From: Cephalotus follicularis | Lineage: Eukaryota; Streptophyta; Magnoliopsida; Oxalidales; Cephalotaceae | Assembly: GCA_001972305.1 (NCBI GenBank) | Contig: BDDD01003360.1 | Coordinates: 62,001 to 126,000, forward strand | Direction of reading: 5' to 3' | Length of the DNA: 64,000 nucleotides | Shown here: positions 1-64,000 of the stretch, one piece after another | How positions within the stretch are numbered: position 1 is the stretch's first letter | Layout of the letters: the number at the start of each line of letters is the position of its first letter | Made by a program: the position numbers and the translations under genes | The notes under the pieces: model-generated | Databases searched by the model: none | What the model saw: only the letters and a program-made list of their open reading frames with translations | What the model was told of the DNA's origin: nothing

Positions 1-283
1 GCTCAGCCTAGACGACAGTGGTAAGGCATCGGGGAGAAGAACAGAAGAAAGAGAAGAGAAGAGAAAATAACGTTGAGCGTGAAGACAAGATCGCCTTCTC
101 CCTTTCCAGTCGTCAATGCTTCGCCAAGCATCTCCCTCCTTCTTCGGCGCAGTTTCTTCTTCTCTCTGTCTTGTGTCTCACTCTCTGCCTCCCTTCTCTC
201 CCTTTTATTCACATGGGCGCTTTATGCTCCTGTGATTCTTTTTCTTCTTTTTTATATATATATAATATATCCGGGGCATTACA
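1..283 (-). mobile_element. L: 5' part of a Ty3-type LTR, cut by window edge
   Basis: Read on the minus strand the segment begins at 283 with TGTAATGCCCCGG, followed by a TATATATA run and a purine-rich stretch. This matches the start of solo LTR I at 15167 (TGTAATGTCCCGG, then TATATATATATA and GA-rich sequence). The 3' part lies outside the window, so whether it is a solo LTR or part of an element is unknown. The short open frames here are composition artefacts of the GA/CT-rich leader. No polypurine tract lies to its right, so it is probably not a 3' LTR with internal region at right. Confidence 0.6.
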
Positions 284-305
284 AGGACATTTTTAGACGC
301 GTGCC

Positions 306-600
306 ACTGTAAACTAGGGGCATATGCATTAATCATGGCATCATTAACTAGGGACACGTGCATTAATTATGGTATTTTCATATGCATGACATCATGGCAT
401 ATACATAAACTTGGGGCATATTCATTAATCATGACATTTTCATGACATCATAAACTAGGGACAAATGCATTAATCATGGAAATTTCATATGCATGACATC
501 ATGCCATATACCAAATTAATGGGCACATGCATTATCATGCCATTTTCATATGCATGACATCGTATCATGACATTTTCGTCTGTATGACATCACTACAGAA
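306..600. repeat. Degenerate short repeats (GCATTAATCATG / CATATGCATGACATCA)
   Basis: The phrase GGGGCATATGCATTAATCATG and shortened relatives recur near 317, 351, 414, 458 and 519. They alternate with TTTTCATATGCATGACATCA near 380, 485 and 545. Spacing is irregular (about 34-63 bases), as in a decayed tandem array. No open frame or terminus explains it. The stretch from 600 to about 760 shows nothing recognisable. Confidence 0.6.
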
Positions 601-759
601 GCATGAACATGGGGCCTATCATGCATACATTCAACACTTCTTTATTTTTCAAGCTATGCACAGGTGATACAAGCAAGTTTGAAACAGCATAGTGAAAAGT
701 TCACCTCATTTTAAAAAAAAGATTAATTATCCAACTTACCTTTCAATTTTCACTATCCA

Positions 760-1363
760 ACCTAAAGTACGGTTTTATCCCGTGAAGATTTGTGATTATA
801 TCGCTGCCTAAAGTACGATCTTAACCCACGAAGGGCATCATGCTTCAAGGATGATTTTATCCTGTGAAGAGTCATGATTCTATCAATGCCTCAGGTACAG
901 TTTTATCCTGTGAAGGGCTTTCGACTTGAAGTACGGTTTTATCCTGCAAAGAGTTGTGATTAAGCTTCCTCAAAAGTACGGTTTTATCTCGCAAAGGGAT
1001 TTCGACTTCAACTACGATTTTATCTCGCAAAGTGTCATGATTCCTTTTCTTCCTCAAGTACGATTTGATCCCAATAAGGGCTTCCAACTTCAAGTACGGT
1101 TCTGTCCTGTGAAGACTCGTGATTCTGTTTGTGCCTCAGGTATGGTTTTATCCCATGAAGGGCCTCCAACTTCAAGTAAGGTTTTATCCAGCAAAGAGTC
1201 ATGATTCTATTTTTGCCTCAAGTACGACTTTATCATGCGAAGGGCCTCTGACTTCAAGTACGATTTTATCCTGTGAAAAGTCATGATTCTGTTTTTGCCT
1301 TACGTGCAATTTTATCCCGCGACAAGCTTGTATCTTTAATTCCCTTTCTTCCTTTAGTATGGT
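760..1363 (+). repeat. Dimeric tandem repeat, alternating 36/46-base spacing (left part)
   Basis: The phrase GTACGGTTTTATCC recurs with starts at about 931, 976, 1012, 1058, 1094, 1140, 1176, 1222, 1258 and 1303. Intervals alternate 45-46 and 36 bases. The short unit ends in a phrase like GGGCTTCCAACTTCA and the long unit in GAGTCATGATTCTGTTTTTGCC, so the true period is a dimer of about 82 bases. The array is interrupted at 1363 by solo LTR K and related units resume at 4142. Confidence 0.8.
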
Positions 1364-1589
1364 TGTAACTCCCGGGATTTTTACATAACGTAATGTTCTA
1401 ATCCTCGATGTAATTTCATGTGTGAAATTACTGGGAATGACGGAGTTCCCGACTTTGATGATGTTTTCCCTTTTATAATGTTGATTTTGGAAAGAGAAAG
1501 GATGGAATTTCTATTTGATTTGGTGGCAAATTGAGAAAGGAGTTACAAAGTGATTTTATTGAATTGAAGAATTGGAAATTTGGGCTTAA

Positions 1590-1666
1590 GTATCGACGCC
1601 TTAGCTATCAAAACACGCGTTTAAATTAATGTGTAAAACGTCGATGCAAGTGATAAGCGTCGACGC
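1590..1666. promoter_or_regulatory. GCGTCGACGC-type decamer cluster 1 in LTR K
   Basis: Copies or near copies of the palindrome GCGTCGACGC start at 1590, 1638 and 1657. They lie upstream of the presumed promoter near 1947. The function is unknown; see the findings on decamer arrays. Confidence 0.6.
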
Positions 1667-2585
1667 TTTGTGTTGAATCTCAGACACGTTTTAACAACAT
1701 ATAAAATGTGGCGATGGAGGCAGGTAAAAGGCATCCTACAGGCGCCTTGAGATACCAAATGAGACGTGTTGGGCATGCTGGCATGTTACCAGGCATGCAA
1801 AGGCCAGAGATGAGTGAAGGACATGACACCTGTGTGTGCATGTAAGTGGGGAAAGAAGGGCGAGGACACCTGGTGCGCCATGTAACCAGGTGTGAGGGAA
1901 TGAGATATCTGCCATTTATGTAGATGGAAACAAAGTTCCAACGGGCATAAAACACTCCTCTCTCATCATCCCTACAACTAGCTTGCTAGAGAGCAGAAAA
2001 CGAGAGAGATAATAGAGAGAGAAACCTCCATTGTTGAATCAACTTGGATCTTGGAATTTGGAGCTTGAAGTTTCTGCTGCTGGACAAAGATTGGAGCTGC
2101 TGTGACCGGATTTTGAAACCCAAAGAGGTGGACTTATAGATTCCTAACTTGAAATCAAAGGTAGGGAGAGGTTATAACTATAAATTTGTGTTCAATATTG
2201 GTGGTTGTTCAATGATGATATGCATGAGTTCCATGCCTCTTTTGGACTAAATTGGGCTGCTGGTTTGATACATTGATAAGTTGGATATGTAATATGTACG
2301 TGCATGGCGTTTCTGGGCTAGTACCAAACTGATTTGCATGCATGTTGAGCTTAATGCTGCTGGTTATGTGAGAAGGGAAAGATAAACAATTCTGAGTTCA
2401 TATGCATGTTTTGCATATTGATATGGTTGAATTGAAGTTGCAGATTGTTGTTATGGCTACTGTGATGTGTAAAATGATTATGCATGTGTCCCCTAAGTGG
2501 ATAATTGGACTGGAAATGTATGTATATTGGATTGTAGTTACTGGTTTTGTACTGACGCGAGGAAGAAGATGAAATGGGCATGTAA

Positions 2586-2757
2586 ACGTCGATGCTTTGG
2601 ACTATAGAATGCGTTATTATTACTGAATGCATATTAAACGTCAACGCCTAAGGAGTGAGCATCGATGCCTAAGGTACTGAAAAGCGCTGACGCTAAGTAT
2701 TGAGCGTTGACGCTTAGAGGACATAAGCGTCGATGCCCAAGGAGTAAACGTCGACGC
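2586..2757. promoter_or_regulatory. GCGTCGACGC-type decamer cluster 2 in LTR K
   Basis: Near copies start at 2586, 2638, 2659, 2684, 2704, 2727 and 2748, at intervals of 52, 21, 25, 20, 23 and 21 bases. The spacers do not share sequence. The cluster lies downstream of the donor-like site at 2161, that is, inside the hypothetical leader intron. Confidence 0.65.
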
Positions 2758-4141
2758 TTTAAAGGCATTGTTTGGACAAATTTCGCTTAAATGACGTACG
2801 ATGATCTCGATTTGATTTCAGATGCATTATAGCATATGGTTGCATTGCATTTGAACTGTTAAATTGACTGTGTATCGAACTGTTACTGATTTCTAAAATT
2901 GTTTCACTATTTTAGAAATACCCGCATGATTTTTAAATAAATCATTATTTCGTACGAGAATGTATATTTTACTAAATTTATATTTTCGAAATAACTGGGA
3001 AAGAATTTCCAAAGGTTGAAAACTGTTTTAAAATGATCGCTACATATTTTAAACAAATATGTGTTACAAGTATTTTATGAAGTATGATTTACTTGGAAAA
3101 TGGATCGTTATATATATTGACAAGTATATATGTTGCAAGTGTTTATAATTTATAAATTACTTGAGTGGATTATTGAATGTGTTTGCTATCGTTGCCGCTA
3201 GCGGGGTATCGGTGGTACTTAACCGCCGTGCTAGTATCGTAATAGTATCATTGCCGTTAGCGGGGTAGTGTTAATACTTAGCCGCCGTGCTAGTATGGTT
3301 AAATGAGTCCTGAGTGTTGTTACTTGCCACCGTGCTAGTAACGGGGACATTTCTTGTACTGAATGTATTGGGTTGTTGTACTGCCTATACTGTATTGTTG
3401 TCTTTTGTGACGTGCTACTTATACTGATTGGTCCTTGTGGACATTGCTATAGCTATGTTGATGTAGCCCTGGCCGGGTTGCAACTGTACTGTTGACATAC
3501 ATATATTTATTTATATATGTATTTACTGTTATACATACTGTACTACATCACTGTGCATTCATTACATGACATGGATTAATATTGATCCCGAATTGCACTT
3601 ATACTTAGTTGAGTGAGGATAAAGGCTAACCCCCTACTATTTCAGATTGATGCAGCGGGATAGCTATGGATACGCCTGGAGAAGATTCATAGTTGTAATA
3701 AATGTGACTGTGGAAATCGTATTTCCCGTTATGAATTTGATGAATTATTGTGGTAACCTAAGAACAATGTTATGGTATTAATGGGTAACGTCGTGTACTG
3801 AATTTTTTGCAGGAATGATGATGGCTTAATTCATGTTTTCACTGGATTAATGTTGGATGATGTTTAATGTACAAATGGTTTACGTATTTGATGTTTTTGA
3901 TGGATAAAGTTTTAATCATGCTCCGTTTTGTGGGCAGTTAACGATGAATGTTGTATTTTGATTAAGGTTGGGTAACATGTAGTATGGGATGCATGTTACG
4001 TTGAATTTTGGCTTATGTTTATATGCTTCCGCAATGTTTTTAACCGTTATGGAAAGTTTTAAATTTCCCGTATTTTGCATAGGCTGAATACTTGTGTTAA
4101 TTGCCGCGACCATGTATCGTCATGAAAAACGGGGTGTGAAA

Positions 4142-4460
4142 ACGGTTTTATCATGCAATAGGCTTGAAACTGTATTTCTCTTTATGCCTTAAGAAAAGTT
4201 TTATCCCGCAATAGGCTTGCACCTATATTTCGCTTCCTGCCGTGAGTACGGTTTTATCCCATGCTGGGCTTGTATCTTTATATCGTTGCGTGCTTTAAGT
4301 ACGGTTTTATCCCGTGACAAACTTGAACCTTTATTTCCCTTTGTGCCTTAAGTAGGGTTTTATCCTGCGATGGACTTCTCTCTTTTATTTCTCGCGATAG
4401 GCTTGCACCTTTATTTCGCTTCATGCCTTAAGTACGGTTTTATCCCACGACAGAATTATT
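4142..4460 (+). repeat. Tandem repeat, right part (GTACGGTTTTATCCC units)
   Basis: The phrase GTACGGTTTTATCCCGYGA recurs about every 55 bases, followed by GGCTTGCACCTTTATTTCGC and TTCATGCCTTA. This is a subtype of the repeat left of solo LTR K; the 36/46 alternation is not kept here. Together with 760-1363 it was one array before K inserted. Confidence 0.7.
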
Positions 4461-4470
4461 TCTTATTGTA

Positions 4471-4572
4471 AATTTTGCAAAAGCAAAACAAAAACACAAA
4501 CAAAAAAGAAAAAAAGAAGAAAAAAAGAAGAAAAAAAGAAGAAAAAAAGAAAGAAGAAAAAAAGAAAAATCT
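4471..4572. repeat. A/AAG-rich low-complexity tract
   Basis: Almost pure purine with AAAAAGAAG repeats. Any open frame through it is compositional. Confidence 0.85.
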
Positions 4573-5322
4573 TTGTATTTCCTTAACTATTGTCAAGTCA
4601 ACTGAACTCGGGTTCATGTCTTTTTATGCTTCCCATTGCATGACAAACGTGTTGGTTTGATATTAATTTTTACACATTTCGATTTTGAGTTTAAATACAA
4701 GCTTTTTTTTCATCTCTCTTGGGGTTTCGTTGAGTACCAACACATTTTGGGCTATTGATCTTAAACTCCCTATTCATATCTTTTGGACCTGTGATATGGG
4801 TTATTAGGTTAAGTAAATATTCTTTATTTTTAGCCTTTGTCAAACTTCTGAGTTTGGGTCTTTGAACCCACCTTTTGTGTTAAACCTAATTCATTTTAAA
4901 TGTGCTCAATTTCAAATTTTTAAATTGTTGAATTTGAATCTTTGAGCCTATGTTTTAATATTTTGAATTAGTGTTTTGTTATTTGCTTTTGATCTAATCT
5001 TGAATTTTAGAACTTGGGTCTTTAAGCCTATATGTCTTTTCATATCAAGTTATGCCATTTATTTTCAACACAATTACTAGTTTCAAGCCCAATTCTGGAT
5101 GATCCCATTTTCAAACCTTGAGTTTAAGTTTTGGGCCCTTTTCTTTGGTCCATGTTTTCTTAACCTAATCTTTTTTATCACACCCAATTGATAAAACCAC
5201 TTTTCATATATCAATAAAAAACGGTTGAAGAAAAAAGGACAGGTGCAATGTTGCACTGTGCAGAAGTCATCAAACTTGTGTGTAGGGCACAAGCCATCAG
5301 ACTTCAGCACTGCGCACAAGTC
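4573..5322. other. AT-rich unassigned sequence with a recurring TTGGGTCTTTGAACCC phrase
   Basis: No gene, terminus or coding remnant recognised. A phrase like GAGTTTGGGTCTTTGAACCCA occurs near 4850, 4928 and 5010 with decay, about 80 bases apart, suggesting a small decayed repeat. The last five bases (AAGTC, 5318-5322) are the left target-site candidate of element A. Confidence 0.4.
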
Positions 5323-5931
5323 TGTTGGAGATGGTGACCTATGAAGCTACTAGGTGGCTGGATGTAGTCATTTTAAGTTTTGGGTTAAAACAATCTTATT
5401 CCTATTATGTGACATATGCGCGTAGCTTTATTAATACTAGCAAGCCATATGTGTTTTATCACATCATCGAAGCAGTTTAATGTTATTATCTTCTTACATA
5501 TGTGGTACCCAATCACATCAAGGGTTGGATGTCAGGCCTGGGGGCTATGAGAACTACTACTTTACTCCATGTGACTAAATTGTTCCAAGTCGTCGGTTCA
5601 CTTTCTTCGGCAATTGTTGAACCGGACAGACTTGCCGTGTTATGCTTGCTCCCTAGTATAGCGAGGGTGCAGTATCTCATTGCCACTTGGGGTGAAACCC
5701 TAATGCTAATGTGAGGTGCATGTTGGGAGCAAGTACACTGAACATGACCCACCATAGGAACTCTATTTGGATGATTGCTAATCCTGTGTCAATAGCAATA
5801 CCTATCTGTGGTGGTAGTGTATAGGCACTCTGCGTAGCAGGCCATTGAAGAACTTGTCTGATCCTCAGACTTGAGTTACTGCTCTGTGCTATATAGAGGA
5901 AGTTTGGTTTTGATCTCTGCCCTACACAGTC
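5323..5931 (+). mobile_element. A: 5' LTR of a Ty1/copia element, first segment
   Basis: Starts TGTTGGAGATGGTGACC and matches, in opposite orientation, the start of element C's LTR (53558 downwards), including GTGGCTGG, ATGTAGTC and TATGTGACATATG. It breaks off at CAGTC (5927-5931), where minus-strand LTR D begins. The same LTR resumes at 41747, again with CAGTC, so 5932-41746 is a later insertion. Confidence 0.85.
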
Positions 5932-8327
5932 TGTAAGGCTCAAAATCGGATTGGTCCAATTTTGGGCATAGGGACTTTAGGGTTACAATTTTAAAATTTT
6001 GAGCCCGATTAGTCCTCAAGCAGTGGGACACCCTAAAATCTATGTCTATAATTTCCCAATCAGTCCAAGGATCATTAATTAACCAACCAATTGAACCAAT
6101 TCAGTCCCAACAAGCATGGAAGGTCATGGGTCCAAAAGGATTTTACCCAAACCCTAATTTTGTTCCACCAAAATTCATGTTTAGGGTTAGCACACCAAAC
6201 CACTAATTTTGTCCATGCAACCCGTGACAACTAAAAACCCAAGCCCTGAGGGTTTGTGTATGTTTAACTAATAAGCATTAAGGGTTCGGCCAGGGTACAA
6301 ATCCCTGGCCAAAACCCAAAAGCAAACATCACCACAAAGAGATGTAAAAAGTGCAATTTTAAGTGTCATTACAAAGGATCTTGAACTCTTTCGTTCAAGA
6401 GCTCCCTCTACACTTTTAATCCAAGTTCCAATTCCTCCAATTAAGTACCAAAACCCACTGCCATAATGTCTTGGATGATGCATGTTTCTTGTGTTTACAG
6501 ACCTATACTGACAATCATAACAAGTAAAGATTGAATGCATTGTGCAAACTATCTCCACCTATTATGATCTTGGAGGGTAAGAGATGAATGAATTTTTGTC
6601 CTTTCTTCTTTAAGGCTTGAAGCCTTTAGTGTCCTATATTTTGAGGACTTAGAGACCAATAGAAGATAGGATGGGAGAGAGCATCACCCATGGGTTCAAA
6701 CAACAAAAGAGGGAGTGAATGAATTGTGTGTTAATTCATTCTTCAAAAGTGTGAATGTTGGGTCATAAGACACATGTCATTCATCTTCCATCCTTTATGG
6801 ATGAGTCATGTGACATTTGTCACTCAAATCTCCTCTGTTTGACACAAGATTCTGGTACCCACAATGGTTGAACTAGTTGTCCATATGATGTGTCAAGTAT
6901 AGCCCATAACATGTGTCGTGTATAGAACGTTACACATTAAATTAATTAATTCAACCTATGAACTAAAATTGGGCCATATTTGGACTACGGGGCCGGCCCA
7001 ACCTTGCCATTTAAATGGCAAGGGTTCGGCCCACAATGGCTAGGGCTTCCCAATCCCTAGGCCTCCCCAAATGCTCTCTCCATCAATAAACATCCAATGT
7101 GCTTATTTATGAAACATTCAATCCTTTGACTGTAACATTTTATTATGGTGATGCTTGGACTCAGTTCTAAAGAAGTGCATGTGTCCGGCAAATAGAATGC
7201 TCTTATCAAAGTAACATCTCCCATATGCTAATCTCTCACCAAATGACTTGTCACCCGGCATGTCAACCTATTCAAAAACCAGTGGGACTCGAAAGCCCGG
7301 TTGGTTTTCGGTACGACGCTAAATTTCCCAGAACATCCCATGATTCTGGTACGACCATACTAATAGTTCTCGACTATAAAAATAGCCCTGATATGATTCC
7401 AATCGTCCCTCGTCATTCTTGGCTCTGATCGCGCCCTACGATTCTAATAAATATCAACCCTAGGGAAAGTCGCGGTAACTATAAATCTATGAACACACTG
7501 AGAGTATTGGTAGACTTCCTAGGAAACCCCTGTTTCCAGTCTGCCTACACCTGGTTGGGATTTTAAGTCTGCAACGGTCACAGATATTACAGAGCTATTC
7601 ACCCTCAATACAGGTGTGACGATCCCTTGTTGTGCACCTGCCCATACATCTCAATGCAGCTCTCACAAGGCCCAAAGACAACCCTTTTGTCCGCTCGTGG
7701 TTAAAGCTGGGGAAGGCAAAAATCAAAGACAAGCGGTTACTACACAATGCATGCTAGCCACTCAGGTCTAAGGAAACAACGCAGGTCACGTATGGCCAAC
7801 CAGTTACCCATTGACTTTACACTACCAAGACCAATAGGATTCCTATTGACATAGGTATTGACTATCCAAATAGGATTCATATGGTGGGTTGGTTCAGTGA
7901 ACACGCATTCCAGCATACACCCCACATTAGCTTTAGGGATAAACCCAAGTGGTAATGAGATGATCCACCCTCCACTTAACCCGGGAGCAAGCATAATATG
8001 GCAAGTCTATCCAGTTCATCAATTGCCCCAAGAAAATGAACCTATGACTTGGAACGTTTTGTCAAAAGGGTGTAAGGATCTCATTCTTATAACCTCCCAA
8101 GCACGAGATCCAACCCTTTGAACGATATGGCGCTATATGTCTATTCAGTTGATATGTTAATCATTCTGATCCACTAAGATGGTTTGGGATGTATACATAT
8201 AGCAGATGCAATTATTACCAGAATTTGCAGATTAAAACATAAAATGAACTAAGATTGGATTAATAAGGATTGTAATATATGTAAAAACATATATGTATGC
8301 AGCCACCTCGTGGACCCTAATCTAACA
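5932..8327 (-). mobile_element. D: 3' LTR of a Ty1/copia element
   Basis: On the minus strand it runs from TGTTAGATTAGGG (8327 downwards) to GAGCCTTACA (5932). It matches the LTR starting at 22396 and ending in pieces at 41746, and solo LTR D2 at 11603-14083. A copia polypurine tract (rc CAAGTGGGAGAT) directly abuts it at 8328, making it the 3' LTR. Length is 2396 bases. The left target site is CAGTC (5927-5931). Short open frames inside are not conserved between copies. Confidence 0.88.
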
Positions 8328-8343
8328 ATCTCCCACTTGGCCC
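8328..8343 (-). other. Polypurine tract of copia element D
   Basis: The reverse complement reads GGGCCAAGTGGGAGAT immediately before the TGTTAG start of the 3' LTR. This is the usual copia plus-strand primer layout, and the same tract is seen in element C at 53559. Confidence 0.85.
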
Positions 8344-8399
8344 TTCAAGCCACGAAGACCTTTAGCCTAAGCTCATTGTATTTATATGTCTCTCAAGTA

Positions 8400-11300
8400 C
8401 TATATGGCGCATGGCAATTGTCAGTGGGTCTGCTAAGTTTGCTCACGACGCAACTCTCTCTAATATAACATGTCCTGTATCTTTGACCACTATGATCAGA
8501 TGATACCGTCACTTTATATGTTTCGAGCGGTGATGAGACCTGGGTTCCATGGCTTGTGCATCAGCACCATCATTGTCACAGTACACCACAACTGGATGAC
8601 AGATGGTTGGAACCTCTTTTGTACGTTCCGAAATGAATTACAGCATCCTATCAGCTTATTTTTTGGTATCACAGGTTGCAACAAACTCTACTTCCATGGT
8701 GGAGTCGGCAATGGTCTACTACTTGAAACTCCTCCAACTCACAGCACCTTATCTCAGCGTAAACCACATATCCTGAAACATATTTGTGATCATCCATATC
8801 ACATTTGAAACAATAATTGGTATAACCTTTAAGTTTCAATTCACTATTTTCTCCATATGTCAATAAGGTATACTATTAGAATCCTTTTGACAATTTCCCA
8901 GTAACTCTCACCGGGATTGGACTGAAATTGTCTCGACATCAGGCCTAGTACAAAGTATGGAATACATGATGGAGCCTACATCCAAAACATATGGCTACCC
9001 ATTCATGCGTATCCTCTCCTTAGATGTCTTTGGTGACATCCTCTTGGAAAGGTGAATTCCTTGGCCAATTAGCAGTAGGCCATGTTTGCAATTCTTGAGG
9101 CCATATAATTTCAGCACCTTATTGATGCATTAGCTTTGAGAAAGCCTGAGCAACCTACTAGATCTAACCCTTTAGATCTTTATTCCTAATATGTATGAAG
9201 CCATTACCAAAACCTTCATGGAGAAGTTCTTGATTAACTATAACATACCTACATCATTCCCAATGAGTAGTATGTTGTCCACATACAGTATCAAGAAAGT
9301 GATAACTGGGTCATCCTGTTTTTGGTAGACACTTAGCTCATCAACGTTTTTAATGAAGCCAAAAGTTTAAATAGCTTCGTCAAAATGGATGTTTCAGCTA
9401 CAGGATGCTTGCTTAAGGCCATCAATAGTCCTTTGGAGCTTGCACACCCTGTGCAGATGCTCCTTGGATGTAAACCCTTGGGTTGGGATATGTAAATGTC
9501 CTCTTCAAGATAGCCATTCAAGAAGGCCTTCTTCACATCCATTTGATGAATCTCATAATCATAATGAGCAAAAATAGCAACCAGTATCAGAATGGACTTA
9601 AGCATAGCGACTAACGAGAAAGTTTCAGTGTAGTCGACCTCTTGTCTTTGCCTATACCCTTTCGCGACCAATCACGCTATATAGGTTTTCAACCTTTTCC
9701 ATCAACGCCTATCTTCCTCCTGAAGATCCACTTTCACCCAATAAGGACTAAGCCTTTGGGTGCATATACCAAGTTTCCCACTTGGTTGGTGTATATGGAG
9801 TCCATTTCAGATTTCATGGCTCCCAGCCATACCTTGGAATCAATGCTCTTACTGCTTTCAAGTAGCTGACAGGCTCGTCATCCTCGATGTCGTTAGTTTC
9901 AACAGTGCCTTCAACGAGAAAACCGTGTCTCTCAGGTGCAGTCAAAATCCTTTCCTGATCTCCTCACCCGAGGTGTGCCTGACGGAGATCTCATCTCGGG
10001 TTGGGATTCCACCCCAATTGTGTCTCTAGAAGGTCCCACCTCTAATTCCTCATCGTCCTGTGGCTTTTCACCTAGTGGTAACTCCCTTAGTTACACTATA
10101 CTCCCACTGTTTCCTGCAAGGAGGAATCCCTCTCTAGGAATGTAGCAGCACACGAAATAAACACCTTTTGTTCGCTGGGATGGTAAAAAATAGCATCCTA
10201 AGCTCTCCTTAGGATATCCCGCAAACCGACAATGATCCAATCATGCCTCTAGCTTAGAAGGTTCCCATCTTCTTATATACGCTGATGTAGTTTAGGTTGG
10301 GTTTCCTCCCTTTAAATACATTTTTAAAGTGTGGAGGGGATGGATTTCAAAGGAATCTGGTTTAAGATGTACACTACCGCTTGCAGCACATAACCCTAGA
10401 AGGAGACAGGAAGATCGGTAAAAAACATCATGGACCAAACCATATTCATCCAGGTCCGATTCTTTCATTCGGATACACCATTGTGCTATGGTGTTTAATA
10501 GGTGTCCATTGAGAGAGAATTCCATTATCTCTCAGATAATGATGGAATTCTACGGACAGGTATTCGCTTCTTCGATCCCACCAAAGTATTTTAATAGGCT
10601 TACCCTTTTGCTTATCTACTTCATGTCTAAAATCCTTGAACCTCTCGGAAGATTTAGACTTGTGTTTCACCCGAAACACATATCCAAACCGTGAAAAAAT
10701 TCATTGGTGAGATAATGATGTAGTGAAAAGCTCCACATGCATTGACCAACATTGTTCCACAAACGTTGGTATGAAAGAGAGCTAATATGTCCACTACCCT
10801 TTCTCCATGCTTGGAGAAGGGAGATTTGGTCATCTTACCAATCAAACATGGTTCACAGTTGGAAAGGACTCCCCGTCTTGGATGTCTAAAAGTCCATCCT
10901 TAACCAAACGTGTTAATCTAGCCTCGCTAGGATGACCTAATCTACAATGCTAAATTTGTGAAGGATTTATATCTTTAATCTCTCTTGGTCTTTTATTTGT
11001 GGTTCCTTGAATCGTTAATGCAATTTTATTGTTATTGTATAAGACATATATCCTTTTATCCATGTGCCCCTTTACGCTAACTAGAACACCGTTACATATA
11101 AGACTATAAGAATTTACAAAAAATTCGAGCTCTCAGCTCATCTTATACAAATACAAAAAATGAAAATATGTTTCTTACAATGTTCTTTGCATAAATGCAA
11201 GGATCAAGTCTTAGTACATTTATATGTGCAAAATTTACAATTTATGAACGCCTACAAAAATAGTGTGAATCCTCTATCCACCACCAAGGTGTAAGTCCAT

Positions 11301-11602
11301 AGCTTCACCAGCTTCTAGCTGTCTAGCTTCTCTTAGCCCCTGCAAATGTTAGTCTCACAACCTGAGTCCAATACCCAAGTTGAACTTACATTTTAAGCTA
11401 GGTAGAGAATAAATCATGAAGGCACCTGACCCTGAGACACCTCCAACTGTGGACTTTAAGAACTCACTGTAATTTCTCTTCCAGTGGCCTTGCTTACCAC
11501 AATAGAAGTAGGCTTTATCCTTAGAAAGCTGTTTGATCCTCTTTTGAATGGCATCCCCAACCACTGCTAGTGGTTTCTTCCCCTCCTTCCTCATGGGCGC
11601 CT
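8400..11602 (-). pseudogene. D: copia gag-pol remnant (RNase H, RT, integrase, protease, gag zinc knuckle)
   Basis: Decayed polyprotein on the minus strand in the copia order gag-PR-IN-RT-RNaseH. From right to left: a gag CCHC knuckle (CGKQGHWKRN) near 11460-11530; a protease-like stretch near 11340-11390; integrase pieces from 10845 to 10292 containing GKMTKSPFSKHGER and a degraded DRGGEYL-type motif (read as WWDRRSEYL); reverse transcriptase from about 9960 to 9240 with VAKGYRQRQEVDYTETFS and QMDVKKAFLNGYLEEDIY; RNase H from about 8960 to 8660 with GYTNYCFKCDMDD, where relatives have Asp in place of the first Asn. Frames shift repeatedly and many stops occur, so nothing here can make protein. 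Gag continues at 14084 after solo LTR D2. The family is clearly Ty1/copia; the exact lineage is not decided. Confidence 0.88.
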
Positions 11603-14083
11603 TGTTGAATTGGCTCAAAAGGATTGGAACATTAAGGGACTTTAGGTTTAAGGGTTAAATAACAAAACTTTTCATTCCATTTTAAATGTCCAGTCAATGG
11701 CATACTCTAAAACTAAGTCCATTAGTGCCCCAATAAGACCCTAGGATCTGTAATTAGGGTATCAATTGAACCAATGCTAATATCAAAGCATAAAGGGTGG
11801 CGGGTTGGAGCTAGGGAATTCATTACCCTAGTTTTGGGTCACTCCAAAAATGCATTAGGGTAACACACCAATACCCTAACACATATGCTACAATTCTGAA
11901 ACCCTGACCTAGCCAAACCCTTAGGGTTTGCTAGGATACATAACTTGCATAAAATGGGCATGGCTGGGATGGCAATGCCAGCCCTCAAACCCGAGCCACC
12001 AACCATATCCAATCATCACAAAAAGATGGAGGAAGATGATAATTACGTATGGTCTTTACTCCTCAAATTTTGTGTGATCCTTCAAGCCTTGATTCCAACC
12101 ACTTGTCATCACCAAAATTGCTCCTCTAAGGCACGGATACAACTTCTAGGAAGCAAGAAACCATGAGGAGAAGGTATGTGTTTTGATCACCTAAACTATT
12201 GTTCACAAAAGTAAAGATAGAATGAAGGAATCAAACTATCTTCACCTATTATGAAGTTTGGAGGGAGTAAGGTGAATTGTTTGTGTTTTTCTCTTCAAGA
12301 TCATGAAGATCTTTCAAGCTCCATTAATGGAGCTCAATCTCACTGCAAGAAAGGGAGAAGAGAAGAAGAGAGAGCATGCGGGTTGCAAGTGTGAGGAGAG
12401 AAATAAAATTGTGATGTGTGTTGAATAAGTCAAGTTAAATATATTATGTATGATTGACCATAAAATATCTAACTTAAGCTTCTCCTTAAAGCTTTGATGA
12501 CTCATCCATTTCTCTTTTAATTCCCACATATGGCCGGCCAATTTAAGGCAAAAAACACCGGGTGCAAGAGTGCACAAACAAGCCCAAATACAAGTGACAT
12601 TCTCATGGTTGAAAAGTCAATAATAGTAGGCTTAGGAATTGAACATTGGGCTAGCCATTCTCTCGCAAATGTTAAGGCCCAATTCAAGGAAAATCAAAGC
12701 CCAAATTTTGGCCCAATAGAGAAGCAAATAGCTGGCCCAAATTTGTCCCACATGTTCTCTCCACCAATACGTGCCCAAGTGCACTTACTAGTTAGACAAA
12801 ACAATCCTTTTCACGTAACATTTTATTATGGTGATGCTCACATTCACTTCAAGAGAAGTGACATATGTCAAGCAAACAAAATGTTCTCTAGCAAAGCAAC
12901 ATCTCCCTTAGATGCTAACCTCTCACCAAATGACATGTGTCCGTCAACTTGTTCCAAAATAAGGCGGGACCCGAAAGTCAGGTTTGATTCCGGTACAATG
13001 ATATATTTCTCCGAACATCCCAAAGTTCTGGTACGACCATCCCAGTAGTCTTTTGACTATCTAAATAGCTCATGTGTGATCTCCAATCACCCTTAGATCC
13101 GTGGACCAAAGTACCACGTCTATCATACGTTAGTCGAATAACCTGTACTTTCTTCACTGTCATCGGTTTATGTGTCATGTATCCCTCATAATCTCGGCTC
13201 CGACCGCGGCCCAGGGTTTGGATTAATGTCAACCATAGGTAAAGCTGTGATAACTATAATTCCATGATCACATTGAGACTATTGGGAGACATCCCAGGAA
13301 ACCTACTGTTTCCAATCTCCTAAGTGCCTGGCCAGGACTTTAAGTCTTCAACGGTCAGAGATGTTATGGAGCCTATGACCCATCAACACTGGTGTGACGA
13401 TCCCATCTTGCGTACTCGCCCATACATCTCAATGCAGCTTCCACAAGACCCAAAGACAACCCTTTTTCCAGCACGTGGCTAGTGCTGGAGAAGGAAAAAA
13501 TCAAAGCCAAGCAGTTACTACATAATGCATGCTAGCCGCTCAGGTCTAAGGACACAACATAAATCAAATACACTACTGAGACAATAGGAACTCTATTGAT
13601 AGAGGTGCTGACTCTCCAAATAGATAACCTATGGTGGGTCGGTTCAGTGTTGTGCATCACAGCACGCACCCCGTATCAGCTTTAGGGTAAACCCAAATGG
13701 CAATGAGATAATCCATCCTCCATATGACCCAGGAGCAAGCATAACATGGCAAGTCTTTGCAGTTCATCAATTTCCCTAAGAAAGTGAACATGTGAATTGG
13801 AACTTTTGTCAAAAGCGAGTAAGGAGCTCATTCTCATAGCCCCTCAGGCATGAGATCCAACACCTCGTGCGACAGGGCACCACATGTGTATTAAGTTAAC
13901 ATTGTGATTAACTGATCCATTGAGATGGTTTGGGATAATACATATAGCAAAGGCCAATAGTTTACTTAACATGCATAATAGAACATGAATGGAACTAAGA
14001 ATGTACGATTCAAGAGTGTACCATATGTTAAGAACATATGTTTGTAGCCTCCTCGTGGCTTGTAGGGACACCCCAATCTAACA
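11603..14083 (-). mobile_element. D2: copia solo LTR inside the gag of D
   Basis: On the minus strand it starts TGTTAGATTGGGGTGTCC at 14083 and is homologous to D's LTRs. The left end reads TGTTGAATTGGCTCAAAAGG. Flanks are CGCCT at 11598-11602 and CGCCT at 14084-14088, a perfect 5-base target duplication. When the LTR and one duplicate are ignored, the flanking gag reading frame continues, which independently proves the insertion. Length is 2481 bases. It is a member of the same LTR family as its host element. Confidence 0.9.
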
Positions 14084-14458
14084 CGCCTTGCCCTCAAAAC
14101 TTGATCCCCTTGATCTACCCCTCTTAGAGGTTGCTCTAGAATAAGGAAGAGGCATCACAGATTGTTTTGACCCAATCTGGTCAAAATCTACCTTGACAGT
14201 TCTCAACTGGGTGCCATACAACTCATCGATTTGCATAAGCATGGCACGTAAGGCCTGTGAATGCATACAACGCCTTTGCAATTGTGTCCTCATGCCAACA
14301 GTCGCCATGTAACTGGCTCGATGATCATCTTCCCACAACTTAGCCACACTGGCTTTGTGTAGATCAGATGCATCGATCCCTATTATGGAAATGAACAGGA
14401 CCCGTTCCCGTTGCTCACCGAGGACAAGCCCTGGCCGAGGAAGGACTTGTGCCAACAA
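14084..14458 (-). pseudogene. D: upstream part of copia gag, split by D2
   Basis: Minus-strand frame including DELYGTQLRTVKVDF and a basic stretch (KRGRSRGSSFEGKA). It runs directly into the frame ending at the CCHC knuckle beyond D2 (11602 downwards), so this is the segment of gag ahead of the zinc knuckle. The first residues of the open frame (to about 14400) probably belong to the neighbouring LTR fragment H. The gag N-terminus is missing: H was inserted here and sequence was lost. On its own this 125-codon frame has no recognisable family; the assignment rests on the frame continuity. Confidence 0.7.
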
Positions 14459-15166
14459 CCCTGCTCTGTTAAACTCTCGCTAAGACTATTAAGAAACGCA
14501 TCAGAGACACGCTACCAAAAGCCCAAGGAGAAATCCTGGGCAAAACGCGCAACAGATGTGGAGCTAAAAAAGGCAGGGGACAAAGTATCCGAGGACTCAA
14601 ACTCCACGTTTCACTAAGTCACCAACTGCACACGTCCAAGCACTCTAAAACGAGCTGTATAACTAACGCCCAAGGAGAACACCCACGTGCTCCTCACAAG
14701 CTCACTTAAACTTCAGGTCTGCTAAACGCCCGAGGACACACTTCCTCCACGGGCCTTTCTCCTCTGCTCTTCTCATCACAAAACTAAACCATGCTTTAAA
14801 ACGCATAGCTTAAGTGAGCAGAGGACTCCTCAACAAATTCACTTAACACATAAGACCATCCTCTACTATGCTATCAGAGGACTCCCTAGCTCCTTGGATG
14901 AACCTAAAAACATAAAACTCACAACACTTAACATTCATCATATCACAAAGCAAAACTAGTCCACGGACTAGAAACATCAAATACTTTCATAAAAGTGTTA
15001 TTACAAAACATGTTAGTCCTCTAACATAACAACCTCCGCTCAACGAAGAATAACATAAAACCTTACTTGAACATAATATACTCAAAACACATATACTATC
15101 GGCTACTCTACAACAAACAGAAGGTAGAGAAACCCAAAAGAATGCCCAATGCTATGCAATGCTAGA
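14411..15166 (-). mobile_element. H: 3' part of a Ty3-type LTR fragment
   Basis: Continuation of the minus-strand LTR that begins at 20505, separated by solo LTR I. Rich in CCGAGGAC and CAGAGGACTCC phrases that also occur in element B's LTRs. The usual GTGTGACA end is missing, so the left boundary (about 14400) is a deletion junction with D's gag and is approximate. Confidence 0.6.
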
Positions 15167-15548
15167 TGTAATGTCCCGGATATATATATATATAGCGCCT
15201 GGCGCCATTTAGAGGCGCCTGGCGCTTCACAGATAGAAAGAGGGAGAGATGAGAGGAGAGAGAGAGAAGACACAACGGGAGAGAGAGCTTGACGCCGGCG
15301 AGCAAGCGGCCGTCATAGGAGGAGATGGCGCCGCACGGGTCGTCCACCACTGACCGATAACCTCCTTCCCCTTCTCTTTTCTTTTCCTTCTTCTCCCCGT
15401 CACGGTCGCCACTGTCACGCCGCTGCCATGCGTTCCACCGTCGATTAGCGTCACAGGAAGGTCCGGTTTTCACCTAGGAGGCCAGCTACACCTATTTCAG
15501 TGGCTGGTTTGGCGCCATTCGGTCAGAATCGGCCGGATTTGAGCTACC

Positions 15549-15864
15549 GAGTTGACTCAGTGAACCCAACTCGTTGCCGCCTATGTCCGCGCGTTTAGCA
15601 CCGAGTCATGGCGAGTCTCGGTCGCCAATGGACTAATTGAAGGATTTTAAGGTCGGTTATGACATTTTTGAGTGTTGACCAGAGTTGTGGTTGACCGCCG
15701 AGTCAACTCAGTAAGTTGAACTCACTGCCAGCCGTGACTGGGCGTTTTGGCACCGATTCACAGCGAGTTACGGGTGGACACACCTTATGCCGACTGTTTT
15801 GTGACACTTTTATGAAGTGGCCGGAATTGTGGATATCCGGTGAGTCAACTCAGTGAGTTGACTC
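15549..15864. repeat. GAGTCAACTC / GAGTTGACTC modules in LTR I
   Basis: Three modules about 145 bases apart start near 15549, 15700 and 15842. Each has GAGTTGACTC or its complement followed by CACTGCCAGC-like and GTGACTGGGCG-like text. In the last, GAGTCAACTC and GAGTTGACTC flank AGT, giving a perfect inverted repeat with a 3-base centre. Similar modules occur in the copia LTRs of A and C. Confidence 0.75.
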
Positions 15865-17014
15865 ACTGTCAGCTGTGACTGCGCGATTCACGGCGAGTCG
15901 CGGTTATCAATGTGTAGATCGTAATAAAAGTGTGATTGTTATTGCAGTGATACAAGGAGAGAAAGATAACTCCGTTGACACATGATGGAGTTGTGCTCGT
16001 GACAACGAGTGAAGCTTAGAGAAGGTGGCAGTTCGTGGATTCTGCTGCAAGTCCTCCCGACTCGCAAACTCAACCGTTAATAGGTAGGGTATACATTTAC
16101 TCCGATGGTACGTGCCAGATGAATATGGACTTGATCCCATTCGTATACACCGGTATGAGATGGTAGTATACGAATGGTAGCTCACTATAGTAGGTTATAC
16201 TTCTTGCATTGCATTCATGCTTTCTAAATGGTTATATGAATTGATAGGTGTACCAATTATAATTGTATAGATGCATGATTGTATATATATATATATATAT
16301 ATACGAGTATTCGGAATAGTATTGTTATGCAATGTTTCTATGCTACCTCATGCCCAAGAGGCTGGGGTATGTTTCTCTTCTACCTCGAGCCCAAGCGGCC
16401 GAGGATAACTCATATATGTCTTGGAATGATTTTCAAGGTTATGAATTGAAAGTGGTATGTGGTTAACTACTTATATATGCCGGTATGGGATGGTGTATAT
16501 ATCTAGCTAACCTCTTGATTGTTATTAGATGAATGGTATAGTTAAGGACCGACGTAGATATGGATCGTTATGGAATGGATCATACGATCATGGATGAATA
16601 TGATTACGGATGGCCATGGATATGATTACAGATGGCCATGAATATGATAATGGATGGACATGGATATGGTTACAGATGGCTATGACTATGGCTATGGTTA
16701 CAGATTACTATGGAAACGGGTTATGGATATGGAAATTAGCCTATGGCTACGGAAATGTTTTATGGATATGAAATATGACTTACGACTATGGAAATGATTA
16801 TAAATAGTTTGACGGATGTGGATCCATGAGATCCTTTACAAATGGTCCCTATTACTTAAAAGCATACATGATTTTGGGTCACAACTACGGGATGGATTAT
16901 TGATTGTACTGTATGAGGCTATAGAGATAACCCATTTCTAACTTTCATTTCCGTCATGAATGTTAGACCATAGTTTACACCACATTGTGATTGTGGACCA
17001 TACAAAAGAGCTTA

Positions 17015-17360
17015 CCCCACTATTGTGGGAGGACTGATACGATACGTGGATCCCACTATTGTGGGAGGACCGATATGATAGGTGGACCCCACTATTGTGG
17101 GAGGACCGATACGATATGTGGACCCACTATTATGGGAGGACCGATATGATACGTGGACCCCACTATTGTGGGAGGACCGATACGATACGTGGACCCCACT
17201 ATTGTGGGAGGACCGATACGATATTTGAACCCCACTATTGTGGGAGGACCGATTATAATCCGTGGACCCCACATGTTGGGAGGACCCATATACATTGCAT
17301 GGACCCCACATGTTGGGAGGACCCATATACATTGCATGGATCCCACATGTTGGGAGGACC
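17015..17360 (+). repeat. Tandem array of 36/37-base hairpin units in LTR I
   Basis: Ten units start at 17015, 17051, 17087, 17122, 17158, 17194, 17230, 17267, 17304 and 17341. The first seven carry CCCCACTATTGTGGGAGG, in which CCCAC and GTGGG pair around TATT. The last three carry CCCCACATGTTGGGAGG and are 37 bases long. Open frames of about 100 codons occur here on both strands only because the unit length is near a multiple of three. Confidence 0.93.
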
Positions 17361-18287
17361 CATACAAATCATGAAATAAACGACGTGGTCAATATTATCT
17401 CATTCCTTACTCCCCCACGACACCAAAAGTGCGTCGAGGGTGGGATGGACCCTATGGACTGATTGACCCTATGATCGATATGAATTGTTATATGGATTGT
17501 CAACAGGCCTATGGCCTTGACGTGATTAGGACTAGCTAAATATACCCCGCTTAGGGACGCCTGGTATATTGAAGCTGTCCACGATTATCATTTATACACA
17601 TGACATCACTTGGTATACTGATACACATATATGTATATTGTTCACCATATGACTTATGATTTCACTTGATGCATGCACAACACCTTACTACCCTGTGGCA
17701 TGCATGGCATATCTTTATATTGTTACATTATGGCATATAGTATGGTTTCGCCATACGGATCGTACGACTATGGGTTGTACGTTATGAATCGTACGGCTTT
17801 GGTTCGTTTGACTATGGATCGTACGATTATGGAACGGATACCAAATGGTTATGGTACGTCATGGGATGGATACAATATGGTTACGAATCGTGTCGTTACG
17901 TGTCGTAATGGCCGGATTGTGATGATATATGGATATGGAGGGTGGTTGTAGCTAGACCGACCAGGTTTAGAGAATATCCATCTTCTCTTCCCTGTTCTAC
18001 TTACGGATCCTACTCTAATCTGCCAGTGGAATAAGGGCTCCTGCCTAGGTCGCCAAGAGCGCCTAGTCTGTTACCTTGGCAGAGGAAGCCGAGAAGAGCT
18101 TGTATACGCTTGAAAGGATTTTGGAATGATATGGGCGCTGAATGATAAGGGCAAGTTTCTAAATGCTAGTTTTTATAGCATGGTTTATATTGATTGTTAT
18201 GCATACATCTCATATATACATATTGTACACATCCGCTGCACTTCTATATGTTCATTGCATATGTATATCCTACACAACCTTCGGGTT

Positions 18288-18350
18288 GCTGACCCATTGC
18301 ATTGTATTGTAATGTAATGGGTCAGGTTCAGGTCCAGGTGACGCGCAACA
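18288..18350. other. Hairpin plus CAGGT repeats near the 3' end of LTR I
   Basis: CTGACCCATTGCATT pairs with AATGTAATGGGTCAG (about 15 base pairs, one G-T) around a short loop and is followed by CAGGTTCAGGTCCAGGTG. LTR B has the matching element at about 52197-52240 with a shorter stem. It follows the phrase CCTACACAACCTTCGGGTTG in both. Confidence 0.75.
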
Positions 18351-18915
18351 GTGACTAGCCAGGTTAAATCGTAGGGTAAGGATCTACATCTCCTCCGATC
18401 TACTTTGTATAAATGTGATATTGTAAAAGGACAAACATTGAATATGGATGTAATTATGGTTATTGTATAAGAGACAAATCTAAAGATGAAATACAGATAT
18501 GTTTTATTTCTGTATTTGACCTGCCGGCTTGTGGCAGTGCTAGATTTATATGTGTGCTGATATAAAGGATATGGATGGGTCCATACATTGTGATATACTA
18601 TTGTTTCCTCCTTCGGGAGTGTGGTTGTTGAGGGTTGAGCCCAAGATATAAACTGTGTTTTCTTTACAGGGGGTTATAGTCCAATAAACGAATACTTCAT
18701 GCCGAAATTTCGGGAGATTTTAAGAGTTAGTTTTTATTTGAATTGAGTATTACGCTGATGTAATATGACTTTGATTTAAAGTTTTAATGTATAGCACTTT
18801 GGAATATGACTGATAAATGATATGAGTATGATTTATATTTGACTGAACGGACTGAATGGAATGTATCTCACACGTCAGATCGTGGGGGTTTACTCTCGCG
18901 GTTCGGGGTGTGACA

Positions 18916-20505
18916 CTAGATGTCTGAACCGCGTCATCCCAAAAGCCGAGGACAAAAAGCTACCTTCCTTAGCCTAAGCTTTCTACTGCTGGTCTGGAGG
19001 ATCTCCTCCTGTTGGTTCCTCTGCAAAACGAATTGTGAGGGGATTAGTCCAACTGACTAAGTGAATGAGAACAAAACATCCTCTGATACATTCCTTAAAA
19101 TGAATGTGCTGAAAGAAAACATGCCATGAACATGATTAAGGATCCCAACTGGGGAAAACTAACTATACAACATAAATGTCATGGCTCACGTCTAAAGAAA
19201 CGCTCAAAGGACATGAAAGAAAAGCTTACTCTTTCCTCTGCTTAACTGATGCTCTAGGATACTTACAGAAGCGAAAGAAAACTTGAGATAAAACAAGGAT
19301 TAGCTAAGGTTCTCTAAAAGAGGATCCAACTTGGCCTAAAGTTCCAAGAAGAATGAACTTACTCTTAGAACAGGATGAGAACTTGCTTCTTTTGCTTGCT
19401 TTACATAAAATAGTTGCCAACTTATAGTGGCCTGAGCTGAGCTGAACTTCGGCCTTAGCCGTAAACTGGGCAGCTTGCCTGTCGAAAACCCTTGTGGTCC
19501 TCCTCTGAAACTTGCTTAACTTTGCTTACTTTCTCTGAATAGATTATCTGAGGACTAGCTCCTCCTCCGAAAACTTACTGAAAGGCTCTAATATCTGATC
19601 TCGGGTAACTTAGCTCTGCTGTACTCACCCAAAACACCAGCATAGACAATAGTGTTAAGGAGATCCAGGTATGGAACTCAGGGACAGTCTCGCTCGGTTT
19701 CCCATCATAGACAATAGTAGACTGAGGAGATTTGAGCTATGTACACTGTGCTCGGCTGCACTCACCCTAAACACGGTCATAAACAACAGCGTAAAGGAGA
19801 TCCAGGTATGGAACCCAGGGGAAGACTCGCTCGACTTCCCATCATAGGCAATAGTAGGCTGAGGAATGGGGTTGAGCACGTACTATTACCACTCAGGAAA
19901 GTGAATAATCACTTAGAAGAAACTTGACCTCTTGTGGTCAGAAACTCTCTCCTCTTACAAGGAAGACTTACAAAAGACGCTAGGGAAACAAATTCCTGTT
20001 CGAAAGCTCTCATAGTACTGAAGCTGAAACTGAAAGATTAACAAGAAACATTATGAAATCAAAACATCAAAAGAAAGGATGTCCCACTCAATGTTCTTGC
20101 TACGTCCTCTACTGCTTCAAAGGCGCTCTTCTCTCCTTTCTCTTTGCCTGCTGTGTCGTCTGGCTGAGCTTGGAAAACCTTGAGCTACCACTATCTTTCA
20201 CTCAGAGGAAGGGAAAGAAAATGAAAGAAAACCAGGACTCTCACTCTCTTAAACTACTGAAACTAGAACTCTGCTAACATCAACAAATATCTTTGCTAAA
20301 CTCAACTTAAGCCATCATTACCTTGGAAAGAGGAAACTTCCTAAGGAAGCTTTGCACTTAAGTAACCAAAGAGTCCAATAATCACTATAAAACCTTTAGG
20401 CTTTAATACACAAACTCGTATCTCTAATCTCAAGTAAGCCCATCTTAAAACAAAATCCAACTTAAACTTTTCCTTAAACTCCTTAAAAGGTTACGAGGCG
20501 TTACA
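18916..20505 (-). mobile_element. H: 5' part of a Ty3-type LTR fragment
   Basis: On the minus strand it starts TGTAACGCCTCGTAACC at 20505. It includes a late-LTR block (CTAATCCCCTCACAATTC...TTTTGCAG, about 19019-19056) that corresponds to the GGCTAACCCCCTAC block in K, F and G. CCGAGGAC/CAGAGGAC phrases recur. It is split at 18915/15167 by solo LTR I. No internal region of its own was found, so it is either a solo LTR that lost its 3' end or a remnant of a larger element. Confidence 0.65.
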
Positions 20506-22379
20506 TGGTGTCTCAGTAATAACATGAATAACTCTCATGCTCATGAGTACCAAACGCAAATTACATTTCCATTCAGTAAAAGATGGATCCTTTAGCTTAA
20601 TAGTCTCTATGCGTGTTTTACCGTTGATGTCTACCATTTGAGTAATTATTGAGTATGTTCTAGCAACCTATAAGAGGAAAAAGATAGAGAATTTTAGCAG
20701 ATCATTCCATTTTATATTATTACCATTAACTCTTGGTCTTCAGTAGTTATGGCACCTCCCACTATTCTAATCGTTTCCCACACCTCCATGTGGAATTCGG
20801 GAAGCAACCACTACCTAGTGGGGATCGAAATCTTTGCAAATACTATAGCCTCACCTATCGGCATATGAGCTATAATACCTTAATAGGTAGACTGTTACGT
20901 CAATATACATTAGTCTCCCACCCTTGAAATGTCAAATCCGATACAACATTCTGCCTCCCGGTTCAGTATGGTCCCAACTGTCACTATTCAAACCATAAGC
21001 ACTTGGTATAAGTCCGAACCCACAATCCTAAAAAAAAAATTGACTCTTTTTGAAACACCCACACGTGTCCATGTCCGGAAGTCAAAACAAAGTGATTTCC
21101 TTCCAGTGCCCGCACACTGAAATTGAACAGTACTATGGGGGGCCTCTGCTGTCATAGTGCCATCCCCAATATGTCCACACCATTCAACAAGAATCGAGGA
21201 AGTCCAATGACGTGACACCCTTGTGCCACACCACTTATGGACTTATTATTTGCATTTGGAGGAATTTAGGTCTCATACAAAAAAATGGATTTACCAAAAT
21301 TTTAAATTACCAAGACGTTTAATAAAATCCCATTTTATCTTCCAATCCCATTTGGAACGGCTGAGCATGCTTCGACGTGTTTGGAATGTTTGGAAATATA
21401 AAACATCCATCTTATGCATCGCAAAAAAAAGGCATGACTTGGGACATAAACTATTAGTGATCTCATGAGCCAAAACATGATCACTTGGTCTCCTAGGTGT
21501 ATATATTTAAACTACTTTATTACATAATTTTCACCATGCATACATGGCCTTCACTTGGTCTTGCAATCTTCTTGATCCTTTCTTCAAGCTCCATGCATCT
21601 CTTCTTAAAATTACATCACCTATATTATAAAAGAATAAGAAAACAATTTTGAGGGAGAAGAGAATTCAAACCCTAAGAATTAAAAGGATAAGAAAAAATA
21701 ATGGCGCACACAGACAGCCTTATTACAAACCAAATAAATACCACGGTAATAAAGTAATTAAATACATCCACGAAAAGAAACCAAAAAGTCTAGGTCTAGC
21801 CCAAGCGTACTATCATGCATAAGAAATTCAAATAATATATTCAATATATTTATTTGAATAAACATGTGACAATTTAATATTCGATGGCTTGTTGATTAAT
21901 TGGTGACCAAAATAAAATGCAACTCCCACTAGATAAAATAAAATCTAGTAACCCTCATTTTAGTTCCCAACTATATTAATTTTATGATCCAACCATTAAG
22001 TGAAAAATAATGCAATATATATTAGTTCCCCACAAATATTATTTTCTTTAAGAATAAATTGCATTATGTAAGTGAACTTAGTGCAACAGTGACTTTTTAA
22101 TCTCCGTTTGTGATCCTAAATCGTATATAGGAATGTTTGAATGCCCATTGCATCTGAAACACCCACTGTACTAATCCTTGAATCAACAAACAATCCGATT
22201 AATTAGTCAATTAAACTAGCTCACCCAAATGGTTTAATCAATTAAATTTTTAACAATTCGATTGATTCCGACAACCAATTTCACTTAGGGTTGGGAGCTA
22301 TATTGTCTCGGCCATACACACACACAACCAATCAAGCCACAAAATATCACATTGAGGTCCAATTGGTATTAATTAGTTG
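20506..22379 (-). mobile_element. D: 5' leader/gag-proximal region, non-coding remnant
   Basis: Lies between D's PBS (22380) and insertion H. It is homologous to the corresponding part of element C (about 56400-58490): both contain a phrase like CCTCCCACTATTCTAATCG with TTCCACACC...CATGTGGAATT, and later ACCCACAATCCT. No intact frame is present; the short open frames here are not conserved in C. It represents the long untranslated leader and decayed start of gag. Confidence 0.65.
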
Positions 22380-22391
22380 GCTCTGATACCA
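22380..22391 (-). other. Primer-binding site of D (initiator tRNA-Met)
   Basis: The reverse complement is TGGTATCAGAGC, complementary to the 3' end of plant initiator tRNA-Met. It lies four bases from the LTR boundary at 22396. Confidence 0.9.
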
Positions 22392-22395
22392 CTTT

Positions 22396-23882
22396 TGTAA
22401 GGCTCAAAATCGGATGGGTCCAATTTTGGGCATAGGGACTTTAGGGTTACAATTTTAAAATTTTGACTCCGGTTAGTCCCCAAGCAGTGGGACACCCTAA
22501 AATATATGTCCATAATTGTTCCAATCCTTCCAAAGATCATTAACTAACAAACCAATTGAACCAATTCAGTCACAAGAAGTATGCAAGGTCATGGGTCCAA
22601 AAGGATTTTTCCCAAACCCTAATTTTGTCCTTGCAACCCGTGACCACTACAAACCCAAGCCCTTAGGGTTTGTGTATGTTTAACTAATAAACATTAAGGG
22701 TTCATCCCTAGCGAGAACCCAAAAGCTAACATCACCACAAGGAGATGTAAAAAGCGAAAGTTTAAGTGTCATTACAAAGGGTCTTAAACTCCTTCCATCA
22801 GGAGCTCCCTCTACACTTTTAATCCAAGTTCCAATTCCTCCAATTAAGTACAAAAACCCACTGCCAGATTGTCTTGGATGATGCGGGTTTATTGTGTTTA
22901 CAGAGCTATACTAACAATCATAACAAGTAAAGATGTAATGCATTGTGCAAACTATCTCCACCAATTATGATCTAGGAGGGTAAGAGATGACTGAATTGTT
23001 GTACTTTCTTCTTCAAGGCTTGAAACCTTTAGTGTCCTATCTTTTGAGGACTTGGAGACGAATAGAAGAGAGGATGGGAGAGAGCATCACCCACGGGTTC
23101 AAGCAACAAAAGAGAGAGTGAATGAATTGTGTGTTAATTCATTCTTCAAAAGTGTGAATGTTGTGTCATAGGACACATGTCATTCATCTTCCATCCTTTA
23201 TGGATGAGTCATGTGACATTTGTCACTCACCTCTCCTCTCTTTGAAACAAAATTCAGGCACCCAAAATGCTTGAAATAGGTGTCCATTTCATGTGTCAAG
23301 TATAGCCCTTAACATGTGTCGTGTATAGAACATTACGCATTCAATTAATTAATTCAACCAATGCACTAAAATTGGGCCATATTTGGACTATAGGGCAGGC
23401 CCAACCTTGCCATTTAAATGGCTAGGGCTTCCCAAGCACTAGGCCATCCCCAAATGCTCTCTCCATTATTAAACACTCAATGTGCTTATTTATGCAGCAT
23501 TCAATCCTTTGACCGGAACATTTTATTATGGTGATACATGGACTCACTTCTAAAGAAGTGACATGTGTCCACAAATAAAATGCTCTTATGGAAGTAACAT
23601 CTCCCGTATGCTAATCTCTCACCAAATGACTTGTCACCCGACATGTCAACCTATTCCAAAACCAAGTGGGACCCAAAAGCCCCGTTGGTTTCTGGTAAAA
23701 TGATATATTTTTCAGAACATCCCATGATTCTGGTACGACCATACTAATAGTCCTCAACTATAAAAATAGCCTCGGTATGATCCCAACCATCCCTTGGTTC
23801 CATGGACCAAAGTTCCACTTCTATCAGTTGATAGACAGTTAACCGGTACTTTATCCAGTCATTGGTTTGTGTGTAGTGTATC
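22396..23882 (-). mobile_element. D: 5' LTR, segment 1
   Basis: Begins (plus strand) TGTAAGGCTCAAAATCGG next to the PBS and matches the 3' LTR at 5932 onward. It is interrupted at GTATC (23878-23882) by Ty3 element E and resumes at 29107 with the same five bases. Confidence 0.87.
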
Positions 23883-24026
23883 TGTAACACCCGGGATTTT
23901 CATTTAAGTGTAATATTGCTTTTCCAATGTAATTTTACACCTTGTGTTAATGAGAATCGTGTTTTCCCTCTTTCCTGTGTTGAAACGTTGCAAGAAAGTG
24001 TGTTGTTGTGTGTTTTTGTGCAGGGG

Positions 24027-24106
24027 CAGCCGACTGCCACAAGGAGGCAGCCGACTGGTGGGAGTGTCGGCAGAAACAGCCGACTGCCAAGCGAGGCAGT
24101 CGACTG
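24027..24106. promoter_or_regulatory. CAGTCGACTG-type decamer cluster 1 in LTR E
   Basis: Decamers start at 24027, 24048, 24077 and 24097 (intervals 21, 29, 20). They lie about 100-200 bases upstream of a TTAAAA/CT-rich stretch near 24207-24245 that may be the promoter and transcript start. Confidence 0.65.
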
Positions 24107-24625
24107 CCATGCGCCAGACAGCCCACGTGTTTTCTGCCTTAAATGAGAAATGGGAGAGTGTTTTGGCATTATTGCTTTTGGCAGAGGAGGGGTCGGGGGT
24201 TTTCTCCTTAAAACACAACATTTCTCTCCTCTCCCTCCATCTTTCTTTGTGATTCAAGAGAGTTTGAGAGTGAAAGTGTGTGTGTGTGTTGAGGCTTTGT
24301 GAAGTTTGTGTTGAAACCGAAAGTTTGGAGGCTTGGCAGTGGGATTTCGGGCTTGTTGAAGGTGGCTGATCGTGTTGGGGTTGTAAGAGCTTTGGATTTA
24401 AGCTTGAAGAGGTGGATTGCAACTCCTAACTTGGAGTTCTAAGGTAGGGGGAAGTCTCTTTTGCAACATAATTTCAATTGTAAATGTTTTTGATGAAATA
24501 AAATGCATGTTTATGTTATATTGTGAGTTTGGAACGTGTATGTGCATAAATATGTCATTTTGGGTTGTGTTGGGTGTGTGTTGGTGGCTGTTTTAGCAGC
24601 TGGTTTTTACACTTACTGCAGAATC

Positions 24626-24933
24626 CAATCGACTGCCCACCTCGGACAGTCGACTGCCAACGGGTCCAGCCGACTGTCTAGGGAGGCCAGTCGACTGCCC
24701 ACGTTCGTTTCCCAAAAATGTCTACAGAGGTAGTGTAGTTGACTGTCGTAGGTCGACAGTCGACTGCGGGGGTGTGGACAGCCGACTGTCGTGACGGCCA
24801 GCCGACTGTCGAGAGTGGGCAGCCGACTGTCTATGCAGACAGCCGACTGCCTGGTCATGTAGCCGACTGCCTGGGATTGGCAGCCGACTACTTTGAGGGG
24901 AACAGCCGACTGCCAGTGGTGGGCAGCTGACTG
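24626..24933. promoter_or_regulatory. CAGTCGACTG-type decamer cluster 2 in LTR E, 21-base phased
   Basis: Fourteen copies or near copies start at 24626, 24647, 24667, 24688, 24736, 24757, 24779, 24799, 24820, 24840, 24860, 24881, 24903 and 24924. Intervals are 21, 20, 21, 48, then 21, 22, 20, 21, 20, 20, 21, 22, 21. The 10-11 base spacers differ in sequence, so the motif and its spacing are kept but the spacer is not. Most copies are CAGCCGACTG or CAGTCGACTG. No other feature explains this layout. Confidence 0.85.
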
Positions 24934-25322
24934 TTGGGGGCCTGTTTTGCCCGTGAACATATGTATGCATCGTGTATTGTGATGTTTTGCTTCGTGAAGC
25001 TTTATAAACTGTTTATGCTATCGTGATCATTGAGTTTGAACTGTTATAACATATTTCTGGAAGTGCATTGTAGTTAATGAAAAATCAATACTTTATACGA
25101 AATTATATGTTTTGAGAAATATATATACTTTCGAACAGTGAAAATGACTTCCAAAAACACCGTGAACTGAGTTTTTTGATATCGAGAACCGTGAACCGTG
25201 ACATCGTGAAAATGAGTTTGTTTTCAGGTATTTTGTTTTATAAACTACTTGGAAAACTGTTTTGAGCATCGAGATGACTGTGATTGTGATTGAGCTTGAC
25301 TGTGATTGAGGACTAATGACAT

Positions 25323-25334
25323 CTTTCTTATAGG
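25323..25334 (+). promoter_or_regulatory. Splice-acceptor-like site ahead of gag in E
   Basis: TTTCTTATAG|GAACCT ends six bases before the gag ATG (25340). Element F has CCTTATAG|GAGACAGG at the same place relative to its gag ATG (36122/36120 on the minus strand). With the donor-like block in the LTR it could bound a leader intron. This is inference only. Confidence 0.4.
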
Positions 25335-25339
25335 AACCT

Positions 25340-28300
25340 ATGGACGGTCGTAGAAGGCGCGGAAGGCGTAGGCCTGTGAACGAGGATGTTCCTGAGGAAG
25401 TGAATACGGGTGGAGATCATAATGCTCCACCAGAGGCAGTGCCGAATGTTAGAGATCCTATGGACCGCATCGCTGACTATATCCAGCAGCAGATAGCTGC
25501 CAATCAGCAACAGATGGCCGCTAATGCAGCCAATATGGAGGAGATGCGGAGGATGTATGCTCAGGCTCAGCCGATGGCTCCAGCTCAGGGTGGACATGAT
25601 GATGGTAGCCGGTTTGGCAGAAACCTAGAGAAGTTTATGAGGCAGAACCCACCCAGTTTCAGGGGAGAGTTGGATGCTACCGTCGCTGAGAGATGGCTTC
25701 AGCACCTTGAGAAGATTTTCGAGGTGATGGAGTGTTCTGATAGGCAGAAATTGAGGTTTACCGTGTACCGGTTATGGGGAGAGGCCACTCACTGGTGGGA
25801 GATGGTCTGTGCTAAATGGGAGGATACTGGAGTTGTAGGCACCTGGGAGGGGTTCCAGGAGGAGTTTCTGGCAGCGTATGTGCCACGCGTTGAGCGTGAG
25901 CGGAGTGAGACGGAGTTCCTGGAGCTACGTCAGGGAGAGATGACCGTGGCTGAGTACCAGGCCAAGTTTGTTGAGCTCGCCAGACATTCAGCCTACTTGG
26001 TTGCAGATGTGGAGAAGAAGGTCCGGAGGTTCTTGAGGGGCTTGCGACCGGATCTTCGGTCACGGATCAGAGTGATGGAGCTTGGTACCTTTGTAGAGGT
26101 TACCCAGAAAGCAAGGTTGTTGGAAAGTGTGTTGAATGAGGACAGGGTCGAGAGGGCCCGAGCACAACAGAGCAGGCAGACACAGAGTCAGTCTAGACCG
26201 GCATCGTCCAAGTGGCAAGGCAGTGGTTCCCCGACGAAGTCCCTGAGGAACAGGAACCGGCAGACAGCTTCACAGGGTGCTCCTAGTCAGGGGAGTGATG
26301 CTAGGACTGGGGTTTGTTACCACTGTGGTCGTGCAGGTCATCAGCAGAAGGATTGTTGGCTGAAGAAAGGGTTATGTCTGAGGTGTGGCACAGCGGGACA
26401 TTCCGTGAGGGATTGCCCGAAGGGAGCAGCGACGGCACCTACTGGGCCAGCTGGTGGTAGTGCTTCCGCAGCAGGACCGTCACAGCGCAGAGATACTGGC
26501 AAGGGCATAGCGAAAGGTAGAGTTTTCGTTCTCACTCAGACAGAGGTTCCAGAGTCTACTTCTGTTGTGGGAGGTACTGTATATGTTTATGGTTTCACTG
26601 CTAGAGCTTTGATGGATTCAGGAGCATCACATTCTTTCATTGCTTCCCGTTTTGCATCATGTTTGGATGTGTCTCCTGTTTGTATGCCTTTTGTTCTTGA
26701 TGTGAGCACACCTTCTGGAGGTTCTATGTGTGCAGACTCGGTGTACCGAGGTTGTGAGCTTTCTGTTGCAGGTGTTGTGTTGTGTGCAGACTTGATCGTG
26801 CTACCCCTTTATGACTTTGATGTTATTTTGGGTATGGATTGGTTGTCAGCCTACCGTGCACAGTTGGACTGTTACAATAAGGTGGTGGATATTTGCTTGC
26901 TTGATGGGACTACCTTTCAGTTCCAGGGAGACAGAGGCTTCTCGATGCCGATTATATCTTTTATTCGTGCATCAAGGTATCTGGAAAAAGGGTGCGAAGG
27001 GTTCCTTGCGTATGTGGTTGAAACAAGGAAGGAGAAGGGCAAAAGTCTGGAGGAGGTTCCTGTTGTAAGTGAGTTCCCGGATGTATTTCCTCCAGATCTA
27101 GTGTCCTTACCACCGAGGAGAAGTATGGAGTTTGTGATCGATCTGGTCCCGGGTACGGCTCCTGTCTCTAAGGCGCCTTACTGTATGGCTCCTGCTGAGT
27201 TGCGAGAGTTGAAGTTACAGTTGCAAGACTTGATCGATAAGGGTTTTGTGCGACCCAGTGTTTCTCCTTGGGGTGCGCCCGTACTTTTTGTGAAGAAGAA
27301 GGATGGGTCGATGAGGCTTTGCATCGACTATAGGATGTTGAACAAGGTGACTATCAAAAACAAATATCCTCTTCCACACATCGAGGATCTTTTTGACCAG
27401 TTGCAAGGGTCGAGTGTGTTTTCTAAACTCGATTTGAAGTCGGGTTATCACCAGCTGAGGGTGAAGGAAGGAGACGTAGAGAAGACTGCTTTCCGAACGA
27501 GGTATGGTCACTATGAATTCTTGGTTATGCCTTTTGGTGTCACCAACGCACCAGCAGCGTTCATGTCCCTGATGAACGACGTGTTCTGACCGTTTTTGGA
27601 TCTGTTTGTGGTGGTGTTTATAGATGACATACTGGTGTTCTCAAGGAATGAGGAAGAGCATGTCTATAATCTGAGGCTAGTTTTGCAGACTCTCCGAGAG
27701 CATAAGTTGTATGCTAAGTTTAGTAAGTGCGAATTCTGGCTCGACCATGTGATCTTCTTGTGTCACATCGTGTCTGGAGTAGGTTTGGCGGTGGATCCGT
27801 CGAAGACAGAGGTGGTACGAGATTGGCCGCGTCCAAAAAATGTGACAGAGGTACGTAGTTTCCTTGGTTTGGCGGGATACTACCGGAGGTTCATCCAGAA
27901 CTTCTCGAGGATAGCAGTACCTTTGACAAGGCTGACTCAAAAGAAAACCTTGTTTGTTTGGGATGATGACTGTGAAACCAGTTTCTGTGATCTGAAGGAT
28001 CGGCTGATCTCCGCTCCTGTTCTGGCATTACCCGAGGGTAATGAGGGCTTTACGGTGTACAGTGATGCTTCGGGCAAGGGCCTGGGTTGCGAGTTGATGC
28101 AACGAGGCAGGGTGATCGCTTATGCTTCGCAGAAGCTGAAGCCATATGAGGAGAACTATCCGACTCATGATCTCGAGCTAGCATCTATCGTTTTTGCTCT
28201 TCAGAAATGGAGACACTACCTGTATGGAGCAGAGTGTGAGATTTTTACCGATCACAAGAGCCTGAGGTACTTATTCTGTCAGGATACACTGAATATGAGG

Positions 28301-29008
28301 CAGCGTCGTTGGGTAGAGTTCTTCAACGATTACGACTGCAGTATTCAGTACCATCCAGGGAAGGCAAATGTGGTTGCGGATGCTTTGAGCCGCAAGGCTA
28401 TGCTTGCTAGTATGATGGTGTCTCAGTGGAAGTTATTGGAGGACTTTCAGGAATGGTCTCCATTCAATCAGTCACCGGGGCTCATTTTAGCGGACATGCG
28501 AGTACAGCCCGAGTTACTACATCACATCAGAGATGCACAACCACATGATCCTGAATTGCAGCGGATTCGAGAGAATCTGGATTCGGAGCCTGATTTTAAA
28601 GTACACGAGGACGGTATTATGAGATATCGGGGGCGTGTATGTCTTCCGAATGAGCCTAGTGTGAAGGATGAGCTACTCCGAGGGGCTCATAAATCTATGT
28701 ACAGCATCCATCCTGGTAGTACCAAGATGTATCAAGACATGAAGAAGTGTTACTGGTGGCCTGGCATGAAACGAGAGATCGCCGAATATGTGGTGAAGTG
28801 TTATACTTGTCAGACAGTTAAGGCCGAGCACCAGAGACCGGCAGGTTTGCTGCAGCCCCTACCGATTCCAGAGTGGAAGTGGGAGCATGTGACGATGGAT
28901 TTTGTTTCGGGTTTTCCCTTGACTCGGAACCGCCACAATGCAGTGTGGGTAATTGTGGATCGACTCACGAAGTCAGCTCACTTTTTGCCTACTCATGTTT
29001 CTGACTGA
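25340..29008 (+). pseudogene. E: Ty3/gypsy gag-pol, one internal stop and truncated integrase
   Basis: A long frame encodes gag, protease, RT, RNase H and the start of integrase, the Ty3 order. Starting at ATG 25340: basic N-terminus, gag core, two CCHC knuckles ([14 protein letters not shown] at about residue 326 and [14 protein letters not shown] shortly after), an aspartic protease motif (DSGASHSF, about residue 428), then RT ([14 protein letters not shown]). The frame stops at TGA 27587-27589, where the related element F has an arginine codon. The same frame resumes without shift through the RT catalytic motif (FIDDILVFS), RNase H ([12 protein letters not shown]) and the HHCC integrase zinc region with the first core Asp (TMDFVSGFP). 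It ends at 29008, where the rest of integrase is missing and LTR tail sequence begins. Apart from the stop and the truncation it is well preserved. It is probably a Tekay-like chromovirus; the chromodomain end is absent, so that is inferred from B and F. Confidence 0.9.
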
Positions 29009-29106
29009 TGTCTGTTTAAAAGTTTTAAATTTTATCGTTCTCTGTATAAGCTGGATATCTGTTAAATTTCCATGTTGTATGTTGTTAATGCAAGCGGGGT
29101 ATGACA
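29009..29106 (+). mobile_element. E: last 98 bases of the 3' LTR
   Basis: Ends GGGGTATGACA, one base from the family's GGGGTGTGACA, and is followed by target duplicate GTATC (29107-29111). The rest of the 3' LTR, the PPT and the integrase end are deleted. Confidence 0.75.
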
Positions 29107-29210
29107 GTATCCCTTGTCATTCTTGGTTTCGACCGCGGCCTAGGGTTTAGATAAATGTCAACCCTAGGTAAAGCCACGATAACTATAAATCTATGAACGC
29201 ACAGAGACTA
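29107..29210 (-). mobile_element. D: 5' LTR, segment 2
   Basis: Matches D's 3' LTR around 7405-7510 and D2 around 13170-13275 (CGACCGCGGCCTAGGG, AACTATAAATCTATGAAC). It is bounded by E on the left and F on the right, where it breaks at GACTA. Confidence 0.82.
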
Positions 29211-30361
29211 TGTCACACCCCGTTTCTCATAAACAACATTTAAGTGGTAGCAATTAACATAATATCCGGCTTATTCTTTTTCGATAAATTTTAACTTTTC
29301 AAACAGTTATAACAAAGGAGGAACCATTCGATAATAAGCCGAATTAAAACGCAACACGCATCCCATACCACGTGTTGCCAACAACATAAATAAACCATTT
29401 GTCGAAAGCCCTCAAACGGAGTGTGAATTAAAACATTCAGTATGGTATCTGATCATTTACAGATGACCATCAAAATACTTTATCCCAGTAATACAGTTAT
29501 CCAAATAAATTAATCCGTCACAATAACTAGAAATCCATCGGTTACAACAACATAACACAATAACAGTTTAGCAATTCAAATAAGTGTTACAATGCCACCA
29601 GCTAACATTATTACAATTATGCTTCTCCACGAGCGTCCATATAGGTCCCACTGCATCAATCTGAAATGTAGGGGGTTAGCCTTTGTCGTCACTCGGCTAA
29701 GTAGAGAAGTTATAAATGCAATTCGGGGTCAATAATAATGAAGTCAGGTATGAATGCACAATGATGCAGTACACAGTATATAACAGTACATATACATATA
29801 TAATATGTATATTTATCAGTATAACCAAACATGTCCTCAAGTGGACCACTCAAACACAATCAGTACAAACAATGTCCACGTTACTTGCACGGCGGTGGTA
29901 ACAATGGTCCGGACACGGTAAACAGTAATAGTATGGCGGCTAGGTACCAACAGTAACCCGCTAACGGCAACAGTGGATACGATACTGAGCAAGGTGGCTA
30001 AGTAGCAACAATACCCCGCTAGTGGCAACAGTAACAATCACTTTCAATAGTCAACTCAAGTGATGCATAATTATAAACACTTGAAACAGTAATATCAATG
30101 TATAGCCATCTCTTGAACAGTTCATAATATTTGGAGGTTACTTCCCCCGTCATTTTGAAAATATATATATTTTTTCGTACAAAATAATGATTTGTCTGGA
30201 AATCATATATAAACTTCTAAAATGATAAACATTTTAGAAAACAATCACAATTCGGTTAACAGTACAATATATAATGCAAACATATGCTCAGAATGCGTCC
30301 AAGATCGTTAGCGTCGTGCCTATGTTTACCACCTTTTCCAAGGTACGATTATTCCCTGTAA

Positions 30362-30610
30362 CAGTCGGCTCTTTCCTTTAACAGTCGGCTGTTCCCTTGA
30401 GCAGTCGGTTGTTTTCCTCTAACAGTCGACTGTTGTGGGCGAGTAACACATGACCAGTCAGCTGTTTTTCCTCAACAGTCGACTGCCTCCACAAACAGTG
30501 TTCTCTTTCTACCATTTCTAGGTAACTAACGCATGCACAGTCGGCTGTCTTCTCTCGACAGTCGGCTATGAACCTTAAGCAGTCGACTGTTCCCCTTGAA
30601 CAGTTGGCTG
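30362..30610. promoter_or_regulatory. CAGTCGGCTG-type decamer cluster 2 in F 3' LTR
   Basis: Decamers start at 30362, 30382, 30402, 30423, 30455, 30476, 30538, 30559, 30580 and 30601. Intervals are 20, 20, 21, 32, 21, 62, 21, 21, 21, so even the gaps are near three and six helical turns. The cluster lies downstream of the donor-like site in the direction of transcription. Confidence 0.82.
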
Positions 30611-31328
30611 TTCTGTAGACCAGGAACATGCAATTTGTCCAATTTACATCCAATCAGTTAATTGAATATCATTCAACCATATTCGTTCAATAGAATATCA
30701 ACAATAGTCCATAGAGCACAATCACAGTTCATGCATTTTCTCTATTTCATCTTATCATCAGTAAATCCGACTTAGTAATGCATGCAAATAAACCAATTCT
30801 CAATCTATAACTCAGTACACTTATTATGTTAACAGTTCACTGTGAGCATGATATTTAGCCAGAGAGTTCACAATCCATTAACCAGGCATTGCATTAATGA
30901 TCACCATTACTATTAAACTCAAAGTTACACATATAACTTTCCACAATTTCCCCCTACCTTTGATTTCAAGTTAGAAATCAGAAGTCCACCTCTTTGTGTT
31001 CCAACAGTGACGTTTTGAGCACCCCAGAAGCTTCAGCTCCAATCCAGTAGCTCCAACCCATGACTTCCAAGCTTTCCTTCTTGGCCCAAATGTTGGGCAA
31101 AGTCCTTCTTCCTCCTTTCTTTTCTCAATCTCTCATTGTGTTTCCTCTTTGTTCAAATGCTGGGTGAGAGAGGCGAATGGGAGAGTGTTCTTCTGCCATT
31201 TCTTTCCCTTATCCTGTTGCATGGCACTAAATGCACTTGCATTTATTAGGCCTCTGATAGTGCCTGAAAGATGCCCTTGTTAGTTGTTGCATGTGATCTC
31301 ATCACATGCAACAAAACAGAGTACAAAC

Positions 31329-31457
31329 CAGTCGGCTGTCTTCTTGGCTATGGTTGCCAGGTGGCTCGACAGCCCACCAGTTGGCTGGTTCGTCCAACCA
31401 GTCGACTGCTTCATTAAACAGTCCACCAGTCGGCTGGTCTATAATACCAGTCGACTG
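31329..31457. promoter_or_regulatory. CAGTCGGCTG-type decamer cluster 1 in F 3' LTR
   Basis: Decamers start at 31329, 31378, 31399, 31427 and 31448, with a partial copy at 31419. They lie upstream of the likely promoter and CT-rich leader (about 31080-31200 on the minus strand). Confidence 0.65.
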
Positions 31458-31611
31458 CCCCAGTCCATATTTCAACAATTATACTTCTAAGTACTTTAAT
31501 TTGATCTAGAAATCACCATATTAACCGGAAAATTCATCTTTCTCATTAATTCAATAACAAGATTACATTGGAATTCAAATATCACAATATGCGAAAATTT
31601 CGGGTGTTACA

Positions 31612-31625
31612 TCCACCCCTCCTTC
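31612..31625 (-). other. Polypurine tract of F
   Basis: The reverse complement reads GAAGGAGGGGTGGA directly before the LTR start TGTAACACCC. It compares with AAGGAGGGGAGGA before B's 3' LTR. Confidence 0.85.
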
Positions 31626-31656
31626 AAGAAATTCTGACTTCGGAATTAAAATAACA

Positions 31657-34600
31657 CTAGAACAAATGCGAGTAACGCTCTCGGATATCATCCTCACGCT
31701 CCCAAGTGGCCTCATCCAGTCGGTGGAATTTCCATTGAACCTTGACCGTGGATGGTTCGGCTCCTCAAAGTCTGTGTCTTCCAAACCTTTGCACGAAAGA
31801 CGTCGTGCACATTTGACAGTGCAGGAGGTAAGGCAAGCTGGTAGGCTACCTCCCCAACTCTTTCCAGAATCTCAAAAGGACCAATATAGCGTGTATCTAA
31901 TTATCCCTTTTTTCCAAACCTTTGCACGCCCTTCCATGGTGAAACCTTTAAGAACACATGATCACCAACACTGAAGGTCAAAGGCCTCTTCTTAACACTG
32001 TCCACATAGATATTCTGCCAGCTCTGAGCTGCAAGCAACTTCTCTTTAATCATCCTGATATTTTCTGAAGTTTCCTCTACTAACTCAGTCCCGAGTAAAG
32101 GTCGCTCCCCGATCTCATCCCAACAAACAGGAGATCTGCACTTCCTCCCATACAGCGCTTCAAACGGTGCCATGCTAATACTGGAATGATAGCTGTTATT
32201 ATAAGAAAACTCTATCAAAGGAATGTGATCCTCCCACGTACCAGCAAAGTCGATAACACAAGCCCGTAGCATATCCTCCAAGGTATGGATGGTACGCTCA
32301 GACTGCCCATCTGTCTGAGGGTGGAAGGCAATACTCAGGTTCAGCTTCGTCCCAAAAGCTGGTTGAAATCTCTTCCAGAAGTTGGAAGTAAAGACAACAT
32401 CCCTGTCACAAACAATACTCACAGGAACACCATGCAGTCTTAGGATCTCCTTAACATACAAATGAGCCAACTTGCTCGCAGAGTCCGTGACGTGAGTAGG
32501 TAGAAAATGAGTTGACCTCGTGAGCCTATCCACGATAACACACACCGCATTGTGACGATGCCTAGTCAGTGGAAATCCTGAAACAAAATCCACCGCTATG
32601 TGTTCCCACTTCCACTCCGCCACTGGCAACGGCTGCAATAATCCTGCTGGCCTCTGGTGCTCGGCCTTAACTATTGGGCAAGTCAAAAACCTTGCTAAAT
32701 ACCTGGAGATTTCTCGTTTCATGCCAGGCCACCAGTAATCCCTCTTCATGTCTTGGTACATTTTTCTGCTACCAGGGTGAATGCTGTACTGAGATTTATT
32801 AGCCCCGTAAAGCAACTCACTCTTTAAACCATGTTCATTCGGAAGACACACCCGTCCTCAAAATCTTAAAACACCATCGGCATGTACCCAAAGATCAGAC
32901 TCCGAGTCCAAATTCTCTCGAATCCGTTGTAATTCAGGATCGCATGCTTGAGCGTTCTTTATTTTGCCAAGCAAAACCGGTTGTACTCTCATGCTAGCCA
33001 TAAAGACTCCAAGTGACTGATTAAATGGAAAGCACTCTTGGAAGTCTTCTAACATCTTCTATTGCGATACCATCGTACTGAAAATCATAGCCTTGCGACT
33101 CAAGGCATCAGCGACCACATTCGCTTTCCCCGTGTGGTACTCAACACTGCAATCATAATCGTTAAAGAATTCTACCCATCTTCGTTGCCTCATGTTCAGT
33201 GTATCTTGGCAGAACAAGTACCTTAAACTCCTATGATCTGTAAATATTTCAAACTCACCCCATAAAGGTAGTGCCTCCACTTCTGAAGGGCGAAGATAAT
33301 AGCTGCAAGTTCAAGGTCATGTGTCAGGTAGTTTTCTTCATGCGGCTTTATCTTTCAAAAAGCATAAGCGATCACTTTGCCTCGCTGCATCAGTACGCAG
33401 CCCAAGCCCTTACCTGATGCATCACTGTAGACTGCAAAGCCTTCATTACCATCAGGTAATGCCAAGATAGGAGCAGAAACTAACCGATCCTTCAGCTCAC
33501 GGAAACTAGCTTCACAATCTTCGTCCCAGACAAATAAGGTCTTCTTCTGGGTCAGTCTAGTCAAAGGCACGGCTATCCTCGAAAAGTTCTGGATAAACCT
33601 CTTGTAATACCCCGCCAAGCCAAGAAAACTGCGCACTTCCGTCACATTCTTCGGTTGCGGCCAGTCCCGCACAACCTTGGTCTTTGATGGATCCATCGTT
33701 AAGCCTTCACCAGATACGATGTGACCGAGAAAGATCATATGATCAAGCCAGAATTCACACTTTCCAAACTTGGCATACAACCGATGCTCTATGAGAACCT
33801 GCAATACCAGCCTCATATGATGAGTGTGTTCCTCCTCACTCCTCGAGTATACCAGTATGTCATCAATAAACACTACGACAAACTGATCTAGGTATGGCCG
33901 GAATACGTCATTCGTCAATGACATGAAAGCTGTCGGCGCATTGGTAACACCAAACGGCATCACCAAGAACTCGTAGTGACCATACCGTGTTCGGAAGGCA
34001 GTCTTCTCAATGTCTCCTTCCCTTACTCTTAGTTGGTGATAACCCAATCTCAAATCGAGCTTAGAAAACACCCTTGACCCTTGCAACTGGTCAAACAAAT
34101 CCTCAATGTGGGGTAAAGGATACTTGTTCTTGATGGTTGCCTTATTCAACATTCGGTATTCGATGCAAAGCCTCATCGACCCATCCTTCTTCTTGACAAA
34201 TAACACAGGCACACCCCACGGAGAAACACTGGGTCTAACAAAAGCCTTATCAATCAGGTCTTGTAACTGTAACTTCAGCTCTTGCAACTCGACATGAGCC
34301 ATCCGATAAGTTGATTTAGAGATAGGAGCCATCCCAAGAATAAGATCAATTACGAACTCCATACTTCTCTTTGGTGGTAAAGACCCCAAATCATCAGGAA
34401 ACACGTCCGGAAATTCACACACAACTGGAATCTCTTCCATACTCAAACCTTTCTCTTTCCTTTGGTCAATTACGTAAGCCATGTATCATTCGCATCCGTT
34501 CTCTATATACCTCGATGCTCGAATAAAGGATATGATCGGTGTCGAGAACCCTTTGTCTCCCTTGAACTAAAATGTCATTCCATCGGGTAGACAAAAATCC

Positions 34601-36112
34601 ACAGTTTTATTATAACAACCCATGCGAGCACGATTGGCTGATAGCCAATCCATCCCCAATATAACATCAAAATCACGGATGGGTAGCACAATCAAGTCTG
34701 CATACAAGGGAATACCTGCCATAGACATCTCACAACTCCTATATACTGAATCAGTGTACATAGAAGTCCCAGTCGGTGTACTCACATCAAGCATATATGA
34801 CATGCAGTCAGGGGTAACATCTAAGCAAGATGCAAAACGTGCAGATATAAAAGAATGTGATGCTTCATAATCCATCAACACCCTAGCAGAAAAACCATAG
34901 ATATACAGAGTACCTACAACAACTGAAGTCGACTCTGGAACCTCTATCTGAGTAAGTACAAAGACTCTACCTTTTGTGATGCCCTTGTCGGTGTCTCTCC
35001 TCTGTGATGGTCCCGCTGCCCAACACTACTACTCTCGGGCCCAGTAGGTGCTGCCGCTGAACTCTTCGGACAATCTCTCACTGAATGGCCAGATGCCCCA
35101 CATCGCAAACACAACCCATTCTTCACCCAACAATCTTTCACTTGATGACCTGAACGACCGCAATGAAAGCAAACACCAGACCTCGCATTACTCCCTTGAC
35201 TCGGAGTACCCTGTGTAGTAGTCTAGTCAGATCTATTCTTGGAGGATTCGTCGGAGATCCACTGCCTTGCCATTTCGAGGAAGCCAGTCTAGACTGTGTT
35301 GGGCTCTGTTTATTCTGCTGTGCACGGGCCCTCTCTACTCGGTCTTCACTAGATATACTCTCCAGTAGTCTCGCTTTCTGAGCGACTTCTAAAAAAGTCC
35401 CCAACTCCATGGCCCTGATCCTTGACCGATGATCCGGTCGCAGACCTCTCAGAAACCTTCGTATCTTCTTCACTTCATCAGCTACCAGATAGGGTGAGTG
35501 TCTGGCTAGCTCCATGAACCTTGCTTGATATTCTGCCACTGTCATCTCTCCTTGACGCAACTCAAGAAGTTCTGTCTCCCTCCTCTCCTGCTCAATTCGA
35601 GGAACATAAGCCTTCAAAAATTCTGTCTGAAACCTAACCTAGGTACTATCGAGCCCCATGGACTCCCATTTTGCTTTGATCATCTCCCATCAGTGGGTGG
35701 CCTCTCCCCATAGATGATATATGGCAAACTTCAGTTTATGATCATCTGTACAGTCCATAACATCAAATATCTTCTCCAAATCTTGTAGCCATCTCTCCGC
35801 AATGGTGGCATCGAGTTCCCCCCAGAAATTGGGTGGATTTATCCTCATGGACCTCTCAAGGTCCCTCCCAAACTGACTACCATCCTCCCCCGGGCAATGG
35901 TCTGGAGCCCTATGTCATGGTCGAGCCTGCGCGTAGTATTGGCGCATCTCCTCCGCATTAGCCATATTAAAGGCCCTCTGCTGTTGGAAATAATCTGCGA
36001 TACAGACCATCGGATCCCTCTCATCTTAGGGAACATTCACTCCTTGCGGAACATTCGCTCCCTCAGGGACATTTGCTCCAGCAGCTTTAGCACGTGTTCT
36101 CCTTCTATCCAT
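31657..36112 (-). pseudogene. F: Ty3/gypsy gag-pol pseudogene, all domains present
   Basis: Runs on the minus strand from ATG at 36112 (MDRRRTRAKA) to a stop at 31657-31659. Order: gag (about 36112-35000) with a CCHC knuckle before 34944 (CLRCGASGHSVRDC); protease near 34860 with DYEASHSF, where the usual D-S/T-G triad is altered; RT 34482-33600 with [13 protein letters not shown] and an intact FIDDILVYS; RNase H from about 33470; integrase 32851-31901 with the HHCC region, core Asp residues (AVDFVSGFP, VCDRDVVF) and the Glu (LIEFSYNNS). The C-terminal part continues out of frame to 31657 with a chromovirus-type tail (ATWEREDD-like). Lesions include stops in gag near 36029 and 35915, a stop at 34567 and at about 34483, and frameshifts near 33355, 33280, 33055 and 31900. 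It cannot be translated as one protein. It is similar to E throughout, so probably Tekay-like. Confidence 0.9.
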
Positions 36113-36122
36113 CCTGTCTCCT
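36113..36122 (-). promoter_or_regulatory. Splice-acceptor-like site ahead of gag in F
   Basis: The reverse complement reads ATTTCCTTATAG|GAGACAGG, with the AG at 36122-36121 and the gag ATG at 36112. It is positionally equivalent to the site in E. If used with the LTR donor (GT at 40676-40675) it would remove the PBS and cluster 2 from the spliced RNA. Confidence 0.4.
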
Positions 36123-36204
36123 ATAAGGAAATGATATAAATATCATCAGGAAACATTTCATTAATTTCCAAGGAAAATATCCTAGCTAAGTCTATATGGA
36201 ATAT

Positions 36205-36216
36205 GCTCTGATACCA
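36205..36216 (-). other. Primer-binding site of F (initiator tRNA-Met)
   Basis: The reverse complement is TGGTATCAGAGC, three bases from the 5' LTR end at 36220. Confidence 0.92.
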
Positions 36217-36219
36217 TAC

Positions 36220-37375
36220 TGTCACACCCCGTTTCTCATAAACAACATTTAAGTGGTAGCAATTAACATAATATCTGGCTTATTCTTTTCCGATAAATTT
36301 TAACTTTTCAAACAGTTATAACAAAGGCAGAAGCATTCAATAATAAGCCAAATTAAAACGCAACACGCATCCCATACCACGTGTTGCCAACAACATAAAT
36401 AAACCATTTGTCAAAAGCCCTCAAACGGAGCGTGAATTAAAACATTCAGTACGGTATCTGATCATAAACAGATGACCATCAAAATACATTATCCAAGTAA
36501 TACAGTTATCCAAATAAATTAATCCGTCACAATACTCGGAAATCCATCGGTTACAACAACATAACACAATAACAGTTTAGCAATTCCAATAAGAGTTACA
36601 ACTCCACCAGCTAACATTATTACAATTATGCTTCTCCACGCGTGTCCATATAGGTCCCACTGCATCAATCTGAAATGTAGGGGGTTAGCATTTGTCCTCA
36701 CTCAGCTAAGTAGAGAAGTAATAAATGCAGTTTGGGGTCAATAATAATGAAGTCATGTATGAATGCACAATGATGCAGTACACAGTATATAACAGTACAT
36801 ATACATATATAATATGTATATTTATCAGTATAATCAAACATGTCCTCAAGTGAACCACTCAAACACAATCAGTACAAACAATGTCCACGTTACTTGCACG
36901 GCGGCGGTAACAATGGTCCAGACACGGTAAACGGTACTAGTATGGCGGCTAGGTACCAACAGTACCCCTCTAACGGCAACAGTGGTTACGATACTCAGCA
37001 CGGTGGCTAAGTAGCAACAATAGCCCGCTAGTGGCAACAGTAACAATCACATTCAACAGTCAACTCAAGTGATGCATAATTATAAACACTTGAAACAGTA
37101 ATTTCGATGTATAGCCATCTCTTGAACAGTTCAACGTATTTAAAGGTTACTTCCCCCGTCATTTTGAAAAAATATATATATTTTCGTACAAAATAATGAT
37201 TTGTTTGGAAATCATATATAAACTTCTAAAATGATAAACATTTTAGAAAACAGTCACAATTCGGTTAACAGTACAATATATAATGCAAACATATGCTCAG
37301 AATGCGTCTAAGATCATTGGCGTCGCGCCTATGTTTGCCACATTTTCTAAGGTACGATTATTCCTTGTAACAGTC
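36220..37375 (-). mobile_element. F: 5' LTR, segment 1
   Basis: Starts (plus strand) TGTCACACCCCGTTTC as does the other LTR at 29211 and stays closely similar until CAGTC (37371-37375), where solo LTR G begins. Confidence 0.92.
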
Positions 37376-37547
37376 TGTAATAACCGTAATTTCAAATAGT
37401 GTATATTGCTCCAATTTTAAATAAAATATACATTTTACTTGGGATTATTTGTCCAGTTATCACAATAATTACGATTAGTGAATGCTTGGGATGGTTTGAA
37501 ATACAAATTTGTAAAATAAATGTAAGGAACCCTAAAACCAGCTCAAA

Positions 37548-37627
37548 CAGCCGACTGTCACAGGGTAACAGTCGACTGGTTGATTCGTGGAAGAGACAGT
37601 CGACTGTCACTGGAAGACAGTCGACTG
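37548..37627. promoter_or_regulatory. CAGTCGACTG-type decamer cluster 1 in LTR G
   Basis: Decamers start at 37548, 37569, 37597 and 37618 (intervals 21, 28, 21), upstream of the TATA-like stretch near 37894. Confidence 0.7.
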
Positions 37628-38681
37628 GAGTGACATAGAACAGGCGTCTGGCATGCGCAGAGACAGTGATGACAAGTGTTCTAATCGTGGCATGCATGAG
37701 GGATGCGTGTCACCAGCTTCCATAACATGCAAGAGGAGTGCCTTGCATGTCCTCTATTCCTTCTGCAATATTTGCAGACCTGCAACTTGCAAAAACAGAA
37801 GAGAATGAGTGAGGAGAGGTGCATGTGAGAGAGAGAAGGAAAAGAGGGAAGGTAGAGTTAATGGGATCCTAACGAATTCTAAGACTCTAAGCCTTTATAT
37901 CAGCTGTGAAGAACTGATTCGGGTGATAGAAAACACTAAGGAGAAGGAATTGAAGGAGAGAAAGATTTTCTCGGAGCTTGCATGTTAGAGTGTGCAAGGA
38001 GAGTGAAGCTTGATTCTCCTGGTAAGTCACTAATCCGAATTCCTTAATGTTGTTATGGTTAATAGCTAGGAAAAACAGACTTGGATCAGATATCCATATC
38101 TTCTGTTAACATGATTAAGAGTTAGTAAGTTTGAATTGAAATGGAATTGGTAAATGGTTCAAAAAAGAGTTGAAATTATAAGCCTCTAATTCGAATCATA
38201 GCTGCTGTTATGGTTGTCAATAGGTACGTGTACACTAATCACCATCTATACATACCTTCTGTAACATGCAAACATGGTAATTGCTGAAATTGGAATTGAA
38301 TAGTGGAGAAAAGTTGTTTAATAATGTGAAAGAGAGGCTTAATGGAATTGTGATAAGCTACTATTTGGGTAGTATATTGTGACTGGATAATTAGTTAAAC
38401 TTACTAATTTAATGACTGAACCTTCGAGCATGCATTGTACAGATCGATTCTGCTGAGGTTGAAAGGTTAAGTTGGTGGAAAGAGCTTTGGACATTAAAGA
38501 GAGAAATCAATCCAAATTGATTTCGGGATAGTGTTTAAGGTAGGGGTAATGACATGTTTTTGAAGATATAATATGCATATCATGTATGGTTAACTTTTTG
38601 TTTGATTGCATGTGTTGATTGGGTTAGCATTTGGACATTGAAATGCATACCATGCTACTGCCTGCTCACTTCTGGGCAAAG

Positions 38682-38793
38682 CAGTCGACTGTTCTTCATG
38701 ACAGTCGACTACTCAAACAAACCAGTCGGCTGTTAAGAACAAACAGTCGACTACTCAACCAAATAGCCGACTGTTCTTGGAAACAGCCGACTG
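38682..38793. promoter_or_regulatory. CAGTCGACTG-type decamer cluster 2 in LTR G
   Basis: Decamers start at 38682, 38702, 38723, 38744, 38764 and 38784 (intervals 20, 21, 21, 20, 20), just downstream of the AAG|GTAGGG donor-like site at 38540. Confidence 0.8.
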
Positions 38794-40080
38794 TTCTGGG
38801 TTAAAATTCTGATGCAGGCTCTGATTAGGCCTTAAATTGAATGTAATTAACCTGGCCCCCATATGGGATGACCGTAATAGTCAATCCTGGCCTTATATAA
38901 TTACATTTCTGAATTTAAATAATGTATATACCCCTTGTGAGAATTTTACAAGAAGGACTAGGGTATACAATGACCATATTGAACCCTTGGATTGCTACTG
39001 TGCTTACTGTTTTGCTGTATATGTTACTGTTATAATTAATATATATTGTTTTGGGTGTTCATTAACACTACTGTCCCTTATTTCAAATGATTGAACCAAT
39101 TAGTGCTTTAAGCACAAATATGAGTTCCTTACGATTTTCAAAATGGAAATGTATATTGTCAAATGATTACTGTTACCCTCCAATGTGAGGTACTGTTACT
39201 GTACTAAATATCGTTTTCCTCCTAGGAGATGTACGATTACTGAATTGTTAAATGTTTCAAAAGAAAACAACCCTATATTACATTTTAAAAAAACTTATGT
39301 AATATTACTGAATTGATTGTTTATGCTATTGCCGTTAGTCGAGTGATAGGAGACATCACTGGCTACGGAGGTGGTCCTATGTGCCAGGAGTTGGCTAGAG
39401 TACCCACCCAAACTGTCTGCAATGCATATCTTGATTGTTAAACTGCCCGCTAATGCCGGTAGTAACTGACCTGATCTATCATCTTCATAGTGAAGGGTGA
39501 TAGATAGGTGGTGCACAGTTGGTGCTGGGAGTTAGCGACATGTGACACCCAAACCACTATATTGATTGATTGTACCCTTGTGCGGTATTCTTGCATTGTG
39601 ATGTCTATGGCCACTTGGCATGATTGCGTATATATTGGAATACTATATATATATGTCATTTCATTTAAATTGTCATACATATTGCATTTATATATTCAAT
39701 TATCATGCGTTATTTTTTTCCTACTTAGCCAAGTGAGGACAACGGCTAACCCCCTACAATTTCATATTAAGCAAGGGCGTTCTGAAAGTGCTACTGAAGC
39801 TTGGAGAGTTTTCACCTGCTAAGGTTGTTATTTTTATGTTGTATTGTATTTGTAATGACCAGTTTGCACTCCGTTGTTTTTTTACCTTTCCTTATGTATA
39901 AGGATAATTTGATGGATTGTATACGCACGTAGTATGGGCTGCGTGCGGATGACTTTTAATCTAGTTTTAAATGCTTCCGCTTATATTTTTGAATTGTTAA
40001 TTGGAATGCTGGATTATTTTTACTTATTCCTGATATCACCACATATGTTGTCTAATGTAATGGAATAATGGGGTGTGACA

Positions 40081-40918
40081 CAGTCGGCTGTTTCCTTTAA
40101 CAGTCGGTTGTTCCCTTGAGTAGTCGGCTGTTTTTCTCCAACAGTCGGCTGTTGTGGGCGAGTAAAACATGAGCAGTCGGCTGTTTTTCCTCAACAGTCG
40201 ACTGCCTCCATGAACAGTGTTCTCTTCCTACCATTTCTAGGTAACTAACGCATGCACAGTCGACTGTCTTCTCTCGACAGTCAGCTGTGAACCTTAAGCA
40301 GTCGACTGTTCTCCCTAAACAGTCGGTTGTTCTGTAGATCAGGAACATGCAATTTGTCCAATTTACATCCAATCAATTAATTGAATATCATTCAACCATA
40401 TTCGTTCAATAGAATATCAACAATAGTCCATAGAGCACAATCACAGTTCATGCATTTTTTCTATTTCATCTTATCATCAGTAAATCCGACTTAGTAATGC
40501 ATGCAAATAAACCTATTCTCAATCTATAACTCAGAACACTTATTATGTTAACAGTTCACAGTGAGCATGATATTTAGCCAGAGCGTTCACAATCCATTAA
40601 CCAGGCATTGCATTAATGATCACCATTACTATTAAACTCAAAGTTACACATATAACTTTCCACAATTTCCCCCTACCTTTGATTTCAAGTTAGAAATAGG
40701 AAGTCCACCTCTTTGTGTTCCAACAGTGACGTTTTGAGCTCCCCAGAAGCTTCAACTCCAATCCAGTAGCTCCAACCCGTCACTTCCAAGCTTTCCTTCT
40801 TGGCCCAAATGTTGGGCAAAGTCCTTCTTGCTCCTTTCTTCTCTTAATCTCTCACTGTGTTTCCTCTTTGTTCAGATGCTGGGTGAGAGAGGCGAATGGG
40901 AGAGTGTTTTTATGCCAT
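40081..40918 (-). mobile_element. F: 5' LTR, segment 2, truncated
   Basis: Resumes after solo LTR G and matches 30362-31200 of F's other LTR, including the decamers at 40081, 40101, 40121, 40142, 40174, 40195, 40257, 40278, 40299 and 40320 with the same 32- and 62-base gaps. It stops at 40918: the last 411 bases present in the other LTR (31201-31611, carrying cluster 1 and the LTR start) are missing. Confidence 0.87.
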
Positions 40919-41229
40919 CTTTCAATTTTTGAGTGCTGGCGCTTTGTGCGTATTGGTGGTCGACTTCTTTATGTAAACTCTCGACGCCTTCAAAAACTTC
41001 ACAATCCCATAAGCGTTTTTAGTGATCGACTCTTTCATGTAACTCTCGACGCCTTCACATTTCACTATCTCATAAGTGTCACCGCCTTAATTTTGGGTGT
41101 CGACAATTTGCTTGTTTAAAGACGATTTGTATCTGCTTTGTGTTATTGTTTATCTTGCACAAAAACAAACTCATTAGTGGCAAATGTGTTATCATCAAAA
41201 TTAGGAATTGAGACATAAATGTCAACACA
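40919..41229. other. Unassigned filler between truncated F and D LTRs
   Basis: This 311-base piece replaces about 411 bases of F's LTR start and about 310 bases of D's LTR. It contains two imperfect units 66 bases apart (near 40959 and 41025) sharing TCGACT..TT..ATGTAA.CTCTCGACGCCTTCA. Its source is not recognisable in this window. It may be a remnant of a further element or repair filler. Confidence 0.5.
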
Positions 41230-41746
41230 TTACCAAGACCAATAGGATTCCTATTGACACTGTTATTGACTATCCAAATATGATTCCTATGGTGGGCCAG
41301 TTTAGTGAACACGCATTCCAGCATGCACCCCGTATTAGCTTTAGGAATAAACCCAAGTGGTAATGAGATGATCCACCCTTCACTAAACCGGGGAGCAAGC
41401 ATAATACGGAAAGTCTGTCCAGTTCATCAATTGTCCCAAGAAAGTGAGCCTATGACTTGGAACGTTTTGTTAAAAGGGAGTAAGGATCTCATTCTTATAA
41501 CATCCCAGGCACGAGATCCAACCCTTTGAACGACAGGGCGTTATATGTGTATTCAGTCGATATGTTAATCAATCTGATCCACTAAGATGGTTTGGATGTA
41601 TACATATAGCAGATGCCATTGTTACAGGAATTTGCACATTAAAACATAAAAGGAATTAAGATTGCATTAATGAGGAGTGTACTATATGTAAAAACATATA
41701 TGTATACAGCCACCTCGTGGCTTGCATGGACACCCCTAATCTAACA
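41230..41746 (-). mobile_element. D: 5' LTR, segment 3 (LTR start)
   Basis: Matches 7824-8327 of D's 3' LTR and ends at CTAATCTAACA (41746), the LTR start on the minus strand. It is followed by the right target duplicate CAGTC (41747-41751), matching 5927-5931. Confidence 0.88.
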
Positions 41747-43847
41747 CAGTCCTTGCACTATGTTGGCAAATAGACAGTCTTTGGGTCTTACCGAATTTGC
41801 ATGAATGTGGGCAAGTATGCAACATGAAATCGTCACACCTGTAGTGAGGGTGATAGGATTTATGCTATATGTATTCATTATGGACTAAAAATACTTGCAC
41901 TGGTTACGGGGATTGGAAACTGGGTTTCCGGGGGAAAAGTCCACCGATAGTCCTGATGAGTTTACGGATGTATAAACACCGGACAAAACTAGGGTTGACA
42001 CGTATCCTTACACTAGGCCACGGGTCGAGCCGAGGATGACGAAGAATTATAGTACACGGTAACTGTTCGACAAGATAAAGTATCGAGTGTGTCAGAAATA
42101 GACATAGTATGGGAAATTAATATAGGATTAATTTCTACCCCTGAAATATCTTGGACATGATTTTAGGGTTGTTCGAGGCACCGTGGTAATTTGTCGATGT
42201 TACCAATTAGATTCTGGACTTTGAGGTCCTGCCTAATTATTTGAAAAGTGACACATGTTGCACACATTTCACTTGGTGGTAAATCTAGTGTGGTAACTAG
42301 TATATATTAATTTGACAATTGTGGGACACATGGCACCACATGGATGTGGTCTCTTGTTTTTTGTCCTACTTGATGCCTTATTGATATATAAAGAGAAGTT
42401 AAAAATGGAGAGAGGGAGACTTAAGTGTGCTAAGCACACATCATAGCACAAGGCACTAAAAGTATAGTGATGTGCGTTTTTTTTTTTTTTTGCTAAGGCG
42501 TATTACACAACAAAAGCGTTGGGCGCTTTAAGAAAAAAAAGGGAGAGATAAATGCGTGGGGCGCATTTCAGCCGAGAAAAGAGAAAGAGAGGTGCTAGGC
42601 GCCATCAGCCAAGGAGGAGAGAGAGACGGCAAGCGGCCGGTGAGCGATCTTCGTCTTCACCTTCAATGGTATCTCTTCTTCACTCTCTCCCTCTTTCTCC
42701 TTTGTTTCTCTGGAGGCAAAGCTTGGTGCTTTGTCACCAACGGCTTCTCCTTCCTCCACCGGTGATCATCGTAGGTGGAACCAATCTTTGGCTTTACCTA
42801 TTATTGTTTTATTTTAGGCATTTTTTGATCATTTTCGTGCGCTTTTTGCTGGCTGAGATAAATATGTGGGTACGGAGCAATGGAGGCTATGACTTCACGT
42901 TCCATGGTGAGTCACGCTGAGTCTTGGGTAGAAGTGTATAGATCATAGGTTTTGAAGGCCGGTGGTAGCATGACCGGAGAGCAGGCGATGTGGCCGGAGC
43001 TCCGGCGAGGTGACCCAATGGCGAGTCTCAGGTAGAGACGTGTAGATATGAGGTTTTGTAGCAATGTCATGGCGTGGCAAGAGTTGCAGTTGCCGGGTGA
43101 GTCAACTTAGTGATTTGGACTCGCCGCCAACTGTGACTAGGCATTCTGGGGTGAGTCAAAACGAGTCTCAAGCACTAACGTGTGGATCATAGGTTTTGGG
43201 GACCGGTCATGGCGCGGCCGAAACCATGGCATCATGACCGAAATTTGCTGAGTCCAACTCAGTGAGCTTCCGTAGCCGCCGGCTACGGCTGTGGGATCTA
43301 TGGCTCTTCATGGTGAGTCTCTGGCACAAATGGGCAGATCAGAATATTTGAGAACCAACGGTGGTATGGCCGGAGCTCCGGCGAGGTGGCCACAATTTGG
43401 CAAGAGCTCTGGTGACGCACAGTTTCTACTGCCATATCATAGGGCAGTTTTGGTGTGACTATTGGTGGCCAGGTAGTGCACGTCAATGGAGCAGTCATGG
43501 TGCGGCCCTTTTGCCACCATATTGGAGGAGCCAAAGCTTGGAGTTAGGATGGGTGTTCATGCAGTGTGAAGGAGGAGGCCAAAGATGGTGGAGCCTCCAA
43601 CGTCGATTTGATTCCAATCCTTATGTTTTGTTACCTTGTATTTGTTTATGCCGAATTGGATTTGGTTTTATGTTCTAGTTCTTCTATACAATTGAATATT
43701 AAACGGAGATCCTTGGGACATACATTTTGGTAGTAAGATGTTAGTATGTTCCTTGTCTTGGAGTCTTTGATGTTTTCAAAATTAAAGTTATACGCACTAG
43801 CATCCTATGCCCAAAATTGGACGAGAACCCTAGCAGGTTTCCCAACA
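41747..43847 (+). mobile_element. A: 5' LTR, second segment
   Basis: Continues the LTR broken at 5931: the text matches the reverse complement of C's LTR at about 52550-52970 and 44377-45732. It ends TTTCCCAACA at 43847, next to the PBS. A TATA box TATATAAAG is at 42385-42393, conserved in both LTRs of C (near 45512-45524 and 59632-59645, minus). Around 43099 and 43250 it carries GAGTCAACT-type modules like those in solo LTR I. Confidence 0.87.
42385..42393 (+). promoter_or_regulatory. TATA box of copia LTR A
   Basis: TATATAAAGAGAAG, followed by GA-rich leader sequence. The same motif is kept at the same relative place in both LTRs of element C. Confidence 0.65.
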
Positions 43848-43848
43848 G

Positions 43849-43860
43849 TGGTATCAGAGC
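43849..43860 (+). other. Primer-binding site of A (initiator tRNA-Met)
   Basis: TGGTATCAGAGC one base after the LTR end CCCAACA. Confidence 0.92.
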
Positions 43861-44376
43861 CTCCCATTTTAATTTCGATTGGACTTTAATTTTTGTTTTG
43901 GTGGCTCTTTTGGAATGATTTGTTTTATAAATGTGCAATTGGATTGCATAGTGTTTTGGTTGGACCAATGTGCGAACTAGTGTCGTAGACCAACTAGTGG
44001 CTTGTTTTTGTGTTCAGAAGCATGTACTGGCAGCTGTTTTGTAGTGGACAACAAGATAGGCTCCTAAGTACAGTTACGGATCATTAGTAGGGACTTGGAA
44101 GGTCAATGAACTAGGTTTTAAGGTGTTACAAGTAGATGCGCGCAAAATGCACGCGTGCAGAATTTTTTGCACATAGTTTCTTACAGGAATTTACCTGCTG
44201 TTAGGCGGGCGAGCAGCAGAAATGCTGCTGCCTGTAGGGCAACAGGTGAGCTGGCATGGAAGCCATGTGTTTTGAGCAGAAACTTGAACCACCCAGACGC
44301 GTAGTTCACATGTGCAAGGTACACAACGCGCATTGTTTTCTGCTATGCGTAATAGCATAGTGTACAAGGCACACCG
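43861..44376 (+). mobile_element. A: start of internal leader, cut by element C
   Basis: Matches the reverse complement of C's leader at about 58140-58492, including GTTACGGATCA and GCGCGCAAAATGCACG. It has no frame. The rest of A lies to the right of C, beyond the window. Confidence 0.8.
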
Positions 44377-45732
44377 TTTTGGGAAACCCGCTAGGATTCT
44401 CGGCGATTTTGGGCGTAGGACACTATGTGGAATAAATTTAATTTTACAAAACCACCAAGACTCCAAGTCAAGGATTAACTGGCATCCTATATCCAAAATC
44501 AATGTCGTAGGATCTCCGTTTAATGTTCAATCGAATCAATTTAACTAGTCAAACACGCATAAACAAAACCGAATACAATTAAGCATAAACATAGTGATTG
44601 GAATCATACCATCGGTTGGAGGCTCCATCATCTTTGCAGCTATAAGCTCGAAGAAGCCTCCTGGTTACAACAGAAACTGTTCATCGTTGTAGCTCGGAGC
44701 TCCAGCCCAGCTACTTTCGGCCCTCAAATCTGCCGATCTACACGTTGGTGACGGAGAGTCGCCGTGACTTGCTATGGATCGCATAGTCACAGCCGGCAGT
44801 GAGTCCAACTCATTGCGTTGACTCACCCTGCAACGGTGACTCCGCCCATGACATCACAGGGCCAAAAACTTTCTGATCCACTCATCTCTAGTGAAGACTC
44901 GCAACGACTTGTAACTGAGTTATCTTTCCGGAGCTCCGGCCATATCACCTGAGCTCCGACCACGCCATCACAGCCGTTCAAAACATCCTATCTAGCCGTT
45001 GGTGCTCGAGACTTGTCGTGACTCATCCTGTAACACCAACCTGAAGCCTTCATCATGCCGAACTCGCTTAGTTGTCTCAGCGGGCAAAAAAAATGCCAAA
45101 ACAACTAAAAAACGCCTAAACAAATATCAATATAGGTAGAGCTAAGCTAAAGGTTAGCTCCACCTACAAGGACTACCACTGGAAAGACAAGTCAGAAGTG
45201 ACGAAAAAGCTCCAAACTTTGCCGTTCGGGAGAAACGAAGAGAATGAGAAGGACAAAGAGGAGAAAGAGAAGACTTACCGTCTGCTGTGAACCGCTCGAC
45301 ATCTCACTCCCCGGACGCCAGTGTCTCCAATCCACTAGCGCCGCTCTCTCTCTCTCTTTTCATTTTCGGACACCATGCACCATAGACATCGACGCACGGG
45401 TTCTCTCTTTTCAGTTATTTTTTATGAGCTATATTCATAACAAAAAACCATCTTGCATTTTATTAAAATGGTTGGCTTCCTTTCAAGTCAATCTCCCCAC
45501 ATTTCAACTTCTCTTTATATATTAATCAGGCATATAGTAGGATAAGATACAAGTAGCCACATCCATGTGGTTCCATGAGTCCCACTAATGTCCAATTTGG
45601 GATTAATCAGGCATATCACTTTCCGATAATCAGGCGGGACCAGAAATCCATATCAAAATCGGTAATGTCGGTAAATTACCACAGCGCTCCTACGCACAGG
45701 TAAAACTACCATAAATAGTCCTCGACTATTTT
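44377..45732 (-). mobile_element. C: 3' LTR of a Ty1/copia element, segment 1
   Basis: On the plus strand it starts TTTTGGGAAACCCGC, the end of the LTR on the minus strand. It matches A's LTR and C's 5' LTR (58506 onward). It breaks at ATTTT (45728-45732) where Ty3 element B is inserted; the uninterrupted text is at 59886-59905 (ACTATTTTACCAACC). Confidence 0.88.
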
Positions 45733-46032
45733 TGTAAGAGCCCTAAATATTTTAAAATATTATTATTGGGCCTTGTAATTATTTTTCCACATTTTGGGTT
45801 GGACCCGAATTTATGACGTAATTATTTGGGCCTTAATGAGGATATAAATTGAATTATGGGCTTAAGAATTATTTTTATTACCTGGGCCGAATTTATTAAG
45901 CATGAGAGTATTGGGCTTAAAACTCAAAGAAGAAAGACCATTTGTGAGTGTGAGGCAGCCCAAGCCCAAAGCCCAAAAAAAAAGGATTTGCTGTGTACAT
46001 TCATGAGAATTCTAGAGCATTCTGCGGGGGAG

Positions 46033-46039
46033 TATATAA
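46033..46039 (+). promoter_or_regulatory. TATA box of LTR B (5' copy)
   Basis: GAGTATATAAGGAC, a canonical TATA box; the identical site in the 3' LTR is at 49930. A transcript start about 30 bases on would lie near 46065, giving a first exon of about 275 bases to the CAG|GTAGGT site. Confidence 0.7.
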
Positions 46040-46341
46040 GGACAAAGAGTGGCTGTGAATGGGGGCTTTAGCATTTTACACCCACTCGTGCTGGAAGAAT
46101 CGAGAGAGTGAAGAAAGAGGAGAGTGGGGACCTGCTGTTTGGAAAAAGGAGGAAGAAGCCAAGAAGAAGGGTCCCTGCACACATATATATATTTGCTGAA
46201 GGAGTGTGCCATCTCCTGGGGAGGAAGGAAATAAAGCAAGTGTAAGAGAAGAGACAACTTGGAGTGTGATAGCCCTTGGCAAGGAAGGAAGTCCAAGGAT
46301 TAGAGAGAAAGAAGACCATCTCCGTTTCCAACCCACACCAG

Positions 46342-46347
46342 GTAGGT
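46342..46347 (+). promoter_or_regulatory. Splice-donor-like site in LTR B
   Basis: CACCAG|GTAGGTTGC, very close to the plant 5' splice consensus; repeated at 50239 in the 3' LTR. It is equivalent in position to the AAG|GTAGGG blocks of K, E, F, G, J and I. Because B's leader and gag are deleted, no acceptor can be checked. Confidence 0.45.
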
Positions 46348-47906
46348 TGCTCTATGCCGAGTGCCTACCAGCATGTTTATATATGTAATTATTTTGTGTG
46401 TTTACTGCTTGTTGTTGATTGTGTGTCCTCTGCTTGCTATTTTGGTTGCTGCTATTGAGTCATGGATTGTTAAGTTGTTATATATGCTTATATTATAAAT
46501 TGTAACGAGAAAACGAAGAGGTAGAATACAAGGCTTTCTCCTCTGCCAATTTGCATTATGCTCCCCTATGCATGCAACAATGAGCCTTGTACGTGGATGC
46601 CTTCCTCTACCATTTCGTGCACCCCTGTCACATAACGGGTGTACCTGTGAGGGACACTACATGCAGAGGAGTGGTGGGTGTTGAGCTTTACTGGTCATGC
46701 TCCTCTACCACCACCCGAAGCTCATTACCAACATCAGAGATTATGAGCCTCTGCCCTTGTGCAACGAACCACTGGGAATCACCCGAGGAACCAATAACGT
46801 GCGTCCGAGGTGCCACCACCCGAGCACACATGCAGTGGCGCACGCCATGTGCCATGTCCGAGAGTGAAGCAGAGGACCCATCAGCCAAGTGCAGAGGACA
46901 CCACTCCTGTGCATGCACCTTAGCATGCCGTGAAGTGCCCCTGTTTCCCTACCAGGACTGCCCGAGCTCCTCTGCCGCTATCGGGGAGCCATGTGCTGAG
47001 GTGAAAAGAGGCCCAGGGATGTGGGGAAGAGACGCCGAGGTGCCAAGTGCAGAGGACACCTTGCCCTCATGCGCATACCCGGTTCTATGAATGCTTGCAG
47101 ACGCAAGTGCAGAGGACGCCATTGTCCTCTGCATGCATCCCATTCCCTGCAAGACCACGGGTTCATGCTTGTGGAACCAAAGCACCGAGGTGACCCGCCG
47201 AGGTGTCACCGGCTGAGCCCAGGAGCCGAGGACTCGAGATGCTGAGAACACCATGCGCAGAGGACGTCCTTGTCCTCTGCCATGTGTAGCGCTCTCTGCC
47301 ATGACGCCAGAGATGAGCCAGTACGTTTCCGAAGACGCTGCCGAGGACGCATTAGTCCCAGGCGTCCGAGGAAGCCAGTCCATGCGTCCCACGCATGGAA
47401 CAGCGCCCGAGCTCCCCACGAAGGCGCCTTGCACTCTTCTCTGCTCTGCCCGAGGTTGCGCCATAACAGGGCGCCATGATCGACCTATACCCACGAAGCT
47501 TATCCACTGCTATAGCGCCACACTTCCGAGGACCAAGTGCAGAGGTGATTCTCGTCCACTGTCGCATGCCTTAAAGCGCTGCATCAAGCGCCATGGTCCA
47601 GGGATGAAGAAAGACGAAGGTGTGTTTGGCGCCAGAATTTAAATATCATGCCTGCATGCAACCAAAGAGAAAGAGAAATTTAAGATTGAAGACCCGAACG
47701 GTGCGTTTAGCACCATACGCATGCATTGCGTTTTACCGTTGTCCTAATGGCGTTTTTAATTAGGCATTAAAGAATGATTTCAAATGTTAAAGGAAAAGAA
47801 GGAATTTTGAATGTTAAAGAAGAGAATGAGTAAAGAAAGTTTAAGTGTAATAGCAGGCTGGTGAGCCCAACGGGGGAGAAGTCCGCCGAGCTGGTGAACC
47901 TACGGG

Positions 47907-49590
47907 GTGAACTCCGTGAGGCAGGTGATCCTCGGGCGAATCCGCCAATGGACAAAGTTTGAGGTGTATACTGATCACAAGAGCCTTAAGTACTTGTTTT
48001 CGCAAAAGGATTTGAATATGAGACAACGCAGATGGATGGAGTTGCTGAATGACTACAATTGTGAAATACAATACCATCCAGGCAAAGCTAATGTGGTTGC
48101 AGATGCTCTTAGTCGCCGATTAGCTTGCCTAACCATCGCTCATATTCAGACACGTCCATGGCTAATGGATCGAATCCGTGAAGCTCAAAGCCACGATGGT
48201 GACCTTCTCAAGCTAGCTTTGAGCGAAGACGGAGGTTTAAAGACGGATTTCTCTGTACAAGGTGACGGATTAATCCGATACCAGGGCAGAATATGTGTTC
48301 CTAATGATAAAGAAGTAAAGGATGAACAGTTGTCACAAGCGCATCGTTCTAGCTTCTCCGTACATCCAGGAAGTACCAAGATGTACCGGGACCTAAAGCT
48401 AGACTACTGGTGGAACAACATGAAAAGAGAGATAGCTGAATACGTTGCTTCCTGTTTAACATGCCAACAGGTTAAAGCAGAATACCAAAGACCAGCAGGA
48501 TTGTTACAGTCGTTGCCTGTGGCACAGTGGAAATGGGAACACATAACGATGGACTTCGTGACCGGACTGCCTGGAACAAGGAATGGCCGTGATACTATAT
48601 GGGTAATCGTCGATCGTATTACTAAGTCTGCACACTTTCTAGCGATCAAGACGAACTTTTCTCTGACACGGCTGGCCAATATGTACATTGCTGAAATTGT
48701 AAGACTCCATGGAGTACCAATCAGTGTGGTGTCTGACAGAGACCCTCGTCTTACATCGCGGTTTTGGAGGAAACTCCAAGAAGCTTTTGGTACTCAGTTA
48801 AATTTTAGCACAGCTTTTCATCCTCAGACTGATGGATAGTCTGAGAGGACCATTCAGACTCTGGAAGACATGCTACGAGCATGTGTTTTGGATTGGGGAG
48901 GTAGCTGGGAAGACCATCTACCGCTGGTAGAGTTCTCGTATAACAACAGTTTTCACGCCAGTATTGGTATGGCACCGTTCGAGGCTCTCTATGGAAGGAA
49001 ATGCAGAACCCCGATCTGTTGGTTTGAAGTGGGAGAACAGAACCTTGTGGGACCCAAGCTTGTACAAGACACAGTTGAGAAGGCCAAAGTTATCCGGGAA
49101 AGACTCCGTACAGCACAAAGCCGACAGAAAAGCTATGCAGACCACCGCAGGCGAGAATTGGAGTTCGCTGTAGGCGATCATGTATTCCTCAAAGTCTCTC
49201 CGACTAAAGGAATAATGAGGTTCAGCAAGAAAGGAAAACTGACTCCTCGATTTATAGGACCTTTTGAGATCCTAGAAAGAGTGGGTCCTATTGCTTATCG
49301 ACTTGCCTTACCACCCAACCTGGCGGATGTGCACAACGTGTTCCATGTCTCGATGCTGCGGAAGTACCATCCTGACCCTTCTCACATTTTACATTGGGAA
49401 CCACTGGAATTGAGAACGGACTTGAGTTTCGAAGAGATACCTATCCGAATTCTTGACTGACGAGTCAAGCAGTTGAGGAACAAGACCATTCCGTTAGTAA
49501 AGGTATTATGGCAATACCACGGAGCGTAAGAAGCTACATGGGAAAGAGAAGATGATATGCAAACTAAGTACCCCCAGTTGTTTTCATCCT
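47907..49590 (+). pseudogene. B: Ty3/gypsy pol remnant (end of RNase H, integrase)
   Basis: The frame opens in LTR sequence at ATG 47907, and after about 15 LTR-derived codons enters RNase H at about 47953 (KFEVYTDHKSLKYLF). It then covers the HHCC zinc region (HRSSFSVHPGS...CLTC), integrase core Asp residues (TMDFVTGLP, VSDRDPRL), a TAG stop at 48837 where relatives have Gln within the QTDGQ-type motif, then the catalytic Glu (LPLVEFSYNNS), the C-terminal SH3-like part (RFIGPFEILERVG) and, after a TGA at 49458 and a TAA near 49532, a chromodomain-type end (ATWEREDDMQTKYPQLF, ending 49590). Gag, protease, RT and half of RNase H are gone. All three stops are substitutions in one unbroken frame. 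The chromovirus tail and the ATCTCGGGACGAGATTT phrase before the PPT support a Tekay-like lineage. Confidence 0.9.
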
Positions 49591-49616
49591 AGGAAATCTC
49601 GGGACGAGATTTCTCT

Positions 49617-49629
49617 AAGGAGGGGAGGA
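49617..49629 (+). other. Polypurine tract of B
   Basis: AAGGAGGGGAGGA directly before the 3' LTR start TGTAAGAGCCC. Confidence 0.9.
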
Positions 49630-51749
49630 TGTAAGAGCCCTAAATATTTTAAAATATTATTATTGGGCCTTGTAATTATTTTCCCACATTTTGGGTTGGA
49701 CCCGAATTTATGACGTAATTATTTGGGCCTTAATGAGAATATAAATTGAATTATGGGCTTAAGAATTATTTTTATTACCTGGGCCGAATTTATTAAGCAT
49801 GAGAGTATTGGGCTTAAAACTCAAAGAAGAAAGACCATTTGTGAGTGTGAGGCAGCCCAAGCCCAAAGCCCAAAAAAAAAGGATTTGCTGTGTACATTCA
49901 TGAGAATTCTAGAGCATTCTGCGGGGGAGTATATAAGGACAAAGAGTGGCTGTGAATGGGGGCTTTAGCATTTTACACCCACTCGTGCTGGAAGAATCGA
50001 GAGAGTGAAGAAAGAGGAGAGTGGGGACCTGCTGTTTGGAAAAAGGAGGAAGAAGCCAAGAAGAAGGGTCCCTGCACACATATATATATTTACTGAAGGA
50101 GTGTGCCATCTCCTGGGGAGGAAGGAAATAAAGCAAGTGTAAGAGAAGAGACAACTTGGAGTGTGATAGCCCTTGGCAAGGAAGGAAGTCCAGGGATTAG
50201 AGAGAAAGAAGACCATCTCCGTTTCCAACCCCCACCAGGTAGGTTGCTCTATGCCGAGTGCCTACAAGCATGTTTATATATGTAATTATTTTGTGTGTTT
50301 ACTGCTTGTTGTTGATTGTGTGTCCTCTGCTTGCTATTTTGGTTGCTGCTATTGAGTCATGGATTGTTAAGTTGTTATATATGCTTATATTATAAATTGT
50401 AACGAGAAAACGAAGAGGTAGAATACAAGGCTTTCTCCTCTGCCAATTTGCATTATGCTCCCCTATGCATGCAACAATGAGCCTTGTACGTGGTTGCCTT
50501 CCTCTACCATTTCGTGCACCCCTGTCACATAACGGGTGTACCTGTGAGGGACACTACATGCAGAGGAGTGGTGGGTGTTGAGCTTTACTGGTCATGCTCC
50601 TCTACCACCACCCGAAGCTCATTACCAACATCAGAGATTATGAGCCTCTGCCCTTGTGCAACGAACCACTGGGAATCACCCGAGGAACCAATAACGTGCG
50701 TCCGAGGTGCCACCACCCGAGCACACATGCAGTGGCGCATGCCATGTGCCATGTCCGAGAGTGAAGCAGAGGACCCATCAGCCAAGTGCAGAGGACACCA
50801 CTCCTGTGCATGCACCTTAGCATGCCGTGAAGTGCCCCTGTTTCCCTACCAGGACTGCCCGAGCTCCTCTGCCGCTATCGGGGAGCCATGTGCTGAGGTG
50901 AAAAGAGGCCCAGGGATGTGGGGAAGAGACGCCGAGGTGCCAAGTGCAGAGGACACCTTGCCCTCATGCGCATACCCGGTTCTGTGAATGCTTGCAGACG
51001 CAAGTGCAGAGGACGCCATTGTCCTCTGCATGCGTCCCATTCCCTGCAAGACCACGGGTTCATGCTTGTGGAACCAAAGCGCCGAGGTGACCTGCCGAGG
51101 TGTCACCGGCTGAGCCCAGGAGCCGAGGATTCGAGATGCTGAGAACACCATGCGCAGAGGACGTCCTTGTCCTCTGCCATGTGTAGCGCTCTCTGCCATG
51201 ACGCCAGAGATGAGCCAGCACGTTTCCGAAGACGCTGCCGAGGACGCGTTAGTCCCAGGCGTCCGAGGAAGCCAGTCCATGCGTCCCACGCATGGAACAG
51301 CGCCCGAGCTCCCCACGAAGGCGCCTTGCACTCTTCTCTGCTCTGCCTGAGGTTGCGCCATAACAGGGCGCCATGATCGACCTATACCCACGAAGCTTAT
51401 CCACTGCTATAGCGCCACACTTCCGAGGACCAAGTACATAGGTGATTCTCGTCCACTGTCGCATGCCTTAAAGCGCTGCATCAAGCGCCATGGTCCAGGG
51501 ATGAAGAAAGACGAAGGTGTGTTTGGCGCCAGAATTTAAATATCATGCCTGCATGCAACCAAAGAGAAAGAGAAATTTAAGATTGAAGACCCGAACGGTG
51601 CGTTTAGCACCATACGCATGCATTGCGTTTTACCTTTGTCCTAATGGCGTTTTTAATTAGGCATTAAAGAATGATTTCAAATGTTAAAGGAAAAGAAGGA
51701 ATTTTGAATGTTAAAGAAGAGAATGAGTAAAGAAAGTTTAAGTGTAATA

Positions 51750-51985
51750 GCAGGCTGGTGAGCCCAACGGGGGAGAAGTCCGCCGAGCTGGTGAACCTAC
51801 GGGGTGAACTCCGCGAGGCAGGTGATCCTCGGGCGAATCCGCCAATGGTGAACCTAAGGGTGAATTCCGCCAAGGCTGGTGATCCGAGGGGTGAACCGCG
51901 AGCAGGTGAGCGAAGGGCGAACCGCTCGGCAGGTGAACCGGAGGAGAATTCCACAGGCTGGTGATCCCAAAGGTGAACCATGTAT
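51750..51985 (+). repeat. GCTGGTGAACC..GGTGAACTCCGC tandem region in B 3' LTR
   Basis: Eight degenerate units of about 27-33 bases begin near 51753, 51786, 51817, 51845, 51874, 51901, 51928 and 51955. Each has GGTGA(A/T)CC or similar followed by GG(G/T)GAA..CCGC. The 5' LTR holds only the first three units (47855-47952) before its truncation. Confidence 0.8.
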
Positions 51986-52505
51986 ATTGACCATGACCAC
52001 AGACATGACCGGACTAGACTCCTCTGTGATATAATTTTTATGTATGATTCGAGTAGAGTAGTCCGAGGATAAAGGCATGATGATGATTATATTTTGATTG
52101 TGATTGCACATTTATATTCTTTTTCTCCTCTGCTTGTGTTTGCTTGTTCCTCTGGTATGTGCCCGTGTATGGGGTGACCTACACAACCCTCAGGGTTGCT
52201 GACCCATTCTCTTGAATGGGCCAGGTACAGGTACAGGTAGCGGAGGCACATAGCAGCAGCGGCAAGGATAAAAAGTACAGTAAGTTCTCCTCCTCGACAG
52301 TACGCTTTCATGGACGCAATTGCAGGAATAAATTATGTATTTATTTTATTTTATTTTATTTTATCCTGGTTCATAATGATGTAATTTATATGATTTGAAC
52401 TGGGTCTGTAATCCGCACAATAAATAAAGGATATTGAATTACTTATTTTATTAAGTTTTAAATTTTATGCTAATTTTTATGATGATTGTACGGATTGCCA
52501 CGTGT

Positions 52506-52533
52506 CGAATCGTGGGGCCCATCCCACGATTCG
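52506..52533. other. Inverted repeat at the 3' terminus of LTR B
   Basis: CGAATCGTGGG and CCCACGATTCG, 11-base perfect arms around GCCCAT. The related LTR I keeps the text partly but not the pairing. Confidence 0.75.
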
Positions 52534-52548
52534 GGGCGTGACAATTTT

Positions 52549-53558
52549 ACCAACCCTAAAATCATGTTCAACATATTTCAAGTGTGAAAATTAATCCCAA
52601 ATTAATTTCCCAATTCATACATCAGTTTCTGATTCACCCGGTATTTTTTCCTGTCGACGGGTACCATGTACTATAATACCTCATCATCCTCGGCTCGACC
52701 GCGGCCAAGGGTAAGGATACGTGTCAACCCTAGTTTTTCCTGGTGCTTATACATATGTAATCTCATTATGACTATCAGCGGACCTTTCCAGAAACCTAGT
52801 TTCCAGTCCCCGTAACATGCGCAGGTATTTTTAGTCCATAATGAATACATAAAGCATAAAACCTATACCCTCGCTACGAGTGTGATTATTCCATCTTGCC
52901 TACATTCATGAAGATTCGGTAAGGCCCAAAGACCGCCTGTTTTCCAGCCCCGGGAGAGGACTGGGTAAAGCAGTGATCAAAGTCACACTTCCTCTACGTA
53001 ACACAGAGAAGCAGCTCAGGTCTAAGGATTAGACAGGTCCTCTCAGGTCCTACTAGGCACTAAGCGCCTATACAATACCACCATAGATAGGAATTGCTAC
53101 TGACATGGGATTAGCGACAATCCAAGTAGCATTCCTATGGTGGGTCAAGTTCAGTGTACATGCTCCCAGTACGCACCCCACATTAGCTCTAGGGTTCCCC
53201 CTTAGTGGCAATGAGATACTCCACCTTCCAACCCGCGGGAGCGAGCATAACGCGGAAAGTCTAACTGGTTCACAAATGCCCCATAAAAGTGAACCTCCGA
53301 CTTGGAAAGGTTTAGTCACAAGGAATAAAGGAGACGTTCTCATAGCCCTTAGCTCGACATCCAATCCTTGATGTGACTGGGCACCATATGTGTAAGCAGA
53401 TAAAACGCTTTGATGATGTGATAAAACACGTACGGTCTGCCAATATAAATAAAATATGCACATATGTCACATAAATGAGAATAATACTGTTTCACCCCCA
53501 GAGATAAAAACGACTACACCCAGCCACGCTATGGCTTAACGGATTACCATCTCCAACA
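52549..53558 (-). mobile_element. C: 3' LTR, segment 2 (LTR start)
   Basis: Resumes after B with ACCAACCCTAAAATCATG, as at 59894 in C's other LTR. On the minus strand the LTR start is TGTTGGAGATGGTAATCC at 53558, next to the PPT. Confidence 0.88.
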
Positions 53559-53574
53559 ATCTCCCACTTGGCCC
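53559..53574 (-). other. Polypurine tract of copia element C
   Basis: The reverse complement reads GAGGGCCAAGTGGGAGAT just before the LTR start, nearly the same as in D. Confidence 0.87.
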
Positions 53575-53899
53575 TCAAGCCACGAGGACCAAAAATCAAG
53601 TCCATAACCCTGAGATGATTCTCGAAAATTAAGTTGCCCAGAGCTTTGGATCTACTATGTTCATCTTTAAGTTGACACTCTCAAGTAATTAGTCTCCCCT
53701 ATCCATGATCCCTCGGATCAAAAGATAGCACTGCTGAATGTGTTTGGATCGCAAGTGAGACTGGGGTTCCCTGGCTGTGCATTGGCCTTCATCATAGTCG
53801 CGCTGTTGGACTATTGACAGATGGAACAACCCTATGTCCCTTCAAGAACTTCTGCATCCTAACACCATTCCTTGCAGAAACTCAGTTCGCTATGCATAT

Positions 53900-56130
53900 G
53901 GGTTTAGTCACGAAATTCACTGTGAATTCCTGCTGCGAGCTCTGATCGCTCTTTTTCACCTCGTTTATTAAATAAACTCATCTCGAGACTATATGTGATT
54001 TTCCCCATCACAAATAAAGTTGGACTCTATCTGAGCTCCAATTACGATCAACTCTCTCCATCGTAGTGCAACCAGACATCCTTTGTGCCTCTAAGATACT
54101 TTAGGATTCCCTTGCTATATCCCAATATTCAAACAGGAATTGGACTGATAGCTGCTTGTCGCTAGCACGATATCAAGCCTAGTACGCAACATGGTATACA
54201 TGACTGATCCTTCAGCCTCGCCTAATGGATCTGGTCCACGTGTGTTCTCCCAGAACACCTCTAGTAGATAATTGAATTCCATAAGAAAATAAGGAATTCT
54301 CCATGTTGGAAAAATTCAGCACTATGCTGATGTACTAGCTTTGAGAAAGCCTAAACAAACTATTAGATCTTCCCTGAAGATCTTCATAGGTGGCTTCTCC
54401 CAAATCCCTAATGGAGTAATTCTTAGAAATCTACACCAATGAATCACACACCTACGATGTTTATAATCGGCAGGATGCAACTCCTTGTACAGAACCCATA
54501 ATTTATGTTAGGCCCAGTTTTAACATCGGTAGACACATAGCTCATTCGTGTTCTTAAAGAAGTCAAAATATTCGACCGCTTTCTTAGAACTGACAATACA
54601 GCTATGAGATGCTTGCTTAAGGCCGTAACAACCTTATGGGTTAGTAAAACTCATTGGATGTAAATTCCTTGAATTAACCCATCCATTTGCTAAATATCAT
54701 AACCTTGACGAGTGGCAACATCAAGCAAAATCCAAATGGATTTGAGTGCAACTATTAGTCAGAAGGTTTCCAGTATACTTGACACCGAGTCGTGTACACC
54801 CCTTCGTAACTAATTTCATATAGAATGCCTCAACATTCCATTTATGATTTCATGGGTTCTAGCCAAGCCTCGAATTCTGTGCTTTACACTATATTCTAAT
54901 AGCTGATAGGCTTGTCATCCTTGATGACGTTGGATTTATCAATGCCCTTAATGAGAATACCATGTCTCTCAAGTGCTGATAAAATTATGCCTGTATTCCT
55001 CACCAGAGGAGTGCCTGACTGAGATGTAATCTTAGCTTAAGATCTAATCTCAATTAAGTCTATAGAGAAATCAACCTCTAATTCCTTTAAATCCTGCATG
55101 GTTTCAACCTGTAGCAGCTCCTATAGTTCCACTATACTCCCACTGCTTCCTTGGAGAGGGCATTCCCTCTCTAGGAACACGGTATTACATGTAAGAAATA
55201 CCTTGTATATGTCAGGACGGTAGAAATAGTATCCCTCAGTTTCCGAAGGACATTCAACAAACCGACAGTGGTCTAACCGCGCCTCTAGCTTGTTAAGCTC
55301 CAGCCTATTTACGCGAGCCAGACAATCCAAAACCTCTGTTCAGGTTGGGCGTCCTCTTTATCTATACATAATATAGAATAGAGGCCACGGATCTTTAAGG
55401 AATCCGATTTAAGGTATATGTCGCTGCTTCCAGCGCATAACCCCAAAGTTGAAGTAGGGAGTTCATTAAAAGGCAATGTGGCCCGGACTATGACCATCTT
55501 GGTCCGGATCTTCCTTTAAGACACACCGTCAGCATAAAGTGTTCCTGGAGAGGTCCATGCAGAGTGTATTCCATCATCTCAAAGATTATCTTATAATTTG
55601 CATATAGATATTTGCCTCCTCGATCCAATCGAATTGTTTTAACAAGCTTACCTGTCTGCTCCTATTTGTCTTTTATGAGTTCTGTGCTGAATTGTTAAAG
55701 ATTTTGTTTCAAACTTGTGGACCATCAACCATAATCACATTATATTCCCAAACATCATTAGACAACAAAGAACAATCATTGTTCTCTAAATCGGGCTCTA
55801 AGCTCAATTTGTATAAGTGAGTAAACACGTACAATGTTTCTAATTCAGCTTAGTACATAGACACTGGGTCCAAGTCTTAACACAAAAAACTTTGTATGCT
55901 AACAATTCATAAATCCTATAGCTTCTGTAGTGATCCTAGATCTAATGCAAAGCCATAAATCCACTTCTATGTCAGCTCTTAACTGTATAGTACCTCTAAG
56001 GTTCTGAAGCACCTCTATGATATTTGTCAGTAGAAATGGAAGCAATGAACTCCTGTTATTCCATTTAAATCCTCATATAATTTTCTCATTCAATCTTTGG
56101 CAATTATCCAACAAAGCTCCCAGCTCAATC
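53900..56130 (-). pseudogene. C: heavily decayed copia pol remnant
   Basis: Minus-strand pieces in copia order: RNase H-proximal text near 54215-54170 (reads like SIMYTMLRTRLD); RT near 55000-54560, recognised by alignment with D's RT; the IN-RT spacer at 55330-55121 (VNRLELNKLEARLDHCRFV...YYFYRPDIYKVFLT); integrase near 55650-55500 (reads like RLDRGGKYL); and a protease/gag side beyond 55850. Stops and frameshifts are everywhere. It is similar to D in the same order. Nothing recognisable lies between 53575 and about 53900 beyond decayed internal sequence. Confidence 0.8.
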
Positions 56131-58492
56131 ATCCATTCTCATCCTAAAGAGATGCTGAGATTAGTTGAACCTCATTGATCCAATCTATCTGCCATACAAC
56201 TCTTAGAGAAATGTGCAGGAGAGGTTCTCCATACTCTCGTGTTGGCGCTGTAGTAAGCCATAATGCCTACTGCTACAGGGCACCATGCCTATACAATGGC
56301 ATCGCGCCACTTGGCCATCTTGGTGAAGTCTTTAGGTGAGGTATCAGTACCTAGTACCGTTTGCCCAACAGAGAAAATTAAGCCCTTTGAGTTTATTGGT
56401 CTCAAGAATTAGGGTGATAGTAACCACATCTAGCAACCTAAAATAATGAAACCAAAAACAACAGTAAGCATCTATTCCAGATTTTTATGTGACTACCATA
56501 ACACTTGGTCTTTAGTGTTCATGGTTCCTCCCACCATTCTAATTGTATTCCACACCCCCATGTGGAATTTGGGAGATCCAACTCCTAGTGGGGATTAGAA
56601 TCCAACTCAGCATATTATGACCTCAGCTTTAGTATGACAAACCATAATACCCTATATGGGTAGGCTCGCTCGCCAATTTACACTACACAGGGTCCCACCC
56701 TCGCTGTGTAAGATCCAATCATAGATTTGGCCTACCAGCTCAGTATGGTCTTGGCTTTAGCTCGACAAACCATTAGAGCCAGCAAAAGTCCATACCCACA
56801 ATCCTCAAATAAATCCACACGTTTACGTGTCCAAGTGCCAAAGCATTGCGGTCTCCGTGCAGTGCCCAACACTAACATTGACATGACATTTGACATACTG
56901 CAGACCTCAGCTTTAGCATGACCACCCATATTCTGCCCATGCCACTCAACGAGAACCGTGGAAGGCCACGTCGGGTCACTAACTTGTGTCCTTGGTGTTA
57001 AGACTTAATATTTGCAATTTGGAGGAATTCGGGTCTCACATTTTAATATTTCGAGCCATTAATTAATTCATTTGTTATCTTAGCCAAATCCAAAAAAATA
57101 TTACGGTTGAGCATGCTTAACATGTTTGGACCATCCATCTCATGCAACCTATGTCCAACATAGAAATAAAAATGGCCTGGCTAGGGACTAAAACTATAAG
57201 TGATCACATGAGCCAATGTGATCACTATGTCTCCTAGAAGAACTATTTAATTCTACTTTATTACAAAATGCACCATGCATTCATGGCCTTCATTGGTCTT
57301 GTAATTTTCTTCGTCTTCTTTTTCTTCCTCCTTGATCCTTTTGTCACAGAAAGAAATTTCCAAAAATACATTAGAAGTTAAAGAATAAGAATACAAAATA
57401 GAGGGAGAAGATATCCTATCCTAGAGAGGAATTAAAAGATAAGAAATATGGTGCACGCAGGCTACCTTATTACAAACCAATAAACCATTGAAGTAATAAA
57501 TAAAATTAAACATCCACGAAAGAAAACAAAAGTTAGGTCAAGTCCCTTAGCCATCCATCATGCATAAGACATTTAAAATCTACATGTAATATAGACTTTT
57601 AAATAAACACAAACAATTTCAATTTCTAATAGCTAATCAAAATTATTTTAATTAGTGCGTCGATGTTCCGGTAAAACTCTCACTAGGTTAATTAAAACCT
57701 AGTTCCCCTTCGTTTAAGGAAAATAAATTTTATGTATTAAAAGTTTTCAAAAAAACAATGCGCGTGCGCATATGCACCCCGTGCCTGCGCGTGCGTTGCT
57801 TGCCCCTCACATGTGCACTGTGTGTTCTGCACTTGCATTACGTGCCCAGCGCTTGCTCGGTGCGTGCCCTGCACACTTGCATTGGCTTCCTACAGCCTGT
57901 GTAGAAAACTGTAGAAAAGTTCTACAGTAAAGTATGCATGTTGTATGCCAAACAATTCTACAGAAAAGCACGCATATAACTATGCGCATCATGTACATTC
58001 CATACGCGAACTATACGTCTAGGTGCGTCAAGTTTCTGCCCAGCTTCCATGCTGGCACACCTACCACCCTGTAGGTAACAGTAGTTTTGTTGCACGACGG
58101 CCTAACAGCAGGTAAAATACTACAGGAAACTACGTGCAAAAAAATTCTACACACGTGCATTTTGCGCGCATGTACTTGTAACACCTTGTAACCAAGTCTG
58201 TTGACCTTCCAAGGCCCTGTCAGTGATCCGTAACGGTACTTAGGTGTCTGTTTTGCTATCCACTATAAAACATCCCCTAGTACACGCTTCTAGACCAAAA
58301 AACAGTCCACTAGTTGGTCTACGACACTAGTTCGCAAATTAGGTCCAAGTCACACACAACACATTTCATAATCCAATGGCACATTTATAAAACAACCAAG
58401 GGAGTGAATTAATCCTGATATACAGTCACAATAATCATTCCAAAATATCCACCAAAACAAAAATTAAAGTCCAATTGAAATTAAAACGGATC
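56131..58492 (-). mobile_element. C: gag-proximal and leader region, non-coding remnant
   Basis: Homologous to D's leader at 20506-22379 (shared text near 56520 and 56740-56830) and, at its right end, to A's leader. It has no intact frame. The stretch at 57750-58100 is rich in GCGTGC/TGCGCG phrases and microsatellite-like repeats of TGCGCGTGCG. Confidence 0.65.
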
Positions 58493-58504
58493 GCTCTGAT
58501 ACCA
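58493..58504 (-). other. Primer-binding site of C (initiator tRNA-Met)
   Basis: The reverse complement is TGGTATCAGAGC, one base from the LTR end at 58506. Confidence 0.9.
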
Positions 58505-58505
58505 A

Positions 58506-59970
58506 TATTGGGAAACCCGCTAGGATTCCCAGCGATTTTGGGCATAGGATACTATGCAGAATAATTTTAATTTCTCAAAACTACCAAGACTTCAAATCAA
58601 GGATTCACTGGCATCCTATATCAAAAATCAATGTCCTAGGAACTCCGTTTAATATTCAATCGAATCAATTTAATTATTCAAGCACGCCTAAACAAAACCG
58701 AATACAATTCGGCATAAACATAGTGATTGGAATCATACCATCGTTTGGAGGCTCCATCATCTTTGTCGCTACAAGCTTGAAGCAGCCTCCTAATTACGAC
58801 AAAAACTGTTCATCGCAGGAGCTTCGGCCAGAATTCCGGCCAACTCGTCGGAGCTCCAGGTAGGCTACTTTTTGCCCTCAAATCTGTCGATCTACACACT
58901 GGTGCCGGATACTCGCTGTGACTCGCTATGGATCGTACAGACACTGTCGACAGTGAGTCAAACTCACTGAGTTGACTCACCCGGCAATGGCGACTCTGGC
59001 CATGACATCATAGGGTCACAAAATTTTTGATCTATTCGTCTCTGCTAAAGACTTGCCGCAACTCGTCATTAAGTCATCTCGCCAGAGCTCCGACCACATC
59101 GCCTGAGCTGTGGCCATGCCATCACAGCCCTTCAAAACATCTGATTTAGTCGTTGGTGCTCGAGACTCATCCCGCAACACCAACCCGCAACCTTGACCAT
59201 GCCAAACTCGCTGAGTTGACTCAGCCAACAAAAACAACGCCAAAACAACTGAAAAACACCTAAACTAATATCAATATAGGTAGAGCTAAAGGTTAGCTCC
59301 ACCTACAAAGACTACCGATTGAAAGAGAAGTCGACAGTGACGGTAAAGCTTCAAACTTTGCCGTCGGGGAGAAAGGAAGAGAAAGAGAAGGTGAAGATGT
59401 ACTGTCTGTGGTGAACTGCTAGGCATCTCAATCGCCGGTCGCTGGCGCCTCCAAGCAGCTAGCGCCGCTCTCTCTCTTTTCATTTTTGGACGCCATGCAC
59501 CATAGACGTCGACGCACGGGTTTTCTCTTTTCAATTATGTGTTATGCGCTATATTCATAAAAAAAAACGTGTCTTGCGTTTTGTTAAAACAGCTGGCTTC
59601 CTTTCAAGGCAATCTCCCCATATTTCAGCTTCTCTTTATATATTAATCAGGCATCTAGTAGGATAAGATACAAATAGCCACATCCATGTGGTGTCATGAG
59701 TCCCACTAATGTCCAATTAAGATATGCTAGTTAAACAACTAGATTTACCACCAAGTGACATGCGTCCAACACATATCACTTTCCGATAATCAGGCGGGAC
59801 CCGAAAGTCCGGATCAAAATTGGTAATGTCGGAAAATTACCACAGTGCTTCTACACACTGGTAAAACTACCATGAATAGTCTAAGACTATTTTACCAACC
59901 CTAAAATCATGTTCAACATATTCCATGTGTGAAATTTAATCCCAGATTAATTTCCCACATCCTACATCAG
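58506..59970 (-). mobile_element. C: 5' LTR, segment 1
   Basis: Starts (plus strand) TATTGGGAAACCCGC and matches the 3' LTR at 44377-45732, then continues past the point where B is inserted in the other copy. It is interrupted at ATCAG (59966-59970) by solo LTR J. Confidence 0.88.
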
Positions 59971-60553
59971 TGTCACACCCCGTTTTCCAAGAAGACAACA
60001 TTAAAGCGGTAAAGCAATCAACCAACATAATTCAGCTTATGCTATTTTACGTATAAACAAAACTTTTAATAGCGGAAGCAATAACATGAAATAAGCTGAA
60101 TTTAAATATGTATCATGCATCCCATACTACGTGATACCCAAAATGTTTATATAAAAACCCAACATCATTGTCGATCTCCCATAAACGGAGCGTGATAATA
60201 CAGTACGAAATGAAATAAACCACGGTATCCATCAATACATGACAAATATAAAATCCACGTTACAATAATCCAAATAACAAATCATTGTTCGTTAATCCAG
60301 ATAACATAATCATAAAGAAACAATTCAGTCTTCTCCTTATATTTGGCAAATATACATTTTCGTACAATTAATGATTATAATAATCATGCAAGGTTTTCAA
60401 AATGGTTAACACTTTTTAGCAATCAACCACAATTCAATTCACAATTCAGTAACAATGCAAACATATGCTCAGAATGCATCTAGGATCGTTTCTAGAGTTG
60501 TTTCGGGTCTAACGGGTCCCATTTGAGTAAAACCTTTTCAAATAGGGGAATAA

Positions 60554-60975
60554 GCATCGACGCTTATCCCCTGGGCGTCGACGTCTTTACCCTAAGGCAC
60601 CAGCGTTTCGTGTAGTTATTCCCAGGCGTTTTAGGACCAAAGACATCGATGCTTTTCCAAAGACGCCGATGTCTTTATGATACCTGGAGGTATCAGTTCG
60701 CAAATCTTGATTCCAGGTGGAAGAATCCGACCCTTAAACCTTCACACAAACAATATCATCCTCTTATCGTGTAAGGTGTGCTACTGGTTATCAAAATACG
60801 TAACCAAATATCAATTCATGAACAAGTCAGGAAAACAAAAGCAGGCATTTCACCGTCCACAACAAACACTAAGGTTCTGCAATTTTCCAGAAAAGGCGTC
60901 GATGTTCTACCAAAACATCGACGTCTGTCGTTTTCACACACGAAGGCATCGACGTCTTTATGTAGGCATCGACGC
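60554..60975. promoter_or_regulatory. GCGTCGACGC-type decamer cluster 2 in LTR J
   Basis: Copies start at 60554, 60575, 60643, 60663, 60896, 60915, 60946 and 60966. Close intervals are 21, 20, 19, 31 and 20. In the LTR's own direction they lie after the donor-like site at 61215. Confidence 0.7.
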
Positions 60976-61738
60976 CTATTCAGCCCAGAACATCATTTCC
61001 ATGGTTTTAACACACCAGGCCATTACCAATCCATCCTTTACACAAACCAATTCGAATATTCATGTAAATTACACATGCATGGTTACTCCATACATCACAG
61101 CAGTCATCACAACAAATCCAAAGATTTCAATTCATCCATTAACATGCAATTCATCAATGTCATTTCATTATCTTAAACCTCAAAATGCATGTATAAGATC
61201 ATCACTTTCCCCTACCTTGTTGTTCCAAGTTAGGAACTAGAAAGTCCACCCCTTTAAGTCCTGGAATCCGGTCTCAGTAGCTACAAGATTCGTCCATAGT
61301 TGCAATCCCAGGAGCTCCAAGGTCCAACAATGGTGGAATCCCTCTCACTTTTCCTTCCGGTTTTCTCCCAACTCTCTGGTCTCTTTCCTTTTCCTTTCTC
61401 ACAGTGTTTAGCTGAGAAGGAAGGGCAGGAAGAGGCGTTTTATGCTGGCAGGAATCCTTTCCTTCTCTCTTGGTTCACATGCACCCATACACACCCGTGC
61501 TCTCCTCTCTCCTTCCTGTTTTGGCTCCTTTCCTTTCCCTTTCTGCAGGTTGCAGATGAAGATGGCACATCCTTTTACATGCACCATGTAAAGGACACGT
61601 TTTGGAGCATGCCTTGCAACACACCAACATGCTCAACACGTCGCTTTATGCATGTCAAGATGCCTGGATGATGCCTCAAAAGTTGTCCCTTTGCATGTTA
61701 TTCTGTCAGTGCATAACATGCCCGAGGTTTGGCGATAC

Positions 61739-61883
61739 ACGTCGACGTCTTCTTTAGACATCGACGTCTTTTCCTTTTTCACATGAGGGCGTCGATGCTC
61801 TCGCCTGTATCGATGTGCATGTGCATGCACTTACGTGTGCCTCAGTCCCATAGGCGTCGACGTCTTTTACAAAGGCGTAAACA
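61739..61883. promoter_or_regulatory. GCGTCGACGC-type decamer cluster 1 in LTR J
   Basis: Copies start at 61739, 61758, 61789, 61807, 61854 and a weak one at 61874 (intervals 19, 31, 18, 47, 20), upstream of the promoter candidate near 61443. Confidence 0.65.
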
Positions 61884-62056
61884 TTTTTGCCCCAAACTGT
61901 GCCGTTTTAGTTTAACATACGCATTCCTTTCCCAAAACAATATTTCGAGTTTGGAAAACATCATTGAAGTCAAAATCTCTGATATTTTCATTAATTCAAT
62001 CATAAGATTACATCTTAAAACGAAATATCACAATAACGAAAATCTTGGGCGTTACA

Positions 62057-62463
62057 ATCAGTTTCCGATTCACCCTGTACTTTTTCCTATTGACAGTTAC
62101 CATGAACAATAATCCCTTGTCATCCTCGGCTCGACCGCAGCCTAAGGTAAGGATACGTGTCAACCCTAGTTTTGCCCTATGCTTATACATCCGTAATCTC
62201 ATTACGACTATCGGCGGAGCTTTCCAGAAACCTAGTTTCCAGTCCCGGTAACGTACGCAGGTATTTTCAATCTGCAATGAATATAGAAAGTATAAAGCCT
62301 ATCACTCTCGCTACGGGTGTGACGATCCCATCTTGCGTACTCCCCCACATTCATGTAAATTCGGTAAGCCCAAAGACCGTCAGTTTGCCAGCCTAGTGAG
62401 AGGACTGGGTAGGGCAGAGATCAAAGTCAAACATCCTCGATAAGACATAGAGAAGCAGCTCAG
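62057..62463 (-). mobile_element. C: 5' LTR, segment 2
   Basis: Matches the 3' LTR at about 52620-53020 (CCTCGGCTCGACCGC, TAGTTTCCAGTCCC). It is cut at CTCAG (62459-62463) by LTR M, and the rest of the LTR would lie beyond the window. Confidence 0.85.
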
Positions 62464-62657
62464 TGTTAGATTATGGGTGTCCCTGCAAGCCACAAGAGGT
62501 GGCTACACACATTTGTGTGTAATACTCCTAATTAACATAATCTTAGTTCCATTTATGTTCTATATGCATATTACAGTAACAATGGTATTTGCTATATGTA
62601 TGCATCCCAAACCATCATAATGGATCAGCCTAATTAACATGTTAAGTTGAATACACA
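62464..62657 (+). mobile_element. M: start of a D-type copia LTR
   Basis: TGTTAGATTATGGGTGTCCC and the following ~190 bases match the LTR start of D, D2 and 41746 (GGTGGCTACACACAT, CCCAAACCATC, TTAACATG). It is cut after ATACACA by LTR N. Confidence 0.85.
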
Positions 62658-63928
62658 TGTAGGAAGTCTAGAGGGGGGGTGAATAGACTTATAAAATTTA
62701 CTAGCAATAATACCACAAATTAAATCAATAAACACAAACACACAATTGCGGAAATGTAAAGAGTGTAGGGTTTATAGAATTTGCAAACGGATATATAGTG
62801 GTTCGGCAAACCGCTTACGTCCACTCCCCAAGGCCTCCCCTTGAGTATTTCACTAGTATGCCCCAATCCGGGCTTGAAACTCCAATCGAGCTCCAACAAC
62901 TTTCGCTCCAACCAAGCGAATTACAACTTTGCTCCAACCGATCAATACAAGAGACAACCTCTCTTGTATGAGTGAAATAAGTGTTTTAATAATTACAAAT
63001 TCGTAATGAATTTGTTTACAATAAAGCTCACTTTGAACAAAGCTATAAGTGTGTATGTGAGGTAAGAATAAAGCTTTGTATATGTAGATGATTGCTTTGA
63101 ATTTGATCTCTTTTGATTGTATGAATGCTTGGTATTGTACTTGAGATAGCTTGAGAGAATGTGTAACTTGAAAGCTTGATCACTTGTGCAAGAGCTCTAA
63201 TTTTCCTCTTATAGTTGAGCCTCCAGCGGATCTATTTTTAACTGTCTGATACAAATCCAGTCGGCTGGATTTGGACGGCAGTCAGCTGGATTGATGGCGC
63301 GTATATTTGAATATAGCCGTTGGTAGTGCGGCAGTCGACTGGATCCTGTAGGCAGTCGACTGGTGTGCTCGGCAGTCGACTGGTGTCCTGCTTCAGTCGG
63401 CTGTTGAGGCTAAATAAGAAGTTACAGAACCTACTGTATGATTTTGCACAATTGATGGCAGTCGGCTGGATTCCCTGGCAGTCGACTGGACACCCTGGCA
63501 GTCGACTGGTCCCCTGCTTCAGTCGGCTGGACTGGGTGTAAAATGTTACAGAAGCTTCTGCCTGATTTGTACCCCATGGCAGTCAACTTATGCCCTGTGA
63601 CAGTCGACTGGTTTTGTCTGGCAATCGACTGTACCCCTGTGGCAGTCGACTGGATTGGTGTTCCTGCAGATTCTGAGTTTTGGTTGAAGATGCAGTCGAC
63701 TACATAACTTTGGAAGTCGACTCCTAACCTTGGCAGTCGACTGGATTGCTCTCCAGTCGGCTGGAATGGCCTGTATCTGCATAAACATTCTTGGCACAAC
63801 TTTAGACATAAGATCAAGTGAGTATGTGAAGTTATAACTTAAAGAATTATGCATACAATTAATCTATGTTTGTTAATCATCAAAATATCATATGTAAATG
63901 CAATAAAACGGGGTGGCAAAGGCCAACA
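62658..63928 (-). mobile_element. N: 3' LTR of a SIRE-like Ty1/copia element
   Basis: On the minus strand it starts TGTTGGCCTTTGCCACC (63928) and ends TTCACCCCCCCTCTAGACTTCCTACA (62658 side, given in part). It is next to the PPT AAAAAGGGGGAGAT, within the TCATCAAAAAGGGGGAGATTG phrase typical of SIRE/Maximus elements. Length is 1271 bases. It has a dense CAGTCGACTG decamer array although it is unrelated to the Ty3 LTRs. Confidence 0.85.
63258..63763. promoter_or_regulatory. CAGTCGACTG-type decamer array in copia LTR N
   Basis: Decamers start at 63258, 63279, 63332, 63353, 63373, 63394, 63459, 63479, 63499, 63520, 63580, 63601, 63622, 63643, 63693, 63714, 63734 and 63754. Within groups of two to four, every interval is 20 or 21; groups are separated by 50-65 bases. 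Spacers are partly similar (CCCTGG, TGTCCTGCTT), more repeat-like than in E or F. Confidence 0.87.
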
Positions 63929-63942
63929 ATCTCCCCCTTTTT
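63929..63942 (-). other. Polypurine tract of N
   Basis: The reverse complement reads AAAAAGGGGGAGAT directly before the LTR start. The last 58 bases of the window are N's internal region, too short to show a domain. Confidence 0.88.
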
Positions 63943-64000
63943 GATGATTGACAAAACATGCATATTTTGCATAAATCTTGACAAAATTTACCCAATTTAG

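Follow-up and report, generated by a model that had tools for sequence, protein, structure and literature searches.

What keeps a run of short, near-palindromic DNA words at a nearly even pitch inside an LTR, when the bases between them differ? This question is raised by a retrotransposon in a 64,000-nucleotide stretch of the Cephalotus follicularis genome (hereafter the window), for which the first-pass annotation had listed fourteen decamers and thirteen steps. Every position and every step proved exact: the decamers start at 24626, 24647, 24667, 24688, 24736, 24757, 24779, 24799, 24820, 24840, 24860, 24881, 24903 and 24924, and follow one another at start-to-start steps of 21, 20, 21, 48, 21, 22, 20, 21, 20, 20, 21, 22 and 21 bases.

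The decamer and the elements that carry it

The window contains 83 matches to CAGTCGACTG with at most two mismatches, compared to 17.7 ± 4.5 in shuffled sequence, and 83 was reached in none of 100 shuffles. A motif-blind control placed GTCGAC at the top of the 64 palindromic hexamers for pairs 20-22 bases apart (7, with 0.0 expected); 42 copies of this hexamer are present in the window where 6.5 are expected. Furthermore, a motif-blind scan for chains (at least three links of 19-23 bases) of any near-palindromic decamer returned nine chains, eight made of this motif and one of a second class, RCGTCGACGY. All 68 sites that match CAGYCGACTG with at most one mismatch lie inside eight arrays, which cover 1737 of 64000 bases and whose bounds were taken from the CAGTCGACTG matches with at most two mismatches themselves; none lies elsewhere in the window. 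A scan of viral contigs for the array gave one contig with one pair, which we took as chance.

The elements and arrays of the CAGYCGACTG class (class 1) are, in window coordinates:

23883-29106, forward: E1, the Ty3/gypsy retrotransposon bearing the reported array; ends TGTAACACCC...GGGTATGACA, flanked at either end by the 5-bp target duplication GTATC
24027-24106, forward: E1 array A, 4 motifs, steps 21-29-20
24444-25333, forward: intron-like stretch around E1 array B; donor-like AAG/GTAGGGG at 24443/24444, acceptor-like CTTATAG/GA before the gag ATG at 25340
24626-24933, forward: E1 array B, the reported array, 14 motifs
29212-31611, reverse: left (3') LTR of E2, Ty3/gypsy; LTR pair 94.5-94.9% identical, PPT-like run, start TGTAACACCC
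31329-31457, reverse: E2 array A, 5 motifs, steps 21-28-21-49; present in the left LTR, the right one being truncated ahead of it
30362-30610, reverse: E2 array B of the left LTR, 10 motifs
40081-40329, reverse: E2 array B of the right (5') LTR, 10 motifs, with F inserted at its edge
37376-40080, forward: solo LTR F, target duplication CAGTC, inserted in the E2 array
37548-37650, forward: F array A, 5 motifs, steps 21-28-21-23
38682-38793, forward: F array B, 6 motifs, 3' of the donor-like block (GGTAGGGG at 38539)
62655-63931, reverse: Sirevirus-like (Ty1/copia) LTR, adjoining the PPT GGGGGAGATTGTTGG; a polyC signal lies close to the LTR end
63258-63763, reverse: copia LTR array, 18 motifs, 43 bases ahead of CTATAA at 63214

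E1 encodes the Pfam domains Retrotrans_gag, RVP_2, RVT_1, RNase H and Integrase_H2C2. A single LTR-like region was found in it, before gag; neither a second LTR nor a PBS ahead of gag was found. With target duplications at its outer ends and no second LTR, E1 looks internally deleted, and its gag-to-RT frame is open for 749 codons. The earlier statement that the array lies inside an LTR therefore holds by way of the relatives of E1: array B is assigned to the LTR because it is present in both E2 LTRs and in the solo LTR F. The PBS of E2 is TGGTATCAGAGC. E2 is probably a chromovirus, a label given because of its chromodomain-like tail (Chromo E=4.5e-4, 20.5 bits, under the Pfam cut-off of 25.1), and it may be of the Tekay type. 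The copia LTR is labelled Sirevirus-like by its PPT, polyC signal and TATA only, since pol lies outside the window. Among the 71 protein matches listed from 8000 scored candidates, the closest came from Actinidia eriantha, at 44% identity along 87% of the query length, and the named ones were mostly from flowering plants.

F, itself a carrier of arrays, has landed within one of the E2 decamers (CAGTC at 37371-37375 and 40081-40085). Plant LTR retrotransposons have a weak palindrome preference at insertion, which is not significant for Tekay (PMC6911290), and this single case proves nothing.

Over E1, the left LTR of E2, F and the copia LTR (18, 15, 11 and 18 motifs, respectively, with at most two mismatches) the decamer consensus is CAGYCGACTG. 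These are near-palindromes rather than the palindromes of their first description: 21 of the 62 motifs are perfect, as are 3 of 14 in E1 array B, where the commonest form, CAGCCGACTG (6/14), is not palindromic. The departure from symmetry has a direction, since on the sense strand C stands at position 4 in 31 of 58 motifs and G at the mirror position 7 in one (C4:G7 of 12:0 in E1, 10:0 in the left LTR of E2, 3:1 in F and 6:0 in the copia LTR). A strictly symmetric dimer site is disfavoured by this 31:1 asymmetry, although tandem ancestry could also yield it; descent in tandem from a C4 unit, followed by CCG deamination, is an equally good cause.

E1, E2 and F have one layout in common, in which array A near the LTR start is followed by a leader, a donor-like block with AAGGTAGGGG at its end, and array B. 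The donor-like block is present in five LTR families: E1, E2, F and two further LTRs, G and H (described below), taking the form GGTAGGGA in H. In addition, each strand of the window has a single CTTATAGGA, at 25327 (forward) and 36127 (reverse), both times right ahead of a gag start. From the donor-like block before array B and CTTATAGGA just ahead of gag we infer that array B probably lies inside a 5' intron. A possible 5' intron of E2, from 30958 to about 36120 on the reverse strand, would remove U5 and the PBS from the gag mRNA. A TATA-like site lies 3' of array A in E1 (weak, at 24208), G and H, and at the corresponding place in the right LTR of E2, which has lost array A. No TATA-like site follows array A in the left LTR of E2, and F has a single one, 526 bases from array A.

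Spacing, spacers and the fate of the motifs

To describe the pitch, we took motifs with at most one mismatch in E1, the left LTR of E2, F, G, H and the copia LTR, counting orthologous steps per family and leaving out the right LTR of E2. This gave 68 steps shorter than 100 bases, 49 of them within 15-25 bases. These short steps average 20.57 bases (sd 0.83), 42 of the 49 being 20 or 21 bases long, and the 19 longer steps are unphased at 10.5 bases (Rayleigh p 0.17). Array A has a step signature of 21-29-20 in E1 and 21-28-21 in both E2 and F, so that each of the three class-1 gypsy families has a step of 28-29 bases, about 2.7 turns. The proposal that the decamers face one side of the helix across the array finds no support in these longer steps, and we dropped helical phasing of all sites. 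Because the longer steps are unphased and 28 bases is a non-integral number of turns, the pitch is better read as the packing of neighbouring proteins than as one face.

Conservation drops sharply at the decamer edges in each of four LTRs (E1, the left LTR of E2, F and the copia LTR). When the units of one LTR are compared in pairs, the mean identity at a position is 0.86-0.89 within the decamer, a value biased upwards, with further-decayed sites dropped, because sites were chosen by similarity, and 0.32-0.37 in the next ten bases. (Sites were found by decamer similarity throughout, with at most one mismatch for the step, E2-pair, CG/CHG and 68-site counts, and at most two for spacer similarity, position identity, palindrome and core counts and folding controls.) Array A gives the clearest contrast. 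Between the orthologous arrays of E1, E2 and F the motifs are identical at 36/40, 38/40 and 36/40 positions and the first three steps are equal within 1 base, whereas the homologous spacers share 66 identities against 65.9 ± 3.5 in shuffles, 285 of 500 of which were at or above the observed value.

Array B is less clear-cut. Spacer similarity between its E2 and F copies is 0.44 against 0.29 shuffled, and between LTRs in general it exceeded shuffles in 11 of 12 one-sided tests on six LTR pairs (uncorrected p <0.05), for example 0.39 between E2 and F (shuffled 0.28) and 0.35 between E1 and the copia array (shuffled 0.26). The exception was one side of F against the copia array (p 0.19). Class-1 spacers of 19-23-base steps also have a positional bias, with mostly purines 5' of the decamer and two pyrimidines 3'. 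The site may thus span 14 rather than 10 bases, or some units, chiefly in array B of E2 and F, may be of common descent. The first-pass annotation had called the spacers unlike each other, which is right in that they fall far below the motifs, and too strong in that they stand somewhat above shuffled spacers. Its view that only motif and spacing are kept is borne out by array A across three families and must be relaxed for array B.

These data bear on the simplest alternative, a functionless, decayed minisatellite of 20-21 bp whose core is over-represented by chance or biased repair. The units do run head to tail, TRF calls parts of the arrays tandem repeats, and the spacer bias is shared within and between arrays, most strongly between array B of E2 and of F. 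A minisatellite would decay evenly over its whole unit; apart from the partial similarity of array B spacers, conservation here is restricted to the decamer, and between families array A has spacers at chance and motifs 90-95% identical. A plain decayed minisatellite fits poorly because array A keeps motif and spacing without spacer sequence, and we consider this account unlikely. As the main account, we reject a neutral minisatellite on the contrast of motif and spacer in array A, despite the spacer similarity in array B.

The two LTRs of E2 record what happens to the motifs after insertion. They differ at 11 of 100 motif bases, 10 of 149 array spacer bases and 87 of 1744 bases in the rest of the LTR (motif vs rest, p = 0.018; motif vs spacer, p = 0.25). 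All but one of the 11 changes in motifs are transitions at CG or CHG, and the rate per CG/CHG cytosine is alike in motifs (10/62) and the rest of the LTR (29/196). Since motifs decay in the E2 pair at least as fast as their surroundings, neutrality would not maintain them, and since they are unprotected in a dead copy, they are kept only across the active lineage, and any selection can act only among active copies. This is as expected of a role in the transcription of live copies.

The same cytosines raise the possibility of methylation-dependent recruitment, in which methyl-DNA-binding proteins would read decamers dense in symmetric CG and CHG. In the E1 LTR region the motifs make up 11.7% of the length and hold 43 of 79 CHG and 16 of 50 CG sites; in the copia LTR they make up 12.5% and hold 36 of 68 CHG and 15 of 35 CG sites, and the predominance of CG/CHG transitions among the E2-pair motif differences points the same way. 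Yet the class-2 motifs are nearly without CHG (1/52 in G, 0/78 in H), and the E2-pair rates per cytosine are no different outside motifs and inside them. We regard this explanation as highly improbable.

The arrays might instead act as RNA or single-strand hairpins, with self-complementary decamers pairing in the transcript and feeding small RNAs or serving packaging. Palindrome regions of maize Sireviruses are small-RNA hotspots (PMC5311732, PMC10760457), and three arrays here are more stable when folded than their dinucleotide-shuffled controls (z -4.83, -2.45 and -3.96). With motifs kept and spacers shuffled, controls as stable as the native array numbered 1/60 for array B of E1 (z -1.90), 8/60 for array B of E2 (z -1.03) and 12/60 for array B of F (z -1.00), and for the copia array the outcome was reversed, 60/60 spacer shuffles folding better (z +2.19). 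When motif variants were permuted among slots, energies at or below the native one were reached in 20/60 (E1), 35/60 (E2) and 17/60 (F) permutations of array B and in 60/60 of the copia array. In addition, C4 variants come without a compensating G7 (31 vs 1). Folding therefore mostly follows from the self-complementary motifs, and the reported array alone shows a borderline extra. Selection for hairpins, which the first-pass annotation had named as an alternative, gets little support from either kind of control, and we hold it to be decidedly unlikely; the arrays may be a source of small RNAs as a by-product.

A putative host-factor array and its likeness to Sirevirus repeats

We therefore return to binding by a protein, which the first-pass annotation had proposed and which remains the best-fitting kind of cause given that array A keeps motif and spacing with spacers at chance. 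The reading we favour, and think rather probable, is that the decamers are selected sites for a sequence-specific protein that binds double-stranded DNA, most likely a host transcription factor, and that they form a regulatory array driving retrotransposon transcription. The motif, its spacing and the common layout are observed directly; binding and activation are what we infer from them. Array A would act as an upstream (U3) enhancer, and array B, behind the leader and probably within the 5' intron, as an intronic enhancer. About 20.6 bases would be the packing distance between adjacent bound proteins, the intervening sequence being largely free, and the reader would act on the double-stranded DNA of live copies. 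Taken together, and for one 64-kb window, the arrays appear to be real, probably selected regulatory arrays of several families. Some points count against this picture. The motifs of the E2 pair are unprotected after insertion, enhancers are not usually placed as array B is, 3' of the leader, a TATA-like site after array A is clear in only part of the LTRs, and with the shared spacer bias whole units may be of common descent.

Within the reading as a regulatory array, the most specific candidate reader is a DREB/CBF-type AP2/ERF factor, a tentative assignment that we make with low confidence. An array of DREB/CBF sites ahead of a promoter would make an element cold- or drought-responsive. The candidate is named because the core that the motifs conserve, GYCGAC, agrees with CBFHV (RYCGAC): in the four LTRs (E1, left LTR of E2, F, copia LTR), 52 of 62 motifs read RYCGAC on the sense strand, and 25 of 62 read GCCGAC, the DRE/CRT core. 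The corresponding PLACE sites are CBFHV, RYCGAC, and DRECRTCOREAT, RCCGAC (PMC4482647), whereas PMC10670769 contains no CBF site letters. The arrays share such a core with the CRT/DRE sites of CBF/DREB factors (PMC4482647), but unlike those sites they are regular and their 10-bp near-palindrome exceeds the CRT/DRE core; CBF/DREB is a candidate binder. RYCGAC is short and is contained in any GTCGAC palindrome, and the outer CA..TG is about equally strict and unexplained by a CBF site.

The closest described counterpart is the RM of Sireviruses, high-copy short motifs of dyad symmetry, clustered in the LTR 5' of the TATA with diverged flanks (Bousios et al. 2010, PMC2829016). Sirevirus palindromes matched chiefly stress-factor sites in PLACE, and the RM was called Sirevirus-specific and absent from classic retrotransposons (PMC2829016). 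The RM of the Vitis Sirevirus, CGGTCGACCG, has the GTCGAC core found here (Table 3, PMC2829016), and the layout of the RM fits the copia LTR of the window, whose cluster lies in the upper LTR half, 43 bases before CTATAA. The gypsy LTRs are mixed in this respect, with array B downstream; such a second array, 3' of the leader, sets the elements here apart from the RM, as does their class (PMC2829016). E1, with Ty3-type gag, RVP_2, RT and RNase H, and E2, with its chromodomain-like tail, are not Sireviruses. As to copy number, where the RM is defined by at least eight palindromic copies, the four LTRs have 18, 15, 11 and 18, about a third of them (21/62) perfect palindromes. The CGG-CCG signature of the RM is missing from CAGTCGACTG and from the consensus CAGYCGACTG, and the Tnd-1 RM lacks it too (PMC2829016). 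A fixed pitch of 20-21 bases is a feature of the arrays here and goes unmentioned for the RM in the portion of PMC2829016 on which we draw. RM clusters are said to define CpG islands (PMC2829016); here a simple window measure showed none at the arrays, the 300-base windows of highest CpG observed/expected lying apart from the arrays in 6 LTRs. Thus E1 is not a carrier of a Sirevirus RM, yet by analogy its arrays look like RM and probably work like them.

In maize, palindrome arrays in the LTR regulatory regions of Sireviruses are small-RNA hotspots (Bousios et al. 2016, cited in PMC5311732, PMC10760457). The position in LTR regulatory regions is shared with the arrays here, and the maize palindrome, CACCGGACNNNGTCCGGTG, is longer (PMC10760457); selection on structure gets little support from our folding controls. 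One maize palindrome is common to Copia elements and Helitrons, a precedent for sharing by unrelated elements (PMC10760457).

A search for the exact decamer in the literature gave no title on a plant LTR among the matches listed, and none of the titles listed concerned arrays of such palindromes in Ty3/gypsy LTRs. The literature search likewise returned no paper on LTR palindromes with GTCGAC, nor on an LTR with CCGAC and DREB. Going by the titles listed and by the statement in PMC2829016, the arrays have not been described before in gypsy LTRs, so that palindromic arrays described as a Sirevirus feature (PMC2829016) are now found in Ty3/gypsy LTRs. A motif common to gypsy and Sirevirus-like LTRs of one genome, recurring in the copia LTR at the same fixed pitch, points to a common host factor, and the decamer array is a concrete probe with which to find it. 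This would make testable how plant retrotransposons switch on and why regulatory words turn over between sister families.

Two palindrome classes and possible exchange between families

Two LTRs carry the second palindrome class:

59971-62056, reverse: solo LTR G, target duplication ATCAG; 13 motifs of the RCGTCGACGY class, seen as RCRTCGAYGY; array A at 61739-61863 and array B at 60554-60975
1364-4139, forward: LTR H, palindrome RCGTCGACGY, 9 motifs; array A at 1590-1666 and array B at 2586-2757

No target duplication was seen at the LTR flanks of H. Both being solo or single LTRs, G and H owe their gypsy label to LTR similarity. Layout, TGTAAC start, parts of the LTR sequence and donor-like block are like those of class 1, whereas the palindrome differs: the core GTCGAC is common to both classes and the flanks are not (CA..TG vs RC..GY). 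We read the RCRTCGAYGY motifs of G (13) and H (9) as decayed RCGTCGACGY.

In the donor region, the backbone of E2 is identical to H at 60/77 positions and to F at 49/90; in U5 the values are 512/811 for H (shuffled, about 443) and 440/893 for F (shuffled, about 441). H is also somewhat closer over the last 180 LTR bases (131/188, compared to 129/211 for F), and the two are alike over the first 60 (42/63 and 40/67, the segments of E1, E2 and H starting two bases inside the LTR). With a backbone nearer H and a palindrome as in F, E2 indicates that the palindrome does not simply track the backbone. The first three class-2 motifs of H (1590-1666) and G (61789-61863) follow at steps of 48-19 and 47-18, and the third and fourth motifs of class-1 array A lie at about +49 and +70; the array A slots of the two classes are possibly orthologous and filled by different palindromes.

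A speculative and rather doubtful extension of the regulatory reading is a shared array code. A Ty3/gypsy chromovirus and a Ty1/copia Sirevirus would use one near-palindrome at a pitch of 20-21 bases, sister LTRs would swap the flanks around a fixed GTCGAC, and a single family of factors would read the arrays as exchangeable modules. If this is true, palindrome switching would be a means of gaining host activators or escaping host repressors.

The switch could also have another meaning. By analogy with VANC, a protein encoded or captured by the element could bind the arrays and remove silent chromatin, a change of palindrome then being a change of address. In VANDAL elements the targets of VANC are short, tandem, noncoding motifs, different ones in related elements (Hosaka et al. 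2017, PMC5735166), and an unrelated element has VANC6 motifs too (PMC5735166, PMC10398659). Here, likewise, the motif differs between sister LTRs and is common to an unrelated superfamily, and the backbone of E2 matches H, with the other palindrome, better than F, with the same one. VANDAL elements, however, are DNA transposons with their own binding protein, and the VANC motif is not described as palindromic, the word being absent from the main text (PMC5735166). Our search of uninterrupted ORFs of at least 150 aa at 22-42 kb gave six, of which five are gag-pol pieces and one is an other-strand overlap of the E1 LTR; none is of the VANC kind, though such a protein might come from a smaller, spliced or broken gene or act in trans. 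We know of no VANC-like protein in LTR retrotransposons. This anti-silencing role is very unlikely in our estimate, and we keep to a regulatory array read by a host factor.

Other repeats in the window include two direct repeats of 2.2 kb (45733-47951 and 49630-51848), 99.1% identical, 1.7 kb apart and without CAGYCGACTG arrays, perhaps a young element with a short body. Tandem repeats lie at 756-1322, 4142-4365 and 17014-17364, with units of about 82, 53 and 36-37 bp, respectively. LTR H is situated between the first two of these, whose units have the words ACGGTTTTATCC in common.
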